Assembly (NCBI GenBank): GCA_947561715.1
Contig: OX387201.1
Coordinates: 10,864,001-10,928,000 of the forward strand
DNA: 64,000 bases
Source: Ascidia mentula
Lineage: Eukaryota; Chordata; Ascidiacea; Phlebobranchia; Ascidiidae
Direction of reading: 5' to 3'
The notes beneath the pieces are model-generated. The model was not told where the DNA came from. It was given only the letters and a program-made list of their open reading frames with translations, and searched no databases. Within the stretch, counting starts at the first letter, position 1. The number at the start of each line of letters is the position of its first letter. Positions 1 to 64,000 of the stretch are shown here, piece by piece. The position numbers and the translations under genes were made by a program.

Positions 1-182
1 ATTAAATTCTTATACTGTGATCACCGAATGCTCAGAAGTATTTTTTATCACTTCTTAAAACCTTTTGAGTCATCTTTCAAATCAGTACAAAGTTCGATAT
101 GGTCTATATTTTACAAGGTATGAATGAGATGATATACCGATGCCACACAAATACTTTATACGATCTTAATACGCATAATTGG

Positions 183-1975
183 CTAGCGATAAACACGGAG
201 CTTGATGGTTTTCACGGACGTTCCCATCATGTTGCTTGCAAAGCATTTGTAGAAGCCGTCATCGGAATACGCAGCTCCTCTAATGGTAAGTGTACCATTG
301 CGAAGCATTGTGATACCTGGTCTCGATCTTCGGTTAACCGCCTGTTTTCAGAGTGCGTTACAATGTAAAGGCCAACATTTTGTTAGGAATGGCATTAGTT
401 TCTCTAGTTTTTTAAAATAAAACTTATCTAACCCCATTGTCCACCACCCTCCTTCCATTCGGCAATACCCAGTAATAAGACGGGGGAGGGACGGCAACCG
501 CATTGCATTCCATTGTTATTGTCCTTCCCAGCTTCACATAATTCATCCATGATCTACTACGTTTGATCTTAGGTGCAAATGGTGGAGTCTAAAAAAGAGT
601 TTTTTATATTAGCAAGTCCATGTTCATGCATGAATCAATTAAAAGATCTTTGCTCACCCTAACTGTAACGATTCGCGTTGCGTTGCCTGCAACATTCGAT
701 GCTACACAGCGCCATCTGCCGGCAAAAGAAAGAGCCATGCTACGTATCACAAGTTCGCCGTTTGGCTTTATGTAAAATCTAAAAATATAAAACTGTGTTA
801 AAATTTTTATTACTTACAGAGACCAGTTTTTATAAATGCTTTATAGCAACTTAATCAACATAAAACACCCCAAACCGTAAAATATTTGTCAACTTGAGTA
901 AAACAAAATAACAAAGGGTTATACCCATTTCCCCAAGAACCAGCTGAATACGTCCTTCCGTTCGGTGTCGTCCAACGAATTTGTGGTTTGGGATTTCCAG
1001 CCGAAGTTGAGCACTCCGCGCCCCCTTTTCTGTTTTTTCCGATAGTAATTGATTTAGAGAGAGGCTGTTTGATTTTTGGAGCCATAATTTCCACTGTAAG
1101 ATCAACCTCAGTGCGAGTCGTTCTAATACACACAAATACTTCGTGTTGGAAGAAAACTTTTGGATTCTTAGGAAACTGATTGTCACATCAACGCGTTACG
1201 TTTTCTTGTTCGCAGCTGTTTAATTTTTAACATAAAATAAGTGCAAAAGTTTGTTTCCGTAACTTAAGTTTACAAAAAAAATTTATTGAACCATTGTTTA
1301 GTTTAACATGATCAAAAAATGTCATATAAAACATTTTGTGTGGCAATTTGTTTCGATAATTAAAGATGGTCACTAAAATTCAAGAGCACTTTCGTGTAAA
1401 GTATGTACATGTCAAATGATAAACAGTTTAGTCAACAAACCCTTTCTTGTTGCGGGCCAAACAAGTGTATGTTCCACTGTCTTCCCTTGTCAATTTACTG
1501 ATGCGTAATGTTCCATTATAATGTGTCCTGTGTCTCCAAGTGGGTACAGGCAACGGAAAGCCAGCCTTCTCCCCGTTGGGAAGCCGCCACTCTATTGATC
1601 CGGGAAACCGCCACCACCTGCTCCGATGTTTTCGATCGTGTGGAAACCGACAGTGAAGAAAAACACTTTCCTCCACCATTCTTTGAAGACTGGACCTGCA
1701 GAAGAAAATATTTAAGCAGAAAGTTTGTAACAAAACGACATGTTTCCGAATTCTCCAGATCATTGAATCACGTGTGCACGCTTCAGAAGGTCTTTGTTTA
1801 AATTTTCTCACAAAATCGAAATTGCTTTCTTATATCAATCAGCATTTACTCAAAACACACCTGTAAACTTTTTCGGGTCTGTTCTGAGTACTGATGATTT
1901 GTGAAGTTTTCATTCGCTTGGTTTGCGCTTCGGCTGGCTCGGCTTCGATCAACACTAAGTATAACAGAAGATGAA
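183..1975 (-). pseudogene. 5'-truncated duplicate of the secreted three-Ig gene (copy A)
   Basis: Four coding exons of a three-Ig-domain protein are present: 1441-1695, 925-1122, 658-778 and 433-588, followed by the terminal exon 183-341 ending in TAG. Phases agree at every junction (2, 2, 0, 0). The domains carry W..LPNG motifs and Y.C strands typical of MXRA5/IGSF10 C-terminal Ig repeats, and the last one ends in KTIKLRVYR. It is nearly identical to the gene at 18201-20053, with only scattered mismatches by eye. Its first exon is cut: only the 3' part (1861-1975) remains, without the ATG and the hydrophobic signal sequence, and it is fused upstream to a fragment of another exon in a different frame. 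No start codon upstream would translate the Ig exons as a secreted protein. The downstream exons are still open, so the break is recent. A non-coding transcript or an unseen alternative start cannot be excluded. Confidence 0.8.
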
Positions 1976-2173
1976 ATCATACGACTTGCGCTGCCTTCTT
2001 CCTGTAATTCGGCACTACTTGATACTCTTTCCACTTCAGGGAGAGCATTTACCGGTGACGCAAAAACTGAATTAGTCATGACATTTGCTTCATCCACTGA
2101 AAATGTTGCGTCGGTTGTTGTTTTGTTGTCTGTTGATCCGCGTACTCCTTTCTTTGATGGAACGATTATGCTT
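1976..2173 (-). pseudogene. Fragment of the Ser/Thr-rich exon of the MXRA5-like gene
   Basis: Translation on the minus strand gives residues such as DEANVMTNS and ALPEVER, which also occur in the large exon at 22672-24499. The fragment covers roughly 66 codons and has no splice sites of its own. It runs into the remnant of the signal-peptide exon of copy A in a different frame. It is debris of the duplication rather than a gene. Confidence 0.8.
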
Positions 2174-5100
2174 TAACTTCCCATAAAATTGCAGACCAAA
2201 ACAAATACATAAAATACTGCAAAAACCTCGAATGTGAAATTATGCGATGAGGTGGAAACCAAGCGGGTGTTGGAAATCTCGGATGGCGCTGAAAATAGAT
2301 AACGGGAAGTTAATGCAGGGGTCAGCAGTATCATATACTACAGCAAAAGGTTCGGGTTACCAGAATTATGCTGTCCTTTCTGACTCACTCGTTAATTGCA
2401 TTTTATTACTTGTAACGTGCTTTTTCTAGCCGATCGGTAACGCTACACGTTGCACAGCGGTTCAGCACAAAATGTCTCGAAACGCGCTCCTAGCTTCCCA
2501 GGTAGTCACCAAGTACAGGACACAAAACACAGTTGTATTCAATGTGAAATGAATGACGGGCGCAAAGTCACGGCGCCGGAACGGGAGCGGTTTCTGGTTA
2601 AAGAAACACAATTGTACAATCAATACGTAAACAAATTTACACTATAGCAAAATCAATCGCACTTACCGAACTGTTTTGCGACCGATCTTATTCAGAGAAT
2701 TGTCCGTTGTGACAACACATTTTTCAGTAGCATTATTATAATCCAGTAAAGTTTCAATTGTTGCAAGGCACAGTAAACAAACTATTTCGCAGTTTTGAAA
2801 CTAAGACCTTATTCAAATAGAATCATTATTATTAAAAATACCACAATAACTGGTAACACAACTAGAAAAACACAACCATGCGGTCTGCACGCGCACGGCT
2901 ACTGCGCAGCCTTTGTGACGCAATAACGGGAGTTGTGCCAAACACAGAAAACGTAACGTAAAAGAACTAACGAAATCGGGTTTGGGAATCTACATTACTG
3001 ATAACAGCATAGTTAATCGGTTCAGGTCGGATTCGGCCTTATTTAAAAAATAAGCAAAAAAGGCCACTTGCGTGGCTTCTATTTTAGGATGTTATCCTCC
3101 TGATATTGGTAGCAATCGCATTCCAACCCGGTGGAGTCGCGTGCCGTGCGAAAGTGCCAGCTCGAAAGTTCTCCCGCGATGGACGAAAAATAACAACAAA
3201 CAAACGCGAATACCGCGGGCTTACGCACATGACACGCAAGCTCCAAAAGGTCACCCGTCGTAAACCGGTTGTAAGCTCCTGGTCACAACACGCGTCTTGA
3301 CCATCAAATTGACCATTTCTGCCGGAAAAGCGAATAGAACCTTGACCTAATTTTTATACGTGAAATGAATTTTACATTCTGCTGATCACAACCCGATCAT
3401 TGGTTCACGGTTCACGGTTCTGCCTTAAATATGTTTCGCAATGACACAAACTTTATTTCATTGAGCAAAATGAGGGTTCTATGAATGAGAATTGAATTGA
3501 CAAAATAACCTGATTATTTCAATGGTTGTATTTATTTATCTAGTTTTACTTTTGTTATAAAAGTCTTACCCATACTTTTCACAAGTATTATTAGAACCGG
3601 CTAAACGCAAGAGAAAAATCGAGAAACGAACAGACCTCAGTCTCTTAAAGGCGTGGGAAACGTGGCTGAGAGTCGGGGGTTGGGTAACACAGACAGTTTG
3701 GTTTTATTTTGACATTATCACAAAAGTTTCAGTTTCAAGACGAGTTAATATAATTGGGCGAGCAGCCTTTTCCATAATGAAGTGTTCACGGGGCTTCGAG
3801 TCGGTCGTCGGAATTAGGTTTCAAATGCATTTGTCTGTGCCAGCAGCTACTTCCTAACTTCTTCGGTCGTCTCGGGTTTTCGTTCCGCGGTAAATAAATG
3901 TCATTCTAACGCGCTTGGCCACCCCGGAGTTGTTTGGAGGTTTGAAAATTTTGAACTTGAAGCGAACGCAGCTTTACATTTTGTAGGAATTTATGATCTG
4001 GTGTTTTCATCGCAAGTTGATCATATTTTTATCCAACATTAATAGAAGGCACAAAGCTTTTTGAAAAAAAACTATTAGAGAACGAATAGATCATATATAG
4101 AAGTTCTGAATGACATATAAATTGAGTTTTAAATCAAACAAACGTTGTGTTACGATATTTTTCTTTCATTAATGCTGCCCACAATAGCGATGACTAACAA
4201 CGACGTGTCGTCGCGAGCTAATGGTTTGTATATTTCTGTACTTATTATCTCTTTGTATTGCCTTAAAGCTATCACAGCATACATGCGCCAAGTACGCACA
4301 TTGGGCTGAATATAGAAAACAATTGTGCTCGTTGTAATTGCCAACGGCAGCTGGGGCAGGTCCGCAAGAGCTGACAATTGTGGAAATGAATCATTGCGTT
4401 TTTGGTCGACAGGTTTTTCCTAATTGCACGTTGAAGCACTGTTGTGTGTTGCGTGTTACATTTCCCCCCTCCTGTAATGTGAAAGCTTACAGTTTACAGA
4501 AAACGATGACAAAATTTGAAATAACCAAAGCACGGCGATTCCACATTGTGCGTCTTGTGCAGAGAAAATCTACTTGCCCCGTAGCCTTAGGGTCGCTAAC
4601 AGCGAAATCAAACTAATCCATTGTTGTTTGGTGCAACATCTGTCAACCCTGACACAACACACCGATAAGGAGTCAGATAATGCGCTCCATTACAGGACTT
4701 TCGACTGCACAACGCTTCGAGCAGTAGACGCGATAAGAAATTCCATTGTCTGACAGTCAAGTTCGCTCGAGTTTTTCAGCACTTCTTTTGCCACAAGGCT
4801 GATCATGCGGGAAAGGATTCGAGTTCACGTCATGGTTAAAGTTGGCACGCTAGTGTTCGGCGGAACCAGTCATTTTGTAAATTTCGAACATTCCATAAAC
4901 GAGGTCACAACAAGACTAAGCAACACATTTCCTAGGTTAAGATGTAAAGATACGTGATCTCTCGACAATTAACATTCCGGACAAATGCCAAAGCTAAGCA
5001 GTACTTACATAAATCGAGGCCTTTCGCAATCTGTCGAAATTCTATCGCTACGTAGAGAGATCGTAAAAGGGTCTATCAACATGCTTCTACGGTTATTTAA

Positions 5101-7180
5101 GGCACCGAATACCTCAAACGTTACGTGGGGCTAGTCACAACCTGTTACGTGCATTGAGCTAGTCTGGTAATTACGTACAAGCGTTCGTACCTTTTAGCTT
5201 CGGCCAGCAGGTACAGGGTCGGTTCGCAAATAAGTTAAGTTATGATAGATGACCAAAGTCAAAATGATTTATGGGACTCTGCTTGGAAGTGAACCCTCAA
5301 AGACCGACAACTTTAGGTAAAACCAATCACAGACCTTGTTATTCTCACAGGTGGCCCGGTTTGCATGACGTAATAGGTCAACCATTGTTTGTTCGCTCTA
5401 AGCAATGTTATTGCCGGAAAGTGGCTCGTAACAGCACTGGGGTTTCGCGGACAATAAACATAATCGGATAAATGATTTTTCTTTGCATTCGAAGATTTGT
5501 TCAAGGTTCAAAGGGCCACCGAATTATTTAGGGCCAAAATTAATGTTTGTAATGACAGTTCCCTGTTTCGTGACAACTTGGAAAGCAGAATCAATTTACG
5601 TAAGTTCACATAAAAATAAACGTCAAACAGAATCCATCAACGAATTTCAGTAAAAATTTGTTGGCGAACACAGCAAGAATCAGGTTTTTTGCTTTCTGCC
5701 AAAAGGTCGAAAATGAGAAATGAGAAGCGATTGAAATAACTGCAGGATGGAAAAAGCTCATCATTTATAAAATGAATTGCTTTTTCTTGGCAAACTCAGT
5801 AACACGGGGAACAAGAAGTTGGTGATAATCTACCCAAACAAACACGGTTAGAAGCGGAAGGCTGTCCCAATGTGGATTAACTAAATTTGATTAACCGGCG
5901 CCTTGCGTGCGAGAGAACGGAGACGACGACACGTGCTCACATGCTGTTAAGCACGTGAAGGGCAAATATTGACTGAAAGAAGCAGTTAAAGTTACAACGC
6001 CATTTTGGGCAAATCTAATGCAACTTGGTTGCAAGGGGTTAACCGTAGTGCCAACAAATTACTAAAAAAGCAAATTGACGTTGTTATAAATGTTTAACTT
6101 ACTGGCGAGGGCAGGAAACTCGTTGGTCGTAATCATCTAGTCTAGAACCCACACGCAAACATTTTAGAGATAAGATTTCATAGCAAGCATCGGTCCAAAC
6201 CCACGCTTGGCGATGTCGCTTGTATCCGCGCACTTTGTTTTCTTACAATACCCTTCAGCCAAAAAGGCCGAAACAAAGTTTGACGCGTGCCAACATTGAT
6301 GTGCAGACGGCGTGACACCCTTAATCTAGCAAAGGTACAGAGCGCGTATTCCGAATTACGGCTATTAATCTTAGTGAACAAATCAAAACGTCGAAGGGTA
6401 AGAAGCATGCAACCAATCGAATTACCTTGGTGTAACGTGATTTTACGTTACATGTCAACGGTTGCATTAATGGACTTAAGGTTGCATGGCCAGTTGTCAT
6501 TTTGGCGTTTCTCTCCACTGGGAACGGGTAATTGGTATTTTTAGATCGTCTTGTTAAATCGGGTTTCATTTCAAAATTTAGCGATAGCAACAGCTGACCA
6601 TTCATATCATTTGTGTCTTTTTTTGTCCTTTGTGTGATATGGTTTAACAGCTGTTTTGCGTCATATTAATCTCAAGTGACTTGGTCGTTTGGAGTTTTCC
6701 CATGTGACTGTCCTTTGTCTTTCAGTAACCGACCTTTCTTCCATGTCCGCTGACCTTACCTTTCTTTCATCGTCGTTCTTCTCACAAACACTTTGATTAC
6801 TTTGTTTCTCTCCGGTTTAAATAACGTAACTTTCCGTGTGCGTTCAGCTGAGGGCCGAGGCAGGGCAGCGTAGCTGTACTGTGCTCATCTCAGTTCATCG
6901 GTTTTGTGATTTGGTTCTGTTCAATTTTGTTTGTGCGTTTGGACGTAAATTCACTCAGTTTGGCGTTGGTATAATTGCGCATGTTAATTTCGTATCCAAA
7001 ATTGTTCATTTTAAATAAATATTGTTGGAATGTTTGCATCAAGTTTCAATTAAAGTCAGGTTAGGAAAACACAACAATTAGAACTCACGTGCGATCTAAT
7101 GTCAAATGCGTTAATCAAATAGGATTTCCCATTGATCATAAATAATATTGTTAAGTACTGGATTGAGACTCATATTTGGC
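2174..7180. other. No supported gene
   Basis: This 5-kb stretch lies downstream of the last recognised Eph exon (minus strand), where cysteine-rich, FN3 and membrane exons would be expected. Several donor-like sites occur on the minus strand, for example at 2670, 5010, 6110 and 7085. The short open stretches before them lack the expected Cys spacing or FN3 signature. I see no gene, RNA or repeat that I can name. Confidence 0.5.
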
Positions 7181-7186
7181 ATATAC

Positions 7187-10100
7187 TTGGCAACACTTGG
7201 CAAGAGGTGAGGTCGCTGTTTGGTTCGTAACCAGCTTGACATTGGCAAGAACTGGTTGGCACAGTCCATTTTCCGTTGCTGTTGCATCGGTATTTCGGCA
7301 CTGAAGCGTGAAAATTTGCCAGTTAAACACGAATAGGAACACGACGACTATTTAGTTGTCCTAATTTACACTGACCTTCGCTGTTCATGTAAACGGAATT
7401 GGAGACGCATTTTCCATTCACTGACACAAGGGAGGCGACTTCACCACCGGCCACAGTTTTGGGGAAGTGGGCGAGATTATGAGTGATTTCGGGGCAGTAG
7501 TGGTAATACAGTTTCATGCTCATTATAGACATACAGGCTCCTTGGTCCTGTGCTGCTATGTACAGTCCACGCCTAACATAGAATAACCAATTAAGAAAAA
7601 ATACATGTGACAACCACGAGTAAGGAATACATTTTGCTGTTAATATTTACCGTTGTAGAGGTCCAATAACCAACGTTTTCTGATTAATTCCCGATGATCC
7701 AGCGTTTGATGAATCGAAGCGTTCGCCAGCCGCCACAGTGTCAATTTTAATGTAGGGGTTTTCCCTCCAAGGTGGAAAAGTACTGGAGGCGACATTCAAG
7801 GACGATGGGTAATAGTAAAGGGTAAAAGTCTCCCTGCATTCCTCGCACTTCATCACCGAAAACTCAATGTCGATGTAAACCCGTTTTGCCGACCTTGAAA
7901 CGTGTGACGTAACGATCAGTGCCTGGCAACTAATTCTCAACAACTTTTGCTTCACAGGGAGGGCCTGAAATCGCACTGTGTACTAAAATCGCACCAGGTA
8001 GCGTTTAGGAATATTTTTGGATGTTAAAAGGTTCGAACAAAGGTTCGCCACTTCGCTGAGTGCTCGGTGGGTGAACAATTGCCAAGCAAACACCGAGACC
8101 GCCCAGGAGAAAGCCTCAGGTATTTGCGAACAAAGCGAAATTCGAAAATGTTTTCTGGAACATAGTTATGTTCGATTCGCCTGCGGTTGGGCCACGACAA
8201 ATATTTCATCCAAGCGAGCGGATATTGAAATTCACCAAATCTATGAAATGTTTTTGAACACTTGATAGTATAATTTTCTAGCTTTATTCAAATCAATTCC
8301 GCTTTGGGATTTTTTAAACATTAGTCATAACTTCATCACTCTCTGTAGGTTCGTTAACGTCAAGTGCGCTCAGGCGTTGAGATAGTGCAAGTTACTGAAC
8401 GAGCCTGAGAGGAGAAAAGATTGGAGCAGAAGCTTTGAAATTGTGACTAACAGTGGTAATCGAAATTCTCAATGGTTCGCATCATCCACTTGCGCAACAC
8501 GACTACTATTAATAATGGAATATAGATCCGCTATCGGCGTAAGTACAATCCCTTAGCAAATAGTGAATCACCGATAGGGCGCCAATCGCTTATCGCAGAG
8601 AAATGTCCGTCGAAGCAAATTTTAATTTCCATATAGTTGCCTTAACAACTAGAGTTGGGTCAATACTTTGCATCAATGAATGGAGATCGCGCCCAGCTGT
8701 CATCAGTTTGGCCAACGTTGCACGTTTGGTAATAACGTATCGTGCTTCCGTCCAAATCAATACCGTTTAACGCTTCCCACTGTAAAAAGTGAAGCAAAGG
8801 TCAGTTAAGTATGTTTGTTTTTGCCAAAGCTATGGAAACACACTATGATTTGAAAGTTAAGCAGCTTAAGCCGGCAGAGCTTGCAGCGCTATGCCAAGTT
8901 CGCAAGTTCTTACGCATGGAGAGGCCACGCAACAGTTGCAGGGACCGCAGGATCCCACGGCGCTACTCGCAGTGGTGCATACGTATTGGCACGCAGTGGT
9001 ACAGATCAGCAATTCCGCTTGGTGTAGGATTAGCCGCTGCTCGCATTTACCAGGGCATATTTTTGAATATAACCGACTTGATTTGCACTATCAGTTAGAG
9101 CTGTCACTTTCCATTCAGCTTCGTCGACACTCTTCTGATGTAATGATGTCGACGCGCTGTTAGCAATGATGATACGGAATTTGCGATAAGAACGCCAAGC
9201 CGACGGCGTTTTATTTGGATAATGTGCGTCAGAGGTGGCGTCTAGGAATTTTTCCAGTTTTATCGCGTTCCACTTCCCGTGCCGTGTCATACTTTTGCGT
9301 ATTGCGAAACGTCAAGTAATGAGAAAACGAAACGCCCTGACGTCGCCTGTAGGATGTGAATGGGATCAGTGTAACACAACATTAAGTCGCCATGCAGTGC
9401 TTAAACTTGGTATCACACTAGCAAAATATCACGGTTTGTGGTTCAAGTTTTAGGGGTAGGCTCATACTTGTGTAAATTGGCGAACAGGTGGATTTGTGAA
9501 GGGCGTGATTATGTTCGCCCAAGCGGCAATTTCCGATTATATGCTTCTTGCTGTCAAATAGACATCAACAACCAATAATAATGACTTTGTTCAAATCGTC
9601 CCCCTGGCCAAAGTTTGTTCGAGTTGAAATATAGGTAAGTGCAAGACAAAATGCCTCCCACTTCAAAGGCCTTCTACCTGTAACAATATCACTAAACTTG
9701 TTTTCCAAACAGGCAAAATAAACGTGCAAATTTATAAGACAACAACCATTTTACAAAAATATTTATCGTCTACCCGACAACACGAGGTATCTGATCGCGT
9801 GAGAAAGAAGTCGGGTTGAAAGTCTGCAATCCCTACTAGTTTTGATTTCTGCGCGACCGCAATACAATTTGACGTCTGGCTAAAGATAACATTAATCAGT
9901 CCGATGGTCGCCACAGGTAACGTGTATGAGCGATATTCAATGTGGCGTTGACATAACCGAGAGGGGAGTCGACTGTTTCACCATTCTCACGCTCTATCAG
10001 GCCGAAAGACAGCCAGCGAGTAAGTTTCTGCGTTATTAGGTTTCACCTAAAAATAACTTTTTAAATTATTGTGATAATTCCGTACGGTGAACTAAACGGT

Positions 10101-12697
10101 TTTTGACAAATTTCCGACTAACATAACAGTTGTATCCAGGTCTCACAACAACAGTCGGTTGAAATGATTTAAAGGCGAAGAGCTGACTGACTGCATTACG
10201 CAATGTTTATTGTGTAAAAACAAGCACTATCAGATGACTGGATGCGACCCAATGGGACTCGCATAAATCGATAAATCGAAATTAAACTTGGCGCGATTCC
10301 CTTGGTGATATCATAATGGTTTTAACGATCATGTGTACGACATAACCTGCCAGAAGTGCCTCTTGTTTAAACACTTTTTCGAGTACCATTTGGCATTACA
10401 ATATACCACCATCCACATCTAAAGCTCTGCACGCAGTGTGTAGTTTCTAATGACTCGCCTACTGAATAACCGCGGTATTAAGTTAAATACGTTTTATGTA
10501 AATATTCTGCGTTAAAGCGCGAAGTCCACCTCTCAAGTTGTGTAATATATACGGAACACCTGCTAGGAAACTTTCTGCATTCCACAAAGGATTACCACAG
10601 AGACAAAATTACACAACACGTCACGAACCTCGCCTACTGATATACATACAAATATGAGAAGTGTAAAATCCCAAAAATTGTCGCAGGCCACTTAATGTTC
10701 GGAATTGTTTTCAGAAAGAGTGATTTCTGTTTCATTTGCCGCCCAACCGTAATCGAACACCCTACAAATGGCTATTGGTTGAGGTGAGACTGTCATCCCG
10801 TCTTATTGATAAACCACAGGTCGCAGGCAGGTCTTTGTTACGATTGAAAATCGAAGAATTGTCCCGATGGGATATATGATAACGACGTGCACACATCAAA
10901 GTTAGCTGCGGCAGGCGAGGCAATAGGCGTCGCTCTCGCGTCGAAAGAAATTAATCAGTTCAATCTGAGTGCACGCAAACACTGCGTGTTCTAATTCCAA
11001 GTAGTGAACATTTATATCATTATTTCCTCCTTATTGTTGTCAATAAACATGTTATTTAATTGTTTAAAACGCTTGTTGATTCTGAATTGTAATTTATGTG
11101 TTATTAAAAAGTTACACAAATGTTAACATAAAGACTCACCCCTGAGTTTTGAGGATAAACAGTCCAATGAAAATCGCTTGTAGCCTTTTTCGTATCATAC
11201 AGAACATCTGAAAACAATAATACATGGAAAATGTATTTTTTAATCCTTACTGTTATTGCTTTTTGTGTCAAATGAATGACGATAAGTAGGCTTGAAATGT
11301 CATTACACGCACAGGTGTAAAAGAGGATTAACCAAACGAGCTATAAACAGTAGAATTAATGGCACGAGATAATTACGCGTGCACGTTGAAACCTTATCGA
11401 CGAAACCCACAACTTGTATCTGTATCTATATCAGGGATGATGCACAGCAAATTCAATGCTTGGAGATGTCCAAGCAAAACTGTGTTAATGTTTTTGTGAT
11501 GGATTTTTCTTTGCAGTATAAACTAGCATGGAATCGTTGTTTGCCAGCGCGAAACTGCAGCTGGTTTTGAGTAACCGACGTAAATGTGACGTCGCGCTAG
11601 AACTGGTGCTAGCGTGAGGGTAAAACGCTTCTCATACTATTATACGAATCACACTGAGGCATTGTGACGAGATTACGGCGAAAATAGTCTGCACCGCACC
11701 ATGAGCAAACGAAAAAACGTAGATGGTAGCGATTGATGCAGCGTCACCACAAGATGGATATCGCTGAGCTTTTTTGTCTCAGTCGGCCAAATGCCCAAAG
11801 CAAATACCGACCGCGGTCTCCACGCAAGTGCGTCACGAACTGAAATTTTCGCGTCGGGCGTAAAACTCAAGGAGAATGGTCGGTTTCTTGTGATCACTGC
11901 TCTTGCCTTCCAATATTTAGTAACATTGCGGCACGAACACCAGCGGTCCCACGACAATAACAATAATTCGAGAAAATTTTCGTTATTTCAATCAAATGAT
12001 CTTGGCTGTGGCCGGGGAAGGCACTTAGTCTAATTACTGTTAAAAGAAGCAAACACATCATTTCGCCATAAGGGCGGGATCGCACAGCCAAGGTGCGCTC
12101 GTACCATTGCTCCGAGCTTGTGTCAACCACAAACGGTACGAAAACAATTTACACACAATTATCAGTTTGATTGGAGGATTTAAACAACCCAAAATTTCCG
12201 AACTCATTATCATAAGAAAGGCAGAAAGATCCATTTCGGATACGAATATAGCATGTACAAACACAGACAAACATCTGGTTTAGATCATCCGAATTTGTTC
12301 ACTTAGTTAACTGGGCTCCAAACTAAAATCTAACGGCTATTCTTGGGTTGGTACATGGGTCTCTTTGAAGTGACTGCTTACGCGACAAAGGCTCTCCAAT
12401 ACGGAGCGAACGCGAATAGCCGAAGCGCCGAGTTCTTTCAATTGGCCTTTACACGCCTTAAGCACACAGCGGCGATCACCAATAACACAGGAGACATTGC
12501 GCAAACAAAAAGCGCGCTTATGAAAGAGTTTTTAACGTGTACAAGGGCCTAATCGATTTTTTGAATGGGAAAGAGTTTCTATCGTCGCCATTTCTAACAA
12601 ACAGTAGTAAAAATCAGTATTCAAAGTTATACTCACATGTGTCACAAGTAGCTTGATACACCAACACAGTAAGTTGAACCAATATGAGCAACCTCAT
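7187..12697 (-). CDS. Eph receptor ligand-binding domain (5' part of an Eph gene)
   Basis: Six exons on the minus strand fit in phase. They are 12637-12697 (start ATG, signal peptide MRLLILVQLTVLVYQATC), 11140-11207 (YVLYDTKKATSDFHW, matching the first beta strands of Eph ligand-binding domains), 9051-9134, 7651-7964 (RVYIDIEFSV, then C.ETFTLYYY and YIKIDTVAA), 7376-7572 (GLYIAAQDQGAC, LYYHYCP, NLAHFP) and 7301 down to about 7187-7197 (GKWTVP, then a CQCQAGYE turn). Together they give about 276 residues: signal peptide, the full ephrin-binding jelly roll and the start of the cysteine-rich region. The family binds ephrins on neighbouring cells. No further cysteine-rich, FN3 or transmembrane exon was found downstream, so the gene is either truncated or continues in exons I could not recognise. 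The last donor is ambiguous. Exon 9051-9134 is supported mainly by phase and position. Confidence 0.8.
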
Positions 12698-12699
12698 GT

Positions 12700-14512
12700 T
12701 GCTAAAATCCAATCCAGCCTCGAAAACGTGTTTAAAACAACAGATAAAAGAAAACAGATTCTTCTTGTGTGAAAAGTCTTTGTGAAAGATCGATGTTTAT
12801 TTCCACTTGCTTCACAAACAAACACAGTCTTAAAGTGAAATCCAATTCGTGCTAAACAATTCCTAAACTGACGATAGAAAATAGTAAATAGAATATCATG
12901 GGCATTTGCCGTACAAAGAAATAACGTAGGCTCCCATTGCAGCCCTTCTACACCAACCAAACAAAAGATTTAAGAGCTACCAGCATTTCTTAACCTCTTT
13001 CACCAAAACCAAAGTTTCTTTTGCCGAATTAAGGTAAACATAACTCCACAATGAACGATAACAAACGTGGCGCCAACTAACTCAGTCCACTTGCACGCCT
13101 TCCTATGTAGCTACCTCTCGCAAGTGTGACGACATAATAGAACCTCTTTTCCAGCGCAAAGATAAGTGCTGGCAAGGATGGAATTTCGTAACCTTCTTCT
13201 CTTTTTTAACTCTCGATCTCAGTTTTTCGTACGCCTGCTCTCGCCGTCGCCCGGCGGAACTGTTTTTCACAGCAATCCATTCAATGCAGTGACAATATGT
13301 AGGTGTGCGAGCCTGTTGAATGGTTATGCAGCGGCCAATGGATAAAGCCTATTTTGAGTACCATGCAACTTAAATTTGCATTAGGGATTACAGCTAAGTA
13401 AACACAGACCGAATCGTGTAAACGCGAGAATTCGCACGTCCCCTTTCTAAAGACATAGCCGCCCGGAGAGAGTGACAAGCACAAGCGTGCTCCCCACAGC
13501 AGCATGGCGATTTAGCACAACACGTCAGCGTTCGTTTGTACAGTTGCCATGCCTGCTGAGTAATTAGTCGTACACCTTGTTGCTGGCCCACAGTGGCCTG
13601 AATTGATGGGTTATGTAACAGTTTTGTTTGTGTTTTGGTAGCACTTACTTGATTATTCTAATGCCAAATAGAAGGTTGTATGAAACAAGCAAAATTCATT
13701 TACATCAGTACATTGAAATAAACATCACATACTTTCCAGATAACAACTAAGCGCACTGCTGCCACCTGACGGTACCCTTAAAAAAATATGTATATTTTCT
13801 CCATGCAATACCCAGGGTTTAACTGGCAATACGCAAGGACATGCTGACATCATGGTAAAGGATTTTAGCTTTAAATGTCTCAGGAGTTGTTAATTCTTTT
13901 CTAGTATTTAAAAGTTCATCCAAAAATTTCCTATATTTAAATATTTTTTATGTGCATCAAATGTGGCCAGCTTCAAAATGCGGACAATAACAAATAATAC
14001 GAAAATTCCGTTTTAGTCAAAAAGCGTCAACAAACAGTGACACCTGTGTTTGCATTATTTTCATTCCGTGTATGAATCAAGAATTCCAATAATCGGATTA
14101 GGTGACGTTGATCGTTTTCACATGGAAAACAGAAGAATAGCCACTGGCTAATAATTTATTGGAAACTGTAGATTTGAAAGTCACGAACTTACATGTACAA
14201 GTTGGACTTGAATACTGTTAAGTACTGCATGTCGAGAAACTGATGTAAATGAAAGAAGTGTACAACTCATGTCAGTGTTAAGTGTCGAAATGTGTTTATT
14301 TTCTCGTGATGTATTATACCAGCGCTATTTTCTTCACTTGTAAGGCTTCATATCAAACCATGTAGAATAAAGCTAGACTTTGTGCTGCAACCATGCTTGA
14401 AATAAACGAAACTACAGACGCACCATGTGAGCTCTGCTGAGATTGACTTCGGAAAAATAAAACCACTAATTAGAACAAAAATGAAACAGCATCAACGACA
14501 ACTAACAGTTTA
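12700..14512. other. No supported gene; interval between oppositely oriented Eph parts
   Basis: This interval separates the minus-strand Eph start codon from the first plus-strand candidate exon of the kinase piece. I found no Ig, FN3, ligand-binding or kinase signature on either strand. It may contain a promoter for one or both pieces, but no motif is distinctive enough to name. Confidence 0.4.
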
Positions 14513-14514
14513 CA

Positions 14515-17207
14515 ATGTCTAACGTATCTTGTCATTGTTGTTTGCTGTTCTTTGTCAGTCACACTGGGTAAGACTTTCATAACAAAAGTAAAACTAGACA
14601 AATAAATATCCTTCTGTACATTTACGCTGTTTTGATCCCAGCGATTCAGTTATATTCCTGGTTATTTTTCTGCTTCTGTATTTTTGCTAATGGTTGTTGT
14701 AAATGAAATAACATGCAGGATATTTTGAAAAATAGTTAAGGAATTGTGCATACAGTTAAATAACTCTATTTTCTGTTTTTTGTCCACAGACAAAAATCAA
14801 AGATCATAGAACGTATGAGCAAAGAATCCACATCTGACGAAAAAATCCCGTTTAACAATTCCAGGGACGACACTTTGATAGGTTTGCATTGTTGATGTTA
14901 TTTATATCAGTTTGTTACTATTCCCACGATAACATAGGATGTGCTTTCACAGTTAACATCCCGACGAACGGTAATCGGATTTATGTGGAATATCCCGACC
15001 CTCATGAAGCAGTTCGTGATTATTCTTGTGAAATAGACATTTCCAGCTTAACAATCGAAGAAACAATTGGTCAAGGTAGGTTTAGATGACAAATTAAATT
15101 AAATTGACCTCGCCTCCTTCATTTGTTGGGGGGTAATGTACTATGTACGAGGTATATCAATGATACCGTGTATATAATATTGTCAAACTGTCTGATTTTA
15201 AGACAAAAGTAAAATCAATCGACCAACATTGTTATTTGAAACTTTACTGGTCCCAAAAAATGTCATTTTGGACGGATTACTTTGCGGCTTGGTATTTTAT
15301 ACTTAAACACACTTCAATGTAAACTGTGGCAAAACTTGGTTTCCGTCTTGTGCTTCCAACAGCTCGGTCGATCTTTGAGTTACATTCACAAGGTTTTTCT
15401 CGATATTTCAGGAGAATTCGGGGAGGTTTGTAGAGGATCATTTCACAGTGGAAGTGACGAAGTTTGTTTTGCTGTGACGAGATTGAAGCAGGGAGCAGAT
15501 GCAAAAGATCAACTCAACTTTCTCAAGGAGGCGTCAACAATGGCACAGTTTTCTCATCCGAACGTCGTGCAACTCAAGGGTGTTGTCACCAGAAGTAAGT
15601 ATATTAATGTGTTTTCCTGCAAACAAATCCACCTACAAACGACATCTTTAATTTCACACTTCCCAATTATTTATTTGTGTATTTACTCTCATTAGGATGG
15701 TGACATTTTCTTTCACAATTTCATCTTCTTTGTCATTTTAAGTTTGCTTAAACTACCCAATGAATACACAACAAACATGCAACCCTCTTTCGCAATTTCA
15801 AAAACCACTCAGGCTCCACATAATCTGTTACGAAACAATCCTAGCTGACCCGTGTCACTGCAGTGAACTTGCGCCGTGGCATTTAAACGCGTCATTGAGT
15901 CACGCGTATTTACGCGTTCGTCCAGTGCGACGGCAAGTGCGGCCGAGCAGAAGAAGTTTTCGACCTTATCTGATTGTGAAGCTCCCACAACCTTTCCAAC
16001 ACAGCGAGATTTTTTTGAGCAAATTACTTGATCCGCGTAAGACGCATCTAACCGCCTCGAGGTGTTTGTCCCACAATCGTGACTCACTATGGTCTGAGAG
16101 GCGGAAGCGATATTGGTTGATGGCAGACGGTTATCTTCGCCAAAAATCGGGTTCGCACTTTTGGCGACCAAACCAGTTGCAAGGTGAACGGACTTTTGAC
16201 TGTTTAACCACTCGTCGAACCGTCAACGTGCAATAAGCAAGTCACCGGTATTTATTGATCGTATCGCGATTCCGCAAATACTTACCCTTTCAACAAGTTC
16301 ATTGATGGACGGAGGGGCGTATACGCAAACTATGCAGCTGAATATATCAAATATTTTATTGTTTGCGAGCTGAAAATCAGTATTAAACTTGCCTTTGCGC
16401 AGCCAATCTACTCAAATATAATTTTCGAGTATTAGTTAAAATGATTCGTATAATCCTGCATAAATTTGGTTGGTAATATCCATTTTTGTTGCGCAGCTGT
16501 GAACTTCCTTTACTACGTGACCAACGTCCAGGTTTCGCTTGATGTGTTTACTTGTACCCGCTCGACACTTAATCCTAAACTAAACTGCTGGCAACTCGCC
16601 ATTTGATAGCCAGCTTCATCGCACTCAACTTCGCACCTTTACTTTCACTACGTTTTCTTGGAAGTAAACTTGCTTTGACGTTTGTCTGTATGATTTTTGC
16701 AGGCCGACCACAGATGATCGTGACTGAATTCATGGAGAATGGATCACTTGACGTCTTTTTGAAGGTAACCATTTTGACAGCTTCCTTTTCGAATCAACCG
16801 TTCGAGGAAATGCGCCAGATTGACCACACGTTTTACCCAATAAGGACAAACCGCGCAAAGAAATTGATTTTGTTGTGCGGCCTTATATCTTTCAGTAAAA
16901 CCTTTCAGTATCAATTTAAAAGACAAAATTGTATGGTGGGACGTAAAAGTGTTTCTTTGATCTTGTACGAAAATACCGTTACTAATGTGGAATAAAAATA
17001 CAAATATCACTGTATCCACATTCGTGTTGTAGATGGTGGCTACAATTTGTAAATTTTCATCTGTTAGCAGTATACTGAAGATAACGACAACATATAATTT
17101 TTTAAACACACATTTTTAAAGAAAAACACCGACGCTTTAACGGTTCTTCAACTCATTCAAATGCTGAAAGGCATTGCAAGTGGAATGAGGTATCTTTCCT
17201 GTATGAA
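14515..17207 (+). pseudogene. Partial Eph-type tyrosine kinase domain, kinase-dead and truncated
   Basis: Five plus-strand exons join in phase: 14790-14881 (juxtamembrane), 14953-15075 (YVEYPDPHEAVRDY and SSLTIEETIGQG, the Eph juxtamembrane tyrosine motif and start of the glycine loop), 15412-15594, 16703-16764 (MIVTEFMENGSLDVFL) and 17122-17207 ([12 protein letters not shown]). A sixth possible first exon, 14515-14567, begins MSNVSCHCC and fits in phase. The glycine loop GQGEFGEV and the alpha-C glutamate (FLKEAS) are intact. The invariant beta-3 lysine of AxK is threonine (FAVTRLK), a one-base change from AAG to ACG. The last exon ends in a normal donor, but no exon with the HRD or DFG motifs follows in the 800 bp before the repeat at 18016. 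The extracellular half is also missing on this strand. It is most likely a broken gene piece. A transcribed pseudokinase fragment is the alternative. Confidence 0.75.
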
Positions 17208-18015
17208 GTACGTACGTTCAAACCGCGTTCCATCTCGCCGGACCCTCTTGCTTCAATTTCTTAAAACTTTTGTTGTCCTCAATATAATACCTATAACATA
17301 TGTATTTATGTTTGTAAACTGTGTCTGTGCGTAATTGTCATTAGAATCGTTGCGTCATTTACCCCCATATAATAAAAGTTCGTCAACACGTTGAGTAGAA
17401 ACCACATCGATAAATCACTGGACTCGCGTCACTTGGAAAGGAGCCGCCCGCTTAAAACCCGAAGGTTGAGATTAATCCTTAACGGATGCGCTACTTAGGC
17501 CGTTCATGGTGACGCTTTCTGCCCGCAGATGTGTAAGAACATTTGTGTCCAAATCACGTTCTGCAAACAGGGGAGGCGTTGCACCTGTGCTTGGCAACAA
17601 AAGCGCGTATGGACATAAAATGTCACCCTAACTACCACAGAAAAATGCATTTCGGTTGACGCCCATAGTCGTAAACTGGTAGCTTTATGTAAATATTGCT
17701 CCTTCGGTTCGAGCTTTTGCCGCCAAGTCGTCTGAACAACGACTTGAAAAGAATAGTGCGATACACCGGTTGCTGTTTGACTAACTAGTCTGGGTTATCG
17801 AACTGGAAAGTGATTGCCCACAAGCCTTATTTAAACGTGGATTTAAAGCTTTCATTTTTCAATTATTGGAGCTGGAGTGGAAGTGTCTTACAATCTCACA
17901 TGTTGGAGCTTTTGTTTATTTTCCATGTTTTTATCCATCTTAGAATTGCAAAACGTTAATATAGAGACTTTTCTATAACTGCATATATGGCAGTATGTCC
18001 CAAGTTAGCAACGGA
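17208..18015. other. Interval between the truncated kinase and the direct repeat
   Basis: The expected next Eph exon (YVHRDLAARN) does not occur here. On the minus strand an AATAAA signal (plus-strand tttatt at 17915-17920) lies about 280 bp past the stop of the three-Ig gene and could serve as its poly(A) signal. Nothing else was recognised. Confidence 0.4.
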
Positions 18016-19983
18016 ATTAAATTCTTATTTTACTGTGATCACCGAATTCTCAGAAGTATTTTTCACCACTTCTTAAAACCTTTTGAGTCATCTTTCAAAT
18101 CAGCACAAAGTTCGATATGGTCTATATTTTACAAGGTATGAATGAGATGATATACCGATGCCACTGAAATACTTTATACGATCTTAATACGCATAATTAG
18201 CTAGCGATAAACACGGAGCTTGATGGTTTTCACGGACGTTCCCATCATGTTGCTTGCAAAGCATTTGTAGAAGCCGTCATCGGAATACGCAGCTCCTCTA
18301 ATGGTAAGTGTACCATTGCGAAGCATTGTGATACCTGGTCTCGATCTTCGGTTAACCGCCTGTTTTCAGAGTTCGTTACAATGTAAAGGCCAACATTTTG
18401 TTAGGAATGGCATTAGTTTCTCTAGTTTTTTAAAATAAAACTTATCTAACCCCATTGTCCACCACCCTCCTTCCATTCGGCAATACCCAGTAATAAGACG
18501 GGGGAGGGACGGCAACCGCACTGCATTCCATTGTAATTGTCCTTCCCAGCTTTACATAATTCATCCATGATCTACTACGTTTGATCTTAGGTGCAAATGG
18601 TGGAGTCTAAAAAAGAGTTTTTTATATTAGCAAGTCCATGTTCATGCATGAATCAATTAAAAGATCTTTGCTCACCCTAACTGTAACGATTCGCGTTGCG
18701 TTGCCTGCAACATTCGATGCTACACAGCGCCATCTGCCGGCAAAAGAAAGAGCCATGCTACGTATCACAAGTTCGCCGTTTGGCTTTATGTAAAATCTAA
18801 AAATATAAAACTGTGTTAAAATTTTTATTACTTACAGAGACCAGTTTTTATAAATGCTTTATAGCTACTTAATCAACATAAAACACCCCAAACCGTGAAA
18901 TATTTGCCAACTTGAGTGAAACAAAATAACAAAGGGTTATACCCATTTCCCCAAGAACCAGCTGAATACGTCCTTCCGTTCGGTGTCGTCCAACGAATTT
19001 GCGGTTTGGGATTTCCAGCCGAAGTTGAGCACTCCGCGCCCCCTTTTCTGTTTTTTCCGATAGTTATTGATTTAGAGAGAGGCTGTTTGATTTTTGGAGC
19101 CATAATTTCCACTGTAAGATCAACCTCAGTGCGAGTCGTTCTAATACACACAAATACTTCGTGTTGGAAGAAAACTTTTGGATTCTTAGGAAACTGATTG
19201 TCACATCAACGCGTTACGTTTTCTTGTTCGCAGCTGATGATTTTTAACATAAAATAAGTGCAAAAGTTTGTTTCCGTAACTTACACAAGTAAGTTTACTA
19301 AAAGTTTAGTTTAACATGATAAAAAAATGTCATATAAAACATTTTGTGTGGCAATTTGTTTCGATAATTAAAGATGGTCACTAAAATTCAAGAGCACTTT
19401 CGTGTAAAGTATGTACATGTCAAATGATAAACAGTTTAGTCGACAAACCCTTTCTTGTTGCGGGCCAAACAAGTGTATGTTCCACTGTCTTCCCTTGTCA
19501 ATTTACTGATGCGTAATGTTCCATTATAAAGTGTCCTGTGTCTCCAAGTGGGTACAGGCAACGGAAAGCTAGCCTTCTCCCCGTTGGGAAGCCGCCACTC
19601 TATTGATCCGGGAAACCGCCACCACCTGCTCCGATGTTTTCGATCGTGTGGAAACCGACAGTGAAGAAAAACACTTTCCTCCACCATTCTTTGAAGACTG
19701 GACCTGCAGAAGAAAATGTTTAAGCAGAAAGTTTGTAACAAAACGACATGTTTCCAAATTCTCCAGATCATTGAACCACGTGTGCACGCTTCAGAAGGTC
19801 TTTATTCAAATTTTGTTACAAAATCGAAATTGCTTTCTAATATCAATCAGCATTTACTCAAAACACACCTGTAAACTTTTTCGGGTCCGTTCTGAGTACT
19901 GATGATTTCTGAAGTTTTCATTCGCTTGGTTTGCGCTTCGGCTGGCTCGGCTTCGATCAACACTAAGGTTAACAGAAGATGAA
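18016..19983. repeat. Direct repeat copy B of the segmental duplication
   Basis: This is the partner of 1-1975 in the same orientation, with an offset of about 18018 bp over most of its length. It contains all exons of the three-Ig gene except the 5' part of exon 1. The second matching block for copy A lies at 23293-23490. Because the donor blocks here are embedded in complete exons, copy B is the parental arrangement and copy A the derived one. Confidence 0.9.
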
Positions 19984-20053
19984 TAGTAAAAATATACCAG
20001 ACATAGGATGAAGTAACTCTCGACCACATTTTCGATAGAATACCTTGCCCCAT
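18201..20053 (-). CDS. Secreted three-Ig-domain protein, C-terminal part of an MXRA5/IGSF10-type gene
   Basis: Six exons in phase give 357 codons: 19869-20053, 19449-19703, 18943-19140, 18676-18796, 18451-18606 and 18201-18359. Exon 1 starts at ATG 20053 (or 20029, MWSRV) and encodes a hydrophobic leader (YIFTIHLLLTLVLIEA), a likely signal peptide. An in-frame stop two codons before the first ATG shows it is a true first exon. Three Ig domains follow, with Cys pairs, W.LPNG motifs and YTC/WRC/YKC F-strands. The last residues (FYKCFASNMMGTS, LRVYR) correspond to the extreme C-terminus of vertebrate MXRA5, which also ends within the final Ig strand. The gene starts about 180 bp downstream of the stop of the MXRA5-like gene, on the same strand. 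The phase of the preceding gene's last Ig exon (1) does not fit this gene's first Ig exon (which needs 2), so they do not simply splice together. Probably an extracellular matrix or adhesion protein. Confidence 0.75.
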
Positions 20054-20232
20054 GGGTTAAACTAAAGTTTTCTCAACGATCAGATTGGTTATGAAAGGGG
20101 ATATTGACCTCGGGGCATGAAACACGAAACGTCCATTACTTGCCGCAAAAAAATCTCAAACACGATAACGATAAGCTACTCTTCAATGGTATGTCAAATG
20201 GCACTTAATTTTTTATGCAGCGGACATTTTAC
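20054..20232 (-). promoter_or_regulatory. Short intergenic spacer between two same-strand Ig genes
   Basis: Only about 180 bp separate the stop codon at 20233 from the next ATG at 20053. I see no canonical AATAAA on the minus strand here. An AG after a short T-containing run (ctttag, just upstream of the ATG) could act as a splice acceptor. Tunicates are known to use spliced-leader trans-splicing and operons, so this could be an operon spacer. That is inference. Confidence 0.35.
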
Positions 20233-23200
20233 CTAGCTTTGGCAGTTCGTACTCGCGGCATAGATAGACATTTTCCTATGTTCTGCTCGTAATATTTGTG
20301 TAAAAAGAAAGTATATGAAGAACATACCTGGTCCTTCATCAACTTGCGGCTTGTTCAACACAATTAAAGTAACATGGGCAGAACTTTGTCCGACCACATT
20401 CTTTCCCACGCAGCGATAACGTCCTAAAAATATGGTTGTTTGTTTGTTATGTTTTTTTTTCAAAGAGAGATAAGAGACATACCGCGCAATTCCCGAGACG
20501 CATTTCGTAACACGAGAGTGTCATTGTGAAGGATAAGAATTCTTTCATTGATGTTGTCTGTTTTGGAGAGTTCTTGACCTTCAGGAAGAATCCACGACAT
20601 TCTGCAAAATAACTGTCGTGACTGAATTGGTTGTAATGGTATGTGCCCATTATTTCTTAAGGATCATCACGTTTTACATAAACCAAAGCTGTTGCGACAT
20701 TAAGCGTGTAAGTGGAACGGAAGCGTATTGTATATAAAAACTAAACTATGAGTAAAGTGTTGTTATTAAATTCAGATAAAAAACTAAGTTGGAAAAGACC
20801 ATAAACCTATTTGTTCAAAAACGAATTATATCTAGGTTTGACAATGCCTGCTTATCGTTATCGCTGCTCTTGGTCAATACCTTGGTTTCGGAATACCTTC
20901 ACCAGAGCACTCAAATGTGACCTCATCTCCTTCCAGTACAGTAGCGACTTTGTTTAGTTTACTTGTTATAATTGGTGGAGAGGAAACAACGATCACATTT
21001 AACTCATGAAGTGTTCGGCCAACTGCGTTTGAAGCGACGCACAAAAACATAATTTGAACGTTTTCGTTTGCCTGTTAAATAAAACAGTGTTATTTAGTGG
21101 GTGGTTTACCTAAAGCACATCTCATTACTTTCTCTATGTGCAAAACGTTGTCAGGAGAAGAATAAACATTTGCCAGGGAAGATGATTCTGAGTCGTTGTT
21201 CCTGGTGGCAACTATTCTAGGCCACGACCAGCTTACATCCGGATTGGGAATTCCTTTAAAATAAAATATCCAATATAGTATTTTCCTAAAACAATCAAAT
21301 CATTTATATTAATCGTGATTCGTTTGTCGGCCAACTCATAAGAACAATTTATTAGTAACATTTTATTAGATTAAAAGTTTTGATTATTTTGGTAAGATGT
21401 GAAAATCGTCACGGCAATTTCAGTATAACGGGGAGTGATTACAAATATCGATAAACACGAGTTTGATGCATCGTGAAAGAAATGATATAGTCACTGTTAT
21501 ACCTTCGGCTTGACACGTAATGTTCACTGAGTCTCCGTGGTTAACATTCAACCTCCGAACCATCGGGGTAATTATCCGTGGCGACAGCGTACGAATGCTC
21601 ACTTTTGTTTCGTGTATAAAATTTTGTGTGCTGTTTATCATCTCACATGTGAACGTTCCATTGTGCATCATACCCAAACTGTAAAGGTTTTACACTTTTT
21701 CCAACTACGACTACAAGTTATAAAGCAACATACCTCGAGATGAAAAGTTTCGATGTGTGACCGGCTGTTCCTAGTTTCGCTAGATTCTCGTCAAATAACC
21801 CGTCACTCTTTTCATGACTTTTAAATGTCCAGTTGACAGCGTTCGTGCCATCGCCTTGGAAGGGACATTGCAATTCCAATGAGTCGCCGTAGTTAGCAAT
21901 CAGGTTGCTTGTCCGATATTGCACGGTCTCCTTACGCCTGTGTGGGGTTACAGCGTGAGTTAGAAAATACACAAGAAGTTTATAGTTGTGCAAGTTTACC
22001 TTCGGTGGGCAACTTCTTTTTCCAAAATGTCGACTTGCTTCTTTCCATCTTTCACTACAAAAACAACTACAGCGTTTTATGGCGAAGTTAAATAGTCAAT
22101 GATTTACGTTGATCATTAGGTTTGCAGGCATTGCAGCCTAGCTGGATCAGCCACTTTTTCCTGACAAGTCGGAGCAAGATTTAAAAAATCAAGCTCCCGG
22201 TGAGGTTTGAACTCACGACCCTTGGCGAACCAGGCCCAATAACACTCTACCAACTGAGCTACAGGAGCTCAGTGGTTTCACGTGGCCAAGGTACACTGGT
22301 GCGCAAGCGCACAACTTGCCAGGCAACCATCACACATACGTAGGGGATCTCTACCACCGTATCAGATAACGATTTACGTTGATTAACGTTTCAGAAATCA
22401 AACAATAAACTTAAGTTTCAAAACTTCTCAATGTCGCTACCGACTGTTTTATTACCCTTGTTGTCCCCGAGTGGAATGTTCTTCCATCTCATTTGCCTTA
22501 AAACAAAAAATGCTGTTTGAAAAATCAAACAGACATATGGCAACCAACTATAATATGTATGATTTAAAGCAGAATGTGCCGACGTTGAGTAAAACAAAAA
22601 TTACTGGTAAACAATAAACGTACCAAATGCAACGATCAACACACATTTTCTTCCAAAAATTTAAATTTTACCCATTTTCTACGACGTACTTTGCATCAGC
22701 TTGAACATCTACTCGGTCTGTATCCACGGTTCGTTCCAATCCCGGTGCTTCCCGAACGATTTTAGTGATATTCCTGTCAACAGAGCCACCATGTGGTGCC
22801 ACTATTGATGGATAGGTTAATATAGGGGAGTCAGCGGTATCGAATTCACCCGAGAAACTCTCCTCTGCAACCATCGAGAAGTTGGAGTCACGTAGGCCAA
22901 GGTCAGAAGCAGACGCCCTTTGCTCTGGAATTTCCTGGTTGATAAATATTTCATTGTCGCTATCGAGCTGTGTCTCAATCTCTGCTCCCCGTGGAGCGAC
23001 ATTTTGAGCGCTTGAAAACTCAGTTGGTTTTACAAAGCTTCCCTCCCTATACAACCTCGTCTCGTTTAATTGCATTTTCGGACGAGCGGTTGCGTTTCTC
23101 GGAAAAATGTCGGTGGCTGCAATTCCGTTGCTCCGATTAATATTGCCCTGGCCATTGTTTGTCACGAATGTATTTTGTTTTTGTTCTATGTTGTTTATCG

Positions 23201-26200
23201 GAGTGTTTGTTGTCCTGCTTGCCTGGTCAGGAACCGTATCTACTTTCTCCTTTGGTGCAATGGAAATAGATGCAGCTGTTGCGTTCCACCAAATAATACG
23301 ACTTGCGCTGCCTTCTTCCTGTAACTCGGCACTACTTGGTACTCTTTCCACTTCAGGGAGAGCATTTACCGGTGACGCAAAAATTGAATTAGTCATGACA
23401 TTTGCTTCATCCACTGAAAATGTTGCGTTGGTTGTTGTTTTGTTGTCTGTTGATCCGTGTACTCCTGTCTTTGATGGAACGATTATGCTTGGATGCACAA
23501 TAATTGACAATGGGTCAGGGGTTGATGTCGTAACTAGCTCTAATGCATCTTGATTTGATGAAACGTTCTGAACAACAGCAACCTTTGTAACAGAGTTACT
23601 GTCGTGTATGGTTACCTGGTCGTTCAAAATATCATGGTCGGTGGTTAATTTCACATGGCCACCTTGGGATGTTGTTGAAACCTTCTCTGGAGAATTTGGG
23701 ATTGACGTCACTGGTGTATCCAGCGACGGTTTCGATGACTCCGCAGATTTTACAATTCCCTTGTCTGACGTGGCATGGGTTAATGGTAATTCGGTAACAA
23801 ACAAAGTTGCATCAGGTGTCTGCACAGTTGTTTTTACTTCTTCGCTTTGTATACGATCAGTTAATGTACTTGAACTTGCTCGGGTGCTTTGTGTTGTATT
23901 TCCGATGGTGTTGTCAGGTTTTGGACCAACTTTGTTTTCCAGTTGGGCTGCCGTCGTAATTCCGAACGTTTGATTTTCAAGAGCCTCATTAGTTCCTTCT
24001 GTCACTTCCATACCTCCATTCATATTCATTGATGACCATGCTGTCCCTTCTGTTAGTGTGCTTTGAGTTGTCGATGACATTGTCTTTGGCATTACAGAAA
24101 ATGCAGCACTTTTTGTTGTCGTAGATTCTGTTGTTGCGATTGAAATGGTTGCAGCCATTTTTCTTTTTGTTTCTGTAATTTTTACGGTGGCTGGTGGTGT
24201 TGTGTTCACCGCATGTTTAGGTGATTTTATTGTAGTTTTTTCCGTTGGCATTGTTGTTGTTTTGGGTGTCTGCATCCTACTTGTTAATGTTGGCGTTAAA
24301 GTAACTTTTGGAAAACGTATTTGTGGCTTTGACGAAATAAAAACGAATTTCTTGGTTGAAGAAAAGGTGCTGGGAATTGCGGGCACCGTAGGTTTTAACT
24401 TTGGAAAATTGGATGTTGTGGAAGTTACTCTTTGAGGCACATCTGGCGTTACCACAAAATCAATATCCAAGTCTTCGCTGTAAAATTCGTAATCATCTTC
24501 TGAAAGCAGGAACACAACAAGTTTAATATCACGTAACAATTGGTAACACGTAAACGAATGTTACCAATTTCGGTTTCTTCAACTTCTTCAACTTGATCTG
24601 CTATTACATCAAGATCGATGGGTAACATGATGGCCCCCATTATGTTTGCGGCAATACAGCTATTTGAGGAGAATAAATTGTATGTTAGAGTTGCGCACTT
24701 TAAACAAATCAATTAAGAAAAGTTGGACAATCACCTGTAGGTCCCAGCATGCCTCGGGCGAACGTTGGTAATCTCAATCGAGTTGTCTGGATGAACAGTT
24801 TCGTCATCTCTACTGGATGAATTGCTGAGCAGTAATTGTCTAGATGGCGTTCTCCATGCTATTGTGGCAGAAGGTGCCGCCTGGAATTGCAGTCAGTTCA
24901 ATAACACTGTTCTCATAGCGTTTGCATACAATGTCATATATATCAGTGAATTAAGGTATTGTGCAAGAAACATTATGCGCAGTAAGTTTATCAAACAGCG
25001 CTACGAAAATACTTCTGCGATACCTAAGTAACAGCCTACAACACAACGCAAGCTAGAAAAGCGGTAAAATTACGTCAATGGTGCAATCCGATCTCCAACT
25101 TTTTCCTATCACTGCATTTTCCTGAACGGCATTCTCTACAGCAATGCTGCTCGCCTGGACGATGTGAAGTCTAACGGAACCGATATCTTCAGCAATTCCA
25201 CTTTTTGCAATCGATTTCGCGATGCAATAATACACACCCGCGTCATCAACTTTTACTCTTCTTATTACCAACCGACCACTGTTGGTGACACGAAATCTGC
25301 CACCTCTTCTACCTGGCCGAATGACGCGCTCATTTGGTAGGACCTGTAAGATGAAATACACGAGGATGGAAAAGTTTGCCCAACAAACTAACATTAGTAA
25401 ATTAAACCACAACGTGTGCTCAGATCTATGCTAAGAGTTTGCCAAAGCTTTGAAATAGCGCCAATACGGCCGCCATGGATGTTTGTTTACGGGGTTATCA
25501 AAGTTTCAAAACACAAAGGATTGTCCAGAGTCTGAAGTGTTTTATTTATTTACGCCAAGGTTCAACTGTGGAATGCAAACCAGCACAAAAATCTTTTCAG
25601 TAAGACATCGCGGTCTTTAGAGCATCACACTAAAATAAAAGCACTTACCCACGATAACATTGGTCTTGGACTCCCCATCGCTCTACATTTCAGTACAAAA
25701 GTCCTGCGTACTGTCGTTATGAGTGTTTTTTGCTTTGCTGGGTAAGGTTCTACCAACAACGTCCAAGGTTTGTCCTTGTAGTTATCATCGGCATTTGGAC
25801 GGAAATTAACTTGATTGCGAAACAACAATACAAGCTTCCGTTCCTATATATACAATGGTCACACTAACATGTATATAAATTTTAAACCGAGGGGTTTTCA
25901 TAAAACTATGACCTGTTACTAAACCTAAAGTTAGTTGAACAAATTCACAAAAAGCGTTTGTTGGAAAAGTTTTGTCAGTCGCAAACGTGTATAGTTCGTC
26001 AATTATGATGTCAGCAAAACAACAGAATTGTCATACCTCAGGACGAAATCGATTGGAGGTGATAGTCATTGTAAATTGCGGTGACGTAATAACTTTCGAA
26101 GCTTCAAGAACAGAAGCTGAGACAATTCTTAAACCAGAGCCACGGGGATGAAGTGGTGAAGTTGGATCTCCTTGTATCTGAACAGATGACGCGTTGTCAA

Positions 26201-28634
26201 AAAGGGACTATTTGATTCTACGCAGTTGACAAAATGTAAGTACAGTCTTGCTATTTGGGTTTATAAATTAAGTAATTGGTGGTCGCATCTGAAACAGAAG
26301 CAAATCCAAAATTGGGTAACGCTTTATAAATGGCGCGACGAATCGAGTTTCCGTTCAAAGGCGATATTGCCATACTTGTACTTTGTAATCGATGGGATAC
26401 GTGGCGTCGACCAGCCGTCTTGATCGCGCCGAGAAGTGTAAGGCGGCGTTGAGATAAGGTGTCACAATGTCATCCAATCGCGCAGAATCGATAGGATAAT
26501 TTATCGAGCAAGTCATCAGCTGCTCGAATGAGGCGACATAGGTGACACTGCTGTTGATTGCAATGTTGGTGTCGGTCTCGGGTTCGCGTGACGCGTTACA
26601 ATGCATCAGAAGTAGAGAGCTGACTGGGCTGTCAAGCCTTACCGTCATGCTTTCTTTTGCCCGCGACCCATGTCTGAACAACATCGCCTCTGCGAGTAAA
26701 ATAGAGGCAAGCAGTCACTTGGACCGACAAAGATTGAAGGCTCCAGAACCGAGAGGATTACTGATAACCAATATAGCGCGGCCACAAACCCCACCTTATC
26801 TCATGGGGTGATACGTTTTAAATGCGATACTTTCCATGTTGTCAATGCCAACAAAAACGCAAAGATTGAAAATTTATTCAACGTAAATATCTTGACTAAA
26901 AATGTTTTTCACGCCAGCGAATAAAAAATTGTTCAACAAATTACAGAGTTCGCAAAAAACAAAGAAATTGCCAACATCACACTTTTTAAATAATGTAGGT
27001 CAACGGAATAAGGGGACTATCACAAACCCACAATTTACAATTTTTCATGGCAGTACTTTCACGCCATCGGGGATCAACCTGGTAAATATCAAGTGCGTAG
27101 TGGGATTGTAACTGACAGACGCAGATGTGTGCGTCGGCACACCTGTAGAGCGTATCAATACCTCACTTTACCCACATAAAACACACCTTGCACGCCAATC
27201 GTTAAACAGTCACGCTTTACCAACCGTTTTGAAGTTCGGTGAGAGTTGGGTCTTCGTCAAACCTTTGGTGAGCTGCTCCTTCGTGTGGTTTAAGTGTATC
27301 TGGCGGGGTACAGGTGATGTTGTCAAAGGGAACTTGTTCAACGATGCGCCCTCGAAGGCGAGGTGGTGAAGCACAAACCGCACATTCGGGTTCACTGTTT
27401 GGCCTTAGTAAACTTCGTTTGCACCTGCGAGATTTAGCTTTGTTTTAATTTCAGTAACAAATGGCGTCGCTCATTAATCAAACAATGCGTCAAAACACGC
27501 TTTATCAGACAGCTGAAACACTAAGTTGCTTTGTTGCCTGTGTAGATGAAACAAAAAATAATTTCACAAATACGTAGAGATTACAACACAAACATATATT
27601 TGGGAAATTAAAATGTTTTTTATTTATTTCAGTGCATCGCATTTGAAAGTTGGAGAACAACCCACCTATACTTGTTGCTTTCCCTAATCCATTGATGCAG
27701 CCACTGAATTTGACAAGTACATTCCCAGGGGTTCCCGTGTAAGTATACTTGCTGCAGGCTGGACATGCCAGGTAGCAACGCTTGTGGTAAGACTTCTAAA
27801 TTGTTGTCCCCCAAATACAAGCGCTGAATGTGCGAGAAGCTATCATAAAAGAACAAGATTTACTTGAAATCAGAACAAAACCGTTCCAAAATTTCCTATT
27901 AAGAATAACCGTACTCGTGGCAATACTATGAATTTTTAGGCAAAGTGTTTAACAATCAAATTATATCACTACCTAAAGTATTGGTCAAAACGGATAGTGG
28001 CGAAGTTGTCCGCATGAAGCTTTGTGAGCTTATTCCCCTCCAATTGTAGTAGAGTCAGGCTAGCTAAGCCTATAAAAGCTTCAGGGTGAATGAAGGTAAT
28101 TTTGTTGTGATCAATGTGGAGCCGCGATAGTGCTTCCAGCTTGTCAAAGGACAACTTAAAAATTCCGGAAATTCCGTTCCAACTTAGGCGAAGCACTTCT
28201 AGGCGCGTCAAACCGCTGAATTCTCCGCCGTGAATTGATCGGATTTCGTTGCTTTGTAGGAACAAAAAACGCAAGGTCGAACGTGTCCCCGCAAATGTTG
28301 TCTGTGAAATTCGTTTGATTTTGTTGTAGGCAAGATTTATTTTCACCACATTTAGTGGTATTTCCTCTGGGACTTGGTTTAACAGTCGAAACGTGCAGTG
28401 TATCTCTCTATCGCTGTAACATTTACATTGCCTTGCACAGCGCGTGGAAACGCCTCGCTGCAAAGTGTTCGGTAGAATTTGTCCGATTCGTTGAAGAACT
28501 TGTCTTTTGTGTGACCTGTCTACATTAACATCGTTATTCGATGCGGACTTTCCAAACGAGACAATGCATACAAGAAAAAGTGAAGAAAGAATAAATGAAC
28601 TTCTTTTTAAAGTACATAAAGCTGCCATGTTCAA
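20233..28634 (-). CDS. MXRA5/IGSF10-like protein: LRRs, Ig domains and a mucin-like region
   Basis: Nineteen exons give 1682 codons: 27973-28634, 27672-27839, 27225-27394, 26376-26689, 26037-26177, 25649-25843, 25074-25343, 24735-24880, 24565-24659, 22672-24499, 22456-22496, 22000-22054, 21734-21937, 21503-21678, 21129-21253, 20881-21071, 20483-20601, 20328-20423 and 20233-20285. Order: signal peptide, LRRNT (CARQCKCY), about six LRRs, LRRCT (NPWECTC then CAVC and NITC), the family-specific domain after the LRRs (MHCNASREPETD, INSSVTYVASF), Ig1-2, a Ser/Thr-rich region, Ig3-5, and a short tail. The match to vertebrate MXRA5 continues through the linker (SW, then VLPNE across an exon junction). 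The family comprises large secreted matrix proteins. The gene ends three Ig domains early; those lie in the next gene downstream. The donor of exon 27225-27394 (alternative end 27221) and the short last exon are the least certain points. Confidence 0.88.
22101..22383 (-). mobile_element. tRNA-derived SINE-like insertion with target-site duplication
   Basis: A 76-nt tRNA-like unit lies at 22193-22268 on the minus strand. It has a 7-bp acceptor helix (GCTCCTG with CGGGAGC, one wobble pair), a D arm, an A-box-like TAGCTCAGTTGG and a perfect 5-bp T stem with B-box GAGTTCAAACC. The middle cannot form a normal 5-bp, 7-nt anticodon arm, so it is not a working tRNA gene. The block 22114-22370 is bounded by identical 13-bp direct repeats (GATTTACGTTGAT at 22101-22113 and 22371-22383), as left by LINE-assisted insertion. 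It sits in the intron between exons 22456-22496 and 22000-22054. Unusually, about 100 bp precede the tRNA-like part, so it is not at the 5' end of the element. Confidence 0.75.
22672..24499 (-). CDS. Large Ser/Thr/Pro-rich (mucin-like) exon of the MXRA5-like gene
   Basis: A single 1828-nt exon (phase 1 in, 2 out) encodes about 609 residues rich in Thr, Ser, Pro and Asn with runs such as TPKTTTMPTEKTT and ATTESTTTKSA. It has many N-glycosylation motifs and no cysteine-based domain. Vertebrate MXRA5 and IGSF10 also have a long unstructured region between their N-terminal and C-terminal Ig sets, so position and composition agree. It probably forms an extended O-glycosylated stalk. A 198-bp piece (23293-23490) was copied to 1976-2173. 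Confidence 0.88.
27672..28634 (-). CDS. Signal peptide and leucine-rich repeat exons of the MXRA5-like gene
   Basis: Exon 27973-28634 starts MNMAALCTLKRSSF with a hydrophobic core (ILSSLFLVCIVSF), then carries the cysteine-rich LRR cap and repeats such as LRFLFLQSNEI, LEVLRLSWNGI and LTLLQLEGNKL. Exon 27672-27839 adds IQRLYLGDNNL, LQQVYLHGNPW and the first LRRCT cysteines. The remaining LRRCT cysteines come in the separate exon 27225-27394. The ATG was chosen because it precedes the signal sequence; MAALC two codons later is an equal alternative. Confidence 0.88.
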
Positions 28635-28639
28635 AAGAT

Positions 28640-31600
28640 CACCACAGCAAGGAATAAATCAGTTTTTCACATCACAGCGTAACAGCTTTCTCCATTGAAT
28701 AAATTCCTTTTCCCTTCAGGCGTTCCACAGCAAAACAATGCCCAAAACTGTATCTACCTAATCTGCAACAAAACAAACGCGTGACTACAAGAACCTTGTC
28801 TAGAGTTCAAAAAAACGTCTAACTTAGCTAAAGCAGTTTCGGATGGGGTTTAGCAATCAATATAACACAACAGTTTGACAGCGAACGGGGGACAAGTGGG
28901 AAGCACTTGCGACGTGCGCCCATCACTGAGTGACTTTAACAAGCTGTAATGAAGTGGAATGCCCAAGGAATTGAGTTATTCTTTCAACCTCGGTTCGAAA
29001 AAGGCTGTCGAGGCCGCATAAACAGGCTCTGTAAACGTTATTTTAAAGCTAAACCGCCATGATGAATCGCTCCTTTTCAATTTCAAGACCACCGCGGTGG
29101 CCGTCTGAATGTAACATTCCACTGGCATTTGGCACAACACGTGAAATTTTTTCATGCTTATCTGTTTCTACAGCGAACCATTTAACGCTCAAATTTCGGA
29201 GGCATCGCACATGTCAACACATCTCATGCAACCATCGTTAAATGATGGAAAACTATTTGACTCCCTCTGCCACAGTTTAACCTTCTGGTGGTTCTTGTCG
29301 ATGTGTGTGGCGTAATTACTCTGTTCGGATTACATTTTTACCAACTCAACTTGTCTAAACAGCATTTTGGCATCAATGCACCACCAGAAAAAAGTCGACC
29401 CCATCGCCACAATTAAAGATGTCCCAGAGATGACACTTACTTTTCCTGAATTTCCAAGTGACTAAAACATTTTCCAGCAAACCGAATTGGTGAGACTTAT
29501 GTGCCCACTGCCACCCGAGACTTTGATTTATAACATAGCAATGCACGTAATCTAATACGTAATGAGCTAAGAAAGTTTGCTGTCCATAATTCTACAACTG
29601 ATGTCGATTAATATCTTTCAATATTTACTCTTGTGTCTCGACACGTTCCAACACAAAGCCTCAGCGATTTGCGACAAGACAGTTTAGGCCAAGATTGTAA
29701 CGTGCTATTTGCTTTCACGCATTGTTAAAATCGCAAATGCCTGACAGGTACCAGCACGGGGCCGTTTTAGCAAACTTACACCGTGTGTTACCCACTAATG
29801 GGTATGCTGAATCTAAACAAGCTCTAGTGCTATTCCACTTCCATTAACGTCTTTCACCACGCATTTAGTGCAACCAACAAATTCACGGACACAAAATACA
29901 TGGAAAGAAGTTCTGCCGCGAAATCCATCTAAACTTTCACGAAAACAACATGTTTTGGCACACGTGCTGTTTTTCGTCACCCTGTACGTCAAAATTTGAT
30001 TGATGAACAAATGCATTCAGGCTACCTCCTTGGCATTGCATTTAACCAGCAGTCATCCTTAAATAACCTTGCAGTATGACGTGTGCGATGGGTCGATTAT
30101 GATATCATAGTAAGATGTCGGGCCGTCATTTGAGAAGCAGATAAAGCTAGTTTCATGCGTCGCCTCGCTCGAACCCGCAGTTCAATCCAACAATTATGAA
30201 AGTGGCCTGTTAAGGATCGCCCCACTTGGAAGCGTCACAATGAACATCGCCATTGTTATTCGTGGTTGAGCATCTGAACCGCAAAAACCTGCGTATAGGC
30301 ATTTTCCGCAAACCGGAATCGAACTTCGTGGTCCCTCACCCGTTTTGAATTGTAGGATGCAATGAGGTGTTGTTAATTATAAGTTTCATACTCAATTAAA
30401 TCAATCACTATTTCATATGTCCGAATTGCATGCAGTAGAGTTAATTGTGACGCAAAATACGAAACATTTCGCGTATTGCAAGTCCTCGAAGCATAATTTC
30501 AAGCAGGCGGCTATCAAAGTAAGACGGAGGAGACCTACTGGGTGGTAACTTTACGAGCAAGGAAGATTACGACTTATCATTTAAAAGGAAATAATATATA
30601 TCATACTTCTTCAAGCGAATTCTAAAGTTGGAAAGGTAATTAAAAAGTGCTTATCGGTAAATATCCTGGTAATGGTGTGTTACATCGAAAAAAGTGGAAA
30701 AATTAGGCTTTACCCTGTGCAAGGTAAGCCTACTTAATCATCGCCGTTGGACTGGAGCTTGCGCATATATTTGATTTGGCGAAGATACTATATGCTCACT
30801 CCAATTTACAACCCCTCCTTCACGTTGCCGAATATCTCCTTCCTGTCCAAGCAAATACCACTCGGCAATAGAATGTGTCGGGGACAATTAGCGAAGTACT
30901 CTGTGGCAGTCTGACAAATCATCGAATAAAATTTATTGTTGTTAATTTTGTGCTGAATTGCGTAACACTGTAAATATGTATTGGCGATTTTCGTTTAACT
31001 AATATCCAAAATTACAGAGAATGTTAAAATATTTCCACATAAACCAATTTTTACACACTAAACTTGCAATTAAACACTATAGCACTTACTTTGGATAACC
31101 GTGGGCATGTGTTTCCAAAAACATCGCATTGAATATAACTCTGAAAGTGCGTTGTGTTGAAATTATCTCCGCTCGATTGAAAAATGAGTATTTGAAAGAG
31201 TATCCCGGTTCATTATCTTGACTTTCTTTGATGATAACTGCGCATGTGCGCACATTGGTGCGGAACTGCTGTGTCATTTTTGGGTGTTGTGGATTTCCAC
31301 ACCTTTAAACCACTACAAATGAAGTGTGACTGGGAAGGAAAAAGCTTTGCTTTGTTGTGACACAAAATATATAACGTGGCGGTCTTACGTCAACATTGAG
31401 ATAGGGGTTCTTTGTGCCTAAAGTCAACATCGCAACAAGATCAAATATTTTATCAAATCATGTACGGGAAATAGGTGAATAGAACGTTATTTGTAAATGC
31501 ATTCCTGGAATGTAATAACTACATACTACAATAGTAGTGTCAATCAAATTTTGACATAAGATCTAACGGATAGTTCTTCCTTTTTCATTGCACGATTTGT

Positions 31601-32850
31601 AAAAAGCTAATATAAGTTCGGTCTTATGGCAATAGGTATCATAATCTGCATAAATACTTTCAGAATTTGCTGAAAGTCATGAGCCTTTCTGCTGGACGGA
31701 ACTGCAGGACGGAATTTATGAGGCCAAGATATTGCCGTGCAATGTCGTTAAGTTAATGGCCACCCAATTGTCATTATTTCGTAGCCTACCTTATTAACAT
31801 TACGGCGATCTTGATGTCCTTATGATATAAGCAATGTAAATTACATTGCATGTCCAAGTTTAGAAATTATTTCTGTCTTGGGCCCAAAAATCAAGTACCG
31901 GCATCCAAAAATATTGCAAGATTCTGCATTGAATCGCTCTTTTCACCTTTTGTCGTTCCTTATATGTCTTAGTGAGGGTATCTTTGGTATCGATCTTTCG
32001 CACGCCATCTTGGCCATTTACTGCCGTTGATGAGTATTGTAGTTATTCAAACTTCGGCGCAGCGCACATGTGTAATTAACCATCAACAAGATCAGCGATG
32101 TTCTACAAGTGCGCTTACTATCTCCTCCAGATCTCTTGTGCCGTAAGACTATTGCTGAGAGTGACAATCCTTGGTCACTTTGGTTTGCCGATTTAAACAA
32201 AAACCAAGATTTTATTTTCGACATAATTATTTGCTATTTATTCACCAAATCAAACTCTCCACGATTCAAATAAAGGACATTTAAGTCGAAAAATTTGTGG
32301 CACCCTAGTCCCTTTCAATAAATATTATTTTATCTTCACTAAAGGGGATGTTTCGGAATCCAACTTTACTCAACCGTTTCTGAAAATGCCAGGGAACCGG
32401 GGAACTAGCAGTGTGGCACCAGAGACTACTAAGCTGAATTGTACATTTTGTAGTACTGTGCATTGAGATTCTGTGATAAATTACCGGTATTTTTTGTACA
32501 TTACAATTTTGCAATAATCCATATGCTCACTAGTTTATAGAAAAACGTCAGGAATAATAAAAACACGATTAAATTGAAAATGGAATAATTCTACATCAAA
32601 AATCAATATATTCAGGTTAGTGTTGTTGTTACAAACTGTCACAATCAATGTAGGCTTAACCGATAATTTTCAGTCAAAAATAGCAAATTTTAACTCTGTT
32701 TGCTTCATACGGTATGTCAACCAACATTTTTTTGCAAATTTTGTTTTATGGCTTACGAGGTAAATAACCAATCCCAAAATGACTTGTCTCTTGGGCAATG
32801 GTTAGCAGTTTTTTGTCTGGAAAGCTTGTAGTTTCCTAAATAAGTCTGTG
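28640..32850. other. No supported gene
   Basis: This spacer lies between the start of the MXRA5-like gene (minus) and the start of the TMCO3-like gene (plus), so it should hold two divergent promoters. Short open frames exist, including a Cys-containing one at 29813-30016 on the minus strand, but none shows a recognisable domain or splice pattern. A T-arm-like sequence near 30310 lacks the rest of a tRNA. Confidence 0.45.
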
Positions 32851-32893
32851 CACAAATATTGTGTTTGAGGTTGAAATATCTTATTTTAGTTCC

Positions 32894-35800
32894 ATGCAGT
32901 TCTCAAAGATGACTCATTTCCAATATTCCATTTCGGGGCTGTTAATAATAATCTTTTTCCAATCACTCTGCAATGCAGATGAAAGGGTAGGTGTTATATT
33001 GTATAGTTTGATTGAACTTAGTTTGAATTACTGTGGTCAAATATTTGAAACTAACTTACAACTTTCACAGCAAATCTTGTAGTTAAATAATACACTTAGT
33101 CCACTTTGCATTTTGAGAATACAACAAAAGTTTAGCAACCAAACCAAATTTGAGCTGTCTTGTGTAGGCTCTTTTCTGTTTTGCTGTATGGCTTTTTATG
33201 TTTCATGAAAACTGACAAAATTTGCAATATTGAAACTTTGTTTCTTTGTGATGCCTGCGCTTTACTGTCCCAACTTTTGTATTACATCTAAACAGAAAAA
33301 AGATGATGCAAAACATTATGTTCAAGGAATTTTAAGAAATTCTCCATTGGATGCCAACAAAAAAAGTGTGTTGCGTTAAAATGTTTCATATTCAGCAAAA
33401 CTTATTGTGTCTCATATTTATGACAGAAGTTGTGTTGAGTAGTCGACCTTTAACGAACCTAAAACTCCGGATCGAAGGAAGAGTGAAGCAAGCACAAGTA
33501 AAGGTTGGTGAAAAGTCCTTCGCTATAAATAGGTGTTTATTAATATGTCAAGATATTAGGTAAATCAGAGTAAATTACTGACGGACAAAGAGAAAATGCT
33601 TAAACTACATGTTTTGGAAATGTACATGGAGGAATTACAAGAAACAGAAAAAGACATGATAGATGCTGAAACAGGTTTTTTATCCGCAATGCGCTGTATT
33701 TTTGCCTGTAATATTACTAGTTAAATTTTTATGTTACACTGTACCTTTGTTATACATACACCACACTTAACTAGATAATGTTTGTTGCTTTGGGATACTA
33801 GTTTATTTCACAACAATGTGTTGCTTTGAAATACCTAGATATTATGATGTTATTGCATATGTACAATAAGTATATTAAATGCAAAAAACAAACATTACAG
33901 CTTTACGTCAATCTTTGGCCATGGATTTTCGCAACTCAACTTTGTTAAAGGAAAATAGCAAGAAACGGTTGGATGCATTGCGAATTGCTACCCTTAAAGA
34001 GGAAAGAAGTTTGAATAGGTAAAAACCTGTTTTATTCAAATTAACACTTTTTACAATGTATTATTTTCATTTAAGAATGATTGAGTTTGAGACTGAGATA
34101 AACAAATACATGAACGAAGCAAATGATAGTTCATGGATGAGTGAATTACTTAAGGAAATATCACATGCAGCTGATCAACTGCAAGACAGTGTTGCCGAAA
34201 ATGTGATGTCTGAAAAAGAACTAGAGGTAAAAAAATATTTTGTAGTTATACAAAACCAATTGTCACATCACTACAAAATGTTTTTGCTTTGCCCCCGACT
34301 TTATTTATAATCATTCAACCAGGTTAACAATTCTAATTTTTCTGAATATTTTTTCAACAACATTTTAGCAAAATGGAGCTTACATAGAAGCCGTGGTTCA
34401 TTTGAAGGAAAAAAATGAGGACAATTTGTACCCAGAGTTTGAGGATGCAAACATGGCTGATAATAAGGATGGTTTAGACATGCTGATTGATTCAAAGAAT
34501 AACAAATATATTTTAACCAGGTTTTAAAAAAATTTGATATTTCAGAAATTTACACAAACTTTCAAGATTAAATGTAGTGCTGTATACAGTGTTCCTTGTG
34601 AACAAACCCAAGATATTTTTTGCACACAAATTTTTAATAAATTTAAGAAACTTAAAAATTGCTTTTACTCATTTAGTGACAGTAAAGAGGCCTGAAACTT
34701 TGCGTCCAATTGTAAAATCATTATACTGACATCAAATCAGAGCTAAAATAATTTGGCCAATCAATGCATATCCATTTGCAAAACCTGTTTTAATTTGAAC
34801 ACTAAAATGGCATGTTGACCAACAAATAGGGAGAATAGAAAGTAGCTATCTATTTGACTGTCGATATTTTAGACAAAAGGACGCCACGTCACCGTTTATT
34901 GATCATGTTCTGGTTCTGGAAATAATCTTGCTGCTGCTTCTGTCAGTCCCTTTGGGCTTCATGTGTCAACTGATTGGCGTCCCCTCACTGTTTGGTTACA
35001 TCCTAGCTGGTGTCATTTTGGGGCCTTCTGGGCTGAACGTCATGCAAGAAATGGTATGTCACGTGAAGCGCAATTTTATTCTGTACTAACGTATTGTATG
35101 TAAATTTATCAAGGTAATCGGCGAACGCTACTTAAATGAAAATAACCGGTTTTCCCTTTTTCAAGTAATCTTTACATCGCAAGCACACGTAACCTTTTCT
35201 TAAGTTTATTGTGTTATTTCACTATGTTTGTTTTAGATCCAAATAGAGACGATAGGTGAACTGGGAGTGTTCATGATCATGTTTTGTGCCGGTATGGAGT
35301 TTTCTCTCGAGTTGGTGGCGAAGGTTTGGAAGACCGCTGTTCAAGTTCCAGTGTTAACAACCATTATAATGATGTTGGCAGGTAACAGTTAAACGTAGGA
35401 AAAGAAATTATTTTACATTTTGCGACCAATTTGCATTATTGTAATCGCCAGTAATAGCTCGTTTAACGCCTCAGTACATGTGTGCAAAGGGATAACGTAT
35501 CTACATTTTTACCTTCTCACGTTAGTTAAAGTAAAATTAAAGCTCACTATAACTATAAAACCAATTTCCTGTTTTGTCAGGTATTTCTTTACTTAACTCG
35601 TGAAACCTATCTTACGCCATGTGACTTTTCTTGTACAGGCATTATTATCGGTTCTGTGTTTATGAAAGACACACCTGTGAGTGAAAGTGCGTTCATTTCC
35701 GCTTGTCTGTCTCTTTCCAGTACACCTTTAGTCACAAGATTTCTACAAGGCAAGTTGGTACATGTGGTGATTGCAGTTAAATTATTTAGCAACAAAAAAG

Positions 35801-38334
35801 TTGGTATATGGCACTCATCGACGTTTTTACGCCATTCAGGTAGCAGTAAAGACTGGGGCGGAAACGAGTATTCGGGTTTACTCCTCGCTATGCTGGTAAT
35901 CCAGGATATTCAGTTGAGTTTCATCATCGCAATTCTTCCAGGATTCGCCCTGGCACAAAATCTCAACGGGTGTGTCACGTGTTCACCATGTTGTTGAAAA
36001 ACTTTCGTTTGCCTAATTTGATTATTATCTTGTTGTTTTCGCTCGAATGTTACCGCTATTTTTACGGTTTTTGCAGGGCTGGTGACGTTTTGCTCCATGT
36101 TACCTTTATTGTGGTCAAAACAATTTGCTCACTAGGTGTCATTGTTGCGCTAATGATCGTCATCGTAAGATCGGTCATGCCTCACTACACACGCATTCTT
36201 TCACAACAAACTCGTGAACTTCAGCTTCTTGGTGTTGTAAGTTCTCTTTTTTTGCAAACCTAAAGGTAGTTTTGTGCATGTTTGAAATATGCAAGTAAAG
36301 CGTTCAAATATCCTTGTGGAGTAACTTTAATTGTTTGCTACACTAGTTGTTGGTGATGTACTTGAGTCAAATTACGACCAGTTTTATTGGAATATCGATG
36401 GAACTTGGCTGCTTTGTTGCTGGGACAATGATTGCTCATTCCTCCCATCTAGCGGTAAGTTTGCACTAAGGGTAATTGTTTAGACAGGGTTTGGTTCAAT
36501 CCACCTTGCATGACGAAGTTTGAATCGTTTTCATTGATTTTCACGTTCTTCATTCACTGGTGTGGGCGTGGGAACGCATGTCCTCTTGAACAGAAACGTT
36601 TGGCTTTAAATAACCACACGCTATCTTTTGCTCAGCAATACTTTGTTGTGAAGGGTTGTATTCAGAGTGGCGTTGAACATTGAAAGTCAACTACGCAACT
36701 ATTATTCGTAGATAATGGAAAATTTCGAACTAAACGTCACTTGGCTTAAAACTTCGGAGAAGCATGTTACTAGTATAAAACATTTTGTTAGTAGCAGAAT
36801 TCTTACAATTGTGACTTTTTACACTTGTCAGGCAATCGAACAAAAAGTTTTTGCCGTCCACGATTTTCTCAGCGTCGTCTTCTTCGCCACCATCGGTTTC
36901 CACGTATTTCCCACCTTCGTGTTTCTGGAACTCACCCTCCTTCTTTCCCTCACCCTGTTTATCGTAGCAGGTATGGGTGTTCCTTTCTCCCATCAAATTC
37001 GAGTGCCGCTGTAATTCAGCTCCTGTCGGAATTTTCGCTATGGTTTCGGTCTGCCTCGCTTCACTCCAAAATAGCTTGGGTTGAGCTCGTGACGTTCCTG
37101 ACCTTTCGCCAAACTGACGCTTGCTTGTTTTTCGAGTTTGCTAAATTTGGGTGCCAACGTGGCAAGTTGTTAATAACTAATTCCTCCAAATATGGTTGTG
37201 AATGTGTTGGAACCACGTTTCCATCATATCAATGCTTTACATTTTCTGTTAATGCACAGGGAAATATTGCATCTGTTTGCTGGTTCTTCGCATCGTACTT
37301 CCTACTCAACACCGAAAGTTAAAGTGGATTATTTCTTCTGGTTTGGCGCAAGTTTCCGAATTTTCTTTTGTGCTTGGAAGTCGAGCTCGTCACCTCAAAA
37401 TCATTTCACGTGAGGTTGGTTGAAATCTCCCAACTTTGGTTCTGTTTAAACCTTTTCATCTCCCAGGACTACCACAAGTTTTATATTTTGTTCCCAGAAT
37501 ATTTGTTGACAATTGAAAGTGAATGTAGGTTGATGTAAGTTTCCTTTTAATTCATCCCATAATGTTTCTAACGTTTTTTCGTAGCACTCATTTAGTTATA
37601 ATGTTGAAACTAAACCGTAACATATAATTTTCTGCAAACCCTCCTGGTGCGTTGATATGCAAACGCCGTAATATCGATTATTTAACCCAAATACTTTATT
37701 CAGTTCATTGTTTTGTTTAAACCCATTTCCCAAATCATAACCATGAAAATAACTCGCACAAACGTCGGTAAGTGTTGAAAATCAAAATGGCGTATTGTGT
37801 CACGTGAGATTTCGACGGGGATTTCCGAATTCGTGATGAAAATAGTAAATGTTTTCTCTCCTAACAGATTGAAAGAAATGTCAAATTAGATCGGTTTGAA
37901 AATGTTTCACATTCCAATATGTTTATAGATGTTTATCCATCATGGCAAGCTTGTTTTGACTGAGATTGCATTTCCTTGGGGTTATTTAAAGAAATGTGTC
38001 AAAGACTATTTGCGAAATAGGCGTTTTAAAATGCATGCAGTCAATCCACTAATCTGTGTGATATAAAAACTATATTTGACTGAAGAATTAGCTAAATTAT
38101 GTATGCACTGCTAATATATTAACAATAGTTAAACAAAGCATTTGCGTCACAAAAAATACCTATATAGTGATGCAGAAAAACGATTTTAAAACAAAATTAA
38201 TTATTTCTTTTTTATTTTAGGTATTTCTGTTAGTCCTCAGCGTGACAACCTTAAGTCTGTTATTAGCTCCAGTTATTTGGAAGTTGTCTCTGTGGCGCTA
38301 CCGTGTCCGACACACCTCGATGCATATTAGATGA
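32894..38334 (+). CDS. TMCO3: TMCO3-like cation/proton antiporter (CPA2) with coiled-coil N-terminus
   Basis: Sixteen exons in phase give 669 residues, close to the vertebrate protein: 32894-32986, 33296-33369, 33440-33503, 33560-33674, 33901-34018, 34076-34226, 34369-34520, 34873-35053, 35237-35381, 35639-35749, 35840-35969, 36077-36236, 36347-36454, 36832-36970, 37260-37414 and 38221-38334. A signal peptide comes first, then a coiled-coil segment, the conserved [15 protein letters not shown] motif, and a polytopic Na+/H+ exchanger domain. Recognisable parts include [62 protein letters not shown] and [14 protein letters not shown]. The family is presumed to exchange monovalent cations for protons in endomembranes or the plasma membrane. 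The boundary of exon 33296-33369 is the only weak junction. One intron starts with GC instead of GT. Confidence 0.93.
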
Positions 38335-38502
38335 TAACCACTGTATAAAAAGGTTACATGAAGCTCCCTGTGGCAGAATTATGGATTAGGACAATCTGAT
38401 TGAAGTTGAGAAACAGATTTTAATCCTGCACTTGTACGTAACGCTGTGAGATATGCTTGATATATTCGGCAGTTATTGTGTTTTTACCTTTTGTATGTTT
38501 TT

Positions 38503-38897
38503 ATTAAACGTTACCATGTTTCCTTTTATGAAATAACCAAAACCATAGTTCAATGAAGCATAACTTCTTCAATATCCTATTCTACCACGTACTGTGCGTT
38601 AAGCACAAGCGTGAAGTTTGACCGCATTTTACCGTACTATTGCTAGGGGCAAATTAACTTGCAATGCGGGAAGTAGAAATATTTATTTACACTGCTTATT
38701 CCATGTCTCAAACAAACTGTAGTTTGACACGCTAGTCACTATAACCTGCTGTTACTTACAGTATATACTTAATTATTTTACACAACATCTGTACTATATG
38801 CCTGCACATCTATTGCGTCAATGTATAACTGTAAACTGCAATTGATGAATTTTACTAGAGATTTGCACATTAACGTTGTATCCAGTTGCTTAATAAA
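38503..38897 (+). terminator. Candidate poly(A) signals of the TMCO3-like gene
   Basis: ATTAAA at 38503-38508 and AATAAA at 38892-38897 lie 170 and 560 bp past the stop codon at 38334 on the coding strand. Either could define the 3' end. The second is the canonical hexamer and lies before the next intergenic stretch. Confidence 0.5.
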
Positions 38898-38899
38898 TG

Positions 38900-41000
38900 G
38901 CTGCTATATATCGTTTGTGTTCTTCTGTGTCTGCATGACGTGATTGGTGTTAAGCTTGTGTGTATTATCTGTACTTATGTCTCAAACTAGCAACAAATCT
39001 GAAGCAATTTTAATTTCTAGTTGTTACCTTTAAACTAACGACTGTTTGTAGCTGCATCAAATCAACTAAATGAAAGTTTATGTTCTGTTGTCATAATCTG
39101 GTGATTTTTTTGGCCGGTTAAACACACTTACTACCTTAAAATCGCTACACTCTTTTTTTTTGACTTTTCATTTAATGTACTTTTCGGTTGCTTGGTTGGT
39201 TTATTTACAAAGTTATGTTTATTGCAGTATGGTTATTACTTCTGTACCAAAGCGATTTGTCTTTTTTAGTAAGGTACGACTTAAGCGCAACAGTGAATGA
39301 ATCTATGAAATACGTGAAATTGTGTGTTTGTGTTTTGCACAGCATACAGAGAATAGCAGAGATAATCCAAAAATGTTGTTGTCAATTAGTAATTAGGACT
39401 TTTGTTATTCAGTTGAAAAAACCATTCAACAGAAATTCTCTGTTTGGAAACACATGCAACACAAATCAAACTTCGCGTAAGTGCCCACTAGAGTTAGATA
39501 GGCCGGTTATAACATTTCAATGTGGAACTGTATGCAGGTATCGTTTGCTTGTTAACAACTATATATTGGGCTTGTTTTAAAGCAGAAGAATAGAAATTGA
39601 TTATAATGTCAAATATAACTTGATGGACAACCTGCTGCTAGAATTTGCCTGTATTGTAGAGTGTAAACTTTGGGTATTTCATAGGTTCTGATTTTTTTTC
39701 AGTGATTGTTTCTGCATCTAAAGATTCTTGGCAACAACAATTATCACCAAAAGACATGAAAGTTGTGTTGTCAAGGTACGTTTGCCATGCATTTGGCAAC
39801 AGGGATATCAGACAGACCTATAGCGCCACCAGTAGACAGCAAATGTTTGGCGAACCTTGGACGTGAACCGTGACAAACCGTTCCACATGACGAGACAACA
39901 ACAGATGAGAAGACTTAGTTTGTTCAGCGCGTGCCGCACAGGGAGACCATGAGTTGTCTGGCTCAGTCAGCTGTCCTGATTGTAGTTGGTTTGTGCAAAT
40001 CAGTTTACATTGTGCATACAAGGTTGATGTGGGATTTTTGTAATGTTATTGTTGGATTTTTGTGCAATAACTGGCATTCGTACATTATGTCCGGTTGTGT
40101 GGTGGTGACAGTTATAAACTTCAAACTTGTAACATTGTTATGGTGAAAGGCCTCAGTAGAATAATTTTACAGCAAACCTGGTTTATGAGTGTTGCAAAGT
40201 TTAGCACCTTTTTGATACATAATACTTTAAAATAATTTGCATTATATTAAAGTTAAAAAATTAAAGGCTTGGTTGATTTACATAATAACTTGCAGAAGTT
40301 TAATTTGTCTAATGTATCTGCCACTGACAATAGACAGTAAACAAACTAGCACAGTTTGTAATATATGGTATATTTTGGTCTATGTACTTTATTTGGTATC
40401 ATTATGTCCTAGCTGCTCAAGAGGTAGCCAGTATGGTTATCTACACATGCATCTATATCATAGTTTATTTAATTATGGTGGCAATTCATGATAAATTTAT
40501 CTCAGTATTTGACATAGGCTAGTAGAAAATTATACATTATGCTAATAACTCGAAGGAGGCTTACACTATTGAGTTGTTTCCTGTAAGAACAAAATCATAT
40601 CTAAGAAACACATTGTTCAAAGCTATTCCTAAACCTCTCCTGTTTTGTGCAAGCACAAATAAATATTTAATAGGGTTTGCCTTTGTAATGTCTATGAGGG
40701 TACTGTCTATTTGGTTTTGCATTAAGTCCTTTGCCGACTATCGTATGTTGGTATTATTATCTGGCAAAGTTGTGCTTCTTAAGACTTAAAAAAAAATAAT
40801 AATAATTGGTTTGATGAGTTTTTGTCTGCACCAACAATCCCTTTATGCTTTCATTTGTAACACTTGTTATTTGAACAGCTTTACGGTTGAATGCAAAACA
40901 TTCCTGCTTATTAATAGTGGCTGTTTAGCCTTTAGTATAGTAAAGATCGAAAGGCAACTATTTGTGGCCGCCGTATGAATTTTGCCCTCACTGTAGGTTT
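38900..41000. other. No supported gene
   Basis: AT-rich spacer between the TMCO3-like gene and the first muscleblind exon. An open frame at 39188-39580 has no domain, no splice context and biased AT codons. I treat it as chance. The muscleblind promoter should lie towards the right end. Confidence 0.45.
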
Positions 41001-41020
41001 GCTGTGTGGTTGGCTGTTGT

Positions 41021-41176
41021 ATGGCGAGCGGCAAAAAGAACCTTTTTTTGTATATTGCGTGCCGAAAACGAGATCGTACTCGGCGGCAAATTACTGAAAC
41101 GGATGCATTAGTAACGCATTTGTTTGCCTACCCGCCTAATTCGCTTAAAGTCAGTCGAGCTAACCCCGCAAGATAG
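41021..41176 (+). other. Possible upstream ORF before muscleblind
   Basis: A 51-codon frame starts MASGKKNLFLYIAC and ends with TAG at 41174-41176, only 10 bases before the proposed muscleblind ATG at 41187. If the transcript starts upstream of 41021, this would be a translated leader that could reduce initiation at the main start. There is no independent evidence that it is transcribed. Confidence 0.3.
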
Positions 41177-41186
41177 CGCTTGTGCA

Positions 41187-44100
41187 ATGGAGATTACTTC
41201 GCCTTCTCAAGAGTATATTATCGATTCAAACGCCTTGCAGCATTTCGGTAAGTTTTTCATCGTCATGTACATATTTGAATATCAAGTTAGCTTTATTTCG
41301 TTGGTGTTTGATCGATAAGATTGGAAAAACTAGCAGCAAAAACAATGTAATTGTCGTTTAATATGTGAATGTTCCAAAATGAGGCTTAATCAAAATGTTT
41401 CCATTGTTGTTTTTGTGGGAAACGGCAGTTCGTCTACAATTTATCGCATGCATAAAATGGTTGGTTGCATTAAGCGACATTTGCTGGAGCGCGTGGTTAA
41501 CCAAAATATACTGAAGATTACTATTCTGCTTTTGTTGGTTTTCAACACAACTTTCTTTAAACAAGTGCGACCAACCGAAGACTCATATTGTTTTTCGCCA
41601 TTTTGGTTTTGCAATTGAGACCATCATTGCTTTAAATACAGGCATGAACACATAAATGTCTGTAACGATTATTTGTTTATACAGCTTGCAATTTGGAGCA
41701 CAAAATTATCACTTGCTTAGTTAGTATATACAGCATATACACTAAGATATATTCCGGAAACTGTTCGTTTTAGCGAAGCGGATGTCGGCCGAATCGCTAC
41801 GCTGTTTTTATGAAATAAGACCCCCTTTGTTTAATTAGAATGTATTGTTTGTTGGAAATAGCTGTATTTTATTTCAGGAAGTTGTTAAAACGTGTCTGTA
41901 GCTGCAGTTTTTTGTTTGTGTGTGTTGGTGGTTCGCAGATATCATTTCAGTTTTTGCACACTCATTTTTACTTTTGGCAGCTAATAACGCAAGCTCAAAA
42001 TTTCTCGTTCATTAAACACCAAAAAACCAACATTTCCCGTCATAGTAATTACAACATAAAATTGATAAAACTGCTATTTGAAACAGTAAACCAGACCAAG
42101 AACGGTATGCATTTCTGCAGCTGACAACTCTCGTTGACTTTCAAATGACTTCGTGCTATAAAAAGTTGCGTTATAAAAAACGACTTATTCTGTTTTCTTT
42201 AATTTAACGCCAGCTTTTATTTGTTCGTGCGTAAAGAAATCTGATTGGTAATTTATAAAAACTCAATTTCAACCTATTGTTGTGGTTTCTTTTACGACTG
42301 ACTGCTTTCAAATCAGCTTGTTAACATATTTCCTCATGCTACAGAGCGAAACAGGTTTTTTAAGCTATACGGATTAGCGTGTGATTGGTTGGTTTACATG
42401 GAACTGACTTACTATCGTGCTTACAATACTTTATTTGGTAATGTAGCTATGCTGAGCAACTTTCGTAGCGGAGGTGTTTGTCGGGTTAACTTACTTCGAT
42501 CCAAATGCACAATGTTGTCTCATGCCCCAATACTAAATAAGCCTGAGGTATTTGGTTGTCGCCCGTATATCAATGCAACCTGATATGAGGCAGACTTGGT
42601 TGTGACGGAGAAAGTGCGCGCCTATCCTTGTCACGTGAGCTCTAAGCGGTGAATTGAGCGGGCACGTTTTTAGCGCGCTCGAAATTTCGTAGACGCTTGA
42701 CATCATACCACCTCTCTCTAAGCTTTCGAACGTCGCCCCGTTTTTCCCCGGTTGACCGCAGAGTCACGTCTGTCCCGTCATTCTCCTGATACGAGGAACT
42801 GTTCTCTATCGCCTTGCTCTGTCCCAATCTTTCCTTTCAAACCCGTTTGTGGACTTGGACCCATGGTCGCAAAACTTTCGCCGACTTGTTTGTCCGTTCA
42901 TCGTGGAACTTTTCTATCCCAGTCGCAGACGCCCGGCCGACCCTGAACAAACAGTGATGTCATTATAGCATGTACTTGTAGTCGTCGAGTAGCGGTGATT
43001 TGCCAGTCGATCAACGTGAATTGGTATGTTGGAGCGACAGTACTCTTTTATGTTGCACCGCCGAACTAAATCTGAAAAGAACTGCCCGTTAATTTTGTTT
43101 GTACTTTTGGTTTACAGAAAGTTAGGTTGTAGATCAGGAGGCTATTTCTGAACATCGTGTAGTTATGACAGGTATATACAGAAAGTTATATGTTTAAAGT
43201 TTAAGAAAATCTTCGAGCAGATTTTGCAGACCCGAACTTTGATACCTGCATGCCAGTAGAAAACTATTCTAGTATTCGACCCGGGTATCCGCTTTGTTCG
43301 GCTTTGTTAATGGGTTGGAACTTATTGTGCGCATTTGAAATTCGACTGAGCGTGAGTGCCAAATTTAGTTAGTGCGTAATACAAAGACCTGTGATGCCAA
43401 TCTTTGTGTTTGCTTATAGGCGGCTAGACGCGGACGCGCGCCGACATTGTCGATCGCTTTCACGCCTCACTGCCCATCACCTTCTGCCGCAATTGTGAAA
43501 GTAATTGGCGGGATTTTCGGCTTGAAACTACTTTTAAGAGCAAAATGACACAGTACCTTTTTGGATCATGAAACTGAACACTTGTAGAAAATGTTAAATG
43601 ATCCGGTTTTCCTATTGACTGTCATGATGCAGTTTCAAATGTCATCCTGACAAACACAACCTCCACTGTAAACTACCTGAATAATATTTTTCAAAGGACC
43701 CTGTTTAAATAGGTTCATGCAGCACCTTGTATAACGCTGCAGTGTTCTTTTTTCAACAGTTCGTTATTTTGTGCCCCCTTATTTATGTGTGTTGTCTTGC
43801 TTTTTTTCTTTGTGTGTCGCATTTTGTCCGCACAGTGCTGCCGAATTTTGACGCGAAGTGGAGAGCGAAAATAAAGTTCTTTCGAGTTTCGCGAAACCAA
43901 GATTTTGTAGATTTGCGTGTCAGACGAAACCTTAAGGGCGTGTTCGCAAGCTTGTCATAAACATATCAAGACACCACTGTGTATTGTTTGCTAAGAGAAT
44001 GGATGGCGAACTGGGTGTTGGATTTCCGAGCTGTTGGATCCGGGCAACGATGAGCTGTTTGTGTAGTGGATTACCCGCTGTGGCTTCGTGTCATTCCCAG

Positions 44101-47100
44101 CAAAACGAAAAGGCAAACATGTTTCACGTAGACGCCGCTGCCGCGTGCGTCGTGTAGTTTGTGCGTTCACACTGACTATCGATCCAAAGTGCATTTTTTC
44201 TGCTGGAAGATTTCGCTTTGTCGTCTCTCCTTAATAATTATCCGGCTGGCGATTCGCGTGTTCCTCATCTGCCATTTGACACTGTCCAAAAATTTAACGT
44301 AGCCAGATCGTTTAAGTGATATTATAACGGTGCTTGTATTGCGCAATACATTCTTCGTGTTTACGTACAAGCCAGTGCGAAAGCCCTCACATGTAACAAT
44401 CGCAATAACCAACAATGTTTGCAATACACACCGTGAACTTTGCGGGTTTTATCTGCGGGCACACGTGTTCACAAAAGGCAGCAGAAAGCAGAAGGGATTG
44501 TGTTTTGTTTAATAACACAGTGATGCAGACGATGTTAATCGTGCCCTGGGGCAGTAAAAGGCGAAGGTCCCAGACAAGGTTGTTTAGAACTTAACACGCA
44601 ATGTGGTTTTGTGAACTCCCGAAAGAAGCTAAACTTTGTGAAAAAAAGTATCTCAGAGCTGGGATTAGGCAGTACTGCCTTGGCGGTGATTGCGTTTTCA
44701 TGCGGAACTGCCGTCCGTTTGGCAGTTCAAAAAACTATCGCAATTTTGATCACGAAATTAAACATAGTACAGTGCGGACAAAGACGAGACGTCGTGTACT
44801 AATTATTGGCGAAACAATGTACTAGACACGACAGCTAAGGCTTTGTGGATGGAAATCAAATTGTGATGGATCGCTTTTATTGACGCGAAACTGTTGGTTT
44901 GTGGGTGGCATATGCCTGTTTTATTCGGTCTTGCTTTGTACACAGTGTAAAATAGTATTTAGTATCAATCTGTATGAAATTGTAGATTTGTTAATCCGAA
45001 AGTGTGGAAATAGGATATTTATGACGTAATGTATCATTGTTTTCGGTCACACACCCCTAGAGGTTGAAAGTGCGCAGTAAACAGCACAAAATGCATGTCA
45101 ATGTTTTCAACAGTATGGGCCAGTCTCTTTGTTCTCATAAAACACCCATTTTTGTGAAAATATATTACATCGTTACACGTGATATTTGTATTCGCGCTGT
45201 AGATACAGACGGCGATGTTGTCGTTTAGTCTTCTCAGCACAACATGTGAGATGTAGCAAGGTTTTACCATGGCGTTGAACAGCTGGGATGATGGTGAAAA
45301 AGTGGCTCACAGATGTAATGCTGAGGGTAGCTTAGTTGAAGCAGTTTCAAGCATCCCCGACTCTTGTTTGTATTCCCACGACGATTATTAGAGTAGCCAT
45401 TGAGACGAATTTGATGTGTGTTTGCCTCTTGAACAGAACTGCTGCTGCTATAGTGGGCCCGCTTAGCCGTGATTTTACAAGTTGTAGGGCTGTGTGAGTG
45501 TGACAACCATCGATCGACGCCGTGTTCCATTATATTGGTGACTGTCGCCGTGTGATGACCTGAAGCCCATCCAGCATCAATCTAGGGACATCACATGCTG
45601 TGACGACAACCGTCGGAAAGGGGAGTCCGACAAGAAGGCTGTGTATTGATTCCTGTCTCAATCTGTCGAGAAATTTGGCGAACAACCGGCGTCTATCGAA
45701 CGACAAAAGAGGAAATTTGTCCCTGCCACTGTGACAGCTTCCGGGCGCTGAGGAACTACAAGTATCTGTGGTGGCGTTTCTTAGCCTTGTTGGCAATACT
45801 AGCGGCGAACCTTGGACTCCGGCCCACCTTCCAATTGCACAAGAACGTAAGCGTGCGCCATTGGCTGCTTCGCAAACGTGCTAACCTCCCTACTATCCTT
45901 ATTTTCATCACAACCTCACATAAATACACACAATAGCCGGTTTCAAACCTGCAGCATACACAAAATCTCGTTGCGGAAATTTACCTACTGATCTTCACTT
46001 TCTTCTTGTCTCCCAGCTTCTCTGTGACCTAAAGTTTTCTCTAAGTTAATTTCCTATAAGAGACCAACCAGTACATTTGGCATTCCCTGCAAGTGTTGTT
46101 CAATTGGCCGTGCTTCCTGTGACCTGCCGCGTTTCAGCCTTGCACTGCTGCGCTTTGCCGTCATAAATGGAGTGTATGTATATAATCACCATATATAGTT
46201 ATTACGTAAATTGCATATATTTGTATATCATATTTATACAACAATTCGAGTGTGGGTTTACAGTGCCTTCAATAGAGAATCTCACAACTGGGATATACAA
46301 CAAACATGACACTGTAAAGTGGACTTCAAGTTGTTTAAAACAATATGCATTTATATACTTTGATTTGTGTTTAAGTTTTTCAAACTAATCCAAAAACCCT
46401 TCGTGTTGTTTTTGGGCAGCGTGTTTATCTGCTTTGCATGTCAAGGTTTGGCCGCATTAGTTGTGGAGTGGGCTTTGTAAAGATCAACGTTAACGTTCTG
46501 TTGGCACCAGTTGGCATTGCTTCGAAAATGTCTCTTCCGGTGAATTCGTCATTACAATTTTGCTCCCATCGTTTTGCCTCACTGACAAAACGCAAACTTT
46601 GGAGCAAAATTCCATTGACGTATTTACCAGAAAAGACGTTTTTATCTAGAAATTTCAAAAGAGTATATATCAGCTATTTCAACATTGATTTTTGGCCATT
46701 TTGCAATTCACGTTGACGACTGAGGCTAGGTTTAATGTGAAACTTACGTATGTTACAGCACACGGAGTTGGTTGCGTCACACCAGTATCAGCCAATGTAC
46801 CTTCACTTTCATCTACGCAATTGGCGGTTGGCCAGTTACCCACCATGCAGCAGTTGCCACAGATCCGCGACCCTGAATGGCTCAAAGTAGAGGTGAGTGC
46901 TGAATTGGCGTCTGTCTCGACTGCTTAACCAGCAACACATCTCATGGGATTTTAACTCTGTGTATCACACGTAGCGTTTGTTAATTTGCTAAACTCTGGT
47001 CGATATAGAGCATGATGCAAATACCTGGTAGTTGCATTTAAGGTGGCGAAATAATACGAGTTCTGTTCGTTTGACCTCCCACGTTCTTTGGGCGTCATGA

Positions 47101-50100
47101 ATACCACGTACACGTGGCAATCGAGTGTTACTTACCGCGCAAAGCTTATTACACAAGCACTCGGATGAACCTGTCTGGAATGCTAAAAGTCACTTAACCG
47201 TGGAACTGATCTGCTACCTGCCTTCAATATGCTTATTTTTCTCATAAAATTTTATATTCGCTGTTCCAATGCTGTCTTGGTTTACTGGCATCGTTGTTTA
47301 CATCCAGTTTTTCCTTTTTTATTCAGGTTTGTCGTGAGTTCCAGCGTGGAGCATGCAAAAGAACTGCTGATGAATGCAGATACGCTCACCCCGGCAAAAA
47401 CATTCAGATTGCTCCCGATGGTAAAGTCATCGCCTGTTTCGACGCTCTGAAGGTAGGCTGGAAGCTCGTAAACCTAAATGAATCCAGTTGAATATTCAAC
47501 CCATAGAAGCGCCTTACCAGGGTTGTGTAATAACGACTTCTCGTTAGCAACTTAAATATGCAACGTATATACAAGTTAGTTCATAATATCGTATCGTCTT
47601 GTCTTGTAATTTCTTTTAAAATAGTATAGTGCCCACTTTAAAGGTGTTTACGTTATAGACATGCTACCTAAGCCGGCCTGCTTTCACTTACATATATTTA
47701 CCTGCACAACTATTTCAGCTAATTTTTTATACCTCGCGTTTGCCAGGATAAATGCTAATTTAAATTGCGTGCCCTTTAACGAACTATTGTAGAAAGCCTC
47801 ATTTTGCAGTTACCATAAATTATTTATCATAGTTTTTCAACAAGATGTATGCGCGGGGGTTGCGTTAAGCAGTCTCATATTCGTGCTTGCGAAGTATTTG
47901 ATGCAGCTAAATTATATTTATTTATTTTTGGATACGAATCAATAATTCAAATTAATTGGAAAACACCTTCTATTAAAAATAAAGTAAAGGAACGTTTCTG
48001 TCGCAGTAAAAAGTGTTGACGGCGTCTCTGAGTAGTAGTTTTATATTTTAAACTAGTTAGAAGGTGTTTGGGCATTGAAAGTGATGCTGAAAGGTTATAA
48101 TAGCAGTGTAAGAAGCTGTTATTTAGTTGTATAGACTTAACCTGACACCACTTGAATTTACATTATTGTGGGCAAAATGTGGCATCGTTCAAGCGTATCC
48201 GACTCGCCCGGGGCTCTACGTGATCTTCCATATAAGGGTAACGTGGATTTCTTCGCTGATGGTTATTCAATCCATTTGGTGCAAATAAAAAACATTATGT
48301 TTTTACCATCCATCTATTCCCTGTTACAATGCGCCGATATGTAATGAACAGCGAAGTCGCGCCGTTAAATCTATAAATGAACACTCTGGTTGTTTAAATA
48401 TTTGCTTGATTCGTTCCTACACGAGACCTTGAATCTTACCTGAATAGGTGAACCAGACGTCGCGTGTTTGCAAATGGCGTTTAAGAAACGTGGTTTGTTA
48501 GTGTGATTTAGTCTGATTTTAAGAGTAACTCGTCCATTTCGGTCATGCCTTTCTGTTCATTTTTCACATGATAAGTAAAAACACCATTGTGTTGTCAACA
48601 TGTGTTGAGCAGTAATTTTTGATCGACTGATATCTCTGTTCGTTGTTTCAACTGTGCTCCATGTGTGCATATCATTGATGATGAAATCAACACAATGTAT
48701 CGCGCTCCTCTTGTCGAAAAAAACAGTTCCGACTGGCTTTGGCAACATGTAGGGGATCACGTGATGCCGATCACCAAATCACCAAAGGCAAACTCGTGGT
48801 TGCAGACCACAGTTTTACTGCGCTGCCTTATCGGGCAAGCTGCTGCCTGAGATTGTTTATCTCTGTTTAAAATACTGTAGGTGAAAGTCAGAAATTTTGG
48901 TTACTTTGCCAATTAAACGGACGGAATTTGTCCACATTGTAATATTGACAGAGGTGTATATTGTTATACATGCAGATGGTTTAAGTGCTGTACTAAACCG
49001 GGTATGACAAAAAATCGTCAAACGCAAAAAATATTTTGAAATGTTGCCGGTTATTTACACGTGGCTTATTCTGATAGACGCGTTTCAATTTGATGACTAT
49101 GAAGTTTTGCTGTTACATTCTACCGATTTTTACCAACCTGTATAATCTAATGAATATTTGAGATCTGAGTCACCACCAAACTCAGCCTAGACCGCAAACG
49201 TTTTGCCCCAAGAGATTTGCTTCATTTTTTTACCCAGCTTACTGAAAATATCATTTTAATATCCCTAATTTTCGTATTCTCTCTAAATTCCCCTTTCTCG
49301 CGTTTTAACCTTCATTACTTCTCAAAATATGTCGCAATTTTGCAGAAAATATAAGCCATTATAAATACGCCAATCAGCTTAATAGGGTGTGCGACGGTCA
49401 TTGGAAGTGCAACTTTCTGACGGAAATAGAATCCCGAAGACTTGACCTTGTCCGAATTAAGTATGACACAACACAACAGGCGCATATCTTGGCTCCTTTG
49501 GGAATTTTCTACAGTCAGAAGTGACACTACACTCGCTTATCATCTTATCCCAGCCGTCGTTACTTATTCTATCATTCAACCGACCTTGCAAGTTCATTTA
49601 AAGGAAAAACTATTACAGAACCTCCTCTACATGAATCGAAATTAGATTACTAAATTAATCGCACCTGGCAAGCGGTTTATAAGCCGGGGTCAGAATGACA
49701 ACGAGGCTCAGTGCGGAAATTGTTGATTGCCTTTCAGGAAGTAATGGAGAGAAATTGTTTTCCGTATTGTTTTGCTATGTTGTGAGCTTTGTACCATTTT
49801 GATGAAATTTAATGCACGTATTCACACTAATACGTCACACGATGATGGAGATGATGATTGTACAAATGCATTAAACGAGTCTAACGGCGAAGTCATGTGT
49901 TTAGCAAAATAATCTCGAAAGAAACAAATGACTATTTCTTTCTGGATCTACGTTTCTTTATATGTGTATATGTGTGAATTAATACCCTGTCTGCAAGGTC
50001 TCAAATACCATGGTTGTTTTGAACAATTTGTCATTAAAAAAATCGCCAAAAAATGTGATGAAACAAATCAATGAGCATTGGTCATGGTTTTGTGAAACCT

Positions 50101-53100
50101 TTGCATGCAGAAAAATATTTCGTGTGTCCAACATGCTCACCTGCCATGTTAGGTCACACCACTGCTTGACAGCATCTGCCTTCTGACATTTCCCAAATAT
50201 CGATTTCTTCCCCAATAATATTTGGTTTGGTGTAAAAGCTCTCCTTTACATCTAACCCATGGCCGCCGCATTAGGCGAGAAAGTTGGTAAAGAACGAAGC
50301 TTTTGTGTTAGTTTTAACGAGCAATTTCGAGCGATGATAAGTGTGCTCCGAGTCCGAGCTGACAGATGTTTCTTTACCGGAGAGCGTCTGTTAAAATTTC
50401 GATTCGAAGTTTTCTCTTTTAAGTTTAACATCTCACCTATAATAACTTCTTACCTAATGTCACATCATATTTACATGCGAGTTATTGCGGCCGATTTTAA
50501 TAACAAGCCACATGGTGTCAGGATCTGCTACATCAAAATTTGTCACGTAAATGTGTCTCGGCGTCTGGTTTTCGCGACAGAACTTCAAGCACCCCTTCAC
50601 CGCATTTAACTTATACAAGTGCCTTTAATGGTTGGGCGTATAAGGGTGATAGATTGTAAAGCCTGTTTGCGACTGCTTAGTATTTTTTAAATGTTTTCCT
50701 TTTTATCCAGCGCCTCAACCAATATCTTGAGACTTGTAACAAAAAACATATCAACAAACCACAGTTTCGTTAAGTTGTGATTGTCATACTTGAAACATGG
50801 CGATTTTATTCACACGAAATAAACCAAAGTTTGGGTTTGATCCAGGAAATTTCCGAATAATCACTGGAATGTCCAAAATATCAGACAGATCTGTGTAATT
50901 TTAACTTTGTTAATGATTTATCCCCCAAAAATTGGCGCGACCTCACACCACAACTATAGCGTAACGTTTCCACGACAACCGTTTTAATCTAGCAGCAGAA
51001 ATTGTAACAGGTCAACACAATATGTTAAAGGCCAGCTCTCTAAGATGAAGGCCAAGACTGTCTTAAAATATCACGATTTTAGATTGTCATCCGATTATAA
51101 CAAGGCCGTAAGTGCCCCTCCAGGCAACGAACAAACTGGGCGAAGAGTTCTGACAAAAAAATGTTTTTCAGTGATCCAGATCCCAATATATATATATATT
51201 TAGGGAATATATTTATGGTAATGAATGTGCGGGTGATCATTTTTCCACATTTATTTGTATGTGAAACTAAAACTAAGGTCATTGGGGTTTGTAAGCCTGA
51301 CTTTTATGCGAATTCCATAAAGGCGTGAATCCATATAACACAGTGGAAATGTGGGTGTAAAAATGCAGTTTTAAAATTCTGAATTATTCTCCATTCTCCC
51401 CCTCGTAAAACAACATCCTCTTCCCATGGATATTTAATCCACTTGGATCACGCGAGACGAACATCCATTCATCTTCTTTTGTGTACACCGCTTAACTTGG
51501 TTCGCGTCTAGTATCCGGACTTGTTTAGCCGATCGAGAGATTAAAAGTTAGTTGATGGTGTTTTCACAGCTGCTGGTACCCCGTATGCTTCGACTAGTCG
51601 CATACAGAATGGACATGTGGTGTGTTTGCCCAGACACCATGCAGGGCACGCGTGATCGCTGTTACCCAGTGGAGGCTTCAAACAATCTTTAAATCAAACT
51701 TTAATGGTGCCTCCCTCTGACGTATATAAGCCAATAACGCGCCAATCGCCTTTGTCCGGGACAATGTCGGCACAGCCGGCCCGAGACGGCGCGCCCAACA
51801 GCAAACCTTTGAGCGCTTTCGACCTTGGGACGATTGAAAGAACGCCACGATAAATTCACTGGAGGCGCTTTGTGGGCTTATTGCTACCTCAACCTGGTCA
51901 TTATGTTCTTTTCCACGTGTGAGGTCAAATCGAACCATCTAGAATCTGGTGTACTGTTTCCCATGGAATACATCACAGATCACTGTATTTTTGGGTTTTT
52001 GTGTTGAATTATGGATCAAATCAAATCATGTGTATTTCGCGCAAAACACCATAAATCATCCCTTGAACAGATGCCGTTTTGACCAAAATCTGCATTATAA
52101 CGATACGCCAATCTCGATCTACAGTCCATCCATCATCTATTTTAATTTAACGTCAAACCCTGTAAGACCCCATTTGGACAGAAAATGATTCGATTGCGAT
52201 TCCTGACAATAAATCGCAACCAATTTGGCGTCAAATTGCAACAATTATTTTTGGTTTTTTTGCCTTTGTCCTTTGTTTTACCTATTCCTCAACATATGCC
52301 CTCAGTGGATATCGTTGCTCAAGTTTTCCTGACACTGCCAATTAGTCTCGTGGATAGTTTCTATATTTGCTATTACCTGCTAGTGCCACGGAAAGTTTGC
52401 TTTGTCGCATCAACTATTTGCGGTTATGCACGTACAGATGTTAATTTCCTTTCACTGTCACACTGTTCGCAAACAAACCCATGAGATTTTCCGTTCAAGC
52501 AGGTTTTTTCTGTGCTGGTTTTTGTTCTTTTCTTGGGTGTGGGCGCCCTCTGCTGAAAATAATGATTTGGAAATAGTCCATCAGGTGTCACTGTAGGGTT
52601 TTCTGCATTATGTAAACTTGCATGCAAGTAAACGGTGTATTTATATATAAGACAATTTTTCTAAAAGTTTTTAATGACATAAAGAATAGATCCCTTTTTT
52701 TAAATCCTCCCAGACAATAAACAAGAGACGTACTCCGTAAAGTGAAGTTTTGTTCGCTTAACAATCACCCCGTCTGTTCTGCAGACAAACGTTCGATTAT
52801 GTGACCGTGTGAATCACCAGAAACAACTTACCGGCAGATTATGAGCTTGACTTTTCACGTAACTTATCTCTATGTCTGTGATCCATAATTAACTGATAAA
52901 GCTGTTCACCTTTCCCCTTGGCCAGACCAAACATTTTGGTGTTTTCGAGTGTACAAGAAGCCTTTTTTGCGTAAAGGCGCCTCTTTTATAAAGAACTTTT
53001 TGTAGTGCTCATGTGTAAAGCAACCGCAGAGAGATTCGTGATTGAGTTAAATACAAGATTTTGAAGTAAAGTTGGAACAAAACCCACCTTGAATAGGTCC

Positions 53101-56100
53101 TTGTGTCGGATGACTTATCAAGCAACTGTTTGTATTATTGACACAAAAAACATTCTTTGCACAAAATCCTAACCTGAACCAGCGTTCAAATGAGCTTTTT
53201 GTTGAAATGTAATGCGTAATGTTGTTTTCGAGGTAAACACCAAACAATATTAGCAGTGTGCAGTGTACAATGAGTCATTTATTCTAAATTTGCCTTATGT
53301 TTTGATCGACGTAATCGTGCTTAAACTTTTCCGACGTTTTGGAATTTTTAAATGAAAATAATTTTGAAAAAGCACTTTTTACAAACTTTAGTTTAGGAAG
53401 GAAACTGCAGTGAAAAAGTATATGGTTTGATTAGATATTGATGAAAACTGATTATTTTTCTTGGACACCTCATGACGCAGAACTGCGTTGCGTCATCGCA
53501 GACTGTACCAACTTTAATACTCGTTGTGGCTGACCCCGCTCATCCGCCCATTCAAACGCTGCTTCTTTAATGCAGGAATTGCGTCTATGAGTTGGGTGAG
53601 GAAACGCGGCTCGCGCAAACTTGTTGAATGAGAGCAGGGTTTGAATGGTGGCAGGCAGCTTCACTATTAAAGTGTTAAGCAACATCCGACATGTGAACAA
53701 GGCTAGCTTGACGTGAATTACTTGTCGATTTCCTGTTAGAGCAACGTTTATAGTTTGTTTTTAACCTGGCTATATGAAGCAGTGTTTTAATGTTGCACAG
53801 CGGTTAGCGTTATCTCGCTTATTCTTTTTTACTTAGTAAGTGAAACTGCACTGAGGTTCGAAAATTCGCAAGCATGTGACCACGATGCGTGGGTGATTAC
53901 AAAATAAACGCGGCTTTTGGCATTTTTTTTAGCTGAACGCTTTATCGTCAACAGCGAAAGTATTACTGCAGTTACTGGCCACGGTTCAGGGGCGCAAGCT
54001 TTAAAATCGAGGTGGTGAAAGCGACCGACAGACGCCAAAAACAGCAGATTCCAAGTAAAGCAGACAGGTCTCGGCGTTAATGAGTGGAGGCTTTAAGCGA
54101 GCTAGCGGGTCACGTCTGACGAGACAAGCCAGCGATCCGTCTTTCGTTAAGCGCTCGCTTTTAGCGGCGCTATAAACACTTTTCGCTGTTAGGATTTCGG
54201 CGCAAGTATCGCCATGCGCATATTTGGAAACGCCTCAGTCTCGCTAAGGTCACGCTTCGTTTGCGTCCTCGTCTCGCATCAAATGCAAACTGACACTCGC
54301 ACTTCTTCCACGTTCGTTTTTTCGCCATTATCTCAACCGCATCGATGTCCCACCACTTTTCAAAAAACAAGATTTTATTCTGTTTTTTCGATCGCCATAA
54401 CACAAGCTTGTCGCCGAGACTGGAACATAGTCCATCACCGCCGCCGCCACGGCGAGAGCAAAATTAATAAATAACAGGAGCTAGCTCTCGGTCGGGCCGA
54501 CTTGTGTCAGCGTTGACACAACTATTGTTCAGTGTATTCGCCTGAGAACTGTATCCGGTTCGAGCGGCTGATTGGACATTGACTTCGCATAATATGACCA
54601 ACTATTTTCCGCAGAGCGGTATTTGCGAGTAATGATCGTTAGACTTGTGTTGTGTTGAATGGTCAAGCATATGTTGCAGGCAGATACATCATGCGATACA
54701 GTGTTAGATGCAGATCGACCAAAGTTGGCGAATGAAGAAGGGATCATTTGCGTACAATTGCTTCCACGTCCGCAGTGGTGTTTCGCATGGATAAGAAAGT
54801 TGTTTAAGAGACCGCGATCGATTGTTAAATTTGAAACTTACAGTAGTAGTTTGAAAGTGGTAAACTGCATGGAATGCCTAATTATGTTGTTTTTTGGTAC
54901 AGCGTATAGATCGAGCGAATGTGTAACAATGAGTGAAGACACGTAGGCTGCGTTTAGACATTGTCTGCTACGATGCGACAATTCTTTAGTCAGGTTGTGT
55001 GCATATTGTTTAGCCTTCGTGCTGTGACCTCGTTACTGCCACGTACAGTGATGTACCGACAAACGTCATCGTGTATTTTGTCAGGTCGCATTGTGGCGAT
55101 GTGTTGATTAACATGTAGTTTGGGGATCACAAAGAAATAAAAATAGTGTTTTAGGTCAAACGAATAAGAAACTTCCCTAATATTCGTTCCTCATTTCGTC
55201 CTACCCAAGTTGGCAATTTCAGTAGGAGCAATGTTTGCTTTCAACTTCTAATTAAAGTCAACTTAGTTCAGTTTGGCGTGGACGTTTTGTGTGCACTTCC
55301 ATCTGTAGTCTCCTCACACCGGTTTCACCGAATGTTTGTCGACAGCAACTGTGGCAGCCCCGCTCGCTTGTAAATCATTACTTGATAAATTGTTCATGCG
55401 CCAGTATGGCTTTTGTATGTAACGGCGTTAAACCATGTTTGTTCACACCTGATTGTGCAACTTTAACCATGAATTGCATTCGTTGTGTTGTGTACGTGAC
55501 TTTTAAGCATGGGTGTTTGCTCAAAGCTGCAAAACTGTTGCAGTTTTACAATATAATGTTCACTTCGCATTTACAACTTACAGTTAACGTACAAAGTGGC
55601 AACCAATTATTACAGCTCCTATGCAGAAAATCCAAGCTAGCATCCAGGCATTTTCCTGATTCTTAACGTTCCATAACAAGTTGAGGCCTGCAGTGCGAAG
55701 GTATCGCCGTTCGAAGCATTTCATGCGAATGTTTCCTGCAACGTTCAGGGTAAAACGTTTGGAAATTTCCCTGCCGTGTGGCTGGAGGTTAATGGTTTTG
55801 TTCGTGCGAATTTTCGTGAAGTAACAATCCTCTTGCAACTAAGGCAACTCATTAAGGTGTTTATGTCAGTTTCCCGAACCCAAATCGTGCTGTTGCTCAT
55901 CATCTCTAAATTACGAAGCACTTCCATATCATTCTAGACCTGTGAGTTTTTTTCTCTGATCGCTTTGACTAAAGAAATACTGGCCGTGATTACCGTGTTT
56001 GGTGCTGAGGTTCTTGTGGGTGGTCCTTCTGGTCATTTTCTCTTCCCACCCATCGATCATTAACTTGTCCCCTTCCGCTTTGTCTGCGTGCCATTGACCT

Positions 56101-59100
56101 GGGCAATGGTGGCAGACAAGGTTGAGGTGGCGCTTTCGCCGGTTTGGCTTGTGGTGTTATCACTTCCCAGTCTTATACTTTCCAACTACGAGTGTAATGT
56201 GTGTCGGGTGCCTACCCATGCAGTCGGCATTTTTCTGAACTGAAAACTTGAACGAAACAAGACACCTGAAGTTTGACGTTGGTTGCAAGTTAACAAGCTA
56301 TGTAGAGCCAGACAAAGTAACTATTGCTATTTCACACGTTTTCAAAGCTAGTACTTGCTGTGGCACAGCTGGTATGAAACGTCGATGTTATTTTCCACAT
56401 TCAGACCCTTCTTCCGAAACTAGCTTCACCGAATCTTTACGAAGCGAGCTGAGGAAGAAGCTGCTGATTGTGGTCCCGCTCGAATGTAAACTCATGTTAC
56501 GAAATGTCAAACAATGTATCTTTCGGTGAACTACAACTTATTCTCCCGACCTCACATGCTTTACCACCCTTTCTTCGCTTTGTTACTAATAGACTTGTTA
56601 CCAGAAGCCTTTACTTCGAGCGTTGCTGTCAAACAAATAAAAGGCTTTTAACACAACATCGCGACTTTGTTTCTTCGCGACTTGACTTCAAAAAGTGGTG
56701 CAAACTTTTCTGTACAAGTATTATCTTTTGATTCTTATTTTCCCTCGTACCATCTTGCCACGACCAATTAAACTTGAATTTGTAAGGTCCTCGGACGGAG
56801 TGTTCTTTAATCCTATTCGCCCTCTTATCTTTTTCTTTATTTTCTTACACAGCGACTGGCGTCTTGTCTTTTCATAACCGAAATACAATTATTCCAAACT
56901 GGCGTTTGTGAAGACCTGCAAGCAGGGCCGATATAAAAGCAACGGATCGCACTATTCGTGCTCAAGCGTTGTTGGGTTTGGGAAGCTCGCTGGCGTTTTT
57001 GTTTGAACGGACAATTCAGCTCTTACCCAGTGGTGGAGTGCTCTCGACTGCGCTTCTTCGACGCCACTTTCACTGGGGGAGCGCGGAAACGCGAACTACT
57101 CAAAACCTGATGAGACCTCCCTCTGCATGACTATTATCCGGATTAGAATACCCCTATCGGTAGTTAGTTAGTAGATTGATAATTCACACTGTTTTGCCTC
57201 TTGTTGTGTTAATTGACAATATCATGCATTCCTTATATCGAATAGAAAGTATTGGTTGCGCTGAAATCAAAGTGGTTGTTGAACCATTTCAATGCAATGC
57301 TTATTCGGGATGCGTGTTGTTTGGATTAGTTTGGGAAAGTTATCGTTATCAGGTGGTAGAGACGTTCGTGTTGTGTTCTTCTCGTGCCGGTCGTCCTGGT
57401 ATGTTAATTGCTTCGTCGCGCCTACGCTATTTCTTCCACTGGTTCACTCGATGGCTTTATTGCAGTAACGTTCGTATAAACTAAAACAATTACACACAAT
57501 CGTCATGAAGGACAACGTTTATCATTAACAGGGAAATATACAACCGGGTCATTAACTGTTCAGCCATTTTGTAAAATCTGGTGATTAATGACTGTGGGCG
57601 AGGCCATTAAGATGTTTCAGTATGGCAATGTTTGTTAGCAAATCTATCAATCCTGCACATGCAACAAACTCAATGTTGTGTTACTGATTAACTTTGATAC
57701 TTGAATGTGATTCGTTTTTGGACGTCAAGCGCAACCCTGGCACAATCTTAGGCCAGGTGTAGAAACGGCGCTCTGTAAGCGTGGAACAAAAAATGATCAG
57801 TTTGTGAGCTAAGAAAAAGATAGCGAATGTAGATGATAAATAACAGAATACTTTTCGTTTGTTTAAATTTATTTTCCATTCATTGCAATTTCACACTTAG
57901 GTGCAAAACTCTCATCCCGCTCATATCGTTGCTGATTAATTTCATTTGCGATTCTATTTCGTCTCATCGTGAAACTGTGAGTTGTGGCTCAGGGCCGCTG
58001 TAACCGAGAATCGTGCAAGTATCTTCATCCCACCTATCAACTGAAACAGCAACTCGAGATCACAGGCAGACAAACTCTTCTACAGAATCGAGCAATGCTA
58101 CAACAGATGTTGCCTTTACAGCCAAGCGTGATGCCGACTGCCATTCCACAAACAGGCTTGATTGGATATGAGGTGCGTACCAATCAATTTTCGATAATCT
58201 ATCCGTGTACACCCGTGTATGTTAAGTCACTTTGGAGTTATTATCTAGTTATAGTTTGCTGCTCCACCGTTTCGTTTGAAAAGTTATCGTAATTTTTGAT
58301 CAAGTTGTGTATTTTTGGTATTGCGCAATTTTGAGCTTTCGTGAAAACTAATTAAAGTTGCTGTAAATTTTCAATGCAAACATGGGTGGAACAAACTGTC
58401 CACCAGCAATGTTCAGCCGCTAATTTAGTAGCCTCACCTTTACTGTTTCACGTGCAACGTCGTATGTTTTGTCATTTTGTGTTTGCTCTGTTGGCTGGGC
58501 GCACAAGAGCAGCCGTTTGCCCTTCGCGCTTACATTAAAAAATCCTCGTTAAAGTTTAACGTGTTCGCCTGCCTACCAATAGTAAGTGGGTTATTAGCTC
58601 ACCAGACACGCTCCGGAAAGAATATGAAAAATTGCGCTTAACAAGCTTGGGTCAAAAAACTGGGCCCTGATGCGATTAAGAAGCCTGTGTGCTTGTGCTG
58701 TGTGCTGCTACAATCACCAACACACAGCCGCAATAATTTAATTTGTGCGCAAATTTTGTGTTTGTTGATGATGATTGATGCCTAACCACAAAAGCAGCCT
58801 GTCGTGTGGAAATCAGTTTTCGGCATCTAACTGCTCTCTTTGTATATTATGATCATTAAATTGCATCTCTTCTGTCTCCTGTCCAATCTCCTTCCAATTC
58901 CATAACCCCTTTCCTTGGCTGTAATAATCTGCCCATTGTGCTTAATCCGACCGCCCTTTCCCAACCCAAATCAATATTACCTTTTATTCATTGATGTGCG
59001 CAGCAACTTACCGGCGGAAGCGCTCAGCAAATGGTCAGCAGTCTGCACACCAACCAGTTGTATAGCCCTAACGTCGCTGCACCCGCTGGCACAGCTGCTT

Positions 59101-62100
59101 ATAGTGTGTTGCCTTCAGGTATTGTCCTCCTCATTTGCCGCAACTGCTCCTACTTAACATTTACATTGTACATGTTGCTTTTGCGTAACATTGGTTTGCA
59201 CTGTTTACGCGGTAATGTGAATTTAAATTGCCCCCGCGTTGTAATTTGCTGTTAAAGATTTGCAAGTATAGCAATGCTACCAAAATACATATATTTATGT
59301 TTCTGCCGCATTGAAGTATAGTTAAAAGGTCTGGAGCTTTGACCTATAGACATACATTAAATATTCCAATCTTTGGCCATTTGGATATAACTGTTATCCA
59401 ACCATGCCAACATCATTTACCAGACTTGGCCTCCATCAATCCGCATTACATGACGTATTATCCCATCGCAGCATCTCCTGGCCACCAACTGGCCCTCGCG
59501 CAGCACTCCGCTACGCCTCAAATGGCCGCAATGATTCCGGCCTCTGGAGCTTTACGTGCCGATAAATTGGAGGTGAGTTGTGTCATATAGTATTGTATAA
59601 AAAGACATTTCGACCAGATATATTTCGTATTTCTGGTTGGCAACAACTATTCACAATTACTGTTAACAAAAGTGGGTATTCCCCGACGCATGAGTCAACC
59701 GATAAAAAACCAAACCATGAAATCTGTCAAGATTTAGGACCATGGGCGTGATAGGGTTTCCTGTTGTCTGTGCACTTACTCTCTGCTGTTTTTGCCGCCT
59801 CACTCCCATGCGCAAACCCAACCTCAAGGTGATTTGCTTTCTCCGTCCGCATTCCTAAACACCATAATATTTTCGCTTCACCTCCCCTGCCCTTTTAAAG
59901 CGTCTCACATTTCCAGCCTGGGCCAGTTTCTCGTTGGTTTAGTCACGCTTGGTTACTTGCGTCTTGCAAAACGACCACAGTGAATTTATAGAACAATTCG
60001 CCTTTCTGGGCATGTTTGGCAAAACGCCATGGGACCTTGTAATCTCGTTTATTTATTAAAGTTGGCTTTGGTTCGAATTTTAGTTAAATGAACTTCGACC
60101 CTGCTTTTTGTATCAGATTGTTTCTGTGACATTTGAATAAAAAACAGTTTACGAAACACACTTTTTTCTGGTGGTTTTCGATATAAATTACATTTCCTGA
60201 TCAATATTGTTTACTGATGTGTGAATCGCTTGTCCAGGTTTGTCGTGACTTTCAACGTGGCAATTGTACACGCGGCGAGTTCGAGTGTCGCTACTGCCAC
60301 CCACCGGACAGATCTATGATCGATGTTACTGATAACACGGTGACAGTTTGTATGGATTGTATCAAGGGGCGGTGCACTCGCGAGAAGTGCAAATACTTTC
60401 ATCCTCCCGCCCACCTTCAGGTTCGTCACTGATAGTCTGTATGTTTTACATATGCTCATTCTTGCACCCTGATAATAATCGATGAAGAATTTTGCATTAA
60501 ATTTTAAATGTTCGATTCAATTTACGTTACATTTTTGTGGTGATCACCAGATCCACGCGGTTTTTATCATTTTTCACAACAAAATCAAACAAACATCATT
60601 GTTCTGTGAAATTTGAACAATTTTCACATTTACGTCGTTTGATAAAGTTAAGTGGCAATCAAACGATCGTGTGTTTCTCAATTCAATTGCCACGAACCCC
60701 TTTGATTGGTGGTGGTCAATTTATCCACGCTTTAATTCGTTTCAGGCCAAAATTCGGGCAGCTCAGAACCCGGCTACCGCTTTTCTGCCACCTATGACAC
60801 CTGGCACGCTTTCCACAGCTGCTCAACCTGCTGTCATGGTAGGTGTTACCACAGCACCAAAACGCCGTGATCGCGACCATGGCGTCGTATTGTGCATGGC
60901 CTGTACACCCACGGTAATCCCGTTGGGTTGCCTGATGTGTGTATGTGTGCTAACCCTGCTGGGATTGATGGGATGATTAATAATCTCCCATTTCATCGAG
61001 CCGCTGGCTTGTGCAACACTAACATAAGTCCCTATTCAATTTCTGATTATATATTAACAGACGTTGATTTTAAACCGTCCCTTGTTTATAATTTGACATA
61101 TACTGATTTCCATCTATAACCAAGTGTGCATGGGACAATTTTCTCCGCATGGGACAAATAATGTTGTTACCTAATTGATTCTGACTTGCTCCTAGACCTT
61201 GTTAGTGTTTTGTCAACAAGTAGTTTGAGCAACCAGTGGTAGATTAATTTCTTGCTTTAAGCCATTCATACCAGCGTTCACGCTTGGCGCATTTCAGACT
61301 TGACAAACATGTTCGTTTGCAATCTTAGACTCAGTTTCTCCGTTTTTACAGTTTAGTATTTCAGCGATTAATCGCGAATATTTTATTTTTCTCCTCCGCC
61401 TCTTCACCCACCTCACTCATTTCTTCCCCTGCAATCCCGAATCTCGTGCCCCGCTTGCTGATTGCCTCCGCGAACCCTTGCCTATGATCTTTATTCACCT
61501 CCTTACAACCCCCTCCCCCCGCGAAATCCGCAGGCACCAAAACGAGTTCTTACCCTGGAGGACGTGGTAAAGTTTTCGCTAGTCTTTTTAATAACAAAAA
61601 TTGTCCAAAATCTATGTAATATAAAATTTGGTTCGAACACGTTATCGTTTTTTCCAGAAAATATGGGTAAGACGGGTCGTTGTAAAACTCGTGGCCATGC
61701 GAACACCCTCCCCCTTTGGCTTGATTATTTGCTCGATTATTTACCATTTTGCATGGCTCCTCGTATTTTTATATTCTAACCAAATGCATGGCCGGGACTT
61801 TGGATTCACGGCAAATTGACCTTAGATCGCAGATAGCTTTTTCTGTCACTCCACCTAGTGGTGTGACCAAACTCCGGTGCTGTTGGTTAATTTGGTATAT
61901 GGTGATTTTATGGTGGTGTTAAAACCGATTGAGCGGGATGACGGGGCACGGTGACGTCATTCACCCACCTTCGTTCCTTTTTTCCGAAATATCCCATTCC
62001 CGCTTGCAGATGACTAACGGATCAGGACTTGGTCAACCTCCGCTGAAGAGACATGCCCTCGAATCCTCCATCATCACTTCGTCTGCATCTGGACTCGGCT

Positions 62101-64000
62101 CCTCTCCAGGTCTTGCTCCCTCTCCAAGCGGTTCGCAGAGCGCCGCAACTTTGGCGGCACTTTATGGATACAATAGTGGAGCTCTACAGGGTCTCGTAAC
62201 TCTGTCGCACCAATCGATGCAACCCGCCACGCCCACTGCTTACTATCAACAAGGTACACAGTTTTATGTATTATTTACAATCCCCGGTTAAGTGAGATAG
62301 TTACACTTTATCCGTCGTTGCTGTGTCTTTTTTACGTCACGCGAAAAGGATTTTCTTAAAGCTGTACTCACTTTTAATACTGGACATTCTGACTGTTTCA
62401 GCCGCAGCCACCATGCCGATGCTTCAGCTTTACGGCAACACTGGAGGGTCTATTGCTACCCCTGGGGCAGCTACTGCCCAAAGCACTCAACTCACAACGT
62501 TCAACCTGCCTTCGACGAGTGCCAGCACTCCCAGCGCTTCTGCAGGCTCATACGCATTTCTTAATGGGCAGAGTAGTCAGGTTAGTCACGGGGTAGCATA
62601 TTATCTTTGTTATGCTTGTGATATGCAGTTGTTTATATTTGTCGTTTGTACTGTTACCGTTTGGATTGTTTGTGGGTGTGTCTGTGTTTGTCATAAAATG
62701 GTGCAGTTTGTGATGTATTTTTGTGAAAAACCTAAAATAATATCAAAAATCCAAATTTAAACAGAAACGTCTTGACTTTTTTCCTTAATTTGTTATTTTC
62801 CACCGAACCTCGTTGTGGGCTTTAAATGCAAAAAACAATTAATTGCACTTTTCATAAATGTGGCCCCTGGCCATTTGACTGCACCATTTTCTTTCGGGCT
62901 ATGCAAATTTGCTTGCCGGCACTTAACCGACTAACCAACCAACCAGTCACGCTTATACGCTTTCCATGTTGTGCCTGCGTGTAGTTTTGCACCGAATTCA
63001 CGGTGAAAACTCCACCCTCATCGCAACAGCATTCCCAACAACAACAGTCGTCGGGGGTTACAACCATGACCGTATGCAGAGACTTTCAATCTGGAAAATG
63101 TGTGCGACCCTACTGTCGTTTTGTGCACGTGCGGGAAGGTACAGGCAGGCGCTGTTCGATTGCAAGCGACTCATTTTGCCGCATGATCGCAAGCCACATG
63201 TACGCACTGATCATTTTTGCCAGAGCCGCACTCGATAATTCTGCATTGCAATTCGCTGTGCGCGCCTTTGTCTCGGTGTGTTGTTGTGCAATGAAAATTC
63301 CCAGTAATTTGTGCCGGTTGTGAATTAGGGTTTCTTCATTTTTAATCCATGTTTGAACATTCCAATTTAATCTGTCAAACGAATGAAGCAAATAACCTTT
63401 GATGTTCTTGGTGAAACATTGGAACATTCTTCTGGATGGTCAACACCTTTGTCATCTTGTATTTCACCTGTATATCGTGTGACGTCAATTCATCAATGAC
63501 TTTTTCAATCTCGGCACGCAGCAAAGCAATCGTGTGAAAAAATGTACGATTTTGAAAATCGATTTATTTCTGCAGGTGAAAACTCTCAATTTGTGGTGTT
63601 GGAAAGCACTACAGAACGTCACACTCAATTACATTCACGCTCATTATTTGGTTGCCGCTCGTTGCCAAACCGTTTGGGCAAAACCATTCTGCAACATTTA
63701 TAGCATTTTTAAACTCTCCGTTTGTTTTGCAGATTATGTTGAAATAAAAGACGACAAAGTAACTGTTTGCCGTAACGCCCTACAAGGTAAGATATTAGTT
63801 TTTGTTGCCTCCATTACGCTTCAAAATAAGTCAGTGTTTAAATAAAGTAAAGATGTTGCATAATCTAAGTGGAAATGCGAAGATCGCCATTCAGACCACT
63901 TTGTTTTTTTAGGACGATGCGCAAGACCCCAGTGCAAGTTTTATCATTTGCCCGGCACAAGTTCGTCTCCCACTGAAGGTGCGCTACTCGATGCTCACCA
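41187..64000 (+). CDS. MBNL: Muscleblind-like RNA-binding protein (CCCH fingers), 3' end beyond window
   Basis: Fourteen exons fit in phase: 41187-41247, 46759-46892, 47327-47452, 57993-58172, 59004-59118, 59424-59572, 60238-60420, 60746-60838, 61534-61566, 62010-62253, 62402-62580, 62985-63138, 63733-63786 and 63913 to beyond 64000 (about 597 codons so far). [17 protein letters not shown] matches the MBNL N-terminus. Fingers 1-2 (C-x7-C-x6-C-x3-H and C-x7-C-x4-C-x3-H) span exons three and four, fingers 3-4 lie in 60238-60420 ([25 protein letters not shown]), and a third pair begins at 62985. Between pairs are Ala/Gln/Pro-rich linkers and LKR-type basic motifs. MBNL proteins bind YGCY RNA and control alternative splicing and RNA localisation. 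The first exon ([10 protein letters not shown]) is supported only by its ATG, donor and matching phase; translation could instead start within 46759-46892. Confidence 0.93.
41248..46758 (+). other. Long first intron of muscleblind (or upstream region)
   Basis: This 5.5-kb interval contains no exon I can support. If the 41187 exon is not used, it holds the promoter instead. GC-richer, CpG-containing patches at about 42600-42950 and 43420-43510 stand out against the AT-rich background and could be alternative promoters or untranslated first exons. A 40-codon frame at 45269-45391 ([11 protein letters not shown]) has no supporting context. Confidence 0.4.
46759..47452 (+). CDS. MBNL: Muscleblind exons 2-3: N-terminus and CCCH finger 1
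   Basis: Exon 46759-46892 ends [10 protein letters not shown] and splices in phase 0 to 47327-47452, which begins [22 protein letters not shown], a C-x7-C-x6-C-x3-H finger. It continues through [18 protein letters not shown], the linker and first cysteine of finger 2. This exon-intron arrangement (finger 2 split after the DALK motif) matches the known MBNL gene plan. Confidence 0.93.
47453..57992 (+). other. 10.5-kb intron of muscleblind splitting finger 2
   Basis: No coding exon with a conserved motif was found in this long intron, which is far larger than any other intron in the window. Open frames such as 53470-53700 (minus) and 54214-54474 (plus) have no recognisable domain. In other animals muscleblind genes have long 5' introns with regulatory roles, so enhancers or non-coding transcripts are possible but not shown here. 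Confidence 0.45.
57993..58172 (+). CDS. MBNL: Muscleblind exon 4: rest of CCCH finger 2 and linker
   Basis: The exon begins [18 protein letters not shown], completing finger 2, followed by a Gln/Leu-rich stretch ([13 protein letters not shown]) resembling the helical tail after finger 2 in vertebrate MBNL. It ends in phase 0 at a gtgcgt donor. Confidence 0.93.
60238..60420 (+). CDS. MBNL: Muscleblind exon 7: CCCH fingers 3 and 4
   Basis: One 61-codon exon encodes both fingers of the second pair: [22 protein letters not shown] (C-x7-C-x6-C-x3-H) and [20 protein letters not shown] (C-x7-C-x4-C-x3-H). It is close to vertebrate MBNL fingers 3-4, including the linker DNTVTVC and the tail PPAHLQ. 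All metal ligands are present. Confidence 0.95.
61534..61566 (+). CDS. MBNL: Muscleblind 33-nt microexon with basic motif
   Basis: Eleven codons ([11 protein letters not shown]) lie between a polypyrimidine tract with a CAG acceptor and a gtaaag donor, phase 0 on both sides, so skipping keeps the frame. Its place and its KR core resemble the KRP motifs encoded around the alternative exons of vertebrate MBNL that affect nuclear entry. It is supported by splice sites and position only. Confidence 0.6.
62985..64000 (+). CDS. MBNL: Muscleblind exons 12-14: third CCCH finger pair
   Basis: Exon 62985-63138 carries a Gln-rich run ([11 protein letters not shown]) and then [20 protein letters not shown], a C-x7-C-x4-C-x3-H finger. 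Exons 63733-63786 and 63913 onward encode [18 protein letters not shown] and [15 protein letters not shown], a second C-x7-C-x4-C-x3-H finger. The inter-finger linker (DDKVTVC) is like that of fingers 3-4 (DNTVTVC), and the intron falls just before GRC as it does in finger 2. The junctions are phase 0, 1 and 1. This is a finger pair of the muscleblind type, in frame with the upstream exons. Known chordate MBNL proteins have four fingers. The reading frame is still open at the window edge. Confidence 0.85.

Follow-up and report, generated by a model that had tools for sequence, protein, structure and literature searches.

A Predicted Third CCCH Finger Pair at the C-Terminus of an Ascidian Muscleblind

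Introduction

Muscleblind proteins are splicing regulators that are sequestered in myotonic dystrophy. The locus considered here raises the question of whether the muscleblind gene of the ascidian Ascidia mentula encodes a third pair of CCCH fingers behind the usual two and, if so, how this pair arose and what it might contribute to RNA recognition. A first-pass annotation of the stretch of 64,000 nucleotides that we analysed (hereafter, the window), which spans bases 10864001-10928000 of contig C69, had noted two additional fingers following the usual four and had taken them for an intragenic duplication. As a whole, this interpretation is partly supported. The observation itself, i.e., a third pair in the predicted muscleblind product, is confirmed at the level of the gene model, while statements on the exon structure of the pair and on the number of pairs in the fly had to be revised. 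The reading that we favor, with a probability of about 0.75, is that of an old, divergent third MBNL-type pair at the C-terminus of muscleblind, encoded in frame as part of a six-finger product and likely to provide an extra tethered RNA contact.

A divergent additional pair is already known from one fruit-fly form, according to the cited part of Irion (2012). In the open-licence literature on ascidian, amphioxus, and other tunicate muscleblind, on six fingers, and on MblF, no description of a six-finger muscleblind was met in the text available from these sources.

Structure of the Muscleblind Gene

The gene lies on the forward strand and closes 142 bases beyond the window end, its 12 coding exons occupying positions 46845-64142 in window coordinates (Table 1). 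A scan of splice borders and frames yields a predicted protein of 584 residues, running from ATG to TAA, with GT-AG borders at all introns and compatible phases throughout. In this protein, the CCCH fingers, six in number, begin at residues 18, 53, 208, 244, 470, and 503, so that 137 residues separate pair 1 from pair 2, and 208 residues separate pair 2 from pair 3. Exon 1 was also recovered by tblastn (E 0.002), and 14 of its residues are aligned by phmmer with the MBNL1 chain 5u6h.

Table 1. Coding exons of the muscleblind gene in window coordinates.
Exon	Position	Strand	Content
Exon 1	46845..46892	+	Start codon and 16 LEV-box-like residues; found by motif-directed donor scan
Exon 2	47327..47452	+	Finger 1, N-terminal half of finger 2; phase 0/0
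Exon 3	57993..58172	+	Remainder of finger 2 (|GRC...); preceded by a 10540-base intron
Exon 4	59004..59118	+	Linker between pairs 1 and 2
Exon 5	59424..59572	+	Linker; ADKLE| at its end, ahead of finger 3
Exon 6	60238..60420	+	Fingers 3 and 4 together; 183 nt, phase 0/0, in-frame skipping possible
Exon 7	60746..60838	+	AKIRAAQ... following pair 2
Exon 8	62010..62253	+	Basic PPLKRHALE stretch and low-complexity linker
Exon 9	62402..62580	+	Low-complexity linker; NGQSSQ| at its end, phase 0
Exon 10	62985..63138	+	FCTEF...VREG; finger 5, zinc ligands 63075-63128; phase 0/1
Exon 11	63733..63786	+	54 nt, phase 1/1; 12-residue linker, N-terminal half of finger 6 (codon of its first Cys, 63768-63770)
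Exon 12	63913..64142	+	Remainder of finger 6 (His codon 63945-63947); phase 1/stop, TAA 64140-64142, C-terminus ...STLTDVSGV

Some details of the 3' part of the model allow for variation. The preferred acceptor of exon 10, at 62985, is weak, with a pyrimidine tract of low quality; splicing to 63030 or 63048 instead would also preserve the frame and both fingers. An AATAAA signal is situated at 63743, within the exon that encodes the linker of pair 3, and its use would end the transcript ahead of finger 6. Another AATAAA is found in the following intron, and an ATTAAA 35 bases past the stop codon of exon 12. Between exons 7 and 8, positions 61534-61566 form a possible cassette exon (CAG acceptor, 33 bases, phase 0, 11 residues, then GTAAAG), which could insert a basic stretch, as do regulated MBNL exons of vertebrates.

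The affiliation of the gene with the muscleblind family is apparent from its first two pairs, which are of the MBNL type. When compared with PDB sequences by phmmer, pair 2 matches 2e5s at 3.6e-39 and MBNL1 at 6.8e-38, and pair 1 matches MBNL1 at 2.8e-33. The RD.WL/LEV box ahead of finger 1 is present (an exon-1 stretch of 15 residues, compared with IRDTKWLTLEVCREF), as is the intron pattern of the family, i.e., the 10540-base intron at K|GRC in pair 1 and the confinement of pair 2 to one exon. The Pfam model zf-CCCH_10 matches the whole predicted protein at 6.4e-63 in 6 stretches. Since this number exceeds the described maximum of two pairs per muscleblind protein, we regard the gene as a variant muscleblind rather than as a non-member of the family.

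No further muscleblind locus emerged from the genome (195.8 Mb, 79 contigs), in which only the best-scoring candidates were evaluated. The genome-wide zf-CCCH_10 search (E<=0.001) lists four matches, all inside the window gene and corresponding to fingers 1-4; the split fingers 5-6 are absent from these matches at this threshold. Six of the seven matches listed by tblastn for muscleblind likewise belong to the window gene, the remaining one having E 0.24. CCCH matches as such are spread over nine contigs. Thus, among the best candidates scored, a single muscleblind gene was found.

Fingers 5 and 6 as an MBNL-Type Pair

As the first-pass annotation had claimed, two CCCH fingers follow the first four and are joined in phase through three exons with GT-AG borders (phases 0/1, 1/1, and 1/stop). 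In the spliced product both fingers are complete, each with the spacing C-x7-C-x4-C-x3-H, and lie 15 residues apart. They form a pair with the within-pair distance characteristic of MBNL (14-16 residues) and with MBNL proteins as their best relatives. The strict MBNL-type pattern (C-x7-C-x6-C-x3-H in the first finger and C-x7-C-x4-C-x3-H in the second) is not observed, as finger 5 and finger 6 both read x7-x4-x3.

Pairs 1 and 2 alone, from the window and from human, were used to build a profile, which was searched against 3639 six-frame peptides covering 82 kb. When the peptides are ordered by sequence E-value, pairs 2 and 1 take places 1-3, and places 4, 5, and 6 go to the three exons of pair 3, which are located on the same strand and match profile positions 1-23, 44-55, and 28-45, in agreement with the gene order. 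The best segments of the single exons score 16.5 (finger 5), 11.8 (finger 6), and 9.0 bits (linker exon). In 20 Markov-1 random sequences the best segment per sequence scored 7.3-11.4 bits, 9.0 being reached in 6/20; in the actual sequence, one peptide of the minus strand scored 9.5 bits. By these controls, the exon of finger 5 is above background, that of finger 6 only just, and the linker exon taken alone is not. Jointly, the three segments, which are ordered, lie on one strand within 1 kb, and are in phase, are significant. The joined product of pair 3 scores 50.7 bits against the profile of pairs 1 and 2.

The 145 C-terminal residues match zf-CCCH_10 at 3.7e-12. Counting against the MBNL assignment, the ZC3H11A-like model zf-CCCH_3 also passes its cut-off over pair 3 in the whole protein (31.8 vs. 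31 bits). A phmmer search of the C-terminal part against PDB retrieved 11 sequences at E<=10, six of them at E<0.001, with CPSF4 next at 0.033. Five of these six are labelled Muscleblind-like 1 or 2; the sixth, 2e5s, is labelled OTTHUMP00000018578 and is presumably MBNL2. All eight zinc ligands of pair 3 are conserved, while 25/57 of its residues are equal to those of pair 2; the chance of this would be 6.5e-4 if the matches were random.

One Product or Several

Although every exon can be joined into one frame, six fingers need not occur in one protein. Pair 3 might be used in isoforms without pair 2, or without exon 11, as both exon 6 (183 nt, 0/0) and exon 11 (54 nt, 1/1) can be skipped in frame, and the fly RF form, with two pairs of which the second is poorly conserved, offers a precedent (Irion 2012, in its cited part). 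The complete chain is already in frame, however, and no skipping is forced; we consider it unlikely that the six fingers never coexist. Even with a six-finger product, these skippable exons mean that splicing could set the number of working pairs.

Origin of the Third Pair

The proposed intragenic duplication fits the data: among the best 5 candidates scored by tblastn in the genome, the non-self matches of pair 3 are limited to pair 2, at E 8.9e-11, and pair 1, at E 0.044, its nearest relatives there. That pair 3 stems from a different CCCH gene is unsupported, given that only pairs 1 and 2 match among these candidates. Searches of animal-free collections, i.e., viral contigs (pairs 2 and 3) and prokaryote genomes (pair 3), produced 3, 1, and 171 pattern matches with 0 confirmed relatives, a result that has no bearing on other tunicates.

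The duplication does not appear to be a recent one. Pair 3 shares its residue with pair 1 of the window gene at 24/56 positions and with pair 2 at 25/57, and with the human pairs at 25/55 (MBNL1 pair 1), 24/57 (MBNL1 pair 2), and 25/57 (pair 2 of 2e5s), whereas the window pairs themselves are 66% (pair 1) and 77-78% (pair 2) identical to their human counterparts. Being about equally far from both pairs of both species (42-45% identity), pair 3 is no recent copy of fingers 3-4. At the 11 positions separating window pair 2 from human, pair 3 sides with the window once and with human once; at the 14 such positions of pair 1, it sides four times with each; and at the 8 positions that distinguish the two pairs, its residue is that of pair 2 at two, that of pair 1 at one, and that of neither at five.

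A tree had been proposed as a test of whether fingers 5-6 group with fingers 3-4, and this grouping lacks firm support: the best tree joins pair 3 to window pair 2, with 48% of 200 bootstraps and a branch length of 1.49 substitutions per site. The AU test rejects none of the three distinct unrooted topologies at 5%; its p values are 0.651 for pair 3 beside window pair 2, 0.534 for a position between the two clades, and 0.0575, close to rejection, for pair 3 beside window pair 1. The last of these is excluded by both bp-RELL and c-ELW.

In the first-pass annotation the split position of pair 3 was said to copy that of the known pairs; the copy is not exact. In pair 1 a phase-0 intron interrupts K|GRC, pair 2 is unsplit, and in pair 3 the intron falls in the Gly codon that follows, in phase 1. 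This intron of finger 6 is displaced by one base relative to the phase-0 intron of pair 1 and may have slid or arisen independently. In a study of tunicate GH6 genes, a one-base shift was not counted as a shared intron site in the part of the text consulted (PMC7464555), and we likewise do not count the finger-6 intron as shared with pair 1. Pair 3 carries a further intron in its linker, i.e., two introns vs. none in pair 2. Finger 5 has C-x4-C vs. C-x6-C in fingers 1 and 3, with two residues fewer between Cys 2 and Cys 3. Taken together, these comparisons indicate that pair 3 is a duplicate that either is old or has evolved very rapidly.

If fingers 3-4 had been duplicated recently in this lineage, this would be consistent with the best tree, with the first rank of pair 2 among the other loci found by tblastn (best 5 candidates), and with the motifs VTVC and CRDF common to pairs 2 and 3. 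Such a recent duplication is difficult to reconcile with the nearly equal identity of pair 3 to window pair 2 (44%) and human pair 2 (42-44%), with its single agreement with each over their 11 differences, and with the unequal intron counts, and we rate it as improbable. The origin that we propose, an old duplication within the muscleblind gene, may have given rise to a pair that also survives as the divergent pair of the fly RF form.

Rival Readings of the Last Exons

A still less probable reading is that the last three exons make up a separate gene or a second cistron, which would start at the Met of TMTVC. An in-frame ATG is indeed located just ahead of finger 5, at 63066, and operons are mentioned for the tunicates Ciona and Oikopleura in the cited part of PMC7464555. 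Against this, exon 9 has a good GT donor in phase 0 and contains no stop, its unspliced frame closing at 62760; AATAAA and ATTAAA are absent from 62581 to 63742; the exon phases join exactly; and the genome search, limited to the best candidates scored, produced no other muscleblind gene.

Codon usage in pair 3 is weakly coding-like, at -0.02 bits per codon in frame vs. -0.115 and -0.249 in the other frames, a score equalled or exceeded in 64/2000 non-coding segments; by exon, 10 and 11 fall below both other frames and 12 above both. That the three exons are the decaying, untranslated remains of a finger pair, as this weak signal in exons 10 and 11 and the long branch of pair 3 might suggest, is the least probable reading of all in view of an open frame of 145 codons over three exons, the 8/8 conserved zinc ligands, and the canonical GT-AG borders.

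Other Loci in the Window and the Genome

Elsewhere in the window, exons at 15240-16995 on the forward strand match the tyrosine kinase family PF07714 (4.4e-12 and 0.0037) and by eye resemble an Eph-type receptor kinase. On the minus strand, an immunoglobulin domain exon (1428-1829; PF13927, 1.9e-10) and leucine-rich repeats (27969-28658; PF13855, 6.3e-27) perhaps belong to one LRR-Ig gene. A Thr/Ser-rich open frame of 630 codons, also on the minus strand (22668-24560), matches no Pfam family at E 0.01. The genome contains two loci of GH6 (PF01341), on contigs C71 and C52, the latter with one TGA in the matched stretch; GH6 in animals is, according to the cited part of PMC7464555, not known outside tunicates.

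Comparison with Muscleblind of Other Animals

The predicted gene shares with vertebrate MBNL1/2/3 the LEV-box-like start, the AKI.AAQ sequence after pair 2, and a linker of 14-16 residues within pairs, as well as the long intron at GRC in pair 1 and the single-exon pair 2, for which the intron rule is given by Irion (2012) in the portion used here. It differs from vertebrate MBNL1/2/3 in its divergent C-terminal third pair and in the C-x4-C of finger 5.

The first-pass annotation assigned one pair to the fly protein, a view that is out of date. As described in the cited part of Irion (2012), insects also encode pair 2, in a single exon, and in transcript RF of fly mbl there is one more pair, whose conservation is considerably lower (32% identity, 49% similarity). 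Drosophila mbl RF (MblF) thus resembles the window gene in having a further, divergent pair besides pairs 1 and 2; MblF is described with two pairs in the protein (Irion 2012, same part), whereas the predicted window product has three. Pair 3 is a possible homologue of the divergent RF pair. One could go further and suggest that a third pair was ancestral to bilaterians and corresponds to the RF module, tunicates keeping three pairs in one frame and vertebrates having lost the third; we offer this as a tentative scenario, to which we give somewhat less than even odds. Similar C-terminal fingers may be present in other arthropod muscleblind records.

Among tunicates, muscleblind is also represented by CiMBL of Ciona intestinalis, which regulates splicing in mammalian cells; in the section of that study available to us, the finger number is stated to differ among muscleblind homologues without obvious correlation with activity (Oddo 2016).

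Predicted RNA Contacts and Functional Implications

Several residues implicated in RNA contacts of MBNL1 (as given in the consulted part of PMC9780971) have counterparts in pair 3 in our alignment. Finger 5 conserves the counterparts of Arg186, Phe188, Gly191, Arg195, Arg201, and Phe202; finger 6 conserves the positions of Gly227, Arg228, Arg231, and Lys235, with Phe replacing Tyr236. Since Phe202 and Tyr236 of MBNL1 intercalate at the GC step (PMC9780971, same part), it is of interest that both intercalating positions are aromatic in pair 3 (Phe and Phe). By the same alignment and the same source, other contacts are lost, i.e., Arg190 is replaced by Ser, Met222 by Arg, Tyr224 by Ala, and Lys226 by Gln.

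We infer that pair 3 would fold like MBNL fingers 3/4 and would read GC dinucleotides via those aromatic and Arg/Lys residues that it retains, while its flanking contacts would be changed; it may act as a divergent GC-reading module on a flexible arm. Two GC contacts suffice for four-finger MBNL1, which gains nothing when the GC dinucleotides number more than two, as reported in the cited part of PMC3103431. This finding speaks against a simple benefit from more fingers. Pair 3 is hence expected to widen site geometry or choice while adding little affinity: the extra tethered contact may broaden the spacing or the kind of site bound per muscleblind molecule, with no great rise in affinity.

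A muscleblind that naturally has six fingers could serve directly to test the effects of finger number and spacing on target choice. Should the fly RF isoform prove to have the same third pair, the four-finger MBNL of the textbooks would be a form reduced in vertebrates rather than the complete ancestral complement.
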